Below, piece by piece: positions 1 to 49,175 of a stretch of 49,175 nucleotides of DNA. The DNA is from Candidatus Aegiribacteria sp. Lineage in GTDB: Bacteria > Fermentibacterota > Fermentibacteria > Fermentibacterales > JCC-6. The notes beneath the pieces were generated by a model. That model saw only the letters and a program-made list of their open reading frames with translations, did no database searches and was not told the DNA's origin. The number at the start of each line of letters is the position of its first letter. The stretch's first letter is position 1. The stretch is taken from the NCBI GenBank assembly GCA_021108005.1, contig JAIORS010000175.1:1-49175 (forward strand), written 5' to 3'. The translations under genes and the position numbers were made by a program.

Positions 1-51
1 ACAACAGCTCACCCACCAGTACAAACCAGTTTTGTTGCACTTACGAGTTGA
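1..51 (+). pseudogene. IS30-family transposase, C-terminal end (partial)
   Basis: Reading frame 1 is open from the window edge to a TGA at 49-51 and ends in V-A-L-T-S. The same pattern (VALRT, stop, then a conserved ATCCGGG) occurs on the minus strand at 6889-6966, where it is preceded by TPNEVFF, which is typical of the C-terminus of IS30-family DDE transposases. Only the last 16 residues are visible, so the family call rests on the match between the two remnants. Whether the element is intact upstream cannot be seen. Confidence 0.45.
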
Positions 52-99
52 ATCCGGGAGCCTCCATCAGATCAAATACTTGATTCTTGATTAAGGATA

Positions 100-771
100 T
101 TAATCGGGATATTTGCGAGGACGTCCTCTTTCTCGAGGTACTGCGCTTGTTCCGTGTGTTTTCTCCATTCTCTTCAGGAACCAGTATCTGCCCACAGGAT
201 TGTTTTTTTTCACCGCTTTACGGATTTTAAGTATCTGGGCTGTTTCCGGGTCAATGGATAGGTACTCCTGCCAGTCTTCAATATCAATTTGCACATCAGG
301 TTTGTTGTTCGCGAGGAGATCATACTTTCTGTGGCCCGTGTGAAAACCGGCACTTGACCATCTGTAATCCCATGGATTCAAGGTTATTCCCGCACGGACT
401 GGATTCTGTTCGACGTAACGTATGGCATTGTAGAGGTATGAAGGTCCAAGTGGGCTTGAGTGGAATCTACACTGCCATAGATGTCCCCTCCAGTCATATT
501 GGCTGTTTACGTAATATGCATATTGAGAGTGAGCTTTCCTGAAACAGGAAGCGAAGGATTTCTCCATCTCCGGAATCGCGATCAAATGCACATGATTGCC
601 CATCAGACACCAAGAGAGGAAAGACACGCCATATTCACCAGCAGCATTTCTCAACATTAAGGTATACATGTATCTGTCGGAATCGGAGAAGAAAACAGTC
701 TGATTTCTGTTCCCACGCTGGACGATGTGATGAGGGATTCCCGGTACTACGACTCTTGCTAATCTTGCCAT
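100..771 (-). CDS. REP-associated tyrosine transposase (RAYT, Y1_Tnp / IS200-like)
   Basis: Single-strand DNA transposase of the HUH Y1 class that is normally domesticated to mobilise REP hairpins. The start is taken at the Met of MARLARVVVPG (771), the usual RAYT N-terminus, rather than three codons upstream. Visible features are IPHHIVQRGNR near the start, the metal-binding HUH pair in GNHVHLIAIP, and the tyrosine helix region YAYYVNSQYDWRGHLWQCRF. At 223 residues it has the normal length and looks intact. Two direct copies of a GGGACGGAGG-containing repeat lie just upstream of its start (857-926), and an inverted pair lies downstream of htpG (44990-45028). These are good candidates for its REP substrate, though the link is inferred. 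Confidence 0.9.
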   Translation of the reverse strand: MARLARVVVPGIPHHIVQRGNRNQTVFFSDSDRYMYTLMLRNAAGEYGVSFLSWCLMGNHVHLIAIPEMEKSFASCFRKAHSQYAYYVNSQYDWRGHLWQCRFHSSPLGPSYLYNAIRYVEQNPVRAGITLNPWDYRWSSAGFHTGHRKYDLLANNKPDVQIDIEDWQEYLSIDPETAQILKIRKAVKKNNPVGRYWFLKRMEKTHGTSAVPRERGRPRKYPD

Positions 772-856
772 ACTAAACATATGTATACTAATCTCAGGTT
801 ATCTGTCAACCCCATTACGAAATGGCATTAGATCGAATTATTTGTGGAAATTGAAT

Positions 857-926
857 AAAATCCCTCCGTCCCTATTTTTTGGTATATTTATTTATAAATT
901 TGCATTAAAATCCCTCCGTCCCTATT
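857..926. repeat. REP-like direct repeat pair
   Basis: A 20-base unit (core TCCCTCCGTCCCTATT) occurs at 857-876 and again, identically, at 907-926, exactly 50 bases apart. It lies between the RAYT start and the natA-like gene. The reverse complement of the core, GGGACGGAGG, reappears twice as a hairpin after htpG. The two copies here face the same way and do not pair with each other. Confidence 0.8.
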
Positions 927-971
927 ATTCTTTATTCAGATTGGCTTTAGGAAGTAACGGAGGAGGATGAA

Positions 972-1739
972 TTGTTAAGGGTTGAGAATCTCTGCAAAGT
1001 ATTCAAGAACAAGAAAAAACACAAAGTAGAAACCGTTGAAGCGGTCAAAGATGTCTCTTTCGAATGCAGTCCTGGTGAGATATTCGGATTGCTCGGACCC
1101 AACGGAGCCGGGAAGACGACTACACTCAGATGCATATCCACATTGATAAAGCCTACCAGCGGTAACGTATACATAGACCGTTACAATGTGATGGAAAACG
1201 AGAAAGCCATCAGATCAAGAATAGGTTTTCTGACTTCGGATATGAAGCTCGATGGATTCTTCACTCCCGATTACATGGTGGATTATTTTGGCGCTCTCAA
1301 CAAGATGAGCAGAGAGGATATTCAGCGGCGGAAGGAATACCTTTTCAACGAACTGCAAATGACGGATTTCATCCACAAGAAGATAGACAAGCTTTCCACC
1401 GGTATGAAACAGAAGACGGCGATTGCCATAAGCCTCATTCATGACCCCGAGGTTATCGTATTCGACGAGCCGACAAACGGGCTTGACGTTATCACATCCA
1501 AATCGGTTACGGATTTCCTCGAGAAGTACGCGGAGTCGGGAAAGACGATAGTTATATCCACCCATATAATGAATGTGGCGGAAAAACTCTGCGACAGATT
1601 CGGGATACTCGTTGATGGCGAGCTTAAAGAGCTTGGTACGCTTTCTGATATACTTGGGAAGAACTCCTCGGACAACCTTGAGGATGTATTCTTCAGCTAC
1701 ATTCTTCCAGGCACAGAGGAGGAGGTGAACCATGCTTAG
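972..1739 (+). CDS. ABC exporter ATP-binding protein, NatA-like
   Basis: ATPase subunit of an ABC-2 type exporter, expected to energise the membrane protein encoded immediately downstream. Walker A is GPNGAGKTT (42-50), the signature is LSTGMKQ (141-147), Walker B is VIVFDEP (161-167), and the switch histidine lies in STHIM (His198). Length (255 aa) and motif spacing are normal. The start is a TTG placed after a strong AGGAGG. The stop overlaps the next start by 8 bases, so the pair is translationally coupled. NatAB systems extrude Na+ in Bacillus, but the substrate cannot be deduced here; a drug or peptide exporter is equally possible. Confidence 0.88.
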   Translation: MLRVENLCKVFKNKKKHKVETVEAVKDVSFECSPGEIFGLLGPNGAGKTTTLRCISTLIKPTSGNVYIDRYNVMENEKAIRSRIGFLTSDMKLDGFFTPDYMVDYFGALNKMSREDIQRRKEYLFNELQMTDFIHKKIDKLSTGMKQKTAIAISLIHDPEVIVFDEPTNGLDVITSKSVTDFLEKYAESGKTIVISTHIMNVAEKLCDRFGILVDGELKELGTLSDILGKNSSDNLEDVFFSYILPGTEEEVNHA

Positions 1740-2961
1740 CGACAGCCTTATCATTCTGAAAAAAGAACTGAAGCGAATATTTACCGACAGGCGGATGGTC
1801 GCCATGCTGGTGCTTCTGCCTCTTCTCATGCTTCCCGCGATGTACTCGGTAATGGCTAAGATGGGTCAGGCCAGGGATTCGGATATTGCGTCATTCACTT
1901 CATCTATCTGCATTTACGAAGGAGCCGGTAACGAAGACGTCATGGGGCAGTTCATAGAAGTGATCTCCGAAATAAACACAAGTCTGGAACTGGTGCAGTT
2001 TGAGGAGCTTGATGCCGTAAAGCAAGCCATAACCGACAAAGATAAAGAGCTTCTTCTTGTAATGCCCGACAATTTCCATGAGAGCCTTGCCGCATGCAGT
2101 ACTTTCGATATCGCTATCTACTTCAATTCCACCGCGGATTACTCCGAGTACGCTTACAATGAAGTTAGCGAAGTTCTGACCGTACTCAGCGGAGATATAA
2201 TCAGAGAGAGAATTCTGGAAAGGGATATGTCAGAGGAGATTCTGAGCGTATTCACCGTAAACGAGGCTTTGATAGGGTACGATCTCGCGAAAGAAGGCAG
2301 CGTGATGGGGAAGATAATCAGTATTCTTCTTCCATTCTTCATAATCATCTACCTCTTTGCAAATTCCATGAAAGTAGGGCTCGATACGGTTGCCGGGGAG
2401 AAGGAGAGAGGAACTCTTGCAGTGATCCTGGTTAACCAGGTCGACAGGCTTTCAATAGTTATAGGAAAAATGATGTCCGTGATGGTTGCCGCTATTGTCG
2501 GAGCGGCAAGTTCGGTGATCGGTCTTATCATCGCTTCAAGATATTTAATGGTAATGATCGGCGCATCCGGCGCTGCCATCTCAAGCTACAGTATGAGTTC
2601 GATTCATATCCTTCAGTTTACGATTGTTGTAATCCCTCTGGCTGTTCTTGTGGCAAGCATGGTTCTCATCGTATCAACTTTCGCGAGGAATACAAAAGAG
2701 GGTAATGGAATGATCATGCCCGTTTACTTCGTTGTGATGATAATGGGAATGGCGACCATGCAGACAGGAGATGTTCCTCCGAAGTGGATGATATCAGCAC
2801 CTGTTTTCAACTCCCTGCTTGTTCTCAAGGATATACTCATGAAGGATGCGGCCTGGGGCACCATTTTAACGGCTTCACTTTCCAGTGTTGTTCTTTCCGC
2901 TATTCTTATTTACCTGACTCTGAAGATGTTCAGCAGCGAGAAGATCCTTTTCAGGATCTAA
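1732..2961 (+). CDS. ABC-2 type exporter permease, NatB-like
   Basis: Membrane partner of the preceding ATPase. It has one N-terminal membrane segment (about residues 22-43), a large extracytoplasmic domain (about 45-190), and then five or six hydrophobic segments to the C-terminus. This is the standard NatB / ABC-2 layout (409 aa). The start ATG follows GGAGGTG inside the end of the ATPase gene. A 108-base partial copy of this gene, with an internal 408-base deletion, lies at 6968-7075, so this locus took part in a local duplication. Confidence 0.85.
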   Translation: MLSDSLIILKKELKRIFTDRRMVAMLVLLPLLMLPAMYSVMAKMGQARDSDIASFTSSICIYEGAGNEDVMGQFIEVISEINTSLELVQFEELDAVKQAITDKDKELLLVMPDNFHESLAACSTFDIAIYFNSTADYSEYAYNEVSEVLTVLSGDIIRERILERDMSEEILSVFTVNEALIGYDLAKEGSVMGKIISILLPFFIIIYLFANSMKVGLDTVAGEKERGTLAVILVNQVDRLSIVIGKMMSVMVAAIVGAASSVIGLIIASRYLMVMIGASGAAISSYSMSSIHILQFTIVVIPLAVLVASMVLIVSTFARNTKEGNGMIMPVYFVVMIMGMATMQTGDVPPKWMISAPVFNSLLVLKDILMKDAAWGTILTASLSSVVLSAILIYLTLKMFSSEKILFRI

Positions 2962-2981
2962 CGTGTACCCCCTGGAATGTT

Positions 2982-3182
2982 CGGGCAGTGGTGAAAACAC
3001 TGCCTGGAGATTCAAATAAATCAATTCAGGAGAATTAATTTGCCTGTCTCGATTGAGGAACCGCATTCAACACGGTACATATACATTCCTCTGGATACTG
3101 GTTTATCTCTTTCATCGGTACCATCCCAGATCACGGAATGCTGGTGCGCTGAGATATACCAGAGAATCTTCATTCTCAGAAA
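2982..3182 (-). pseudogene. Duplicated sorting-domain fragment fused to a glycosyltransferase start
   Basis: The segment is closely similar to 8139-8300 (the end of the propeller gene and its downstream hairpin), then jumps to the equivalent of 8087-8110 (the first codons of the glycosyltransferase). It forms a 50-codon open frame at 3021-3173 starting MKILWYIS, continuing HSVIWDGTDER and ending KLILLN before TGA. The first eight codons come from one gene and the rest from the sorting domain of another. It has no complete domain and is probably not functional. The copied hairpin (2982-2990 with 2998-3006) is kept with one G-T pair. The remaining bases of this 390-base gap hold nothing I recognise. 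Confidence 0.8.
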
Positions 3183-3351
3183 CCCCTTTTCCGAGTCCTG
3201 TTAATTGTGTTCACTCATTCAGACATCAATATACATCCGCAACGGATATTCCGGGTATTGACGGTTCTTGACGACCATGCCTTGATTCTACATCTAATAA
3301 ACTCAATGAAACGAATCTCAGATTATCCTGATTGAAGGGAAATACAGACGA

Positions 3352-5346
3352 ATGATCCGCCTTGAAAGCCTGTACACACTTATTGAGAGCAGCTTCGATT
3401 TTCTTCTGGTTATTGACGCAAACGAGAGTATAATTTACGTAAGCCCGTTGCTTAAAAGAACCTGTTGTCCGGGAAACAGCGATGATTCCAGAAAACACCT
3501 GGATAGTATTCTTGATCAGGAATCCCTTCAATCCTTCCGAAATGCCATGGAACAGATGCATGAAGGATCAAGGGGTGTCATAGCGCTGTTTACCGCACAA
3601 ATGGATAAAGCATCCCCTTTACCCATGAAGGTTGGTTATATAGAAAGTGTTCATGGAGGTATCTATCTTTTCTTCGGATCCAGGATTGATAGCCTGCACA
3701 GGATCAGGGATTGGGAAAAGGAGGAACGGGTAAAGGAACTCTCCTGCCTTTATTCGGTTGCCGAATGGATAGATGTTTCAGTCTCTATAAAGGAATTTTT
3801 CACAAAACTGCCCGAATACCTCTCAAGGGGCATGCGCTCGCCGGATGAAGCTGTCGTATTCTCTATTTATCAGGGGGAAGAGTATGGCCAGAAGCCCTCG
3901 GAAAATGATTATATCAATGTTGATCTCATAGTAGACGATGAACATAAAGGTGAAATCATGGTGGGATACATCAGTGGAACCAACGAACTTCTTCCTGAAG
4001 AGCAGCAAATGCTCAACGAAATTGGGAGAATGTTGAGTATTGCCCTGGAGCGTAAGGAGCTTTCTGAAAAGATGGCTCTTAATGAGGAGGAAGAGGAAGA
4101 TCTGAATAACCGTCTGAGCAAACTGGAAGCGGAAATCAATGAACGGGCAAAGGAACTGGAGGAACAGAAACAGAAACTCAGCACAGCCGACTCCTACCTG
4201 AACAGGGTCAACAGAAGCTGGGAGGAAACCAGAAGCCGTCTTGAAACCATGTTTCAGGCTATTCCTGGTGAGGTCATGCTCATAGACCTCAACAGGAATG
4301 TTGTCATGAGTAATAAAGATGAAATTGAACCCGGTGATAAGTGCTACAGAACATATTTCAACCGTGATACACCATGCAGGGATTGCAGGCTGGGAAAGAT
4401 CAGGCGTGATAAAACACCCATAACGATTACGATGAGGAACGGGGAAAGGTTCCTGGAAGTTAATACGCTCCCTGTGTACAACCAGGAGGAGGAAGTTGAA
4501 GGGATACTGGAGTTTTACAGGGATGTTACCCTTGAGAAAACGTACGAACAGCAGCTCCAGCAGGCGGACAAGTTGGCTTCGCTTGGGCAGCTGGTCAGTG
4601 GCATCGGTCATGAAATAAATAATCCAAACCAGTTCATAAGAGGAAATATCAAGATAATCAGACAGGCGATAACGGACATGCTGCCAATAATTGATGATTT
4701 CAAGAAGGATCATCCCGATCTTAAAATTGCCCGTCTCAAGTACGATTTCTTCCGGGAACATGTCATGACACTCATCGATGATATGTCTCACGGTTCCGAG
4801 CGGATAAAGGGAATCGTAGAGGGTCTTCGTGGTTTCGCCAGGAAGGACGAGGGTCTCCTGGTGGATACAGTCGATGTCAATACTCTTATTGAAGCCACTA
4901 CGAGGCTGGTGAAGAATGAAGTACACAAGCATGCTGAGATTGTGCTTGAACTTGGAAACGATGTGAAAAAATTCACCGGGAATTCGCAGAAAATAGAGCA
5001 GATATTCGTTAATCTAATTGTAAACGCCGCGCAGGCAATTCCCGATGATAAAAAAGGTCTTATCACGGTTCGGACGTACATGGATAACAGTGATAGCATA
5101 GTAATAGAGATAGAGGATAACGGAAAGGGAATGGATGAAAAGACTCAGAAGCAAATTTTCGACCCGTTCTTCACCACAAAAAGGGCAAAAGGGGGCACCG
5201 GCCTGGGTCTTGCTATTGCCTTCCGGATAGTGGAGGAACATAAAGGAACGGTTTCAGTAAGCAGCACACCCGGTGTTGGCACGAAATTCATGATCAAGAT
5301 TCCCGTAAAGGAAGATAAATCGAAGGACGGGAAGGTGAATAAATGA
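3352..5346 (+). CDS. Soluble PAS-GAF-PAS sensor histidine kinase
   Basis: Cytoplasmic two-component kinase with no membrane segment. In order it has an N-terminal PAS (about 7-110), a GAF-like domain (about 125-240), a Glu/Lys-rich coiled coil (about 240-295), and a second PAS (about 300-395) with Cys331, Cys342 and Cys345 in a CY...PCRDC pattern that could bind metal or sense redox. Then come HisKA with phospho-acceptor His420 in GIGHEINNP and a HATPase with EQIFVNLIVNAAQ, EDNGKGM and GGTGLGLAI. Its stop overlaps the next start (ATGA), so it is co-translated with the NtrC-like regulator, its obvious partner. The signal sensed is unknown. Confidence 0.9.
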   Translation: MIRLESLYTLIESSFDFLLVIDANESIIYVSPLLKRTCCPGNSDDSRKHLDSILDQESLQSFRNAMEQMHEGSRGVIALFTAQMDKASPLPMKVGYIESVHGGIYLFFGSRIDSLHRIRDWEKEERVKELSCLYSVAEWIDVSVSIKEFFTKLPEYLSRGMRSPDEAVVFSIYQGEEYGQKPSENDYINVDLIVDDEHKGEIMVGYISGTNELLPEEQQMLNEIGRMLSIALERKELSEKMALNEEEEEDLNNRLSKLEAEINERAKELEEQKQKLSTADSYLNRVNRSWEETRSRLETMFQAIPGEVMLIDLNRNVVMSNKDEIEPGDKCYRTYFNRDTPCRDCRLGKIRRDKTPITITMRNGERFLEVNTLPVYNQEEEVEGILEFYRDVTLEKTYEQQLQQADKLASLGQLVSGIGHEINNPNQFIRGNIKIIRQAITDMLPIIDDFKKDHPDLKIARLKYDFFREHVMTLIDDMSHGSERIKGIVEGLRGFARKDEGLLVDTVDVNTLIEATTRLVKNEVHKHAEIVLELGNDVKKFTGNSQKIEQIFVNLIVNAAQAIPDDKKGLITVRTYMDNSDSIVIEIEDNGKGMDEKTQKQIFDPFFTTKRAKGGTGLGLAIAFRIVEEHKGTVSVSSTPGVGTKFMIKIPVKEDKSKDGKVNK

Positions 5347-6698
5347 AGAAAGTACTCATTGTAGACGATGATGTTGCCGTAACCAATTATTTCATGGTCT
5401 TCCTGATGCAGACAGAGATATTTGAACCCACCGTTATTAACGATTCAAGACAGGTTGAAGAATTACTCGAGAAAGAACATTTCGATGTGATCATGCTGGA
5501 CCTCGATATGCCCAATGTCACCGGTATGGATATACTGGGAATGATGAACACGAAAGGAATAAAAATCCCGGTACTTATACTCACCGGAGTTAATGATGTC
5601 GAATTGGCGGTGAAGAGCATGAAGAGGGGAGCATTTGACTATCTGACAAAACCTGTGGATGATGAATACCTTCTGGAAGTCCTGAATAATGCCATGGAAC
5701 ACGGAGCCGTCCACAGTACGATTAATAGTTTGCCTCAGACTCTATCCAGGGATGACCTGGATAATAAGGCGGCTTTCGAACATCTGCCTACGCAGGACCC
5801 TGCGGTCATCCACCTTTTTCACCAGGCGGAGCAGATGGCGGAAGGAGACCTGAGTGTATTCATCTGGGGTGAAAGGGGTACAGGTAAGGAATCGCTGGCC
5901 AGAGCGATTCATAATGCGTCCCCAAGGGTTGATAGACCTTTCGTTGCCGTAGACAGCGCTTCGCATTCCCCGGAAGAGTTCTCATCAGAGCTATTCGGCA
6001 GGGTCAGGGACTGGAGCGGGAAGAGCAAAGAGATGTCTGGTTTTCTGGAAACCGCTTCGGGAGGAACTCTCTTTATCGATAATATCGAGAATATGAGCCT
6101 TCCAGTTCAGGTCAGGCTGAAAAGAGTTATACAGACAAACGAGTACTACAGAGACAATTCCACTGAGATCATGAGAAGTGATGTAAGGTTCATAGTCGCT
6201 TCCACACAAGATCTTACAAGCTCCAGATACCGTGAATCCTTCTCAAGGGATCTTCTTTATCACCTTATGGTAAATTCTATCCGTATTCTTCCACTGAGGG
6301 ACAGGGCTGATGATATCCCTCTTCTTGCCGAGTATTTCCTGAAGGAGGAAGTGGAAAGGACAGGAAAGCAAATCACCGGATTTTCCGATGAACTCCTTGA
6401 GCTTTTAAGGCAGTACAATTATCCCGATAATGTTCAGGAACTGAAGAACATCATAGCCTATGCAGTTGTGAACACTGACAGCGATATGTTAAGCATAGAA
6501 TCACTATCACCGTATGTCCGTGAGAGAATAATTCCTGGTGAAATGTCAGGGGATTTCATCTCCATGAAGCTTCAAAACAAGATTGCCGATTATGTAAAGG
6601 AAACCGTGGAGTACTGCGGAGGGGACAGAAAGAATGCCGCTAGACTGCTTGATATTGATATTGATAGACTGGATAAGCTGATGGAAGACAACCTTTGA
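5343..6698 (+). CDS. NtrC-like response regulator with degenerate AAA+ domain
   Basis: REC domain (1-120) with acidic DDD at 8-10, phospho-acceptor Asp53 in LDLDMP and a conserved Lys in TKPVDD. An AAA+ domain (about 150-385) and a Fis-type helix-turn-helix (about 405-451) follow. Walker A is normal (GERGTGKE, 176-183). The Walker B Glu is replaced by Asn (LFIDN, Asp246-Asn247), and the GAFTGA loop that contacts sigma-54 is absent: ELFGRVRDWSGKSKEMSG stands in its place. So it is built like a sigma-54 activator but probably cannot remodel sigma-54 holoenzyme. It may act as a DNA-binding regulator of sigma-70 promoters, like TyrR or PhhR. Its target is unknown. Confidence 0.88.
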   Translation: MKKVLIVDDDVAVTNYFMVFLMQTEIFEPTVINDSRQVEELLEKEHFDVIMLDLDMPNVTGMDILGMMNTKGIKIPVLILTGVNDVELAVKSMKRGAFDYLTKPVDDEYLLEVLNNAMEHGAVHSTINSLPQTLSRDDLDNKAAFEHLPTQDPAVIHLFHQAEQMAEGDLSVFIWGERGTGKESLARAIHNASPRVDRPFVAVDSASHSPEEFSSELFGRVRDWSGKSKEMSGFLETASGGTLFIDNIENMSLPVQVRLKRVIQTNEYYRDNSTEIMRSDVRFIVASTQDLTSSRYRESFSRDLLYHLMVNSIRILPLRDRADDIPLLAEYFLKEEVERTGKQITGFSDELLELLRQYNYPDNVQELKNIIAYAVVNTDSDMLSIESLSPYVRERIIPGEMSGDFISMKLQNKIADYVKETVEYCGGDRKNAARLLDIDIDRLDKLMEDNL

Positions 6699-6759
6699 CG
6701 AACATGATTGGAAACATATTTCCATGTTAAGGGTTGTTGGCTTACATCCCGTGACTCCG

Positions 6760-6806
6760 GTATTTTTCTTCCATGTATAAAATATCCGCTGATTCAATTA
6801 GAAAAA
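6760..6806 (+). pseudogene. Copy of the 5' end of the GT39-like gene
   Basis: This stretch is nearly identical to 10586-10632, covering the leader, ATG and first ten or so codons (MYKISADSIRK) of the membrane glycosyltransferase at 10599. The match ends abruptly and the following bases are unrelated. It is one of several juxtaposed fragments in the 366-base gap after the NtrC-like gene. Confidence 0.8.
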
Positions 6807-6888
6807 GAGCGCTTGGAAAAGCGTTCTTCATACACATTCCTGAATTCTTCATAATGGGAATCCAGCAACCTGAATAAAGGACCCGGAT

Positions 6889-6966
6889 TCAAGTTCTAAG
6901 TGCAACAGTTAACCTTTCAATTGTGTTGAAGAATACTTCATTGGGTGTTTTGAAGGCAAGTTTCTT
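6889..6966 (-). pseudogene. IS30-family transposase C-terminal remnant
   Basis: The minus strand encodes KKLAFKTPNEVFF, then TIERLTVALRT and a TGA at 6889-6891. TPNEVFF followed by VALRT-stop is characteristic of IS30-family transposase ends. The downstream ATCCGGG matches the bases after the transposase end at window positions 49-58. The fragment is cut directly against the natB copy at 6968. Confidence 0.65.
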
Positions 6967-6967
6967 T

Positions 6968-7075
6968 AGGCTTTCAATAGTTATAGGAAAAATGATGTCC
7001 GTGATGATTGCCGCTATTCTCATTTACCTGACTCTGAAGATGTTCAGCAGCGAGAAGATCCTTTTCAGGATATAA
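6968..7075 (+). pseudogene. Truncated natB copy with internal deletion
   Basis: Bases 6968-7018 match natB 2446-2496 and bases 7011-7075 match natB 2897-2961, with about three differences in 108 bases and the same stop. The 408-base deletion is in frame and its ends share the 8-base word CCGCTATT, so it was probably lost by short-repeat recombination or replication slippage. There is no start codon context, so it is a dead fragment. The minus-strand glycosyltransferase gene ends inside it. Confidence 0.85.
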
Positions 7076-8099
7076 GGTATCCTCCTGAAACGATGAAATC
7101 GGCTCCATTTCCATCAACCTGTGATGGAACGGGGTCTTTTGAAACATTCATTACCGCTTCAGGCAGCAGGTGCAGATCCGCTTGATCCAGGATTTCTGTT
7201 GCAATTCTTCCATACATAGGTTCAAGGAGATAGGGTTCCTCGGGGAAGGATCCTCTCCTCATAAGAACGCATGGTTTCCCAAGGGCCAGTATCTGAGATA
7301 CTATTCCGTAACCTGACTTCGAAATTACAACGTCAGCTGCGGCCATCAGATCGGAAAATGTAATCCCCATGGATGACAGTCTTTCCGGGGAGATATTCAG
7401 TATCCCTTCAGATATTGGTTCAGGGGCTGAAGATATCAGAATGAAATCATCAGGTTTTTTTATTGTTTCGGTTGAAGGCAGTTCCCTTAGAGCTACCAGA
7501 CAGATTTTTCCCTCCGGCAGAACGCTTCGTGCCTTTTCTGAATTACCGTCAGATCCACTCCTCAGAAGCGGAATATCAACGGTCTCATGAAATGGGCTGG
7601 TTCGGGGGCCCATTGGAAGCCTGAGGTAAGTACCCCAACTGTACATTTCGCCTATTCTCAGGATATCTTCCCGGATATCCGGAAACAGTTCAGCCATGAT
7701 CCAGTCCCATGTGAAATTGCCTATTCCCAGAGCGGGAATTGATCTTTCAGAAGCAGCGGCAACCGGCAATGGATCAATATCTGTGATAACGATATCCGGT
7801 TTAATTTCGTCCTGGAAAGCAATCTCTTCACTCAACAAAGGAGAATACGAAACAAGAAAACCTGAGAGATTTGCCAGCGTTGCTTCGTTGTCGATATTAC
7901 CGTGAGTTTCAATTGCTACCGGTGAAGGGGAGCCACGGCGGATATCATCGATCCCTGAATCTTTCCAGAACCATCGGGGGACATTTGAAGCTACGGTTAT
8001 GCTGGTATCAGGATGCTTCTGTCTGTAGACACTTATCAGCTCACGCTGTCTTGCGGCGTGACCCCATCCGTGTGATGAGATATGCCAGAGAATCTTCAT
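7065..8099 (-). CDS. GT-B-fold glycosyltransferase, MurG / arabinokinase N-domain-like
   Basis: Predicted cytoplasmic glycosyltransferase of 344 aa with no signal peptide. The N-terminus MKILWHISSHGWGHAARQRE matches the HGxGHAxR glycine-rich loop of the MurG-like superfamily and of the glycosyltransferase domain fused to plant L-arabinokinases. The C-terminal half has VVISKSGYGIVSQILALGKP and a following EEPYLLE stretch, the usual nucleotide-sugar binding region. Its last four codons run into the copied natB fragment, so the native C-terminus may have been altered by the rearrangement. Acceptor and sugar are unknown. Confidence 0.75.
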   Translation of the reverse strand: MKILWHISSHGWGHAARQRELISVYRQKHPDTSITVASNVPRWFWKDSGIDDIRRGSPSPVAIETHGNIDNEATLANLSGFLVSYSPLLSEEIAFQDEIKPDIVITDIDPLPVAAASERSIPALGIGNFTWDWIMAELFPDIREDILRIGEMYSWGTYLRLPMGPRTSPFHETVDIPLLRSGSDGNSEKARSVLPEGKICLVALRELPSTETIKKPDDFILISSAPEPISEGILNISPERLSSMGITFSDLMAAADVVISKSGYGIVSQILALGKPCVLMRRGSFPEEPYLLEPMYGRIATEILDQADLHLLPEAVMNVSKDPVPSQVDGNGADFIVSGGYLIS

Positions 8100-8140
8100 A
8101 TTCAGAAAATTTGCTCCTCTACGATGATTCCATGGATTTC

Positions 8141-8169
8141 TCCGGGCAGAAGCAGAAACACTGCCCGGA
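8141..8169. terminator. Hairpin downstream of propeller gene
   Basis: Perfect 9-bp stem TCCGGGCAG / CTGCCCGGA with an 11-base loop, 13 bases past the propeller stop. It has no T-run on the minus strand, so it could be a weak terminator or an RNA-stabilising hairpin. A diverged copy is at 2982-3006. Confidence 0.4.
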
Positions 8170-8181
8170 GATTCAAATCAA

Positions 8182-10419
8182 TCAGTTCAGAAGAATGAGT
8201 TTGCCTGTCGCGATTGAGGAACCGCATTCAACTCGGTACATGTACATTCCCCTGGATACAGGCACGCCTCTTTCATCGGTACCATCCCAGATCACGGAAT
8301 GCTGTTGCGCTGAATGATTACCGTCTGCGAGAGTTCTTACGATGCGGCCTGACATATCAAAGACATTGATGTTGACATTTGCCTCTGCCGGTACGCTATA
8401 CTGTATCACTACTGAGCCGAAGAATGGATTCGGCGAGATCGCGCACTGAAGAACATTTCCGATATCTGAAGAATGCGACGAGGATATTCCGGTTGTTCCG
8501 GGATCGAAAGAGGATAATCCGCTGTCATCCGTTCCGAACCAGACAACTTCCCCTTCTCCCATGCCGGCCGCGTTTACTTCGTTGTCCGCGAGGCCTTCCG
8601 TCTGTGAGTAGGAGGTCCATCCTGCTCCATTCTCATAACTGGCAGCGCCATCCAGAGTTGAAATCCATACGATCCCCGAATCGGAGACACAAATATCGGT
8701 TACGTAGTTATCCGGCAGACCGTCGGCTGTTGTATAATTCGTCCACGTTCCGCTGGAGAAATGACTTACGCCGCCCATTGTCGCTATCCACTTGCCATCG
8801 AATTCATCAAATGCTATGGCCTGGACATGATCTTCAATAAGGCCGCTGTTGCCAGTATGATAGTCTGTCCAGTTTGAGGGATAATGGAACTTGCTTATAC
8901 CCTCTTCGGTTCCTATCCAGAGAGTATCCGCGTTATCAACATAGACCTGCAGGCCGTCATCGTCGATTAGACCACTGTTCTGAAGATAGTAATTGGTCCA
9001 TGAAGATCCGTCGAATCTGGAAAGGGCTCCGTCCTGGCCACCCGGACCACTCCAGCCTGAGGTTCCGAACCAGAGGTTTCCGTAGCTGTCGGATGCTGCT
9101 GACAGCACAATATCTCCCAGAAGATCGGAGTTACCGGTATTGTAGTTAGTCCAGGTTGTTCCGTCGTACTTCCATACCCCCATAAACTGAGAACCTGCCC
9201 AAAGTACGTTATCTGCAATATGAACGTCGTTGATGTTGTTATCTACTAGACCGCAGTTATCTGACGTGTAGCATGACCATGCGCTTCCATCGTACAATGC
9301 GATACCGCTGTGATCTGTTCCGAAATATAGAGAGACATCTGAAGTTCCGACATCTCCGTACTCTATTGAAGTAAAATAGTTGGTATGCGGTTCGTTAGAT
9401 GTTTCAAGGTATTGCCATGTGGATGTTCCATCGTAACCTGCGGTTCCGTAATACGCTGTACCGAACCATGTCACTCCGCCAGCGTTGGCAATCGAATAAA
9501 CGTAGGGATCGGGAAGTCCGGAGTTCGCCGGGGTCAGAATGTCCCATGAACCATTATCGTATCTGGCAACACCGGCGGTTGTGGGTGTTGGAGACGCCGG
9601 ATGGTTAGAAATCCATACTGTGGAATCAGGCTCGACCTCGAATGCCTCGATATTGTTTCCCAGAAGGGAGCTGTTGCCGTTATCGTAATGAGTCCAGGAA
9701 GTGCCGTTGTAAAGGAACACATAATTCGTCCAGCTTCCTGCCCAGACACTATCCCTGCCATCTACCGTAAGTGAAAGAAAATACTGCCCGATACTGCTGC
9801 CCGGGTCCGGATTATGGTATGTCCAGGAAGTGCCGTCGTACATCGATACTCCGCCCGGGTCGCCGTAGTTGTCGGGATTGTTTGCGGTCCAGATATGGTT
9901 CTGCGAGTCGACTCCCATTCCGCGGACAGCAATGTTTGTTGCTCCTCCGCCGAGATCGGTGAAAACTTCCATTGTTGTTCCGGTTAATTTAGCGCAGCCG
10001 TGTCCGGTTCCAAACCACATGGACGTGCCCTGATCCTGTACGATGCAGTAGACTCTGTTATCGGGCAGAAGGGAATTATCAGTGTTGTATACTGTCCATG
10101 TGCTGCCATCGTAACACTGTACACCCTCGGTTGTTCCGAACCAGATGTTTCCCGAATTGTCAATAAAGACTTCTTTAACATTCTGATCCGCAAGCCCTTC
10201 TGTGGTAGTGAACTTCTGATATGTCTGTGCAGAAATGTTCCAGAGGAGAGCTCCGCCTCTGGTCCCGGCCCAGAGATCGTTGCCGTCGACTGCCAGCCCG
10301 CTTACAAAGCCGGCTTCCGTATATGTTGTCCAGGTTCCCGCAAAACATGTGCCTGAAAGCAATGTCGCCGCAAACAGGATAAGTGAAAAGCCTATGATGT
10401 TTTTTCTGCAATTCTCCAT
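8182..10419 (-). CDS. Secreted two-component-regulator-type beta-propeller with C-terminal sorting domain
   Basis: Signal peptide (residues 1-27, cleavage likely after CFA) followed by about 620 residues of repeats of the form WTxYTxxNSxLxxNxVxxI...GxxWFGT (Reg_prop blades), enough for two seven-bladed propellers. About 80 C-terminal residues match a FlgD-Ig / Por-type sorting domain (NPFFGSVVIQYSVP, VFDMSGRIVRTL, HSVIWDGTDERG, GMYMYRVE). In FCB bacteria such domains direct export through a type IX-like system and cell-surface attachment. No DNA-binding or kinase domain is present, so it is a surface or secreted protein of unknown ligand. Part of its 3' end is copied at 2982-3170. Confidence 0.85.
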   Translation of the reverse strand: MENCRKNIIGFSLILFAATLLSGTCFAGTWTTYTEAGFVSGLAVDGNDLWAGTRGGALLWNISAQTYQKFTTTEGLADQNVKEVFIDNSGNIWFGTTEGVQCYDGSTWTVYNTDNSLLPDNRVYCIVQDQGTSMWFGTGHGCAKLTGTTMEVFTDLGGGATNIAVRGMGVDSQNHIWTANNPDNYGDPGGVSMYDGTSWTYHNPDPGSSIGQYFLSLTVDGRDSVWAGSWTNYVFLYNGTSWTHYDNGNSSLLGNNIEAFEVEPDSTVWISNHPASPTPTTAGVARYDNGSWDILTPANSGLPDPYVYSIANAGGVTWFGTAYYGTAGYDGTSTWQYLETSNEPHTNYFTSIEYGDVGTSDVSLYFGTDHSGIALYDGSAWSCYTSDNCGLVDNNINDVHIADNVLWAGSQFMGVWKYDGTTWTNYNTGNSDLLGDIVLSAASDSYGNLWFGTSGWSGPGGQDGALSRFDGSSWTNYYLQNSGLIDDDGLQVYVDNADTLWIGTEEGISKFHYPSNWTDYHTGNSGLIEDHVQAIAFDEFDGKWIATMGGVSHFSSGTWTNYTTADGLPDNYVTDICVSDSGIVWISTLDGAASYENGAGWTSYSQTEGLADNEVNAAGMGEGEVVWFGTDDSGLSSFDPGTTGISSSHSSDIGNVLQCAISPNPFFGSVVIQYSVPAEANVNINVFDMSGRIVRTLADGNHSAQQHSVIWDGTDERGVPVSRGMYMYRVECGSSIATGKLILLN

Positions 10420-10598
10420 ATGTATCCTTTCTTGATATACTCAATAGAACATTACTAAAAATTGTACCATTCATTTCAATTCGCAAGTATACTGCGAGAC
10501 ACACAAACTATCCAATATTGAAACTCATCTGTTTCATCAATAGAGTCTTTTCTTACCTGTTGTTGCCTGCCGTAGATTGATTCTTGTATTTTTCTCTC

Positions 10599-12251
10599 AT
10601 GTATAAAATATCCGCTGATTCAATTAGAAAAATAGAACCTCTGATTCTACTGGCCATTATGCTGCTTGCTTTAATGGTGCGCCTTCCTGTGCTTATCAGG
10701 AATCCTGTTCCGGCGGGAGACGGTATAGCATCCAATCTGGAAGTTGCAGTTAACCTCCGGGAGGAATGTGGCTTCTCCACTATGCGGAAATGGACCCTTT
10801 ACAACGATTCCATGGATAATGTAAGGCCCGAGGGCAACAGGCAGCCTGCTATGGCGGTTTTTCTATATGTCCTTTTTATGATAACCGGTCCGGGGTTCAC
10901 TGCGGCACAGGTACTGTCCCTCTTCATTGGAACCGTATGTCTGCTGACGTGCTGGTTATGGATAAGAAGGAATTTTGGAATTATTCCGGCATTGTTCTCA
11001 GTACTGGTACTGTCAATAACCCCATTGTTCGTCTGGTATTCAACCCAGCCGGATAGTCTTCTTCTGTTTACCACACTGTTTTTTGTGACACTTGTTGTGG
11101 CGGATACGGAAACACTCAGCTTCAGAAGGATAATTGTTCTGGGAATTCTATCCGGACTGGCCTACCTGACCAGAACGCAGGGCATGCTTCTTGCGTTTTC
11201 AATTGGAGTCTGGGTGCTTGTCAGGGGAAGAGAAAAAAGGATATTGAAAATTCTTCTGTTCGTTCTTGTATTTATCCTTACATGCATGCCCTGGTTTATT
11301 CGTAATTATGAAGCCTTTGGTTCTCCCACATTTACCCAGAACGGCCAGTTCCTGCTGAATGAGAATCACGGTGCTGCCTACGAAGTCAGGGAAAACGCTC
11401 CCGGCCCCACTGATATGTTTCGCAATCAGGGGCCTGCAGCTGTTCTTGTCTATATAATCAAGGGGACATTGAGGGTGATGGAACCTGTGACAACCGGTTC
11501 ACTGCACAGAGGAGAGAATTTCGGACAACCCTCTATGGTTGGTTTTGCTGTTCTTGCACTGCTGGCTCTCTCATCCTCATCAATTCGCAGAAAGATGCTT
11601 CTGCCCCTGATTGCGGCCCTTCCTGTCATGGCAGTTCTTACTCTTCATGAACACAGCGGGAGATACCTGGCTTTTTTCATAGTTATCGTTACCGGATTGG
11701 GCTCGGCGGGACTCATGAGGCTGCTGAAGCTTGCCGGAAAGAAAGCAACGGTTATCGCCGGAATCCTCCTTCTGCTGCCCTTTGTACTGCCACTGGGACG
11801 CCTTCTTGCTGTGGATTCTACTGAAAGAGCAGCAGAAGCTCAGGAAATATCACAATGGTTAACAACAATCTCTTCCGAGGATGACTGGGTTGTTACGTAT
11901 CCCAGCGTGGAGTTGTTCATCTGGCAGTATCGACGCCCCACGCTTACGATGCCCAACGATTACCAGATGCTTCTCTGGCCCTGCCTGGAAAAACATGAGG
12001 TAAGGTATATTGTTGTGGACAGTTACCTTCCGGTTATGAGACCTCACCTTTCGGAGAGATGGGTACGATCACCGGGCGGTGGCTGGGCAATCACCGATCC
12101 TCCCGCATTCCTCACGGAGGTTTACAGAAGCGCTTCGGGAGAATCCATTGTGTACGAAATGACAGGACAGGTTCCCGAAGGGTTCATGCATGTGGATACG
12201 CTGCCCAGGGATAATATGCGGGCATTGTCTTCGGGTGGCATACCTCGCTGA
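10599..12251 (+). CDS. Polytopic membrane glycosyltransferase, GT39 / ArnT-like
   Basis: About 550 residues with roughly ten hydrophobic segments and a short N-terminal cytoplasmic tail. An extracytoplasmic loop after the first segment carries acidic residues (VPAGDGIASNLE) of the kind used by GT-C enzymes, followed by NRQPAMAVFLYVLF and later RTQGML. This is the layout of ArnT / PMT-family transferases that use polyprenyl-phosphate sugars at the periplasmic face. The ATG at 10599 is preferred, and a TTG at 10584 is an alternative. The leader and first codons are duplicated at 6760-6806. Substrate is unknown; its place next to a GT-B enzyme suggests surface glycan or glycoprotein modification. 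Confidence 0.75.
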   Translation: MYKISADSIRKIEPLILLAIMLLALMVRLPVLIRNPVPAGDGIASNLEVAVNLREECGFSTMRKWTLYNDSMDNVRPEGNRQPAMAVFLYVLFMITGPGFTAAQVLSLFIGTVCLLTCWLWIRRNFGIIPALFSVLVLSITPLFVWYSTQPDSLLLFTTLFFVTLVVADTETLSFRRIIVLGILSGLAYLTRTQGMLLAFSIGVWVLVRGREKRILKILLFVLVFILTCMPWFIRNYEAFGSPTFTQNGQFLLNENHGAAYEVRENAPGPTDMFRNQGPAAVLVYIIKGTLRVMEPVTTGSLHRGENFGQPSMVGFAVLALLALSSSSIRRKMLLPLIAALPVMAVLTLHEHSGRYLAFFIVIVTGLGSAGLMRLLKLAGKKATVIAGILLLLPFVLPLGRLLAVDSTERAAEAQEISQWLTTISSEDDWVVTYPSVELFIWQYRRPTLTMPNDYQMLLWPCLEKHEVRYIVVDSYLPVMRPHLSERWVRSPGGGWAITDPPAFLTEVYRSASGESIVYEMTGQVPEGFMHVDTLPRDNMRALSSGGIPR

Positions 12252-12262
12252 TTAATCCTGTG

Positions 12263-13750
12263 TTATTCAAGCAGAGTGAACTTAACGGTTTCCGTTCCGT
12301 GGAGACCTGAAGCCCTTACAATGTAAACCCCGCTTACCGCATTTCCCGGAACCCAGCTTATGCGGTGGGATCCCTGATTGAATTCCTCATCAGCGATTGT
12401 CTCAAGTAGACGTCCTGATATACCGTAAACGGATACATTTACCCTGCATTCCCGCATGACCGTTATGTTAACATCAAGACAATCCGAAACCGGATTTACC
12501 GGGCATGAAAGGATCAGAAAGGAAGTATTTTCATCAGATGATGATTCACCTTCAACTGACAGCAATCCTTCACCGATGTCAAGTATAATTCCCTCAATGA
12601 TATTCAAGCTGTAAGGCATTCCTGACAGAGGGAACTGATACCAGCCGTTGTAACTTCCACCCCAGCCGAAATTCAGGTGATAGAATTCATCGGTGTTGTA
12701 GCCATCGATGATAAGATTATGGCCGCAGGTCGGTGGCTCCGCGTCCACAACGGCAAGATGAGCCGGCATGGCGCCTATCATATTTTCCGATAGCCTCTCG
12801 TAAAGGCTGTCTGAAGATGCTTCGAGAAGACTGCAGCTGGTGAAGTTGAACTTCAGGTAGGCATCGTAGGCCTGGCCAACCCCGTAAGTACCGGAGCCGG
12901 ATGCGGAATAAACCTGTTTGCACGCCGCGCCGCAGGCGTATACAAGAGCAGCTTTATCTGAAGAAGTAATTGTTTCATGGTTTATATAGTGGTTTTCCAG
13001 TGTATCCAGATATACGTTCAACTCGGGCCAGGAAGGGAAATCGTGGGCTATGTGATCATCGTCTATCCAGTAATTCTCATAGTAATTATGTTGATAATCG
13101 TCAGCGTCACTGAACTGTGTACCTTTTGTTGTTTCCTCAAAATTCAGAATTGATGCCATAGCAACTGCGGGACAACCGGCAAGACTTCTGGAACTTGAAG
13201 TCAGATCCATGGGGCAATAGTTATTATAGGGCGCACTCTGAGTCCAGTTTTCCATGAGCCATCCTTCTGTGGGGGTAGTTCCCGCAGGAGGCCACTGTTC
13301 TCTAAGATGGTCGGACAACAGCACATATTTACCAGAGGAATACTCTTCCCACCATGTACGATGCAGCTGAAGCAGTTCCGAAGGAGCATCATGCAGGGAT
13401 GATAGCCTCAGTTCCATATCCGTTTTTATCATGTCAAGAAGAACACTGTTCTCCTCACCTTCAACCCTGCAGTTGTTAGAATAGGAAAAAGCTATCACGG
13501 GAGGCAGCTCGTTATCGGCAGATGTTACTATATATCCCGCAGGGCTCAGTTCGAAGGCGAACGCCAGAGTCTCGTTTCCCTGACCTCCTTCAAGAACGAT
13601 GCAGTCAGCAATTGAGAAATCAGCATCCTGTCCGTCACGGATCAGTTTCGATTTGATAACGTTCAGGGCTTCGTACCGGTCAACCGGTATTGCGTTCAGA
13701 ACACCGAAGAGAAACAGGGGAATGGACATGAATACGATGGTAAACCTCAT
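12263..13750 (-). CDS. Secreted C10 (streptopain-like) cysteine protease with sorting domain
   Basis: Signal peptide (about 1-20), then a propeptide of about 140 residues similar to the SpeB / Spi inhibitory region (SPAGYIVTSADNELPPVIAFS). The papain-fold catalytic domain has the nucleophile Cys193 in LAGCPAVAMASI and His344 in CGHNLIIDGY, followed by FHLNFGWGG-type residues. The known SpeB zymogen uses Cys192 and His340, so the spacing fits well. The C-terminal 90 residues form the FlgD-Ig/Por sorting domain (CPVNPVSDCLDVNI, VYGISGRLLETI, GVYIVRASG). It is probably exported and surface-anchored. The start ATG follows AGGAGG at 5-6 bases. Confidence 0.88.
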   Translation of the reverse strand: MRFTIVFMSIPLFLFGVLNAIPVDRYEALNVIKSKLIRDGQDADFSIADCIVLEGGQGNETLAFAFELSPAGYIVTSADNELPPVIAFSYSNNCRVEGEENSVLLDMIKTDMELRLSSLHDAPSELLQLHRTWWEEYSSGKYVLLSDHLREQWPPAGTTPTEGWLMENWTQSAPYNNYCPMDLTSSSRSLAGCPAVAMASILNFEETTKGTQFSDADDYQHNYYENYWIDDDHIAHDFPSWPELNVYLDTLENHYINHETITSSDKAALVYACGAACKQVYSASGSGTYGVGQAYDAYLKFNFTSCSLLEASSDSLYERLSENMIGAMPAHLAVVDAEPPTCGHNLIIDGYNTDEFYHLNFGWGGSYNGWYQFPLSGMPYSLNIIEGIILDIGEGLLSVEGESSSDENTSFLILSCPVNPVSDCLDVNITVMRECRVNVSVYGISGRLLETIADEEFNQGSHRISWVPGNAVSGVYIVRASGLHGTETVKFTLLE

Positions 13751-13963
13751 TTAAGCCTCCTGTGTTGATTCGGTTCCAGATTATTTCGGATGGAATATAG
13801 ACGAAAATGTGTTTCAGCCAAAATCTGAAGCTGCAGTGATTCCTCATAAGGATTCTGGCAGGTACTGAGTATGTAGTATATATTTCCATTAAGCGCCTCG
13901 TTACAGCCAGTTGTTGAACTAAAAGGATTTATGGCTGCTTTACGGATATTTCAAGGAGTGATG

Positions 13964-15439
13964 ATGTTGAGTACACATTGTAAAAAGTATAGCACAATAT
14001 GGATGTACATTCTGCCGCTGTTCGTGTGTTCTCAATTAGCGCGAACTAATACAGTTATTGGCACCAGTACGCAATCAACAGCCACTGAAAGATGCAATGC
14101 GAGATTGATCGTAGAAGACCTTACAGGTACTTTCCATGTGGTTTATTACGACAATGGAGTATATCATACATATTTGAACGATGGCGCTGATACCTGGTCA
14201 GATCCATATTTGATCGAGAGCATAGCCAGAAATCCATCAATTGCAATAGACTCCGAAAATCAGCTGCACCTTGTTTACAAAAAAGGAGGTGTCTCAGCTT
14301 ACGATATCGTTCAACGGATCTACAGCGGTGGAGCATGGAGCGGCGAAACCCTTGTTCATCATTCAGCTTTTGAGGTATCCCGCCCTGTTCTGGCTGTTGA
14401 TACAGGGGATAACCTGCATTGTGTCTGGCAAAGAGCGGGAGGCGGATCAACGCCGAATTCAGAAATCTATTACAGTAAGTGCACGTCAGGAAGCGGCTGG
14501 GGCAGCGCTTACTGTGTAAGTCAGTCTTACGGCGCTTCGGAGTATCCAACATTGACGATGGATTGGAATAATAACGTTTACGTTTTCTGGAAAGACTCGG
14601 GCGAGGATATCAGCAGTCCGAAAAAGGTGCTGATGAGGAAGTATACGGTTGGATCTGGCTGGGACACGGATTATACGATTGTTGCAATGACCAGTGCCGG
14701 AGATAATTGGGCTACAATGGATCCCTGCGCTGTTTGCGATTCCGATAATAACATCCATCTTGTATGGGCCGATTCGCACAGTGGTAACAAGGAGGTTTAT
14801 TACAAGCAGTTACCGAGCGGAAGCACAACGAATATCAGCAACACATCGTACAGATCTTCGCGTCCCACAATAAGCATTGATACTCAGGACAACCTGTATG
14901 TGGCCTGGGAAGATAAAATCGATAATATCAGTCATGAAATATTGCTTAGATGGTACGATAACATGTCTTCTGTCTGGTCAGTTTCCATAAATATCAGTAA
15001 TACTCCCGGTTCCGATTCAAGGCATCCCAATTGCGCGTTGGAAAAGAAGAGTAGCCTGATTTCGATATGGACTGAAGGTAGTAGTCCAAACTACCAGATC
15101 ATGTTCAACGAAACCGAATATGTTTCAATAGAAACTGAATACGGACATTCTCTTGTTACCGGAAACCGCCTTGCGCAGAACTGTCCAAATCCATTCAATT
15201 CCGTAACCACAATAGGATACAATCTGCCCGTTGTAAGTGAGAACATCAATCTGCGAATTTTTGACACTTCCGGCAGACTCGTAAGAACTATTATTGATGA
15301 GCCTCTTGATGCAGGATATCATTCAGCGATCTGGGACGGAAAAGATGAAAACAGCCAGGATGTTCCTTACGGGCTGTACATATATATGTTCAAAAGCGCG
15401 GGTTACATCGAAACAAGGCAGTGTATTGTATTAAGATAA
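13964..15439 (+). CDS. Secreted BNR/sialidase-like propeller protein with sorting domain
   Basis: Hydrophobic leader WMYILPLFVCSQLART, then about 370 residues of repeats of the type PSIAIDSENQLHLVY and LYVAWED, as in sialidase-like or BNR-type six-bladed propellers. The C-terminal sorting domain reads QNCPNPFNSVTTIGYNLP, then FDTSGRLVRTI, WDGKDENSQDV and YGLYIYMF. No sialidase catalytic Arg triad or Asp-box set is obvious, so enzymatic activity is doubtful. The ATG at 13964 sits 5 bases after AAGGAG and leaves a good signal peptide; ATG 13931 with its own AAGGA would add 11 residues. Confidence 0.75.
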   Translation: MLSTHCKKYSTIWMYILPLFVCSQLARTNTVIGTSTQSTATERCNARLIVEDLTGTFHVVYYDNGVYHTYLNDGADTWSDPYLIESIARNPSIAIDSENQLHLVYKKGGVSAYDIVQRIYSGGAWSGETLVHHSAFEVSRPVLAVDTGDNLHCVWQRAGGGSTPNSEIYYSKCTSGSGWGSAYCVSQSYGASEYPTLTMDWNNNVYVFWKDSGEDISSPKKVLMRKYTVGSGWDTDYTIVAMTSAGDNWATMDPCAVCDSDNNIHLVWADSHSGNKEVYYKQLPSGSTTNISNTSYRSSRPTISIDTQDNLYVAWEDKIDNISHEILLRWYDNMSSVWSVSINISNTPGSDSRHPNCALEKKSSLISIWTEGSSPNYQIMFNETEYVSIETEYGHSLVTGNRLAQNCPNPFNSVTTIGYNLPVVSENINLRIFDTSGRLVRTIIDEPLDAGYHSAIWDGKDENSQDVPYGLYIYMFKSAGYIETRQCIVLR

Positions 15440-15640
15440 AGTATCGTTGTAGCATGCCACCTCCAACAGGATCATTTACGGGATCATTTTTTATATTACT
15501 TCACTCGGTTTATCAGTATTTGAAAGGGTGGATCTCGTATTCTCTTTGCAAATATTGGAACATAGATCGAAATTGAACGTATATAGCAATAGCAATTCTG
15601 TTCCGTGTGACAGATGTGAAATCTGAAAGGGGAGTTTGTA

Positions 15641-16219
15641 TTGAGAAATGTTAAAACTTTAGCAGCTGTTCTTATCACTATAGGACTGCTTCTGTCCGGT
15701 TGCATGACTACTACCCAGCTGGCTACTCTCGGAGTGCCTTTGAATTATGCCAGGTCTCCTGTTCTTGATTCCAGGGCTCAATGGAGGACTGTAATACTGC
15801 CTCCATCGGCAACTCCTACATGCAGGCTTACCGATGTGAGCGGATTGAGTGATTACGCCGGGATGGCTCTGCTGAGAACGGGTCAATTCTCACTGGTGGA
15901 CAGATCGGTTATCGATCAGCTTCTACAGGAGCAGGAATTCTCCTATTCCGGTGTGGTTGATCAGGCTACCGCTGTTCAGCTGGGCAAGCTTCTTGGAGCT
16001 GAGGCGGTAATGACGATAAATATCGGCCCCATCACGCATGACAGCTTCTGGGACGATGAACCTGCGCAGCGTGATGCAAGCCTTCATGTTAAAATTGTCT
16101 CAGTTGAGACTTCAGAGGTGCTCTACACATCCACCGGCGAAGGCACATGCTTTGAAGGAGCCGAAGGGGCTTTGAAAATGGCCCTCGAGGTTTCCCTGAT
16201 GGGTCTTACACAGCAATAA
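15641..16219 (+). CDS. CsgG-family lipoprotein
   Basis: 192-residue lipoprotein with signal and lipobox LLLSGC (Cys21). The mature part resembles the periplasmic domain of CsgG / HfaB-type proteins: a short NxLLRTGQFSLVDRSVID segment, a helix QLLQEQEF, then VQLGKLLGAEAVMTINIGPI. The start is a TTG, 6-7 bases after AAGGGGAG. It leads a three-gene run with two more lipoproteins (gaps of 7 and 3 bases), which are probably one operon acting at the outer membrane or periplasm. The 200-base gap upstream shows no gene. Confidence 0.7.
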   Translation: MRNVKTLAAVLITIGLLLSGCMTTTQLATLGVPLNYARSPVLDSRAQWRTVILPPSATPTCRLTDVSGLSDYAGMALLRTGQFSLVDRSVIDQLLQEQEFSYSGVVDQATAVQLGKLLGAEAVMTINIGPITHDSFWDDEPAQRDASLHVKIVSVETSEVLYTSTGEGTCFEGAEGALKMALEVSLMGLTQQ

Positions 16220-16226
16220 CAAAGGA

Positions 16227-17213
16227 ATGAAAATGAAAAATGCTTATTTGTTTTTACTATCGGTGCTGATTGTTCTTACCGCCTGCGGAACTACAGCAAC
16301 CAGGCCGACTGGAAATCAGGCTGTTTTGGCGGCATCAGAGACCCTTTTGGAAGAATCAGCTGACCGTACTGCGGTATCTGTCCTGAGCGTGGAACCGGAG
16401 CTTCCAACACCGATCCTGCAATGTGCTGTCCCTGGTGATGTTGAGGAAACAGTCATGAGTGGAGAAATTGACTGGTCAGGTAACACTGTCCGGGCAACGG
16501 GAACAGGTGTCCTTGATCCGGATAATTCCAATATAGCCCAGGCCAGGCTGATGGCTGAACGGGCTGCTGTGGTTGTCGCTCAGCGCAATCTCCTGGAAAC
16601 TGTACAAGGGGTTAGAGTTGATTCTGAAACCCGGGTTGTGAATTTCATGACGGACTACGATGTGATCTATACGCGTGTTGAGGGTATTGTCAGGAATTCC
16701 CGTCAGGTCGGGCCAGCCAGATACGATTCCCTTGCCGGGATTATTGAAGTTGAACTCGAAATGGAGATACACAGTCCCCAGGGTCTTTCGGGTGCTCTCA
16801 GTTCAGTACTTGGCGGCTCCGAAATAACCGACACGCCGATGTCTCCTCAGACGAGAGAATTCCTTGAACAGTACTCCGCACTTGTATTCGATGGCAGTCA
16901 GGCGGGGCTTCAGCCTTCGATGTATCCTAAAATCTATGACGCAAACGGCAACCTTCTGTTGGACACCATGGACTACACATCGTACCTCGGTTCCGCGGGT
17001 CAGACGGCGATGCAGTTCATTTCAGATCTTGATCATATACTTGCACAGCCGGTTTTCTCACAATCCCCATTGGTGGTTAATGTCCGTCAGGTGACCGGGC
17101 AGTTCGGCTCGGATATTGTGCTGGGACAGGAGGAATCTGATACACTTGGCTGGCTGAGAACGGGGCTTCCTTTCCTTATGACCGCAGGTCGTTTTCTTTT
17201 GAATGTTCTGTAG
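16227..17213 (+). CDS. LPP20-family lipoprotein
   Basis: Lipoprotein signal with VLTACG (Cys at about 20). After a low-complexity linker, residues about 90-180 form an LPP20-type domain: ARLMAERAAVVVAQRNLLET, then VRVDSETRVVNF, YTRVEGIVRNSR and VELEMEI. LPP20 proteins include Helicobacter outer-membrane lipoproteins and are related to FlgP-type flagellar basal-disc proteins. About 130 extra C-terminal residues are not recognised. It lies 7 bases after the CsgG-like gene. No flagellar genes are in view, so a flagellar role is not supported. Confidence 0.65.
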   Translation: MKMKNAYLFLLSVLIVLTACGTTATRPTGNQAVLAASETLLEESADRTAVSVLSVEPELPTPILQCAVPGDVEETVMSGEIDWSGNTVRATGTGVLDPDNSNIAQARLMAERAAVVVAQRNLLETVQGVRVDSETRVVNFMTDYDVIYTRVEGIVRNSRQVGPARYDSLAGIIEVELEMEIHSPQGLSGALSSVLGGSEITDTPMSPQTREFLEQYSALVFDGSQAGLQPSMYPKIYDANGNLLLDTMDYTSYLGSAGQTAMQFISDLDHILAQPVFSQSPLVVNVRQVTGQFGSDIVLGQEESDTLGWLRTGLPFLMTAGRFLLNVL

Positions 17214-17225
17214 CGGGTGACCGGA

Positions 17226-18419
17226 ATGAAATACACAGCACTCATACTCATATGTCTTGCAGCAGCTTGTACACAACAGATGATTGTGCCGAATACAGCT
17301 TCCACCTCCGTTTCGCAATCCTCAGATGTTTCTGAAATCACTCCTGTTTTGCCGAATGAAACCGAAATCCTCGCGGAGGGTATAGCGGCACTGGAGTACC
17401 AGGGCGGAATTGATATTGCTCGAGACCACGCAATCGATGATGCGCTTAGAAAAGCAGTGGAGCAAGGAGTAGGAGCGTATATCAACTCCGAAACACAGGT
17501 AAACAACTTCCAGTTGATCTCCGACGAAATCTACTCCAGAACGAGGGGCTACGTTTCAAGCTACAGGATAATTAATGAGGAGCAGGATGGAGACCTTTAT
17601 AGAGTTGTTATCCGGGCAGTGGTAAATACGGATGGCATTGAGAACGACCTTGCCGCTATAGGTATACTGCTGGGAGAACAGGGACGACCAAGAATTATGG
17701 TTGTAGTGAAAGAGTTCTCTGAAATGTCCGATCTGTCCGATGGCAGTTCGATGGGCAGCATAATGTTCGAAACAATGCTGCTTGATCACTTCAGGGAGCA
17801 GGGATTCCCGGTGGTGGACGCGGCTACAGTTGCGGGCATACTGGAAAAGGATCAGATCAGGCTCATACTGGAGGGAGATGACCGGACAGCGGCGCTTATA
17901 GGTCTTGAGGCCGGTGCTGAGATTATTATCACGGGAACGGTTCTGCACAGGGCCACTTCACAGATGATCGCCGGATCTCCCAGGGAAATATTCGAGTTTC
18001 AGGTCAGCAACCGTGCGATTAACACAAGAACAGGCAGCGTGCTAGCGGGTTCAGCCATGACCGTAGCGCTTCCATTCAGTGAGAGCCAGGCACGGATTCG
18101 GGCAGCGGACAGCACAGCAAGCCAGCTTGCTTCCGGCATTCTGGACGGCTGGATCCGGGGGGAGAATATCACAGTCATTGTGGCGGCAAACGCTGATTTT
18201 AATGATGTCCAGGCTCTTCGTTCTGAACTTCGCCTCAAACTGAGGGGGGTTTTGGATGTGATAACAAGGGACTTCATCGGTTCAAGAGCAACTCTGGAGG
18301 TGATATCGGAAACCTCTACCGAAGAGGTTATCGATGAAATATCCAGCGGAGAACTCGATGTTGAATTTCAGATTACCGGCATGTCCGGAAACCGCGTTGA
18401 GATTATATTCACCGAGTGA
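17226..18419 (+). CDS. FlgT-like / CsgG-like lipoprotein
   Basis: Signal and lipobox LAAACT. The N-terminal mature domain (about 55-145) has the FlgT_N / LPP20 pattern DDALRKAVEQGVGAYINSET, then IYSRTRGYVSSYRI and VVIRAVVNTDGI. The middle (about 150-310) resembles the CsgG / FlgT middle domain, with VVDAATV, then LEAGAEIIITGTV and RAINTRTGSVLAG. ATG 17226 is preferred; GTG 17217 would add three residues. It is the third gene of the lipoprotein run. It could help build an outer-membrane ring or secretion assembly, but no partner pore is present here. Confidence 0.65.
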   Translation: MKYTALILICLAAACTQQMIVPNTASTSVSQSSDVSEITPVLPNETEILAEGIAALEYQGGIDIARDHAIDDALRKAVEQGVGAYINSETQVNNFQLISDEIYSRTRGYVSSYRIINEEQDGDLYRVVIRAVVNTDGIENDLAAIGILLGEQGRPRIMVVVKEFSEMSDLSDGSSMGSIMFETMLLDHFREQGFPVVDAATVAGILEKDQIRLILEGDDRTAALIGLEAGAEIIITGTVLHRATSQMIAGSPREIFEFQVSNRAINTRTGSVLAGSAMTVALPFSESQARIRAADSTASQLASGILDGWIRGENITVIVAANADFNDVQALRSELRLKLRGVLDVITRDFIGSRATLEVISETSTEEVIDEISSGELDVEFQITGMSGNRVEIIFTE

Positions 18420-18455
18420 TTGTATTATCGCACGAAGTATGATCCAACAAAAGAG

Positions 18456-18479
18456 AACCGGGATCGCAGGACCCCGGTT
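18456..18479 (+). terminator. Hairpin after lipoprotein operon
   Basis: Stem AACCGGG / CCCGGTT (7 bp) with a 10-base loop, 37 bases after the last lipoprotein stop. It lacks a clear T-tract, so it is a possible but unproven terminator. Confidence 0.4.
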
Positions 18480-18629
18480 CCTCTAGCCCGCATCATGGTT
18501 CCGCAGGTCTAATGAATTTGTTTGCGATCAGTGGGCTCGTATTCCTTATTGTACACAAATACAACTATGTTCTATCGTCGGTGGGTACATTGAAGCGTGA
18601 GCCGCGCCGTTCTTACTCGTCAACAATGA

Positions 18630-19040
18630 TTAGTGCTTTAGGGTCTTGTGCAATACCACTGGGATATGTTCTGCAAACATATCAAAGTCACCATCCGTGG
18701 TGAACACTGCATACTTCCTGTGGATAGCGACCGCACAAATTAAGAAGTCTTTGTTGGAGCCCTGAATTCCTTTCCCGCGGCAAAGGTTAAAGTACTTTGC
18801 GGCCATCACATAGTCTTCGGTCAGTATCTGCAGGTCCGGGAAACTCTCCATGTGTTGTGACAAACGTTGAAACTGTGACGCATCCCGGATTCCCGAAAGA
18901 ACCTCTTGCCTTATAGGACCGATCATCTGGACGCGGTGGTCGGTAATAAGACATCGCAGTTCCTCTACAGCCACCGATTGGACCTGTTTGGTCCTCCGGA
19001 GTGCTGCAGACCAGATGCATGTGTCAACAATGATCTTCAT
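18630..19040 (-). CDS. PIN-domain ribonuclease toxin, VapC-like
   Basis: 136-residue single PIN domain. The metal-binding acidic residues are all present: Asp6 in IIVDTCIW, Glu46 in QEVLSG, Asp98 in SNKDFLICA, and Asp116/Asp118 in TTDGDFDMF. VapC toxins cleave tRNA or rRNA and are held by a VapB antitoxin encoded just upstream. Here the start overlaps (ATGA) a very short frame that looks like the tail of an antitoxin. It lies at the left end of the all-minus cassette-like block. Confidence 0.88.
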   Translation of the reverse strand: MKIIVDTCIWSAALRRTKQVQSVAVEELRCLITDHRVQMIGPIRQEVLSGIRDASQFQRLSQHMESFPDLQILTEDYVMAAKYFNLCRGKGIQGSNKDFLICAVAIHRKYAVFTTDGDFDMFAEHIPVVLHKTLKH

Positions 19041-19126
19041 CTGCGTGATCGCTGTCTTTTGTAGTCGTACTTCGGGTTGTCTGTTGGATTTGTCTCACGC
19101 AGGAGTGCATACATCCCTATAGCCAC
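19037..19126 (-). pseudogene. Possible antitoxin tail upstream of vapC-like gene
   Basis: A 29-codon frame (GTG 19126, or ATG 19114) ends in NPKYDYKRQRSRR with its TGA overlapping the toxin start by four bases, the usual coupling of antitoxin to toxin. An in-frame TGA lies four codons upstream. The frame is too short for a full VapB, so it is either a truncated antitoxin or a coupling leader. I do not recognise the family. Confidence 0.4.
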
Positions 19127-19408
19127 GAAAAGTCAGAGCCTGCGATGCTACTGGCAAATACACCCAGATCGAACTGAAACGCTCCTTTGACTCCTTCAAA
19201 CCACGTAAAGTCGGAGGCAGATACCAATGAGACTGATGCGATCAAAGGGGCCACAGAATAAACGTCCATTGTTCAAGTTACGAATAGCGGATATGACAAT
19301 CTCAGCCAGACGTGTTTCCATTTCACGCATCACGGGCGTTGTGTCATCAACTATGCCGATATCCGTTTTATGTCGGGTGTAGCGCCCTTGTTGGCAGTGT
19401 ATTCATCG
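19127..19408 (-). other. Gene debris between toxin and esterase
   Basis: No intact gene. The minus strand shows coding-like stretches in different frames: DDTTPVMREMETRLAEIVIS and SAIRNLNNGRLFCGPFDRIS (about 19260-19350), and FEGVKGAFQFDLGVFASSIA ending at a TAG near 19116 (from about 19250). They look like remains of one or two frameshifted genes. The families are not recognised. Confidence 0.35.
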
Positions 19409-20377
19409 TCATAGGCCGTCGGCAGGAACTTCGGGACCGAATACATTGCGGTAGAATTCCCAGTTGCTATCACCCAGCGCATTGAAAAGCGCCATGGTAT
19501 TGTGACCGATGTCAGGTAGTACTTCAAAGGTGTGGGGAATACCAAGGTTTGTCAGATGCGAATCAAAGTCGCGATTGAAGTCCAGGGTTTCATCACGGTC
19601 GCCGATCGCTATGCGCAAGTGAGAATTGCTACTTAAAGCAAATGCATTCTGTTCCGCCAGTACCCATGGGCTCTGTGTCCTGAAATACTCCTGGTCGCTC
19701 CCGTAAACATCGCGTAGCACTCTCTCGCGGGAGAGGGCCATCCCTGAAGGACCGATTGATGGGTAAAACTCACGTTGCAGCGGTCCAGCTCCCAATGTCG
19801 AAACTGCGCCGAATATGTCATGATACCTGAAGCCTAATCGTGCCGCGCCGTAACCGCCCATGCTGAAACCTTCAATAAGCCGAGCCTCCGGTGAAGCAAT
19901 GGTGCGAAAGACTGAATCAATGTGCGGAACCAGTTCTTCCACAACTATCGTCTCCATTGGCACCCTTCCATCCTTCGAGTTGCACCACATGCTTTCGAAT
20001 AGCCCATTGGGGAAAACGATAAGTACAGGGGGCATTTCCCCTGCGCGGATGGCGAGATCGAAGCTTTTCACGAGATATGGAATTCCATTCAAACCTCCAC
20101 CATGACCATGCAGCCAGAACAACACCGGAAAACGGCGTGTTCCTTCCGTATCGTAAAGCTCCGGTGTGTAAATGTGGTAGCTGACTTCTGACTCTGCCGC
20201 TGCACTGTAGAATATGCAGTGCTGGAGACGAGGTGCGCTAACTATGGGTGTTACCCACTGAAGCGTTGTTTCATGTCTTGAAGCTATCTCTTGAGCAGTG
20301 GTTTGTGCTTGATGGCAACCAATGAGGATTAAACCTGTAACGATCGCTAAAACCTTGTTCGCATATTGCCGAATCAC
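19409..20377 (-). CDS. Esterase D-like alpha/beta hydrolase lipoprotein
   Basis: 322 residues with a lipoprotein signal (VTGLILIGC). Alpha/beta hydrolase fold of the putative esterase family (PF00756 type): FPVLFWLHGHGGG forms the oxyanion region, GFSMGGYGAARLG the nucleophile elbow Ser, and PDIGHNTMALF the catalytic His. Feruloyl esterases and S-formylglutathione hydrolases share this architecture; an exported lipoprotein form suggests a polysaccharide or lipid ester substrate. The start is GTG 20377, 37 bases after the RelE-like stop, with no attC-like structure between them. Confidence 0.82.
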   Translation of the reverse strand: MIRQYANKVLAIVTGLILIGCHQAQTTAQEIASRHETTLQWVTPIVSAPRLQHCIFYSAAAESEVSYHIYTPELYDTEGTRRFPVLFWLHGHGGGLNGIPYLVKSFDLAIRAGEMPPVLIVFPNGLFESMWCNSKDGRVPMETIVVEELVPHIDSVFRTIASPEARLIEGFSMGGYGAARLGFRYHDIFGAVSTLGAGPLQREFYPSIGPSGMALSRERVLRDVYGSDQEYFRTQSPWVLAEQNAFALSSNSHLRIAIGDRDETLDFNRDFDSHLTNLGIPHTFEVLPDIGHNTMALFNALGDSNWEFYRNVFGPEVPADGL

Positions 20378-20413
20378 CTTGCCGCCTTCCAGTTCAAAGA
20401 ATTCTGACGTTCA

Positions 20414-20668
20414 CTACCTGTAGATCTCTCTACGGTGGCCAATCCTAACAATAAGTACAATCAGTATCTCATCCTGGATTTCATAAATCACTCTGTATGA
20501 TCCTATTCTTATTCGCCAGGCAGGACGCCCGGATAGCATTTTGCATCCATCTGGGCGTGGGTTGTTTGCGAGAGATTCAATTGAGGAAATAATACGATCC
20601 TGATCTTGACGATTAATCTTGCTTAGCTGCTTTTGGGCAGAGCGAAGGATTTCTATGCAGTAAGTCAC
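20414..20668 (-). CDS. RelE/ParE-family toxin
   Basis: 84-residue RelE-fold protein: IEILRSAQKQLSKINRQDQD, then LSGRPAWRIRIGSYRVIYEI and VRIGHRREIYR. Canonical basic residues of the RelE active face (Arg in WRIRIG and YRVIY, and the C-terminal H-R-R-E-I-Y) are present. Its start overlaps the stop of the upstream antitoxin by 4 bases. Such toxins cut mRNA on the ribosome or poison gyrase; the sequence does not tell which. Confidence 0.9.
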   Translation of the reverse strand: MTYCIEILRSAQKQLSKINRQDQDRIISSIESLANNPRPDGCKMLSGRPAWRIRIGSYRVIYEIQDEILIVLIVRIGHRREIYR

Positions 20669-20871
20669 TCGTCGTAATTATCGCGGATTTCGCGAACTAC
20701 CTGATTGAAAGGGATACTCTCCTCTTCGGAAGATTTTGCTGCGTCGAACTCACGGATATCATCGAGCTCCTCAAGCTCATCCAAGACCTTCTCCCATTCA
20801 GGGAAAGGTAAAAGCACAGCTTTTTTACGTTTGTCTTTACCAATCACAAATTCTGGATGTAACGTTACCAT
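20665..20871 (-). CDS. Antitoxin of the RelE-like pair
   Basis: 68 residues, acidic and charged, with an N-terminal dimerisation/DNA-binding-like part (HPEFVIGKDKRKKAVLLPF), a helical EWEKVLDELEELDDI, and a C-terminal acidic tail (SIPFNQVVREIRDNYDE) of the kind that wraps RelE toxins. The ATG follows AGGAGG at 5 bases. A promoter can be read just upstream, so the pair can express independently, as is common for toxin-antitoxin cassettes. Confidence 0.82.
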   Translation of the reverse strand: MVTLHPEFVIGKDKRKKAVLLPFPEWEKVLDELEELDDIREFDAAKSSEEESIPFNQVVREIRDNYDE

Positions 20872-20888
20872 AGTAACCTCCTGTAAGT

Positions 20889-20917
20889 ATTATGCAAAAG
20901 GTAGGATAAAGATTCAA
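20889..20917 (-). promoter_or_regulatory. Predicted sigma-70 promoter of the RelE-like module
   Basis: On the minus strand TTGAAT (20917-20912), a 17-base spacer and CATAAT (20894-20889), followed by AGGAGG and the antitoxin ATG at 20871. Spacing is ideal and the -10 matches five of six consensus bases. Confidence 0.55.
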
Positions 20918-21056
20918 CCTCTTCCTTAAAGTGACCAAGTAGGCTGAGCAACTACTCTAAAAGAACTGATGTCCGCGTTCTGTTTTTTATGTTCTTTTCT
21001 ACGGCGACGGCTTTTTTGTTCTATGGGCTCGATTTGCGTTTTGTTCTTTGTGCTCC

Positions 21057-21082
21057 AGCCGGCACCTTTCATACTCGTCAAC
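21057..21082. repeat. Cassette-boundary repeat shared with 18599-18624
   Basis: On the minus strand this reads GTTGACGAGTATGAAAGG and continues to GGCT. A similar stretch, GTTGACGAGTAAGAACGG to GGCT, occurs at 18624-18599 just after the vapC-like stop. Both follow the position where a cassette recombination point would lie. Confidence 0.45.
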
Positions 21083-21175
21083 GTTTGAGCTCACTGGTTT
21101 TTCATAAGCAGTAGCGAATGAAAAATCCGGTGCAGTGATTTGTTTAGCCGGACATGATCGCAAACAAGATCGTTG
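21079..21175 (-). other. attC-like site after GNAT gene
   Basis: 97-base imperfect inverted repeat. The outer arms are CAACG / CGTTG, then GTTTG / CAAAC, and inner arms GGTTTTTCAT / ATGAAAAATCC with one unpaired base. It begins 8 bases after the acetyltransferase stop. The nested arms, unpaired base and position fit an integron attC, though the R boxes are degenerate. The rest of the 311-base gap (20930-21078) shows nothing else. Confidence 0.5.
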
Positions 21176-21182
21176 GTGAGCA

Positions 21183-21758
21183 TCAGATTTGATTCAACTC
21201 GACAGTAGTCAAGTCTTTGATCAGACTCACTCGAATTACTTCGTCCCAGATAGGGCCTCTGCGAACCTCCCGGTAACCGAGTTTCAGGTTTAGGTCGATC
21301 ACGTGCGAATTTGCTTCCTCTGTGTGCGTGTAGATCATGTTTACAGAACGATGTAGTGACTCGATTTCAATATGTCGCTTCAGATTTGTAGCAAGCCCTT
21401 GCCTTCGAAATTCCGGATCTACCCAGAGTTGATAGAGCTCAGTGAACCGTCCATTTTCTGGGAAAATACTCCTATCAAGGTGCTTTAAGAGAAACAAATT
21501 GGCATCTGTAGATGGCTCAATCAGCAAATCTCGAAATCGACAAATGATTAAGCCAACCATACGTAATGAGGCTCGGTCTTCATACACCCATACACCAGCC
21601 CTGAAACCATTAATGTAGGATATCAGTTTTTGCCGACACCGAGCAAAATCCGATTTCGTGTGGTGCTGTGGATATTCGTGTGTGATTCCTTCATCCGCCA
21701 AATCAATGCGCACCATGAAGTCGAGATCTGCTTCAGTTGCAGCGCGAAGTGTAAGCAA
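21183..21758 (-). CDS. GNAT-family N-acetyltransferase
   Basis: 191-residue GCN5-related acetyltransferase that uses acetyl-CoA. Motif A is LYQLWVDPEFRRQGLATNL, with the R-R-Q-G-L-A pyrophosphate loop; the following YTHTEEANSHVIDLNLKLGY is the motif B region. The N-terminus LTLRAATEADLDFMVRID is typical. The start is TTG 21758, 6 bases after AGGAGA. Between it and HicB lies a short attC-like repeat, and the leader from the GTTAGCC box to the start is about 35 bases. The substrate is unknown; aminoglycoside-type activity is not indicated by sequence alone. Confidence 0.85.
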   Translation of the reverse strand: MLTLRAATEADLDFMVRIDLADEGITHEYPQHHTKSDFARCRQKLISYINGFRAGVWVYEDRASLRMVGLIICRFRDLLIEPSTDANLFLLKHLDRSIFPENGRFTELYQLWVDPEFRRQGLATNLKRHIEIESLHRSVNMIYTHTEEANSHVIDLNLKLGYREVRRGPIWDEVIRVSLIKDLTTVELNQI

Positions 21759-21791
21759 TTCGAGTCTCCTAAAATGGGTGTGTGATAATCC

Positions 21792-21843
21792 GGCTAACGT
21801 CTCGTATAATCGGCTGGCACAAACCTTGATGCGATTGTTAGCA
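21792..21843 (-). other. attC-like site after hicB
   Basis: 52 bases. On the minus strand it runs from GTGCTAAC, 6 bases past the hicB stop, to GTTAGCC, after which the leader of the acetyltransferase gene begins. The two boxes match the RYYYAAC / GTTRRRY pattern closely; the inner arms are weak. Confidence 0.55.
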
Positions 21844-21846
21844 CTT

Positions 21847-22185
21847 TTATTTTGCTAATCTTGCGCTTACCAATCGGTTGATACTCACTCCCTCTTCTGC
21901 TGCAATTTCAGCAAGTTTGCGATGAACTTCGGGAGGAATCCGCACCATGAACTTGCCGCTATATTTCCTGATTGAAATCGGAACTGGTATTTTTTCTTTA
22001 TTTTTCTTCATATCAGAGATAACATTAGCCACAAGCTGCCTTATTCCCTCAAGAGCTGATTCCTGAGTTTCAGTAAGCCAGCTCAAGCTAGGGAATTCCG
22101 TGCATGAACCAACATACTCCTGATCTTCATCGGACCATGTTACTCTGTATGTATAAAGATCATTTTTCAGTGGCATCTTCTTCAC
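21847..22185 (-). CDS. hicB: HicB-family antitoxin
   Basis: 112 residues with an N-terminal HicB partial RNase H-like fold (YTYRVTWSDEDQEYVGSCTE, then ETQESALEGIRQLV) and a C-terminal ribbon-helix-helix DNA-binding part (KFMVRIPPEVHRKLAEIA, then GVSINRLVSARL). It neutralises HicA and represses the operon. The start is GTG 22185 (or ATG 22176); either overlaps the ancestral hicA reading frame. It is apparently intact, unlike its toxin partner. Confidence 0.9.
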   Translation of the reverse strand: MKKMPLKNDLYTYRVTWSDEDQEYVGSCTEFPSLSWLTETQESALEGIRQLVANVISDMKKNKEKIPVPISIRKYSGKFMVRIPPEVHRKLAEIAAEEGVSINRLVSARLAK

Positions 22186-22210
22186 CTAGCCTCTCTATAG
22201 CACGAAGAAC

Positions 22211-22420
22211 TTATCTAACCTGGTATGCTTTTGCTTTGCCTTTCATATTCTGGATGTTCACTCTCGGATCCCCTTGCCATGGTGTCTTGTAAACGTGATG
22301 ACTTGATCCTGATTGTCTCGGTTCACCAAAATAGTATTTACATATCTTGCATAAATCCGAGGATCGAACATCCTTCGGGTTATCCTTTATTCCCTTTATC
22401 AACTTTTCTAGTTTTGTCAT
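22211..22420 (-). CDS. hicA: HicA-family toxin, shortened by an in-frame stop
   Basis: Small double-stranded-RNA-binding-like mRNA interferase: TKLEKLIKGIKDNPKDVRSS, then YYFGEPRQSGSSHHVYKTPW, which contains the catalytic His region, and KGKAKAYQVR. The frame stops at TAA (22211-22213) exactly where a Gln is usual (QVRQVL in homologues), and the same frame then continues VLRAIERLGEEDATEK to a TGA inside hicB. A single C-to-T change (CAA to TAA) would explain this. The last 16 or so residues are lost, so toxin activity may be reduced. ATG 22420 has no ribosome site. Confidence 0.8.
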   Translation of the reverse strand: MTKLEKLIKGIKDNPKDVRSSDLCKICKYYFGEPRQSGSSHHVYKTPWQGDPRVNIQNMKGKAKAYQVR

Positions 22421-22422
22421 AG

Positions 22423-22454
22423 AGTATAGTATCAATATTGATACTATTTGTCAA
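22423..22454 (-). promoter_or_regulatory. hicAB promoter overlapped by a perfect 22-bp palindrome; probable leaderless start
   Basis: On the minus strand TTGACA (22454-22449), a 17-base spacer and TACTAT (22431-22426), or TATACT (22428-22423). A perfect palindrome ATAGTATCAATATTGATACT plus AT fills 22447-22426, covering the spacer and -10, the natural place for a HicB operator. The hicA ATG lies only 5 bases after the -10 and has no Shine-Dalgarno, so the transcript would start at or next to the AUG. Confidence 0.7.
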
Positions 22455-22473
22455 TCCCTTCCTGTGAACGCTT

Positions 22474-22521
22474 GCATAACCAGCACAAGTGTTACCAAAG
22501 CCCATCCCAATGCGTTTGTGG
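22474..22521 (-). other. attC-like site upstream of hicAB
   Basis: On the minus strand it runs from CCACAAACGC to GGTTATGC over 48 bases. The hicAB promoter follows about 20 bases later. The left end plus the adjoining 20 bases (22512-22540) match the end of the GspF-like gene (25497-25525) at about 27 of 29 positions, so the tail of a related cassette is preserved here. Confidence 0.5.
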
Positions 22522-22671
22522 CAGGTTCATGCAGTTGTTGAACTAAGCGCCGCTTCGCAGCGCAGATTCAAAACCAGTTAACTCCCGGTTTGAAGCATAC
22601 TTCCTATAGGGAGTACAATCAAGTACTGCCGTAAAAATAGGGAGAATGTCATAAAAGCATTCAAAAAGAGG

Positions 22672-22840
22672 ATGATTGAGGATATGCAGCTTGCGGGCTT
22701 CAATGAGAGAACGCAAGTTTCATACAGCAGCGCAGTTCGAAAGCTTGTAGACTTTTGCATGAAACCGGCTGATAAAATCACCGAGAAAGATATTCGCAGT
22801 TACTTTCTCTATGTGAAGAATGAGAAGAAGTGGGCGTGTG
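22672..22840 (+). pseudogene. Tyrosine recombinase, N-terminal fragment
   Basis: Encodes MIEDMQLAGFNERTQVSYSS, AVRKLVDFCM and KDIRSYFLYVKNEKKW, the SAM-like core-binding domain of phage-type / XerC-like integrases often found beside IS91 elements. Homology ends near residue 56, and the catalytic domain (R-H-R-Y residues) is missing. The rest of the open frame runs into the end of the minus-strand propeller pseudogene. It is not long enough to be called an integron integrase and lacks any IntI-specific segment. Confidence 0.7.
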
Positions 22841-22866
22841 CTATCAACCCTTTACTCGTCATGGTT

Positions 22867-24299
22867 CTATCTCAATAGGCACAAGCCCGTTGTCTCTGAA
22901 ATTCCTCCCGACTGAATCCTGCAGATGTAAAGACCAGCCGAAACAACCTCACCATTCTCTTTCCTTCCATCACAGACGATGGAGTGCTGACCAGTTCCAA
23001 GCTCTGAATTCTCAAATGTTCTTACGATTCTTCCGGACAGATCGTACACTGTTACTGACGTCCATCCCGGCTCGGAAAGCTCGAAAGATATTGCTGCCTC
23101 AGAGTAGAATGGATTCGGACTGGCACATAGAGCAAGTCTGCTGGAAGGTTCCAGTCCGTTCCCGCTATATAGACAACTCCGTCTGTGATGGCTGGACTGG
23201 ATTGAATGAACATACCACCTGTCTGGTAAGACCACAGCTCTGATCCAGTTTCGCAATCCAATGCATATACTTTTGCTCCGTCTGGAAAATAGGATTCACC
23301 ATAGAAGACTACTCCATCTGTAATGCCGGAGGAGCCATGTTGGTAACCTGGCAAAGACCATATGGTGCTGCCGGTTGGTGCTTCAAGACAGTGATAGGAA
23401 CCTCCCCAGTTCTGATCAGCAAAGAAAAGTTTACCGTCATGCCCGTTTATATAGACCGCACTGTCAACAACAATTGGAGAAGAGTCCCAGTAGCCCGCGA
23501 AGGCATCCGTATTCTCCCAGATGATCGCTCCAGTAATAGCATCCACGGCATACAAAGGTGTCTCCTGACCAGGTGCGTATGTTGGAATAAAGACCATGTC
23601 GTTCCAGACTGCCATGCAGCTGGATATGCCACCGGATAGAGTATCCCTCCATATTTCTGCACCTGTGTATGCATCAAGACAGTAAATGTCAGAACAGTTT
23701 GAAGTATGACTCCCACAGTATACTCTTCCATCAGTTACCACAGGCGTGTTTCCATAAACATTCGCACTGAATGTAGCCCAGATCCTTTCACCTGTCAGAG
23801 CATCCAGGCAGTAGAGGGAATCGCTGGGGCTGTAGAGAAGTCCATCCATTACAGTTACAGCATCATCATTTCCTCCAGCCCTGTATTTCCAGATCAAGTC
23901 TCCTGTAGCGGCATTAAGGGCATATAGGGAATCACCACCCATGTTCTGGGGATAGTAAACGATTCCGTTTACGACAACAGGAGTGGGGAATTCATGCACA
24001 TCTCCAGTAACGGGCGCAGTCCAGAGAACAGTGTTGTCCACTGGAGCTGGAGACTTCGAATAACCTGTATTGCAGTTGTTACCCATGTATGTATACCAGT
24101 CCGTATTCAGTCGGGGAATCAGGACTGCTGATTGTCAATTAAGTTCATAATTGACTGAATCAGGAAGATCATTCTCATTTTCAACAATGGCTCTTAATGC
24201 CAGCCAGTCGCCGTCGTAGGTTTCACCATCAACAGGTTCAGTGATTGTTAGATCAATGATGGATATCAGGATTGCTGTGAGGATCGTTCCGAAAGCCAT
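22867..24299 (-). pseudogene. PQQ-type beta-propeller secreted protein, broken by a stop and a frameshift
   Basis: ATG 24299 after AGGAGG opens a frame with a hydrophobic leader (MAFGTILTAILISIIDLT) and then TEPVDGETYDGDWLALRAIV. An in-frame TGA (about 24135) follows VNYELN, and the same frame goes on with QSAVLIPRLNTDWYTYMGNN. About 320 residues of PQQ-like blades follow (LYALNAATGDLIWKY, VYCLDAYTGAEIW, VYALDCETGSELW). Near 23140 the frame shifts, and the other frame carries the sorting domain (LCASPNPFYSEAAISFEL, VYDLSGRIVRTFE, LYICRIQSGG) to TAG 22867. Two lesions make it a likely pseudogene, though sequencing error in the shift cannot be excluded. Confidence 0.82.
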
Positions 24300-24322
24300 A
24301 ATGTCCTCCTAAACTCATATAT

Positions 24323-24449
24323 CCATAACGGTCGGCTTCAGCGGTAGCGGCGGAACAGGCAGATGACAATTGCAGGCTGATACACATTCTACTTGTCGCG
24401 CAATTGGCTGAGCGGTGAAGCCGATGTCCGCCTGAAAGCCGTTGCTAGG
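24323..24449 (-). other. attC-like site after MDR oxidoreductase
   Basis: 127 bases. On the minus strand it starts CCTAGCAACGGC, where TAG is the stop codon of the oxidoreductase, and ends CCGTTATGG, 24 bases before the pseudogene ATG. Inner arms GCTTCACCGCTCAGC and GCTGAAGCCGACC can pair imperfectly with their partners (TCGGCTTCAGC / GGTGAAGCCGA). The word GTCCGCC next to the R box is also typical of environmental attC sites. Confidence 0.6.
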
Positions 24450-25422
24450 TTTTGTCGCCATTTCCCAAAGTTATTACGATTTTCCCTCGGGCATGTCCTT
24501 CTCCAAGATACCGAAGCGCTTCAGCAGCCTCACTTAACGGATACCGTCGATCAATAACGGATTTTACTTTGCCTGCTTCAAAAAGTTCTTTTATAGAAAC
24601 CAGATCGTTTTGGCTTTGTTTTGCTCTTACGCCTACCATTTTCCTGCCGCCGGTTTCTGACATTATTGAACCCATGAGCATGGACTGGAAGATTTGAGCC
24701 ATGGTACCTCCGGCCATCACATAAATGCCCTTGGGAGTCAATGCGCGCTTATAATCTGAGAGTGAATGATACCCGTTTGCCGCAAAAACAAGATCGTACT
24801 GCTGACCATTATTGGTGAAATCCTCTTTAGTGTAATCAATAACATGATCTGCCCCAATCGAGCGTGCCTGCTCCAAATTCCTCGTGCTGCACACGGCTGT
24901 GACCTCGGTGTCAAACGATTTGGCAATCTGAACCGCAAAAGTCCCTACCCCACCTGATGCCCCATTGATCAAAACCTTTTGCCCCGCCTGGATATGCCCC
25001 TCATCGCGCAGGCCCTGCAGGGCAGTGATCGCCGCCATAGGTATCGCTGCTGCTTCATCGAACGAAGTATTGACCGGCTTCAACCACAATGCGCTTTCAG
25101 GCGCACTTGCATACTCAGCAAAACCACCCTTTACCATCCCAAACACTTCATCTCCCGGCTGAAACTGCTTGACGTTTCTGCCAACCGTTTCAATCCGCCC
25201 CGCCACATCCGCACCGAGTCTCGAGTCTTTAGGTTTGAGCAGCCCCCCGCCCATCAAGCGAATCAAGAATATGTCAGCGGTCAGGAAATGCCAGTCATAT
25301 GCATTTACGGATGCCGCACTAATTTTTATCAAAACTTCAGCATCTTTAGGCGTTGGTTGTTCTACATCCTTAAGCTGAAGAACATCCGGTGATCCGTATT
25401 TTGTGTACACAATTGCTTTCAT
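24445..25422 (-). CDS. MDR-family NAD(P)-dependent oxidoreductase (quinone reductase-like)
   Basis: 325-residue medium-chain dehydrogenase without catalytic zinc ligands. GroES-like N-domain (MKAIVYTKYGSPDVLQLKDV, then GADVAGRIETVGRNVKQF and GDEVFG) and Rossmann domain with NGASGGVGTFAVQIAK for NADPH. The N-terminal ASVNAYDWHFL and C-terminal ARGKIVI are typical of zeta-crystallin-type quinone reductases or alkenal reductases. The start ATG follows AGGAGG. Its stop lies inside the attC-like R box, and it is preceded by another attC-like repeat, so it behaves as a cassette gene. The substrate is unknown. Confidence 0.85.
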   Translation of the reverse strand: MKAIVYTKYGSPDVLQLKDVEQPTPKDAEVLIKISAASVNAYDWHFLTADIFLIRLMGGGLLKPKDSRLGADVAGRIETVGRNVKQFQPGDEVFGMVKGGFAEYASAPESALWLKPVNTSFDEAAAIPMAAITALQGLRDEGHIQAGQKVLINGASGGVGTFAVQIAKSFDTEVTAVCSTRNLEQARSIGADHVIDYTKEDFTNNGQQYDLVFAANGYHSLSDYKRALTPKGIYVMAGGTMAQIFQSMLMGSIMSETGGRKMVGVRAKQSQNDLVSIKELFEAGKVKSVIDRRYPLSEAAEALRYLGEGHARGKIVITLGNGDKT

Positions 25423-25446
25423 AGTATTCCTCCTGGGTCACAAAAA

Positions 25447-25507
25447 ACCTAACTCCCTGAATAACCTGCACAAATATCAGTGAAGCCTCCTCTCAAGCGT
25501 TTGTGGC
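25447..25507 (-). other. attC-like site after GspF-like gene
   Basis: 61 bases. On the minus strand it goes from CCACAAACGCTTGAG (containing the stop TGA) to GAGTTAGGT. The arm pair CTTGA / CTGAA differs by one unpaired base, as expected for attC L boxes. GTTAGGT matches GTTRRRY and lies 26 bases before the oxidoreductase ATG. Confidence 0.5.
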
Positions 25508-26227
25508 AGGTTCATTCAGTTGTTCAGTGCTCTTTTTGTGTCCCTTAAAAACAATCCGCAAGACATCATTATTATTTTCTGTAACTAAAAAGGATGCAAG
25601 CTTCCCTTTTTCAATTTTATAATTTCGGGATTCCGTTCTTAATACTCCATCGCTTTTGCAGGCGGAATCAAGATTTTGCCATATTGATTTGTAAACAAGG
25701 GAATGAGTTAGCTGTTTGACTTGGATAACTTCAGTGGATACGAAGTATTTATAGAGAAAAGATTCACCAACCTGCTCTAATTCAACAACAGTAGCATTTT
25801 CGGTTTTGGCTTTGGATATGAGCTTGAGAAATTCTCGCTCAAAACATCCTTTGCAGATTATTGATGGTGACATTTGCTCATATTTTTCAGCAAGCGAGAT
25901 GAGCTCTTCATCAATATATTTTAGCTGGCGTGTATCAGCCAAAATGTGATAAGTATCTTCAAGTGCATAATCCATAACGCTATTCAGGTAGCTTGCTATG
26001 ATTATTTTTGTTAATGTATCCGGAAGACGTGGGTTAGCATTCTGAAAGGATGTTTGCAGATCATTGCCCTCAAAAATGCTTTTGTAGATTGACCTGGCAC
26101 ACAGGTTTTCAGAATTAGAACCCGCTTCACCAAATGTTTCCAAAGCTTTCAGAAGTCCGGTTGTGATTACTCCGTATTTCAGAGCATGAATCAGGTGAAT
26201 CGATTCCTTGTAAGATAAAGCTTTCAT
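25493..26227 (-). CDS. Unknown protein with GspF-like N-terminal helical region
   Basis: 244 residues, not confidently recognised. Residues 1-95 resemble the helical T2SF unit of GspF / PilC proteins: IHLIHALKYGVITTGLLKAL, then IYKSIFEGNDLQTSFQN and RLPDTLTKIIIASYLNSVMD. The membrane segments of GspF are missing, and the C-terminal half (ATVVELEQVGESF, then HSLVYKSIWQNLDSACK and LRIVFKG) resembles no domain I can name, though it recalls the N-domain of GspE-type ATPases. It is more A+T-rich than the flanking chromosome, in keeping with recent arrival. The ATG sits inside a GTTAGATG box, so the 5' leader is essentially absent. Function is open. Confidence 0.6.
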   Translation of the reverse strand: MKALSYKESIHLIHALKYGVITTGLLKALETFGEAGSNSENLCARSIYKSIFEGNDLQTSFQNANPRLPDTLTKIIIASYLNSVMDYALEDTYHILADTRQLKYIDEELISLAEKYEQMSPSIICKGCFEREFLKLISKAKTENATVVELEQVGESFLYKYFVSTEVIQVKQLTHSLVYKSIWQNLDSACKSDGVLRTESRNYKIEKGKLASFLVTENNNDVLRIVFKGHKKSTEQLNEPATNA

Positions 26228-26311
26228 CTAACTCCCATAGCAGTTTCATAATACACTGAACGTCTGCCATGAGGCGCGCTGTAAAGCGTCAACTCGATGG
26301 CTTTGTTAGCC
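26226..26311 (-). other. attC-like site after methyltransferase
   Basis: 86 bases. On the minus strand it begins GGCTAAC, where TAA is the methyltransferase stop, and ends GTTAGAT, whose last bases are the ATG of the next gene. Inner arms CCATCGAGTTG and AGCAGTTT-containing partner pair imperfectly. The strict coupling of stop codon, boxes and next start is the best single piece of cassette evidence in the window. Confidence 0.65.
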
Positions 26312-26959
26312 ATCGTGTTTCTTCTTTGCCAAAATCTGAAAGATGCGTACTGCGCTTCCATTCATAGAAGAAGCATCAATGTTGTCTTCGTTTATAATTT
26401 CAAATTGCGATAAAAGCTCATATATCCACAGCATATCGTGATGCCTAACCACTGCTCCTTCAGGGAGGCGAAAAGTACCAAACAAACCAAATTCTTTTTC
26501 GAATTGACGGTATCTCTCCTGGTTTTTTGCGTTTTGCTGAAAGGGATAATCGCTGACGATTAACACCCCGTCGGGAATCAGTACTCTATTTATCTCACTT
26601 ATTATTTGTCTTTGACCGGCGTTGGTAGGTACGCAAGTTAGAACAGCCAATAGAGTGCAGGCAACGAAAGAATTATCAGGAAAGGGAATTGTTGCTCCAT
26701 CAAAATGTTGAATATTCAGGCCGGGATTTGAAGATTGACCACGAGAAATCATTTGTGATGAGATATCAATTCCAACAACATTGTTAAAGCCACCATTTTT
26801 CAGTTCTATGCAAGTACGCCCATATCCGCATCCATAATCCAATATTTTACCGTCAGCAGGTATTGACTCCCTAATCTTTTCCATATCAATTGGGTGAGTA
26901 AAAGTTTTTTGAGTGGCAACACTATCCCAATATTTTTCTTGCATATCAATTTTTTTCAT
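26306..26959 (-). CDS. SAM-dependent methyltransferase (class I)
   Basis: 217 residues, Rossmann-fold methyltransferase. Motif I is ILDYGCGYGRTC (39-50) and the acidic SAM-ribose residue lies in NVVGIDISSQMI; FDGATIPFPDNSF and LLAVLTCVPTNAG follow the Methyltransf_11 / UbiE pattern. The substrate cannot be told. Its gene starts 13 bases after GTTAGCC with AGGAAT as ribosome site, and ends in GGCTAAC, so it fits a complete gene cassette. It is the rightmost cassette before the transposon graveyard. Confidence 0.85.
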   Translation of the reverse strand: MKKIDMQEKYWDSVATQKTFTHPIDMEKIRESIPADGKILDYGCGYGRTCIELKNGGFNNVVGIDISSQMISRGQSSNPGLNIQHFDGATIPFPDNSFVACTLLAVLTCVPTNAGQRQIISEINRVLIPDGVLIVSDYPFQQNAKNQERYRQFEKEFGLFGTFRLPEGAVVRHHDMLWIYELLSQFEIINEDNIDASSMNGSAVRIFQILAKKKHDG

Positions 26960-26970
26960 TTTATTCCTGT

Positions 26971-27077
26971 GGCTAACATTTGCTTAACTTGCAACGCGTT
27001 TTGGCGCGGTTTGTGCGTACACGAGCGAAGCGAGTAGCACATAACCGTGACATAGCGTTGTCAAGTTGAAGCAGTTG
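26971..27077 (-). other. attC-like site at the right end of the cassette block
   Basis: 107 bases. Arms GCTTAACTTGCAACGC (26982-26997) and GCGTTGTCAAGTTGAAGC (27055-27072) pair with an unpaired base in each arm, and a loop hairpin GAGCGAAGCGAG lies at the centre. GGCTAAC at 26971 gives a clean box at the methyltransferase side; the outer box (CAGTTGATA) is degenerate. Confidence 0.65.
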
Positions 27078-27159
27078 ATACTCATTGAGGCCTCCCCCTC
27101 GGCATGCCATCCTGGTATGCTGTGGGTGCAAACTATTTCCCTAACAAGGAGGAGACCCA

Positions 27160-27395
27160 ATGAGGTTTTATACCAATACACACCAATATTACTGCGGAAT
27201 AGATCTTCACACCAGGGTGATGTATCTCTGCATCATCAGTTCGGATGGAGAAATTGTTCTTCACCGGAATATGAAAGCTGATCCGGAATCCCTTCTCAAA
27301 GCTATCGAACCTTACAGACCGGATGTCGTTGTTGGAGTGGAGTGCATCTTCACCTGGTACTGGATCGCGGATCTTCTTTCCCATATCCAGAATAC
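27160..27395 (+). pseudogene. IS110-family transposase, N-terminal fragment
   Basis: ATG 27160 after AAGGAGG encodes YYCGIDLHTRVMYLCIISSD, then GEIVLHRNMKADPESLLKAI and VVVGVECIFTWYWIADLL, the start of a DEDD transposase of the IS110 family (Asp in GIDLH, Glu in GVEC, Asp in WIADL). Homology stops near residue 78. The frame continues to 27609 without further resemblance, so the catalytic protein is truncated. Confidence 0.75.
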
Positions 27396-27474
27396 AAACA
27401 GCCAGTACAACCAGCCCGGATTCGGAAGGTGCAATATAGCTCACAAGTGTCGGCGGGAAGAAGTTCTGAGTCAT
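27383..27474 (-). pseudogene. Possible sorting-domain fragment
   Basis: The minus strand reads TQNFFPPTLVSYIAPSESGL followed by VVLAV, resembling the first strands of the FlgD-Ig/Por sorting domain seen in the secreted proteins here. It is cut on both sides by mobile-element remnants. This is a weak match on 30 residues. Confidence 0.35.
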
Positions 27475-27609
27475 TTCAAGAACTCTGATGTGCTTGCGAG
27501 TATAAAGGCAGACAGCGCAGTTGATTGGATGGTCGCTCCGCTCCCGCAGAGAAGAGAAATGTTCGGTAACGTGTTCTGCTCCTCCCCCGACCCTGGAGCT
27601 AACTGGTGA

Positions 27610-27769
27610 ATGCTACGGCATTCAACCCGACAATTGATTGGACGGCATGAGGGAACGTATGTGTTTCTAGGACGAGAAGGAAATATCCTTCCCGGTTCAT
27701 CAAGGATGAATCGCTGATCCTCGATAAGTGTTTGGTGCAGGTGTGCCACGAAAGGAAGTGCTAAGGAAA
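27610..27769. other. Unassigned stretch before intron ORF
   Basis: No gene recognised. It may hold part of the group II intron RNA, but I could not find a convincing 5' GUGYG boundary or domain I structure. Confidence 0.3.
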
Positions 27770-28886
27770 AAAATATCAGCATAACTGTGCTGCACAAAAG
27801 ATGAGGGAAGACCCGGCAGTTACTTCCCAAAGCCTGTGCTTCGGGTAGAGATACCCAAAGCCGACGGCGGCAAGAGGCCGCTTGGAATACCGACAGTTGC
27901 AGACAGAGTTGCTCAGCAGGTTGTAAAACAGCGACTGGAGCCGGAATTGGAGAAACATTTCCATCCTGACTCTTATGGCTATCGACCTGGCAAGTCTGCT
28001 CTGGATGCAGTCGGCAAGGCGCGTAAGAACTGCTGGAAGTACAACTGGGTACTGGACATTGATATCAAGGGATTTTTCGATAATATCGATCATGATCTCC
28101 TGATGAAAGCAGTACGCTTGCACACGGATGTGAAATGGGTGGTTCTGTATATAGAGCGGTGGCTGAAAGCCCCGATCTCTATGCCTGATGGATCACTTAT
28201 TCATCCGCAGAAAGGGACTCCCCAGGGCGGAGTTGGCCAGTCCGCTGCTGGCTAATCTCTTTCTTCATTACGCATTTGACAAATGGATGGAGCGGGAAAA
28301 CCCGACCATACCCTTTGAAAGGTACGCAGATGATGGTGCATGCCACTGTAGAAGCCAGGCTCAGGCGGAAGAGCTGAAGGAGAAACTGAAGGAACGGATG
28401 AATGAAGTTGGGCTGGAACTGCATTCGGATAAGACAAAGATTGTCTACTGTAAGGATGCTGACCGGCGAGGAGATTTTCCCTGCACCAGTTTTGATTTTC
28501 TGGGTTATACTTTTAGACCAAGAAAATCAAAGAACAGGTGGGGAAAGCACTTTATCAACTTCACACCGGCAATCAGTAACAAAGCAGCCAAAGCAATTCG
28601 GCGAACTTCACGAGGTTGGCATTGGCCCAAACGCAGTAATCTTGATTTGGAGGATTTGGCCAGGCTATCTAATCCTGCTATTCGTGGATGGATAAACTAT
28701 TACGGGCGGTTCTACAAATCGGAGTTATTCCCAACGCTACGTTGTCTTGATCGCCGGTTGGTGATGTGGGCAACGAGGAAGTACAAGCGTTTTAGAGGAC
28801 ATCGCAGGAAAGCAAAGCATTGGCTGGATCGCATAGCGCGACGAGAACCAGAGTTGTTTGCCCACTGGAGAGTACTCTACGCATAA
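27770..28886 (+). pseudogene. ltrA: Group II intron reverse transcriptase/maturase, 5'-truncated and frameshifted
   Basis: The frame opening near 27770 gives GSYFPKPVLRVEIPKADGGK, then RPLGIPTVADRVAQQVV and YGYRPGKSALDAV (RT1-RT2), FDNIDHDLL (RT3) and KGTPQGGV (RT4). At about 28232 one extra G shifts the frame (QGG then VG in place of a single V-A before SPLLANLF). The second frame carries SPLLANLFLHYAFDKW, FERYADDGACHC with the catalytic YADD, LDFLGYTF-type RT7 and the maturase X-domain (LARLSNPAIRGWINYYGRF). RT0 and earlier sequence are missing. Splicing or mobility is therefore unlikely unless the shift is an error. Confidence 0.85.
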
Positions 28887-28899
28887 GGCTGAACGATAA

Positions 28900-28973
28900 G
28901 AGCCGGATGAAGGGAGACTTTCACGTCCGGTTCGGAGAGAGCCTGAGGGGGAGGTTCCCTTGGGCTACTCGAC
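28900..28973 (+). ncRNA. Group II intron domains V and VI (3' end)
   Basis: A 34-base domain V hairpin lies at 28900-28933: GAGCCGGATGAAGGG pairs with CTTTCACGTCCGGTTC and includes the AGC catalytic triad. A domain VI-like hairpin and the end CTACTCGAC (28965-28973) follow. This is the expected position just after the maturase stop. The bases right after the end belong to the IS91 remnant, so the intron is inserted in it. Confidence 0.75.
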
Positions 28974-29617
28974 TCAAGGGTATTTCAGAGCATTAATATC
29001 CCAGACCTTCTTCAGAAGCACAGCCCACATCTGTTTTCTGCGGCGGGAGCATGCGGGATGATCTTTCATGGAAGAGGCGTAATTCTCTTCGCCTGGTGCT
29101 TGCTGCGATAAACATTGAACCCGCTGTGCTTCCAGGAGTTCATATTCTCCACCAGCTGCTCTGAGATCATGCCCTCTTCAAGAAGCATCTTGCAGACAAG
29201 ATCGGCGAAGAGCTTTTCAATACCCTTGATATCTGTGGTGTCTATTTCAGGCATGGGGTAGCAATTACCTTCCCGATCCCAGCATGTGTCAGTAATCAGG
29301 GCGTGAACATGGGGGTTCCAATTGGCCATACCACCGAAGGTCTGCGGTACAAGGATGCCCCCTGGAAAAACATCCCTGCGATCAAGAGCTTCATGAAGAA
29401 ATATCGAGAGAGAGTCCCAGGCACACCTGCAGAGCATTGGTAAGAGTTTCCTGTGATGCAGAAAGTGCAGCCTCAGCATCTTCGGGATGTTCCATACCCA
29501 GTGCCTGTGTGGAACAGGCCTAAAGAGTTCCTCCTCAAGGAAGGCTGAAAGATCCAGCGACTTCCTTTTTGAACAGGAAGGACAAAACCTGCGACACTTG
29601 CAGGAGAGGGCTCTCAA
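28974..29617 (-). pseudogene. IS91-family transposase, decayed
   Basis: HUH Y2-type transposase. 29066-29617 encodes SCKCRRFCPSCSKRKSLDLS (zinc-binding), HRHWVWNIPKMLRLHFLHH, and NWNPHVHALITD with the HUH pair. It then frameshifts near 29085 and skips the central region. The other frame gives PACSRRRKQMWAVLLKKVWD and ends at the intron boundary. The N-terminus is cut against the next gene and the tyrosine region is missing. Confidence 0.8.
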
Positions 29618-29634
29618 CCCGGCACGGAGGGTAG

Positions 29635-31332
29635 CTACCTGATAAGTATCATTTCCCTTGTTGAAACGGAATATCCGGTTTCAAGCCGGTAAAGGTAAAC
29701 GCCCGGCGAAACGGCAACACCGGAGGAATTCCTGCCATCCCATATCACTGAATGATCTCCGGAACATTGAACCTTATCGACTAGTGTTGCTACAAGTTTT
29801 CCGGAAACATCGTACACTTTCAGTGTTACATTTTCCGTTTCCTGAACCTGGTAACAGATAGCAGATGACCTGCTGAACGGGTTTGGTCTGTTCTGGAAGA
29901 GAATGGCTGTATCCGTATTGAATATTAGATGTTCCTCGGAGATTCCTACACCGCCGGGTTCGTAGCAACCTGTATTCAGAAGACCATTCCTGAATGAACC
30001 CCATTCAATCAGGTCTTCATTGTAAATCTCCGGAATATCCCAGCAGTAAAGATAATCGTCCATTGAACCGATAAGGATTTCTATATCTCCGTCCTGATCC
30101 AGGTCGGTCAGTGTTGCCGAGCACCTTGACCATCCGGTGGATAGAGGAAACCAGGGCAGAAGAGATCCATCATGATGCCAGATGAAAAGTCCGGCATACG
30201 TTCCAACAGCTATTTCCATATCGCCGTCACCGTCAATATCTCCCAGAGCAGGTGTTCCCTGCGCAAAGGCTCCGGTCGACTGGGGCCAGCCGGTTACAGG
30301 TGTACCATCATGATGCCATACATATACTTTCCTATGTACTGAACCGCAGACTATTTCCAGGTCACCATCACCGTCGATATCTCCAATTGAAGGTGAGCTG
30401 TGCTGTATACCGCCGCCACCCATGTTTCGGGGCCAACCGGTCACCGATGTACCGTCGTGGTGTACACCGTAGACCCGTTCTGATCCAGTCGCGATAAAAA
30501 TTTCCAGGTCGCCGTCGTTATCAATATCGGCCATTGTCGGAGATGCCTCGATGAGCCCGGACAGCTGAGCAGGGAACCCGTTAACGGGTGTACCGTCTGT
30601 ATGCCATGCAAGCAGAGCCTGACTATTTCTTCCAGCAGTGATGATTTCCAGGTCACCATCGTTATCTATGTCACCCACCGCCGGAGTGGAATTGATAGCA
30701 TACGGGTCCACATCAAGCACAGGCCATCCGCTGAAAAGTGTTCCGTCATGATGGAAAACATACATCCGGGCTTCTATATACCCATTGTTGCCATTCAGAT
30801 CTTTGAATGTACCAATGATCAGTTCAAGGTCTCCGTCACCATCCAGATCCGCCATCGTGGGTGAACAGGCTGCGCCGTCATCATCTCCAAGATATTGAGG
30901 CCATCCTGTTTCAAGTGAGCCATCCGCTCTGTAAACGTAAAGATCGGAACGCTGACCTGTTATGGCTATCTCCAATTCCCCGTCGTTGTCTATGTCGCCA
31001 ACAGCAGCTGTATAGTTGGCATGACCACCGGTTGTGACGGGAAAACCACTTACCATGGAACCGTCATGATGATAAACGTGGAGACTCGATCCGGAACCGA
31101 TTAGAACTTCCAGATCACCATCACCGTCGATATCAACGATTTGTGGGCACGATTCGCTGGTTGAGCCACCCGTATTTATCGGGAATCCTGTCTGGTTTGG
31201 AGGAGTGTCGAATCTGTCATCCGTTGATTGTGTGATCGGGATGAGATCCGTTGAAATACGGCTGATTCTAGATTCTGAGGCATTAACTGATGAAACTGCC
31301 AGTACAATGAATAGTAACACTTGCTTCTGCAT
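29635..31332 (-). CDS. Secreted FG-GAP/VCBS-repeat propeller protein with sorting domain
   Basis: Signal peptide (MQKQVLLFIVLAVSSVNA), then about nine repeats of the form DIDGDGDLEVLIG...VYHHDGxxVxGWP. Each has a calcium-binding DxDxDGxxE loop, giving an integrin-alpha-like seven-bladed propeller. The C-terminal 85 residues are the FlgD-Ig/Por sorting domain (QNRPNPFSRSSAICYQV, VYDVSGKLVATL, HSVIWDGRNSSGV, GVYLYRLETG). It is probably exported and displayed at the surface. It looks intact even though decayed mobile DNA abuts its stop. Confidence 0.88.
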   Translation of the reverse strand: MQKQVLLFIVLAVSSVNASESRISRISTDLIPITQSTDDRFDTPPNQTGFPINTGGSTSESCPQIVDIDGDGDLEVLIGSGSSLHVYHHDGSMVSGFPVTTGGHANYTAAVGDIDNDGELEIAITGQRSDLYVYRADGSLETGWPQYLGDDDGAACSPTMADLDGDGDLELIIGTFKDLNGNNGYIEARMYVFHHDGTLFSGWPVLDVDPYAINSTPAVGDIDNDGDLEIITAGRNSQALLAWHTDGTPVNGFPAQLSGLIEASPTMADIDNDGDLEIFIATGSERVYGVHHDGTSVTGWPRNMGGGGIQHSSPSIGDIDGDGDLEIVCGSVHRKVYVWHHDGTPVTGWPQSTGAFAQGTPALGDIDGDGDMEIAVGTYAGLFIWHHDGSLLPWFPLSTGWSRCSATLTDLDQDGDIEILIGSMDDYLYCWDIPEIYNEDLIEWGSFRNGLLNTGCYEPGGVGISEEHLIFNTDTAILFQNRPNPFSRSSAICYQVQETENVTLKVYDVSGKLVATLVDKVQCSGDHSVIWDGRNSSGVAVSPGVYLYRLETGYSVSTREMILIR

Positions 31333-31484
31333 ATTTCCTCCATGTTAACATCGCCTTTGTATACTCCTGTTACGAATGTTATTAAGTATTTCTGTTCAGT
31401 TTAACCGTTCTTTCTAATTCAGAAATTACTGAATAAGGATAACGAGTGTGTTCGTTCCTGTCAAGTAGTCAGGAGGAATCAAGT

Positions 31485-32696
31485 TCAGTCGTTCGGAATT
31501 TCTCCCGCTTTTTTCAGCGCGATTTTAGCCATTATTGGTCCAATGATCTCGAATACGACGCATGTAGCCGTAACCGTTGTTAAAACCGCGGCTCCGATCT
31601 CTGCGCCATGTTCTCCTAGATGTGAGAACTGCTGAGCCACCACTATCGATAGGCCGATTGCCACTCCGGCCTGGGACAGCAATCCAATACCAAGATATTT
31701 TTTTATAGAGGGACTTGCTTTGCCTATTGTTGCCCCGAGTCTTGAACCGAAGATCTTTCCTGCCGATCTTGCCAGGATGTAGATAAGTCCAACCAGTCCA
31801 AGGGAGGGTAATGATCCGATCTTGAGATGCGCTCCTGCGATAAAAAAGAAAAGGATGAAAATAAGCGGCATCAGTGGTCGCAATCTGGTTGCCACCGAAC
31901 TTGTCATGCTTCTTGAAGTGTTTGAAAGAACGAAACCCATTGCCATCGGTGTGAGAATGGGGGAGAAGCCGTAAGTTTTCGCCAGCCCGACAGCCAGACA
32001 TACGAATCCAAAGGTTAGAGCGGGGATGTTGTCATGAGAACGTATCAGCGAAATAAGCTTTGAATAGATAAATCCAAGTAGAAGACCAACTGCAATACTC
32101 AAGAGTATTTCCAGGGCAGGTTCCCCTGCAGTTGCCAGCAGATTGGTTGAGCCTCCCGTCTCGGATGCAAGCAGTGCTTTGCTTGAAGCGGATGCAAATC
32201 CGAAGATAAGTACGGCAATACCGTCATCAAATCCAACCACCGCGTAGAGAGCCTGAGTTAGATTTCCCTTTGCTTTGTATTCCTGGATAACCGCAATAGT
32301 ACCTGCAGGAGCAGTTGCAGGAGCCATGGCGCCGAAGATCAGAGCGAATGGCCAGTCTCCACCTGTGACGAGTAGAACCGCGCCTGTAACAAGTAAAAAA
32401 GCCAGCAGAGTTTCGCATAACAGTATGGTTGTGATACTTTTTCCAAGCCGTTTCAAGACTTTAAGATTCAGCTCGGAACCTATGCTGAAGGCGACAAAAC
32501 CAAGAGCAATATCGGGTATGAAGGAAAGATGTCTGAGAATTTGTTCATCAAACACTTTAAATACAGATACACCAAGCATCGCACCGGCTATCATAAAACC
32601 TATAAGAGAGGGGAGTCCGGTTTTTCTAGCCAGTTTTCCGGCGTAAAGCCCCGCTACAATCGCAAATCCTGCAAGTGCGATGATAGATACTGTCAT
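31485..32696 (-). CDS. CPA2-family cation:proton antiporter
   Basis: 403 residues with about 12 hydrophobic segments and no C-terminal TrkA/RCK domain. Na+/H+ exchanger fold: GLPSLIGFMIAGAMLG at the start, FGAMAPATAPAGTIAVIQEY in the discontinuous helix, and VGFDDGIAVLIFGFA with the paired acidic residues used for ion exchange. It lies 2 bases after the PTS-EIIA-like gene, in one operon, so the EIIA-like protein probably gates it. The ion is probably Na+ or K+. Confidence 0.87.
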   Translation of the reverse strand: MTVSIIALAGFAIVAGLYAGKLARKTGLPSLIGFMIAGAMLGVSVFKVFDEQILRHLSFIPDIALGFVAFSIGSELNLKVLKRLGKSITTILLCETLLAFLLVTGAVLLVTGGDWPFALIFGAMAPATAPAGTIAVIQEYKAKGNLTQALYAVVGFDDGIAVLIFGFASASSKALLASETGGSTNLLATAGEPALEILLSIAVGLLLGFIYSKLISLIRSHDNIPALTFGFVCLAVGLAKTYGFSPILTPMAMGFVLSNTSRSMTSSVATRLRPLMPLIFILFFFIAGAHLKIGSLPSLGLVGLIYILARSAGKIFGSRLGATIGKASPSIKKYLGIGLLSQAGVAIGLSIVVAQQFSHLGEHGAEIGAAVLTTVTATCVVFEIIGPIMAKIALKKAGEIPND

Positions 32697-32698
32697 CT

Positions 32699-33511
32699 TC
32701 AGCTTTCCAGGGAGCCATAGACCGATTGTAGGTCGGTAATCGTGACCATTAGGTCACTTCTGTTCGAAAGCGGACCGCAAATGAACTCGATATTTCTCAC
32801 AATGGCATTTACAAGTTCGTTCCTGACTACCGATACGATGATTCTGTTGAAATGCTGTATATCTGTATTCCAGAACCCGGCGTAGAACGGGATGTTCATG
32901 AGGAATCTTGTGGATTCGTCAGCATCCATTACCATAGACGAGGAAGTATCAACGGCTGCGAATACCTGGAGAAGCTCATCAAAAACCCCTTCATCCTGAA
33001 TAAATACATGTATCAGTTTTTTACCGGATCCCTTATCTACAGTTGTGTCGGGAGATATGCTACTCAGAAGGATCTCTGTTGCATTATCAGATGAAGAAGC
33101 ATGCTTCAACGATTCTCTTAATTCGCTGTCTCTGAAAACCTGTGCCAATGATGAAAGCAGTTTCAGGTGTACTCGTGGTTCGTTCTCCGGCCCGATTACA
33201 AAGGGGAAAAGGAATGATTTCTCTCCGTTTGCGGCATTGAAGTCTAGGCCATCGGGCAGTATGACCACGCCAACTGTAAACTCCGATATATCTGCAATTC
33301 GACAATGGGGAATTGCGACACCATGACCACAGGCTGTAGAGGAGAGTTTCTCTCTGTCAGACAATGCTTTGTAAATTGATTCTTCTGAAGTTCCGGTTGT
33401 TGAATCCGCTCCAGAAGCTATTTTCGCGATACAACGTAGAAGCTGTTCATCCGATTCGGGAGAACAGTCAAGAGTAACTGTATCGGATTTCAGTAAATCA
33501 GACAATTTCAT
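32699..33511 (-). CDS. PTS EIIA-like regulator with C-terminal extra domain
   Basis: Starts at ATG 33511, 5 bases after GGAGG. Residues about 1-150 are a fructose/mannitol-type EIIA domain with the phospho-acceptor His69 in HGVAIPHCR and LPDGLDFNAANGEK. Residues about 165-270 (LIHVFIQDEGVFDELLQVFA, then IIVSVVRNELVNAI) look like a PII/ACT-type ferredoxin fold. No EIIB or EIIC is present, so it is a signalling rather than a sugar-transport protein. Coupling to the antiporter downstream suggests phosphorylation- or ligand-dependent control of ion flux. Confidence 0.8.
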   Translation of the reverse strand: MKLSDLLKSDTVTLDCSPESDEQLLRCIAKIASGADSTTGTSEESIYKALSDREKLSSTACGHGVAIPHCRIADISEFTVGVVILPDGLDFNAANGEKSFLFPFVIGPENEPRVHLKLLSSLAQVFRDSELRESLKHASSSDNATEILLSSISPDTTVDKGSGKKLIHVFIQDEGVFDELLQVFAAVDTSSSMVMDADESTRFLMNIPFYAGFWNTDIQHFNRIIVSVVRNELVNAIVRNIEFICGPLSNRSDLMVTITDLQSVYGSLES

Positions 33512-33554
33512 AATGGCCTCCATAGATGCTGAATGAACCAATATTCTAATAGTT

Positions 33555-34262
33555 CTATTTAATCACAATATTTCTGACAATTTCAAGCAGCTCTTCGAAA
33601 CTCTCAATTGTCATGACCATACCCGGATCAATGAAATCTTCTCTTTCAGCAGCCCATGTTTGATCCTTCAAGATATGCACTGCAAATGCGCCCAGAGACA
33701 AAGCAGGATTGATATCCGATCTCGGGCTGTTGCCCACGACTATACAGTTCTCTGGTTTAACATCAGCGTAAACAAGGGTATCACGCAATGCGTTAATGCT
33801 TTTAACCGGTACAATTCTTAGTTCGTCAACCTGGTTGATAAGCCCGGATCTCATAAATTTGTCGGTCTGGTGATCTTCTTCACCCATTGTATATACAATT
33901 GTTCTCAAAGGAAAGTTTCTCATTTCCCTCAATGTGTTGTTTACACCAGGCAGCAGGATTACGGGATGACTGAGAAGATTCATCTCGATATCATCCATGG
34001 CCTTCAGAGCCCACAAGGGTGATTCCGGCACAAGTTCCTGCAGTATTACACGAAGGGTATCCATATAAGGCTTTGCCCCATAGCCAGTTACTGACAATCT
34101 TTCAACGTCTCTTTTATGGACTATCCGGCGGACAGTTTCCTCCGTTGAACCAAGAGCCGTCATAAGAGCTAGAAAATCATGCTCAGTTCTTTCGAAGAAC
34201 AGTGCGCTTTCCCAGAGGGTATCATCAGCATCGAGGAGAAGAAGATAATTGTTCTGTTTCAA
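33555..34262 (-). CDS. HAD-superfamily hydrolase
   Basis: About 235 residues. Motif I LLLLDADDTLW holds the nucleophile and acid Asp pair, motif II is IVYTMGEEDHQTDKF, and motif III/IV is ENCIVVGNSPRSDINPALSLG. It has the small C1-type cap of phosphoglycolate phosphatase-like enzymes. The TTG at 34262 is chosen because AAGGAAGG lies just upstream and it leaves motif I near the N-terminus. An in-frame start at 34355 would add 31 residues. The substrate is unknown. Confidence 0.8.
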   Translation of the reverse strand: MKQNNYLLLLDADDTLWESALFFERTEHDFLALMTALGSTEETVRRIVHKRDVERLSVTGYGAKPYMDTLRVILQELVPESPLWALKAMDDIEMNLLSHPVILLPGVNNTLREMRNFPLRTIVYTMGEEDHQTDKFMRSGLINQVDELRIVPVKSINALRDTLVYADVKPENCIVVGNSPRSDINPALSLGAFAVHILKDQTWAAEREDFIDPGMVMTIESFEELLEIVRNIVIK

Positions 34263-34734
34263 ACTGCCTTCCTTTCTGTCAGAAGTACAAATATACAAAA
34301 AAATATGAGAATATGCGGATAGCTCTTCCAAGGAGTATCCGCTAAATTTGCGCAAGCTGAGAAACGCCCTTGTCGCTATTGATTGACGTTGATCATACAG
34401 ATTCTATTAAATGAGTCCAACGGGTTAACATTTATCAGTTAACAAAATTGTATATAATAGAATTTACGAAATCGCATGACAACCAGGAAATTAAACAAGG
34501 GTTGATAGCTATAACAGTGAATGTTACTTAAATATCAGTACTATTTCAGATAGCAGCGAATGAGTTGATAAGAATAGAGTCGGTCAGGAGGTTAACGCAG
34601 GAAAGAACGTATGCGTAAACAAAATATCATTGACTTATGCATACTTTATGAAAATGCATCATATTGACCATAATAGAATGTTTGTACAGGTTATGTAAAT
34701 CTGAAAAAGCTGATAAAGGAAAGGAGATCCTCAT
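34263..34734. other. Long intergenic region upstream of importer operon
   Basis: A+T-rich, with no gene seen. It holds a TATAAT at 34453-34458 without a good -35, TTGACT at 34630 and TTGACC at 34664 without a good -10, and paired GTTAAC words (34424-34429, 34438-34443). Promoters for the divergent genes must lie here, but I cannot place them. Confidence 0.35.
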
Positions 34735-34797
34735 GTGAAGAGCAATCGAGTGACTGCAGGATGTAGTGTAAACCCCACCCAAAGGAGAAAACAGTGA
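34735..34797 (+). CDS. Candidate 20-residue leader peptide
   Basis: GTG 34735 lies 8 bases after AAGGAG and opens a 20-codon frame (MKSNRVTAGCSVNPTQRRKQ). Its TGA overlaps the GTG start of the binding protein (CAGTGAAA). The frame also contains the AAAGGAGAAA that serves the next gene, so translation through it could control access to that site. It may also be chance; only the strong ribosome site and the overlap support it. Confidence 0.35.
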   Translation: MKSNRVTAGCSVNPTQRRKQ

Positions 34798-35966
34798 AAA
34801 GACTATTTCGGTCTGCTGTAATAATTATTGTTCTTTTAATAACAGCGATAAGTACAGGTTGCGGTGAGCAAACAGAACAGAACCAGCAAGAAGAAGCCGT
34901 ACAACAGGAAGAAGTTGATATAACGGTAGAAGTACCTCTTCTTAAGGTTGGACATTGTAACCACGATCATCACTCAGCGGTATTCATATCAGCGCTAAGA
35001 GGCGATGAAATGAAGGAGCTTTTCGGCATATATCTCGTTCATCTAGGAGAGAGTTATTATGCACTGGTAGAAGATGGTAAGAAAATTCTCGAAATTGAAT
35101 TCGTTCAATCACAGGGCGCTATAAACGTGCCGAACAATATGGTTGCGGGGCTTTTCGATATAGGTTTCGGAGGAGTTATACCATTTGCGGCGAGTGCGGA
35201 TCAGGGAAGCGAAGTCGTAATTATCAGTCCACTTCACAGCAGGGGCGATATGCTTGTGGTAGCTGATGACAATACTGAAGTGACTGACTGGGCAAGTTTT
35301 AAAAACTGGGTAAAAACAAGCGAAGAGCCTCTTGTTATAGGATTCAAAAGCCCCAAAGCGGTAGCGTTGTTGATATTCGAGTCAGCAATTACGGAAGAGG
35401 GAATAGCCTGGAGTTTGCAGGGTAACCCCGAACCAGGTTCGGATATTCTTCTTTTCAATGCTCAGGGGGAACCCAACCTTAATCCAGCATTGCAGAATGG
35501 AACCATTGATGGATACGTTTCCAACAATCCAGCGTGTGCTCTTGCGGAGTATAACGGAATAGGTAAATGTGTGGCTGAGTTATCAGATCTTCCCCCGGGA
35601 GACTTCAGGAATCACCCATGCTGTGCTATTGCCGCAACAGAGACAGTTATTTCTGAAAGACCTTTAGATATAGCCGCGGTTTTACGTCTTTTTAGCGCGG
35701 CAACTGATTATATCAACAGAAATCCCGAAGATGCGGCTGTGGTAGCCGCGGAGTGGATTGGAAATCCTGTTCAGGTAGAAGAAATATCAATGGCTACCAG
35801 CGGTTACGATATGGAAGCATCGGAGGACTGGCTGGACAACATGGTTCTGATTCTTGACAACATGAGGAATCTCGGAGCCTTCACCGGGCCACTTGCCGAG
35901 AAAGATGATGATGCCAATGCCGCATTCCTTTACGATTTTTCTCTCATGCCTGAGAATCTGAGGTAG
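34794..35966 (+). CDS. ABC importer substrate-binding lipoprotein (NMT1/SsuA-like) with His/Cys cluster
   Basis: Lipoprotein signal ending STGC (Cys23), an acidic Gln/Glu linker (24-42), and then a type II periplasmic-binding fold of the SsuA / TauA / NrtA class (VPNNMVAGLFDIGFGGVIPF and FKNWVKTSEEPLVIGFKSPK). Just after the linker the sequence GHCNHDHH (His54, Cys55, His57, His59, His60) may bind a metal or heme-like ligand at the mouth of the site. Permease and ATPase follow, so this is the binding component of a three-gene importer. The substrate is unresolved: sulfonate/taurine relatives are organic, but the His cluster points to a metal complex. Confidence 0.82.
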   Translation: MKRLFRSAVIIIVLLITAISTGCGEQTEQNQQEEAVQQEEVDITVEVPLLKVGHCNHDHHSAVFISALRGDEMKELFGIYLVHLGESYYALVEDGKKILEIEFVQSQGAINVPNNMVAGLFDIGFGGVIPFAASADQGSEVVIISPLHSRGDMLVVADDNTEVTDWASFKNWVKTSEEPLVIGFKSPKAVALLIFESAITEEGIAWSLQGNPEPGSDILLFNAQGEPNLNPALQNGTIDGYVSNNPACALAEYNGIGKCVAELSDLPPGDFRNHPCCAIAATETVISERPLDIAAVLRLFSAATDYINRNPEDAAVVAAEWIGNPVQVEEISMATSGYDMEASEDWLDNMVLILDNMRNLGAFTGPLAEKDDDANAAFLYDFSLMPENLR

Positions 35967-36022
35967 CTCCGATTCCAACCGGAGAGACGGGTAACGGCGC
36001 AGGCCTTTTTTTGCGCAGTATC

Positions 36023-36844
36023 ATGAAATACCTGCCGGGGTTTTTAATCCCGTGCTTGCTTATTATCTGGTGGTTTGTTGCTACATGGGGCGGGAGGGAT
36101 ACCCTCCTGCCCTCACCCGGAGAAGTTGCATCGGTGCTACTTCATCCCTTTCAGGACCAGATTTCCTCAGGATCACTGGCATGGAGCGCTTTTGTGAGCT
36201 TCGTGAGGGTCGCGCTTGGTTTTTCTCTTGCAGCACTCATTGGCATTCCCGCAGGACTGCTTATGGGTGCATCCAGACGGGTGAGAAAATATCTGTCACT
36301 GATGGTAGAAATGGCGAGACCGCTGTCCGCGATTGCTCTTCTCCCCCTCTCGATCATCATCTTCAAGGCAACAACATTTGCGCAACTGCTGGGTCTTGAA
36401 CACCTCAGATATCAGAAACACCTTCTTAACGAAATGCAGCTCGGTATGATTTTCATCCTTTTATGGGGGGGAGTATTCCCTATAATACTTGGAACCATTC
36501 AGGGGGTGCGCAGCGTTCGGAAGATGCATTTGGAAGCAGCTTCTATCCTGGGTGCGGGCAGGTTCTTTACTTTCAGGAGTGTCATCATACCATCCGCTCT
36601 TCCGGATATCTTTCACGGGCTGAAGCTGGGTATCGGAAGATGCTGGATGGTTATTATCGCTGCTGAGATGCTGCCCGGCACTAATTCCGGGATAGGATAT
36701 ATGATAAGATACTCCTACCAACTGTCACGATACGATATCATGCTTGCCAGTATAGTTATTGTGGCGTTCGTAGGAGCATTATTCTCAAAAGGTCTTGAAT
36801 TCCTGGGGGAAAAATCCCTGGTTCTCAGAAGCAGGGAGAGATGA
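36023..36844 (+). CDS. ABC importer permease (SsuC/TauC-like)
   Basis: Six-helix BPD_transp_1 permease of about 273 residues. N-terminal helix PGFLIPCLLIIWWFVATWGG, then ALIGIPAGLLMGASRRVRKY. The EAA loop, which docks the ATPase, is HLEAASILGAGRFFTFRSVI. Relative to typical SsuC it has an extra loop (FAQLLGLEHLRYQKHLLNEM) before the fourth helix. ATG 36023 is used; TTG 36011 would add four residues. It lies 56 bases after the binding protein and 1 base before the ATPase. Confidence 0.85.
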   Translation: MKYLPGFLIPCLLIIWWFVATWGGRDTLLPSPGEVASVLLHPFQDQISSGSLAWSAFVSFVRVALGFSLAALIGIPAGLLMGASRRVRKYLSLMVEMARPLSAIALLPLSIIIFKATTFAQLLGLEHLRYQKHLLNEMQLGMIFILLWGGVFPIILGTIQGVRSVRKMHLEAASILGAGRFFTFRSVIIPSALPDIFHGLKLGIGRCWMVIIAAEMLPGTNSGIGYMIRYSYQLSRYDIMLASIVIVAFVGALFSKGLEFLGEKSLVLRSRER

Positions 36845-36845
36845 T

Positions 36846-37601
36846 ATGACTGTGTTGAGGGTAACCAGCCTGTCGAAAACCTACAGAGAATCCTCAGGGG
36901 ACGTACATGCACTGGGTCCGGTAAGTTTTGAATCAGAGAAAGGTGAATTTCTCTGTTTTCTCGGTCCCACCGGATGCGGTAAAACAACACTGTTGCGAAC
37001 GATTGCCGGCCTGGAAAAACCTGACACCGGCGAGGTTGAACTACCATTACACTCTGAGGGAATGAAACCTGTTATTGGCTACGTCTTTCAGCAGGGAGCG
37101 CTTTTCCCGTGGATGAGCGTTTATGCTAATATTGAGTTTCCACTCAGGGCGAAGAAGATCGATAAGGATATCCGTCGGGAGAAAGTTGAAACGATTCTTG
37201 AAATGGTAGAACTTTCGTCTTTCAGTTTCTCCTATCCCCATCAGTTGTCAGGGGGGATGCAGCAGCGGGCTGCTCTTGCTCGTTCACTTATTATGGAGCC
37301 TGATATCCTTCTTATGGACGAACCGTTCAGTTCCCTCGATACAAGAACCAGCCAGCAATTACAGGAAAATCTGAAGTCCCTCTTGAAAAAAACGTCAACC
37401 ACAGTGCTTTTCGTCACACACAATATTGAAGAAGCGGTTTACCTGGCAGGAGAAGTAATAGTCCTCGGACACCGGCCCGGAAGAATTGTGCGAAGGGAAA
37501 CCATTGATCTGCGGGAACCCAGGTCACGTCTGTCCGATTCTTTTACAGAGTACCTGGTCTCTCTTCGAAAAACCTTCGAATTACTTGTTTCAGATCAGTA
37601 A
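36846..37601 (+). CDS. ABC importer ATPase (SsuB/TauB-like)
   Basis: About 251 residues starting MTVLRVTSLSKTY, one base after the permease stop. Walker A GPTGCGKTTLL, Q-loop VFQQGALFPWM, signature LSGGMQQRAALARSL, Walker B ILLMDEPFSSLD and switch VTHNIEEAV. It is a complete NBD without a regulatory domain and completes the importer. Confidence 0.9.
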   Translation: MTVLRVTSLSKTYRESSGDVHALGPVSFESEKGEFLCFLGPTGCGKTTLLRTIAGLEKPDTGEVELPLHSEGMKPVIGYVFQQGALFPWMSVYANIEFPLRAKKIDKDIRREKVETILEMVELSSFSFSYPHQLSGGMQQRAALARSLIMEPDILLMDEPFSSLDTRTSQQLQENLKSLLKKTSTTVLFVTHNIEEAVYLAGEVIVLGHRPGRIVRRETIDLREPRSRLSDSFTEYLVSLRKTFELLVSDQ

Positions 37602-37606
37602 GAAAA

Positions 37607-38260
37607 CTAATTAAGCACGAAATTGTAGACAACCGAAGTCCATACTCCCACGGGTACTCCATCATCTCTTCTGGCCGGTGACCAGCTGCTTTCCATTACC
37701 GAAGCCATTGCCGCGCTGTCCATGCTTCCAAGGCCGGAACTTTCGGCAATAATCGCTTCTACCGGAATGCCCTGGGGGGATATGAAAACCTGCAGTATCA
37801 CTCTGCCTTCAACACCTGCCTGTCTGGCCATGTCCGGATACTCCGGAACAGGCCTGAAAGTGCACACCGGATGAACGCTGTGCGGGACGAAAGTTCCCGG
37901 ATCAGGAATTATGTTATCCGGATTATCGTCAGGTGCGAGATTGTTGGTACTGACTGTAAAAGCGCTACCCAGACCCTCAGTATCCTCAGTTGTACTGATA
38001 ATAAGAATTGGCTCTACTACATCCGGGATTTCGTTGTCAATGATGTTTTGCACATCGATTTGGTCTTCCTCCGGCATTTCGGGAGGGATCTCGTAAAGCT
38101 CACCCGGGTCGAAACCCTGCATTTCATCGGTTACCGTTCTTGACGCAAGCCTTCCTATCGATGATCCGGGAACAACCTCGAATACCAGAATCAGAAATAC
38201 GAATCCCCATAATACTCCATAGTCAATTGCACCTGCTTCTGCTGTGTTCTTCCTTATCAT
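37607..38260 (-). CDS. TonB-family energy transducer
   Basis: 217 residues with one N-terminal membrane segment (DYGVLWGFVFLILVFEVV), a Pro/Glu/Asp-rich periplasmic linker, and a C-terminal TonB domain (RPVPEYPDMARQAGVEGRVI, then VFISPQGIPVEAIIAESSG and ARRDDGVPVGVW). It transmits proton-motive force from an ExbBD complex to outer-membrane receptors; exbB and exbD are not in the window. It converges with the importer operon at 6 bases, and its ATG follows GGAGG. An uptake role near the importer is possible but unproven. Confidence 0.88.
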   Translation of the reverse strand: MIRKNTAEAGAIDYGVLWGFVFLILVFEVVPGSSIGRLASRTVTDEMQGFDPGELYEIPPEMPEEDQIDVQNIIDNEIPDVVEPILIISTTEDTEGLGSAFTVSTNNLAPDDNPDNIIPDPGTFVPHSVHPVCTFRPVPEYPDMARQAGVEGRVILQVFISPQGIPVEAIIAESSGLGSMDSAAMASVMESSWSPARRDDGVPVGVWTSVVYNFVLN

Positions 38261-38385
38261 TTTAAACCTCCTTCAACCGTTATACAGCGCAGGGAGGTTC
38301 TCTATTCCAAAAATGCGCGCGAAGTAGTTATGCTGCAGAATACGATGGTTCAGATGTTATGCGGATTCCGGTTGCACGGATGCAG

Positions 38386-38523
38386 TCAGGTTTTGTTTTT
38401 AAGTTTCAGGAAAAGCACAAGTGCAATCGTATCAAGAGAAATAAGAGTTGCGAGGGTTTGGCCGTCACCTTCGCAATTGTATCCGAAAACAAGCCTGAGA
38501 ATCAAAAATACCAATGTACCCAT
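38386..38523 (-). CDS. Small hydrophobic protein, 45 residues
   Basis: ATG 38523 is preceded by a strong GGAGG at 4-5 bases. The frame runs MGTLVFLILRLVFGYN, a polar CEGDGQ turn, then TLATLISLDTIALVLFLKLK and ends KNKT-TGA. Two hydrophobic stretches joined by a short turn suggest a helical-hairpin membrane peptide. It is alone in the 357-base gap between tonB and the Mla operon. It is not recognised; the good ribosome site and uninterrupted hydrophobicity make it a credible small gene. Confidence 0.6.
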   Translation of the reverse strand: MGTLVFLILRLVFGYNCEGDGQTLATLISLDTIALVLFLKLKNKT

Positions 38524-38662
38524 AATACCTCCAAATTATTCATTAAATAAAATATAGCCAAAAACATTTAAAGGCAACCTGTGATTGTAGCGGAAGTATT
38601 TATATTGAATTACATTATTGGTTACGAATTGGCGGGATCTCAGCATCACAGAAGGGAATCAG

Positions 38663-39796
38663 TTGGCAAATTCAGAGAAACTGACTTTTAGCGGTTTCAC
38701 CTTCAGTGTTCACGGAGTGCTTGAGGATGATGAAGTCGATTCTATCCGTGCTTTTATCAGTGAACACAAGCATTCGATATTCGACGCTGGTAAATTTGTC
38801 CTTGATTTTTCGGACAGTCCGGGGCTTGATACCGTTCCAGCTGTTGTACTTTACGAATTCTGCATGGAACTTTCCCGTGCTGGTGTAAAAGTCAACAGGA
38901 TCGGGGCATCAAGTGTTATTGAGAACTTGTTTGAAACACTTGCTGAATTTGGATCACTATCGGAACCTCGTAAAAGAAAAAAGTCCTTTCATGAATATTT
39001 CGAGAATATCGGTGAAAACGTTTATGAGCTTGGAAAGACTTTGTACATGCTGGGACATTTTGTTGGAGAAACGATATATGCTTTTATAGGACTGGTTTTA
39101 CGCCCATTGAAGATTCGCTGGCCGATGGTGCTTTATTACATGGAAGAGTCCGGGGTAAAGGCAATTCCCATCATAGTAACTCTCACATGGCTTTTGGGTG
39201 TTGTCCTTGGATATCAGGCCGGATATCAGATGAGGGAGTTTGGCGCTGAGACATTCATGCCGGCGATGATAGGATACAGTATAACCTGGGAGATCGGACC
39301 TATGCTCGCAGCCGTTCTTGTTGCCGGACGGTCGGGCTCAGCTTACGCCGCGGAGATCGGAACAATGCAGGTCAGGGAAGAAGTTGATGCCCTGAGAGTA
39401 ATGGGTTTCGATGTATTCAGCTACCTTGTTACACCCAAGATGATCGCTCTTCTGTGTGTAATGCCTTTTCTTGTACTCATTGCGAACCTATCAGGTATTT
39501 TCGGAGGGATGCTTGCCGGTTTGCTGTTTCTCGACCTTCCGGCGAGCACATTCGTATCGGAACTGGGCAAGGCACTGATACCGCTTGATATCCTCTGGGG
39601 AATGCTGAAAAGCGTCATATATGCAATAGTAATCGCGAATGTTGGCAGTTTCATGGGCATGAGGGTCAGGGGTGGAGCATCAGCTGTTGGAAAAGCGACT
39701 ACATCAGCCGTTGTTCTCAGTATTTTCCTGGTAATAATCGCTGATGCGCTGCTTTCGCTGTTGTTTGTACATATAAGACCCGGATTGACCGTATGA
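38663..39796 (+). CDS. MlaE-type lipid transporter permease with N-terminal STAS domain
   Basis: About 377 residues from TTG 38663, which follows AAGGGA; TTG 38618 would add 15. An N-terminal STAS-like domain (about 10-100, with VLDFSDSPGLDTVPAVVLYE and IGASSVIENLFETL) is fused to an MlaE permease with YMEESGVKAIPIIVTLTW, YSITWEIGPMLAAVLVAGRS and AAEIGTMQVREEVDALRVMG. In E. coli the STAS protein MlaB is separate and regulates the complex, so the fusion supplies it in cis. First gene of a four-gene overlapping operon for phospholipid transport between the membranes. Confidence 0.9.
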   Translation: MANSEKLTFSGFTFSVHGVLEDDEVDSIRAFISEHKHSIFDAGKFVLDFSDSPGLDTVPAVVLYEFCMELSRAGVKVNRIGASSVIENLFETLAEFGSLSEPRKRKKSFHEYFENIGENVYELGKTLYMLGHFVGETIYAFIGLVLRPLKIRWPMVLYYMEESGVKAIPIIVTLTWLLGVVLGYQAGYQMREFGAETFMPAMIGYSITWEIGPMLAAVLVAGRSGSAYAAEIGTMQVREEVDALRVMGFDVFSYLVTPKMIALLCVMPFLVLIANLSGIFGGMLAGLLFLDLPASTFVSELGKALIPLDILWGMLKSVIYAIVIANVGSFMGMRVRGGASAVGKATTSAVVLSIFLVIIADALLSLLFVHIRPGLTV

Positions 39797-40566
39797 AACC
39801 TGTATTGAGAGTTGAAAACCTTCAGGGAGGATGGGATGATCAACTTGTCCTGAATGATATCAATCTTCAGGTTATCAAAAGTGAAGTACTTGCAATCGTT
39901 GGTAAAAGCGGATGCGGAAAAAGCACACTCATGCATTACCTTCTTGGGCTGGTAAAGCCATGGAAGGGAAGAGTTCTTTTCAGGGGAGAAGACATCTGGT
40001 CAAGTCCGAAAGCGCTTCAGAGAGCGAGAAGAAGATGGGGTGTTACATTCCAGTCCGGAGCGCTACTGGGCAACCTGACACTTCTTGAGAATGTGATACT
40101 CCCGCTTAAGGAGTATACTGATTTGTCCGATCGTGATATTAGAATTGTCGCGTATAGCAAACTGGATACGGTTGGCCTTGCTGATTTTGCCAATTCGTAC
40201 CCTTTGGAGGTTTCAGGTGGAATGCAGAAACGGGCCGGCCTTGCCCGAGCCATGGCTCTTGATCCGGAAGTGCTTTTCTTCGATGAGCCTTCGGCCGGCC
40301 TGGACCCGGTCACCTCCGGAAGCCTTGATGAATTGATAATCACAATCAATAGTACTCTTGGCGCAACAGTTGTTATTGTTACTCATGAGCTGGCCAGTAT
40401 ATTTGCTATCTCAGACAGAGTAGTAATGCTGGATCCTGAAGTACATGGCATAATTGCCACGGGAACTGCGGCTGAACTCAGAGACAGCTCTACAGATGAA
40501 AGAGTCAGAATGTTCTTTGGAAGGAACATGGCTGCTAAAAAGAGGAGTGATAGAAAATGTCAATGA
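39793..40566 (+). CDS. mlaF: MlaF-type ATP-binding protein
   Basis: 257-residue ATPase starting within the stop of the permease gene (ATGA overlap). Walker A GKSGCGKSTLMHYLLG, Q-loop FQSGALLGNLTLLENVILPL (the SGAL form typical of MlaF), signature VSGGMQKRAGLARAM, Walker B VLFFDEPSAGLDP and switch VIVTHELASIFA. It powers lipid transfer through the MlaE permease. Confidence 0.9.
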   Translation: MKPVLRVENLQGGWDDQLVLNDINLQVIKSEVLAIVGKSGCGKSTLMHYLLGLVKPWKGRVLFRGEDIWSSPKALQRARRRWGVTFQSGALLGNLTLLENVILPLKEYTDLSDRDIRIVAYSKLDTVGLADFANSYPLEVSGGMQKRAGLARAMALDPEVLFFDEPSAGLDPVTSGSLDELIITINSTLGATVVIVTHELASIFAISDRVVMLDPEVHGIIATGTAAELRDSSTDERVRMFFGRNMAAKKRSDRKCQ

Positions 40567-41423
40567 CCGGGAGTAAATTCAAACTGGGATTATTCTTCTC
40601 CATTGGAATTGTTTTCACTATTTTTCTGATATTCTGGCTCAGCGGTGGATTAAGAGAGAAAAGCACCATTACTTACGTTTCCTACTATCCATGGTCCGTC
40701 CAGGGTTTGAGCGAGGGCAGCAATGTAATGTACAACGGTGTCTCCATTGGTCGCGTCGCAAGCATCGATATAGCTCCCGATGGAAGACTCGTAGAAGTCA
40801 TAATGAAGATCCGGTCGGACTTTTCCGTTGATTCATCAATTGTGGCAGTTATGCAGCTAACCGGAATAACCGGTTTGAGAGTGATTAACCTTAGCGCGGA
40901 CACAAGCATTCATTATCCGGTTCATTACAGTTTCGAAATTGAATACCAGATCATCCCTGTGGGGGAAGGGGCAATGCAGAGCATAACTACAACACTGACA
41001 AGAATCACCCAGATTATTCATGAAATTGATTTCAAGAATATCAGCGATCAGTTCACACTTCTGCTCGAGAACACCAATGCCATTCTGGCAAGCGACAAGA
41101 TCGAAAGGATAGAGAATTCCATCCTTAGCAACTCGGAAAACCTTGATTCACTTCTTGTTACATATACCAGACTTGGGCAGAATCTTAACCGGCTGGTTCT
41201 TAATATCGATGCAATGGCGCCGGACCTGGCTGTAAGCGTAGATTCGCTTATTAGAAAAACACAGGCTCTTTCGGAACATATGGATCGTTTTGTGATTAAA
41301 ATCGATGAGGTACTCATTAACAGCTCGGAAGTGATGAACAACCTGTCAACCCTTCTGGAGACACTGGGCAGAGATCCTTCGGAGCTACTCATTCGGACTT
41401 CAGGAGAGGGGGTCTGGCAGTGA
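40557..41423 (+). CDS. mlaD: MCE/MlaD-family lipid-binding protein
   Basis: 288 residues with one N-terminal membrane anchor (KLGLFFSIGIVFTIFLIFWL), then an MCE domain (about 38-120: YVSYYPWSVQGLSEGSNVMY, then NGVSIGRVASIDIAPDG and AVMQLTGITGLRVINLS). A long helical C-terminus (about 140-285) follows that in hexameric homologues can form a tube. Overlaps the ATPase gene by 10 bases and the lipoprotein gene by 4. Confidence 0.88.
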   Translation: MSMTGSKFKLGLFFSIGIVFTIFLIFWLSGGLREKSTITYVSYYPWSVQGLSEGSNVMYNGVSIGRVASIDIAPDGRLVEVIMKIRSDFSVDSSIVAVMQLTGITGLRVINLSADTSIHYPVHYSFEIEYQIIPVGEGAMQSITTTLTRITQIIHEIDFKNISDQFTLLLENTNAILASDKIERIENSILSNSENLDSLLVTYTRLGQNLNRLVLNIDAMAPDLAVSVDSLIRKTQALSEHMDRFVIKIDEVLINSSEVMNNLSTLLETLGRDPSELLIRTSGEGVWQ

Positions 41424-42046
41424 TGCTAAGGCCAGTAATAATTCTTGTATTGACAGCGATTCTTATCCCTTCAGCGTGCATTACAGTCAACGTGCCTATA
41501 GGAGGCGACCCGCAATCAACAGCGACGGTGTGGACAGTTGATCCGGACAGGCCGGACCCATGGATGGTTTCAACCAGTTATATCGTTCAGATAAAGGATT
41601 TTTCTTCATCCCAGTCCGTCCAGGGAGTACAGATGATCGTTCTGAATGAAGATGGCACTATCAACAAAACCGCTTCCGATATCTGGGGCAGCCGGCCAGT
41701 AGAACTTCTTCCCGATATTCTACTCAGGGATATGATTTCTATCGGTGCCTGGGGCGCTGTGCTCCGCAAATCCACAATGCTTCCTGAAGACCTAATAGTT
41801 GAAGGTTACGTAAGAGAATTCGGCGGAAGGGTAGCGCCTGATGGTTGGGAAGCTGTGCTTGATGTTGACGTTACCGTGCTTGATGGAGATAGTTTTGATC
41901 TTGTTTTTCAGGAGAACTACCGTTTCCACTGGGAACTCTCCGAACCGAGTTATTCCCAGCTTGCCGGGGCCATGGATATCCTTGTCAAGATATGGAGCGA
42001 AGAAGTAATTGGAGACATCTGGTCTGCGATGCTTCCAATTCGCTAA
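41423..42046 (+). CDS. ABC-transport auxiliary lipoprotein (PqiC/YmbA-like)
   Basis: About 207 residues from ATG 41423, overlapping the mlaD stop; GTG 41420 is the codon before. Signal and lipobox LIPSAC, then the ABC_trans_aux pattern YIVQIKDFSSSQSVQGVQMI, RPVELLPDILLRDMISIGAW and LIVEGYVREFGGRVAPDGWE. Related proteins (PqiC, the lipoprotein of MCE operons) sit in the outer membrane and dock the MCE tube. It replaces the MlaA/MlaC pair, which is not present here. Confidence 0.75.
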   Translation: MLRPVIILVLTAILIPSACITVNVPIGGDPQSTATVWTVDPDRPDPWMVSTSYIVQIKDFSSSQSVQGVQMIVLNEDGTINKTASDIWGSRPVELLPDILLRDMISIGAWGAVLRKSTMLPEDLIVEGYVREFGGRVAPDGWEAVLDVDVTVLDGDSFDLVFQENYRFHWELSEPSYSQLAGAMDILVKIWSEEVIGDIWSAMLPIR

Positions 42047-42161
42047 ACCGGGTGAATGAATTATGCCCGTACGATGCTGCTAATTGCATATATCGCTGAC
42101 TATAATTGATCTACTATTACAGGACTATGAAAATCCGAATTAGCAGATTCACGGAGGAACA

Positions 42162-43085
42162 ATGGGACTCTTCGGCAGGAAGAAGAAGAACAGAGGCCTG
42201 GATTGTAAAGCCGTTTCGACTCCTCAACCCGCAACGGATGATCTACTGAATTACATAATTGTAATTCTCGACAGCTGCAGATACGATACTTTTATGGAAG
42301 CGCAACCAAAGGTTATTATGAAACTGGGTGAAACGGAGCAGCGCTATTCATACGCTTCATGGACAGCTCCGTCCCATTACAACCTGCTTATGGGACTCAT
42401 GCCGCATACAAGTCCAAAGAATGTCTTCGCGTCGGAATACTACAAGAAGGATTTTGTAAAATTCAACGACAGGCTTGGCGCGAAAGGGATTGGGTTTAAA
42501 AGCCTCGTTCCGCGGCTTTATCTTCCGGACTATTTGCGCAGCTCCCTTGGATACATAACGAAGGCTATGGTATCTCTGCCTGTGCTTAACAGCCATACCC
42601 CGATCAACAATGGATTTGATTCATGGAAGCTCATGCCAGAACATAATGATATGTCGGCGATGCTCGATGAAATGACCTTCAGTCCGAATAGACCTTCATT
42701 CTATTTACTGAATGTGGGAGAGACACATTACCCTTACGCGCTTCCCTCCGAGCCAAAGAACAAGTGGCCAAAAATAAGCGGAGTGCACGGTGTTTTCAAG
42801 CATCTGGACGATCATCTGGTTGGTGGCAAACTTGTGACTGACGATGAATCACCGAAATTCTTCGACCAGGAACAGCTTGACCGCCTCCGCGCGCGGCAGG
42901 TTGAAACGGTACGATACCTTGACACCGTCTTTGAAAAACTTTTCGATATTGTACCGATGAATACATACATCACAGTGACATCCGACCACGGGGAACTTTT
43001 TGGTGAGAATGGTTATTTTGGACACGGGCCTGTCTTTCACGAGAAAGTATTTCAGGTTCCGTTTTTGGAAGGCAAAATCCGCTAA
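42162..43085 (+). CDS. Sulfatase-superfamily hydrolase/transferase, short form
   Basis: 307 residues, cytoplasmic by sequence. Alkaline-phosphatase superfamily metal ligands are seen at the start (IIVILDSCRYDTF, Asp37) and end (VTSDHGELFGENGYFGHGP, Asp275-His276). The nucleophile region ASWTAPSHYNLLMGL has Thr/Ser rather than the C/S-x-P-x-R sulfatase signature, so a formylglycine enzyme is unlikely. It is closer to the phosphatase/phosphotransferase branch. It ends soon after the last ligand, shorter than most sulfatases. The ATG follows GGAGG. Confidence 0.72.
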   Translation: MGLFGRKKKNRGLDCKAVSTPQPATDDLLNYIIVILDSCRYDTFMEAQPKVIMKLGETEQRYSYASWTAPSHYNLLMGLMPHTSPKNVFASEYYKKDFVKFNDRLGAKGIGFKSLVPRLYLPDYLRSSLGYITKAMVSLPVLNSHTPINNGFDSWKLMPEHNDMSAMLDEMTFSPNRPSFYLLNVGETHYPYALPSEPKNKWPKISGVHGVFKHLDDHLVGGKLVTDDESPKFFDQEQLDRLRARQVETVRYLDTVFEKLFDIVPMNTYITVTSDHGELFGENGYFGHGPVFHEKVFQVPFLEGKIR

Positions 43086-43123
43086 AATTTACTAACAGTA
43101 CTGAATAAAGAAGGAGAAGGAGA

Positions 43124-44986
43124 ATGTCCAGCCATTCGCGAAAACTTAAATTCAAAGCAGAGACCAGAAAAGTTCTTGATATCGTAATAAACAGCCTTTA
43201 CTCACATCCCGACATTTTTCTCAGGGAACTCATTTCAAATTCATCAGACGCGCTTGATAAACTCCGTTTTGAAATGCTTACATCTCCCGATCTGGGTTCG
43301 GAACGGGAACCGAGAATCGATATACTTCCGGATAAGGAAAACCGCACATTGACCGTTCGCGATAACGGCATAGGCATGACCGGTGACGAAATGGCGAAGG
43401 AACTTGGTACTATAGCCAGCTCTGGAACCAGAGGATTTTTGGAGGAATTGAGCAAATCGGACGCAGAGAAAACCCCTGAATTAATCGGTCAGTTCGGAGT
43501 TGGTTTCTATTCCACATTCATGGTTGCCGATAAGGTTGAGGTTCGATCAAGAAGAACCGGAAGCGACGAACCGGGCCAGAAATGGACTTCAACAGGCCAT
43601 GATACATTCACACTCATGGAGGAAGATGACATCCCCAACGGGACAAGCGTGATTCTTTATCTCAAGGATGATATGGATGAGTACCTTGAAAGTTTCAAGC
43701 TCAGAGAACTCGTCAGGAAATACTCCGATTTCATCTCATATCCCGTTTATCTGAAATCTGACGATGGAAGCGATTGGGAGAAGGAGCCTGTAAATACACA
43801 GAAACCAATATGGACCAGGTCCGAGGACGATGTTTCCGATAAGGAGTACAACGAGTTTTACAGACACCTGAGTTTCGATCCGCAGGACCCTATCTCAAGG
43901 CTTGTATTCCATGCGGAAGGCACCACCGAGTTTTATTCGCTTCTTTTCATACCGTCCATGCGGACAATGGAAATGCTCATGCCCGATTATAAGACCGGCA
44001 TAAAGCTCTTCATAAAGAAGGTCATGATAGAGGAGGAAGCTGAAGAACTCCTCCCCAGATATCTTCGGTTCTTAAAGGGTGTGGTGGAATCGAGCGATCT
44101 TCCCCTGAATATTTCAAGAGAGACACTTCAGGAGAACAGGACCATCAGAACAATAAGGAAAGCTCTGACAGGAAAAGTCCTGGGATGGCTAAAGGATACG
44201 CTTGAGAACGATATCGATAAGTACCGCAAGTTCTTCACCAATTTTGGAGATCTTATAAAAGAAGGTATTTATTCAGATGTTCAGAACAGGGAAGAGCTGG
44301 CGGATCTGCTGCTCGTATGGACTTCCCGAAGCGGAGATGAACGGAAGAGCCTTAAGAAACTGGTTGAGGAACTTCCTGAGGATACCGATCGCCTCTACTA
44401 CATCACGGGAACCGACAGGAAGGAACTCGCGTCATCACCTTACCTTGAATCCGTTGGTAAATCGGACACTGAAGTACTTCTTTTCGATAGTCCCGTTGAT
44501 GAATTCATGCTTCAGAACCTTGGCGAATACAGGGGAAAGAAGCTGGTATCTCTTCTGAAGGAAGTGGACGAAGAAGATCTCAGCGATGCTGAAAAAGCTG
44601 AGAAGAAAAACGCTGAAGAGACCTTTGCAGGCCTTCTTGAGTACATAAAGGATCAGCTGGGCGACAGAGTAGAAGATGTCAGGTTCTCGCCAAGGCTCAA
44701 GGAGAGCCCCTGCATTCTGGTCAGCGACAGGAACGACCCCGGGGAAATGCTGAGGCAGATGATGAGATCCATGAACCAGGAACTGCCGGATGCGAAGAAA
44801 ATACTGGAATTGAATCCTGTTCACACCGTAATTGAGACGCTTCAGAATCTCTACGAGAAGGATAGATCAGGTGACAAACTGAAGGATTACGTACAGATCC
44901 TCTTTGACCTTGGCACGGTAATGGCCGGCGCCAGGCCTGATAATCCCGCTGATTTCGGCAAAAGGGTAACCAGCCTTCTAAACTAA
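43124..44986 (+). CDS. htpG: Molecular chaperone HtpG (Hsp90)
   Basis: 620 residues, close to the 624 of E. coli. The N-terminal ATPase has FLRELISNSSDALDKLRFEM (with the catalytic Glu), DNGIGMTGDEM, SGTRGFLEEL and GQFGVGFYSTFMVADKV. The middle domain has ESSDLPLNISRETLQENRTI and the C-terminal dimerisation domain ends at TSLLN. The ATG follows AGGAG. A REP-like hairpin lies 3 bases after its stop and may also end transcription. Confidence 0.96.
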   Translation: MSSHSRKLKFKAETRKVLDIVINSLYSHPDIFLRELISNSSDALDKLRFEMLTSPDLGSEREPRIDILPDKENRTLTVRDNGIGMTGDEMAKELGTIASSGTRGFLEELSKSDAEKTPELIGQFGVGFYSTFMVADKVEVRSRRTGSDEPGQKWTSTGHDTFTLMEEDDIPNGTSVILYLKDDMDEYLESFKLRELVRKYSDFISYPVYLKSDDGSDWEKEPVNTQKPIWTRSEDDVSDKEYNEFYRHLSFDPQDPISRLVFHAEGTTEFYSLLFIPSMRTMEMLMPDYKTGIKLFIKKVMIEEEAEELLPRYLRFLKGVVESSDLPLNISRETLQENRTIRTIRKALTGKVLGWLKDTLENDIDKYRKFFTNFGDLIKEGIYSDVQNREELADLLLVWTSRSGDERKSLKKLVEELPEDTDRLYYITGTDRKELASSPYLESVGKSDTEVLLFDSPVDEFMLQNLGEYRGKKLVSLLKEVDEEDLSDAEKAEKKNAEETFAGLLEYIKDQLGDRVEDVRFSPRLKESPCILVSDRNDPGEMLRQMMRSMNQELPDAKKILELNPVHTVIETLQNLYEKDRSGDKLKDYVQILFDLGTVMAGARPDNPADFGKRVTSLLN

Positions 44987-44989
44987 ACA

Positions 44990-45028
44990 GGGACGGAGGT
45001 GATTGGAAATACTAATTACCTCCGTCCC
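44990..45028. repeat. REP-like inverted repeat / hairpin after htpG
   Basis: GGGACGGAGGTGATT (44990-45004) pairs with AATTACCTCCGTCCC (45014-45028) with one G-T pair and a 9-base loop. The GGGACGGAGG core equals that of the repeats next to the RAYT at 857-926. It lies between convergent genes (htpG and the secreted unknown), the usual home of REP elements, and can act as a bidirectional terminator or RNA-end protector. Confidence 0.75.
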
Positions 45029-45052
45029 CATTCTACTCAGGCTGGGTGGTAT

Positions 45053-45937
45053 CTATTCGGAGAATACAGATTTGATGTAACACCATGAGTTTCTATCGAG
45101 TCTTACCAGTGTGTGATCATAGAAATCCAGCCTATTGGCGTCTTGGTTGCCGATAAAGAAACCAGGGCCATCGAAGTTCACTCCGTACTTATAGGCAATA
45201 TCGGTAGGTTTTGAAGTAATAGTGTAATTTAGCCCGGTTATTCCTCCAAGTTCGGTATGCTCCATAATTTTTCTGCCGCCATACCAATCACTTATCCAGA
45301 TTCTCAGATCACTCGAATCCCAGACACACGCGATGCCCACCGCACCCATTTCGCTGTAATACCAATTACTCATTACTGAATGCGTGCTCACATCGTATTT
45401 GTAAACTATGGGGTTATCGTCAACCACAAAATTCTGATCTACTATCCAAAGGTAATCTCCATCCCATTCGCATCCGCCCATTGATCCTGTAAATGGAGCG
45501 CCAAGTTCATATACACTCGGAGGAAGCATAGGTATTCCGGAAGCATCAAGATTCCAGGTATAGAGGTAAAATGGTCCTGGATTCATGGGGTCGCTCTGGG
45601 TCAGAGCGAAAAGCAGATCATCCTGATAGCATCCTAAGCCGCAAACAGCTTCGGCATTGTCAAATACCGTCCATGTTACCATATCGCCTCCCGAATAAGC
45701 CCCGTAAGCTACCTCATTATTGGGACAACCGGCAACGTAAAGCATGTCATGATTATCATGGTAAGCAACTCCCCACAGGTTCGACCAGCCTGAGGGTCCG
45801 GCTATTTGAGCAATCAGTGTACCGCCATCCGTTTCAGTGGCTTCATTCCCGAGCGTTGAACAGTTTGCAGATGCGAAAACTTCTACCGGCATTAAAACCA
45901 TTAGCGAAATTGAAATAAAGGTGCTGAAACCTTTCAT
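45053..45937 (-). CDS. Secreted propeller-like protein, unknown
   Basis: About 294 residues from ATG 45937, which follows AGGGAG at 6 bases; an in-frame start at 45973 would add 12. Signal peptide (MKGFSTFISISLMVLMPVEV, cleavage near VFASA), then repeats such as WGVAYHDNHDMLYVAGCPNN, GCEWDGDYLWIVDQNF and DSSDLRIWISDWYGG typical of a beta-propeller. It lacks the C-terminal sorting domain of the other secreted proteins, so it may be periplasmic. Function is not recognised. Confidence 0.6.
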   Translation of the reverse strand: MKGFSTFISISLMVLMPVEVFASANCSTLGNEATETDGGTLIAQIAGPSGWSNLWGVAYHDNHDMLYVAGCPNNEVAYGAYSGGDMVTWTVFDNAEAVCGLGCYQDDLLFALTQSDPMNPGPFYLYTWNLDASGIPMLPPSVYELGAPFTGSMGGCEWDGDYLWIVDQNFVVDDNPIVYKYDVSTHSVMSNWYYSEMGAVGIACVWDSSDLRIWISDWYGGRKIMEHTELGGITGLNYTITSKPTDIAYKYGVNFDGPGFFIGNQDANRLDFYDHTLVRLDRNSWCYIKSVFSE

Positions 45938-46123
45938 TATATGCTCCCTTTCAATATTTGATAAATGCTCCAAATTTCATCAATAATTATTGATACTTTT
46001 ATTCTGTATGTATCTATAATAGTGTAAAACCTAATTTTCAGCACAGCTCAGTACTGTCCGGATTTTCCAGAAAACTATTTCGATAGCAACCGGTTCAGCA
46101 TTATATTGACATGAGCAGCACTA

Positions 46124-46152
46124 TTGACAATTAGATTAAATTGTGATTTTAT
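46124..46152 (+). promoter_or_regulatory. Predicted promoter of membrane kinase operon
   Basis: TTGACA (46124-46129), a 17-base spacer and TTTTAT (46147-46152), about 42 bases before the kinase ATG at 46194. A second TTGACA lies at 46106. The -35 is perfect and the -10 is weak (4 of 6), which is common for regulated promoters. Confidence 0.45.
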
Positions 46153-46193
46153 GTAGTGAATTAGTCCACTCTCAGACAGGTTGTGGAAAAATC

Positions 46194-48230
46194 ATGAAGA
46201 CGCAGGACAACATCGGTATGGAATTCGTATTGGAAAAACCGTATCTCGTTAAAAGCACTTCCTATAAAATCATGGTTTCAATTACCTTTGGGCTTCTGGG
46301 ATTCGCTCTTAACTTTTTCCCGGTTGATTTTATCTTCTACAGCTCATATCGCATGAGTTTTCTATTCGGTCTCGTTTTTCCGATGCTGATAACACTTGCC
46401 TGGGGCTGGAAGTACGGTCTTCTTTCCGCGCTTTGCGGCGGTTGCCAGACGATGTGGATATTATGGCTTCCCGGGAGCGGTTACGGGCCGCTTGTTTCAG
46501 TTCCTCCATTTACTCTGTGGATTGTCTGGCTTGGATGGTTTTCACGCAAAGGGCGGAACGTATATCTGGGCGAGGTTATCTTTCGCGTGTTTAATACACT
46601 ATTACTGTATACGGTGTTCAGGTTGGTCTTCACTTTCAATTCACCACCGGAAAATATTGAAATGCCTTTCACCGTAGTAAATTCAATTGTTTTCAAGGAG
46701 ATCGTGAATGGATTCCTTATTCTTTCTCTTGCAAGGGGGCTTCTGTATTCAAAAACGATAAGGAAATTCTTCGGGCTACGGGATACACGAACCGATCCGA
46801 GAGTGTACTATGTGTTTCTGAATATTCTCATTCTGGCGGTAATGCTGACTCTTATTCTACTGGGCGAGAGATTTCTATGGAACAACTGGCCGGATGAGTT
46901 CAGAAACATGGCCCGTTTAGTCGGTTCTCTTTTTCTGCTTGTCGCGGGAGCTTTTAGCCTGTACGGAGCCGCCGGTGAGTTCTTAAGAAGGAAGATCGAA
47001 GGGGTAGTCGAACGTGAGCGAGATCAGCTTGAGGAAACAGTCAAAGAACGAACGAGTGAACTACGGGAGAACCAGAAAAGGCTTGCTCAGATGGTAAATG
47101 GATGTTCCACGCCGATAATCGTCATAGACAAAGATCATACCGTAACCCATTGGAACAGAGCCTGCGAAAGCCTGACTGGTATTCCTGCAAATGAAATGAT
47201 TGGAACCGGCAAGCAGTGGTCCGCCTTTTATTCGGAAGAGAGGCCAATTCTGGCGGACATAATGATTGAAGACTCGACTGAACTTGAAATTTTAAAGTAT
47301 TACGGTAACAGCTGCCGGAAATCAGTCCTTATTGACGGCGCGTATGACGCCGAGAGCTTTTTTCATGATCTGGGCGAGAATGGCAAATGGCTGCATTTCA
47401 GCGCGGCGGTGCTTCGCGATTCGCAGGGGAATATTACCGGAGCAATTGAAACGTTCCAGGATGTCACAGGGAGAAAACAGGCAGAGGAAGAACTGAGGAA
47501 AGCGCACGATGAACTTGAGATTCGTGTAGAGGAAAGAACAGCTGATCTTCATGCCAGCAAAAAGGAACTGGAAGCTTTTTCATATTCAATTTCACACGAT
47601 CTCAGAGCTCCGCTTAGATCAATTGACGGTTTTTCAAAGCTTCTTCTCGAAGAGCACATTCAGGATTTCGATGAAAAGGGAACTCATTACCTGGAGAGGG
47701 TGCGGGCCGGAGCCCAGAATATGGGCGCTCTGATTGATGATATGCAGACTCTTTCCCGTTTGCGGCGCAAACCGCTTTCAACAGAAACAGTCGTGATGAC
47801 GACCATTGCGGAAGAAGCTATTGAACTGCTGAGAGATGAATGGAAAGACCGAAAGGTGGATTTCACCTTTCATGATTGTCCGATGGTTAGCGCCGATAGA
47901 AATCTTATGCTGATAGTTCTTGTTAATCTGATATCGAACGCGTTGAAGTTTTCCAGAAACACTGATTCTACTATAATAGAATTAGGTCACAGAATTATGG
48001 ATAATCAAACGGTATTCTTCCTGAAAGATAACGGTATCGGTTTCGATATGAAATACGCTGACAGGATTTTCGCTCCATTTCAAAGGTTGCACCGGTCTGA
48101 AGAGTACGAAGGTTCGGGAATCGGTCTGGCCAGCGTTAAAAGGATAATCGACAGGCATGGCGGTCGAACATGGGTTGAATCAGGTTCCGATTTGGGAACA
48201 ACAGTATTTTTTACCCTGGGAGGGAAGTAG
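46194..48230 (+). CDS. Membrane-bound PAS histidine kinase
   Basis: About 678 residues from ATG 46194; an upstream in-frame ATG at 46143 would add 17, but the promoter lies there. N-terminal membrane sensor with about seven hydrophobic segments, ending near GAFSLYGAAGEFLRR. A coiled coil, a PAS domain (about 295-425, VNGCSTPIIVIDKDHTVTHW), a second coiled coil and HisKA follow, with phospho-acceptor His468 in SYSISHDLRAPLRSIDG, then HATPase with VLVNLISNALKFSRN, DNGIGFD and GSGIGLASVKRI. The phytochrome-like HisKA and the Rcp1-type regulator right after it form one signalling unit. Confidence 0.88.
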   Translation: MKTQDNIGMEFVLEKPYLVKSTSYKIMVSITFGLLGFALNFFPVDFIFYSSYRMSFLFGLVFPMLITLAWGWKYGLLSALCGGCQTMWILWLPGSGYGPLVSVPPFTLWIVWLGWFSRKGRNVYLGEVIFRVFNTLLLYTVFRLVFTFNSPPENIEMPFTVVNSIVFKEIVNGFLILSLARGLLYSKTIRKFFGLRDTRTDPRVYYVFLNILILAVMLTLILLGERFLWNNWPDEFRNMARLVGSLFLLVAGAFSLYGAAGEFLRRKIEGVVERERDQLEETVKERTSELRENQKRLAQMVNGCSTPIIVIDKDHTVTHWNRACESLTGIPANEMIGTGKQWSAFYSEERPILADIMIEDSTELEILKYYGNSCRKSVLIDGAYDAESFFHDLGENGKWLHFSAAVLRDSQGNITGAIETFQDVTGRKQAEEELRKAHDELEIRVEERTADLHASKKELEAFSYSISHDLRAPLRSIDGFSKLLLEEHIQDFDEKGTHYLERVRAGAQNMGALIDDMQTLSRLRRKPLSTETVVMTTIAEEAIELLRDEWKDRKVDFTFHDCPMVSADRNLMLIVLVNLISNALKFSRNTDSTIIELGHRIMDNQTVFFLKDNGIGFDMKYADRIFAPFQRLHRSEEYEGSGIGLASVKRIIDRHGGRTWVESGSDLGTTVFFTLGGK

Positions 48231-48233
48231 AAT

Positions 48234-48671
48234 ATGAACCGGAGAGAAGTGCTGATACTTCTGGTTGAGGACAACCCGGACGATGTGGAACTTACTCTGA
48301 AGGCTTTCGAAAAACACAAACTTACCAACGATATTATAGTCGCGAGGGATGGAGAGGAAGCTCTCAGCCTCCTGTTTCCGGAAGATGATAGTATCTCTGA
48401 ACCATGTACTCCCGATCTGATTCTTCTGGACCTGAAACTGCCTAAAGTAGATGGTCTGGAAGTACTCAGCCGGATAAAAAGCGACCCTGTAACGAAACTG
48501 ATTCCCGTAGTTGTTCTTACCTCATCAAATGAGGAGAAGGATCTTACTGAAAGCTATCGTCTCGGCGTGAACAGCTATATCAGGAAACCCGTTGATTTCG
48601 AGAAGTTCACTCAGGCCATAATTCAGCTTGGTATGTACTGGCTTCTGCTGAACGAATCTCCGGTAAAATAG
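48234..48671 (+). CDS. Single-domain response regulator (Rcp1-like)
   Basis: 145-residue stand-alone REC domain: acidic EDN at 12-14, phospho-acceptor Asp66 in LILLDLKLPK, Thr in VVVLTSS, Lys in YIRKPVDF. The insert EPEDDSISEPCTPD and length match the cyanobacterial Rcp1 / phytochrome-partner group. It starts 3 bases after the kinase stop and has no output domain, so it probably acts in a phosphorelay. Confidence 0.9.
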   Translation: MNRREVLILLVEDNPDDVELTLKAFEKHKLTNDIIVARDGEEALSLLFPEDDSISEPCTPDLILLDLKLPKVDGLEVLSRIKSDPVTKLIPVVVLTSSNEEKDLTESYRLGVNSYIRKPVDFEKFTQAIIQLGMYWLLLNESPVK

Positions 48672-48682
48672 GGGGTAGCATC

Positions 48683-49175
48683 ATTGATGAGAAAACGTTA
48701 AGACTGCTGATTCTGGAGGATAAAAGAGACGATGCCGAACTGGCTATCAAACATCTTGAACGGGAAGGGTTTGATATTGAGCACAGCATTGTTGATACAG
48801 AGAACTCTTTCAGAGAGGCTTTAAAAACCGATCCCGATCTTATCCTTGCCGATTACAGCCTGCCGGGTTTCAGCTGTATAGATGCTCTTCTTATTCATCA
48901 GGATGTCTCACCTGACATACCGCTGATACTCTTCTCCGGAACCATCGGTGAGGAAAAGGCAGTTGAGTGTATAAAACTCGGCGCTGTCGACTACGTTCTG
49001 AAAGACAATCTTGTCAGGCTTGGCTCTGCTGTGAAAAGAGCGCTGGATGAAGCTGAATTACGCAAGGAAAAAAAACACACCGAGATGAAGCTACGGAAGA
49101 GCGAGGCCCAGAAACAGGCCCTTCTCGACGGTTCCCCCGATATGATAATCCTGCTGGATACGGATCTTAAAGTAC
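48683..49175 (+). CDS. Response regulator with PAS domain (partial, runs off window)
   Basis: The open frame reads LRLLILEDKRDDAELAIKHL, PDLILADYSLPGF with phospho-acceptor Asp57, LILFSGTIGEEKAVECIKLG and VDYVLKDN, a REC domain. A helix (KKHTEMKLRKSEAQKQA) and the start of a PAS domain (LLDGSPDMIILLDTDLKV) follow, cut by the window end. No ATG, GTG or TTG precedes the REC domain in this frame after the previous stop. GGGGGT at 48671 points to an ATT at 48683 as the start, a rare initiation codon. It is probably a third member of the kinase unit, with kinase or other output domains beyond the window. Confidence 0.8.
   Translation, partial: MDEKTLRLLILEDKRDDAELAIKHLEREGFDIEHSIVDTENSFREALKTDPDLILADYSLPGFSCIDALLIHQDVSPDIPLILFSGTIGEEKAVECIKLGAVDYVLKDNLVRLGSAVKRALDEAELRKEKKHTEMKLRKSEAQKQALLDGSPDMIILLDTDLKV

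Follow-up and report, generated by a model that had tools for sequence, protein, structure and literature searches.

Gene fragments at a Candidatus Aegiribacteria locus suggest decayed tandem duplication with complementary gene loss

A 49,175-bp stretch of DNA (the window) from a 3.21-Mb, 231-contig genome of the uncultured bacterium Candidatus Aegiribacteria carries four genes, natB, GTB, 745 and GT39, each of which is present as one intact copy together with a fragment. We find that the locus is probably what remains, in decayed form, of a chromosome segment that was duplicated or amplified in tandem, in more than one step, and then underwent complementary loss. The duplicated segment would have extended from inside natB past GTB, HK, RR and GT39, in at least one round reaching as far as 745, and one intact copy of each gene would have been kept in different repeats, which would account for the position of GTB and 745 between RR and GT39. 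The fragments would thus descend from tandem copies through at least two steps, and an insertion sequence (IS) remnant at one joint would have taken part in making that joint.

Intact genes of the locus

The intact genes, assigned mainly by Pfam domains, are as follows.

1732-2961, plus strand: natB, intact ABC-2 permease gene (Pfam ABC2_membrane; repeats), source of fragment natB'
3352-5346, plus strand: HK, sensor histidine kinase gene (Pfam HATPase_c)
5343-6698, plus strand: RR, NtrC-like sigma-54 activator gene (Pfam Sigma54_activat, Response_reg)
7065-8099, minus strand: GTB, intact GT-B-like glycosyltransferase gene, overlapping natB' (Pfam Glyco_trans_1_3)
8182-10419, minus strand: gene 745, intact, with two-component-regulator propeller repeats and a C-terminal FlgD-like/sorting domain (Pfam)
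10584-12251, plus strand: GT39-like gene (GT39), intact, with a likely ATG at 10599 (Pfam PMT_2; ORF lists)
12263-13750, minus strand: C10pep, C10 peptidase gene, tail to tail with GT39 (Pfam Peptidase_C10)
13931-15439, plus strand: gene 502, sorting-domain protein gene, whose neighbor on that side in relative G010 is 745 (Pfam; comparison with G010)

Repeat, local-fragment and shuffle comparisons detected no remnants of HK, RR, C10pep or 502 in the window. Two further features lie beyond these genes. An IS200-like Y1 transposase gene (100-780, minus strand) sits beside natA, an adjacency that is kept in seven relatives (G002, G003, G007, G010, G011, G016 and G017) and is unusual for a mobile gene. 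In addition, a 94-bp stretch at 17654-17747 is 95% identical to contig C22 of G013 and is the sole match of region 13900-18500 in that genome.

A mosaic of gene pieces between RR and GTB

Between RR and GTB, positions 6752-7075 consist of pieces set end to end: the 5' end of the GT39-like gene, the first part of an IS91-like transposase gene, the last part of an IS30 transposase gene and a natB 3' end that has an internal deletion.

6752-6807, plus strand: GT39', 5' end of a putative former first GT39 copy (90% to 10578-10635 over 58 bp, BLAST)
6808-6881, minus strand: 5' part of an IS91-like transposase gene (DNA matches in relatives and in own-genome contig C83)
6882-6967, minus strand: IS30 transposase gene, 3' end and terminal sequence (98% to own-genome C200:12988-13073)
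6968-7075, plus strand: natB', internally deleted natB fragment (two blocks matching intact natB)
10578-10635, plus strand: second copy of the GT39 start repeat, right bound of a 3.8-kb block (repeat spacing 3826)

GT39' comprises 35 coding bases from an ATG at 6773 plus 21 bases upstream. In a search of the genome against itself, 6752-6809 matched 10578-10635 at 90% with an E value of 2.4e-15, and the alignment score of 86 compares with 26 for the best of 200 shuffles. The step from RR to GT39' parallels the arrangement in G017, in which RR is directly followed by GT39. The two GT39 start repeats lie 3826 bp apart and bound the 3.8-kb block natB'-GTB-745. Within natB', block 1 (6968-7021) is 96% identical to 2446-2499 and block 2 (7008-7085) is 91% identical to 2894-2971, with the latter match extending to 7090 and 2977, respectively; the natB sequence between the two blocks has been deleted at the 8-bp repeat CCGCTATT.

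The original prediction had described a mosaic of four gene fragments after the NtrC-like gene, and all four are present far above chance, although it missed a fifth piece, the IS91-like stretch at 6808-6881. Its proposal that 7065-10640 supplied most of the source sequence does not hold, since of all the pieces GT39' alone derives from that region; natB' has its source upstream, at 2446-2961, and the IS pieces have their best own-genome matches on other contigs. It had also counted the end of the GT-B gene inside the natB copy as part of the scar. The GTB stop does fall inside natB' (GTB, 7065-8099; natB' end, 7075), but the overlap is ancestral, as in G010 the ends of GTB and natB likewise overlap, tail to tail. 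Conservation of the same mosaic with coding constraint across distant species had been named as evidence against a scar, and no complete GT39'-IS-natB' mosaic was found among 59 other genomes, with five candidates scored in each.

A second mosaic after intact natB

A second mosaic, at 2982-3182, lies downstream of intact natB and joins the end of gene 745 to the start of GTB.

2962-2977, no strand assigned: possible last bases of a lost first GTB copy, past the natB stop (BLAST match of 7008-7090 reaching 2977)
2982-3152, minus strand: 745', pseudogene fragment consisting of the 3' end of gene 745 with its downstream hairpin (87% to 8143-8313)
3144-3182, minus strand: GTB', 5' end of GTB and putative first-copy remnant beside HK (87% to 8070-8108)

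The last 43 residues encoded by 745' are 91% identical to those of gene 745, and the two fragments are joined at a 3-bp TGA. Window positions 3144-3411 align, with only small gaps, to a G010 stretch that runs from the GTB start through the spacer to the HK start, so GTB formerly lay before HK in this lineage. The match at 2962-2977 is weak and suggestive, and may mark the end of the lost GTB copy. The joint between natB and 745' is common to G013, where window positions 961-3080 are covered by a single alignment of about 2.1 kb at 86%. The natB-side 745 fragment of G013 is 88.6% identical to the intact 745 of the window and 81.6% identical to 745'. Downstream of natB, G013 also holds a patchwork (L026:3-480) that runs from an IS30-type helix-turn-helix piece to a HepT-like piece and then to the 745 3' fragment.

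Every fragment match has an E value of 2.2e-6 or lower within the genome. Searching outside ORFs of 90 codons or more, and counting only copies within the same stretch, we found five local gene-fragment matches in window positions 1-16000, all five in the orientation of their source. A control of 255,828 bp from the same genome, made up of the remaining 33,175 bp of the window and a 222,653-bp sample in 20 stretches, gave a single match of 37 bp, inverted and at a contig edge; nine of the 20 stretches did not reach 10 kb and were too short to reveal distant copies. The contrast between window and control is large, even though the control is post hoc and the window was picked for looking odd.

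Gene order in relatives within the genus

Comparison with relatives suggests that the ancestral order was natA-natB-GTB(minus)-HK-RR-GT39-C10pep(minus)...502-745(minus). This order was pieced together from G010, G017, G003 and G016, and no relative holds all of it on one contig. Contig C90 of G010 carries natA-natB-GTB(minus)-HK with overlapping natB and GTB ends, an overlap that natB' and GTB of the window retain (7008-8108 versus C90, 72%), and G017 carries natA-natB-HK-RR-GT39-C10pep(minus). On contig C375 of G010, read inverted, the order is GT39-C10pep(minus)-502-745(minus), with about 4.8 kb from C10pep to 502, while 745 lies less than 1 kb from C10pep in G003 and G016. The tail-to-tail pair of GT39 and C10pep is also found in G010, G014 and G017. 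The window differs from this order in having GTB and 745 between RR and GT39. In its fragments, GTB' keeps HK as its ancestral neighbor, natB' keeps GTB and GT39' keeps RR, whereas 745' has no ancestral neighbor on either side.

Of 19 genomes in the genus, 2 carry GTB and 6 carry a nearly full-length 745, with the present genome included in both counts; GT39 was detected in 15 at E 1e-60. GT39 is not beside RR in all relatives: the two are on separate contigs in G002, G011 and G012 and 4 kb apart in G018, while in G003 GT39 was not found and RR adjoins C10pep. The RR-GT39 part of the order therefore rests mainly on G017. Outside the genus, natA, natB and HK were absent at 45% identity or above from the sequence around GTB in seven Fermentibacteraceae or Sabulitectum loci among 13 GTB loci, some of these stretches being short. 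A search for RR in six further genomes gave no match at E 1e-100, in a set that lacked a positive control and is uninformative. The site that 745 would have vacated was sought in the genome itself, where the only matches to the right-hand neighbor region of 745 were at 67-68% and are probably paralogs.

The spacer between natB and HK varies among relatives, measuring about 110 bp in G003, 0.4-0.65 kb in G017, G002 and G016, and 4.4 kb in G007; it includes an ORF-like stretch in G002 and G016 that looks shortened in G017. Upstream of 745, G014 and G010 share 92.6% identity across 1983 bp, compared with 84% in the adjoining sequence, a difference that may come from recent exchange.

Divergence of the fragments and number of events

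Divergence between copies and sources is about 2-23%, and the values are heterogeneous (homogeneity p 0.026). In a two-class grouping chosen after the values were known, mismatches number 5 of 143 in natB' plus the coding part of GT39' and 26 of 201 in 745' plus GTB' (Fisher p 0.002); with the GT39 upstream part added to the first class the comparison becomes 10 of 164 versus 26 of 201 (Fisher p 0.034). natB' is closest to its own natB (104 of 108 positions, compared with 98 for G013, 92 for G010, 91 for G017, 90 for G003 and 89 for G002). An older age for 745' and GTB' would fit the natB/745' joint common to G013, but the closer similarity of the G013 fragment to intact 745 than to 745' would count against a simple reading of this older class. 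Alternatively, natB' could have stayed young through exchange between copies.

When the ancestral genes are numbered from natA (1) to 745 (9), the window reads 1, 2, 9', 3', 4, 5, 6', IS, 2', 3, 9, 6, 7, 8, an order with three descents, from which we infer a past stage with no fewer than four copies arrayed in tandem. Since the divergences are not homogeneous, one event does not suffice; either there were several, or the copies exchanged sequence later. A single duplication as the source of all fragments was rejected on the three descents together with the two divergence classes.

Insertion-sequence remnants at the GT39'/natB' joint

The IS91-like piece at 6808-6881 has no Pfam match on its own, but its DNA has matches in at least 11 of 59 other genomes (with five candidates scored in each), and the Zn_Tnp_IS91 domain is present in the ORFs surrounding two of these matches (L018 and L019). 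We considered a REP or MITE-like element at these positions and rejected it, as relatives show the coding start of an IS91-like transposase. By eye, several copies of the IS91-like start in different genomes of the genus set in at almost the same position, preceded by differing upstream sequences. The IS91 zinc domain has five matches in the assembly, none of them shown to be part of an intact element. Another IS91-type zinc-domain fragment of the window (29492-29614, minus strand) neighbors a gene whose product has a sorting-type C-terminus.

The IS30 piece (6882-6967) likewise has no Pfam match alone, but the sequence that it matches in G020 lies at the C terminus of a complete IS30 transposase (NF033563 protein), whereas no full transposase ORF was found in the two stretches around its two G046 matches. 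A domain search detected no IS30-type HTH_38 domain in the assembly; because contig C200 breaks off within a copy of IS30, the assembly may lack intact ones.

The original prediction suggested that IS30 might drive the rearrangement. In favor of this, IS30 and IS91-like remnants do lie at the GT39'/natB' joint. However, both outer breakpoints fall within IS genes and not at the ends of the elements, and the junction of IS30 end to IS91 start also occurs in G017, on a different contig, so that the two pieces are probably an older compound remnant. An IS role is consequently only suggestive; the elements may instead have entered the joint once it was already dead, or have been trimmed by deletion. 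The broader part of the prediction, repeated local duplication and deletion, agrees well with the same-orientation fragments, the ancestral neighbor kept by three of four local fragment types and the two divergence classes.

Weighing the explanations

From the GTB'-HK, natB'-GTB, RR-GT39' and GT39-C10pep adjacencies that have been kept, natB, GTB and GT39 would each once have been present twice, in the same orientation, and been lost in complementary fashion. Traces of HK-RR or of C10pep-502 were sought in the gaps between GTB and 745 and between 745 and GT39, and none of eight comparisons on both strands exceeded its shuffle maximum. These missing remnants count against tandem duplication and loss, under which loss in both gaps would have to be complete. 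The missing HK-RR trace suits an alternative in which a natB'-GTB-745 block was copied and inserted into the GT39 start, either as a circle or through one-ended transposition of the IS91 kind, with later decay of the source. Such a move would account for a second copy with no detected HK-RR remnant, for the IS remnant at the left edge of the block and, if a circle integrated by homology, for the GT39 start copies flanking the 3.8-kb block. A target repeat as long as about 58 bp is not what simple transposition would produce; IS30 target repeats are a few bases and IS91 leaves none. The position of the breakpoints inside IS genes speaks against this transposition as well, and alone it leaves unexplained the 745' fragment after natB that is common to G013. 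We judge it unlikely.

We find it very doubtful that the fragments are independent short fillers, that is, pieces of nearby genes copied into breaks during repair with no duplication of a whole segment. The pieces are indeed short, some joints show little or no microhomology and G013 has further patchwork downstream of natB, yet the five fragment matches all run in the same direction as their source, and GTB', natB' and GT39' each keep an ancestral neighbor, unlike random filler. An assembly chimera is highly improbable, even for a metagenome-assembled genome in 231 contigs, with joints among repeats and a single genome compared for the species, in which five joints (745'/GTB', GT39'/IS91, IS30/natB', GTB/745 and 745/GT39) are uncorroborated in other assemblies. 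The distance of the copies from their sources means that they are not misjoined identical repeats, and other adjacencies recur elsewhere: natB/745' in G013, natB-GTB and GTB start-HK in G010, and RR-GT39 and IS30 end-IS91 start in G017.

Comparison with known systems

Stepwise tandem duplication with complementary loss, the explanation we favor, has a familiar counterpart in mitochondrial genomes, where tandem duplication-random loss keeps orientation, changes order, leaves each gene once and places remnants where they are expected. The window shares these features of orientation, altered order, single genes and remnants, but differs in being part of a bacterial chromosome, in having IS remnants at one joint and in probably having passed through several rounds.

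Among bacterial models, SNAP proposes that a segmental duplication is followed by loss of different genes from different copies, which yields a new gene order, and its authors suggest that old duplications might be traced by searching for pseudogenes that have an active counterpart (Brandis and Hughes 2020, PMC7055797). The pseudogene fragments and active copies of the window resemble the intermediate footprint that they propose; selection for gene dosage and niche entry is a further element of SNAP (PMC7055797). Rearrangements of operon clusters between species have been attributed to segmental duplication and/or transposon-directed recombination with asymmetrical loss (PMC8046335); that case is argued from gene order, in a main text in which the word "pseudogene" does not appear, whereas the window has decayed fragments (PMC8046335). 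Unflanked IS-associated amplification through a "locus-joining IS" has also been described (Yelin and Kishony 2026, PMC13423834). As in that system, an IS remnant in the window joins the distant GT39 start and natB while intact natB and GT39 have no IS, but in the window the outer joints both fall within IS genes and the remnants belong to two IS types, which makes the match suggestive only (PMC13423834).

Duplication with complementary loss can reshuffle gene order, and a readable trail of it is rare; a literature search covering a small part of the field found no described fossil of this kind. The locus has the form proposed by the SNAP authors, with polarity supplied by relatives. Tentatively, it may be a readable natural footprint of the SNAP type, in which repeated tandem amplification around an IS joint was trapped by complementary loss and the fragments mark the copies. 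A genome-wide test could look for same-orientation gene fragments at sites where relatives hold the intact gene. The finding is a new and well-marked instance of a process known in outline, not a new kind of system.
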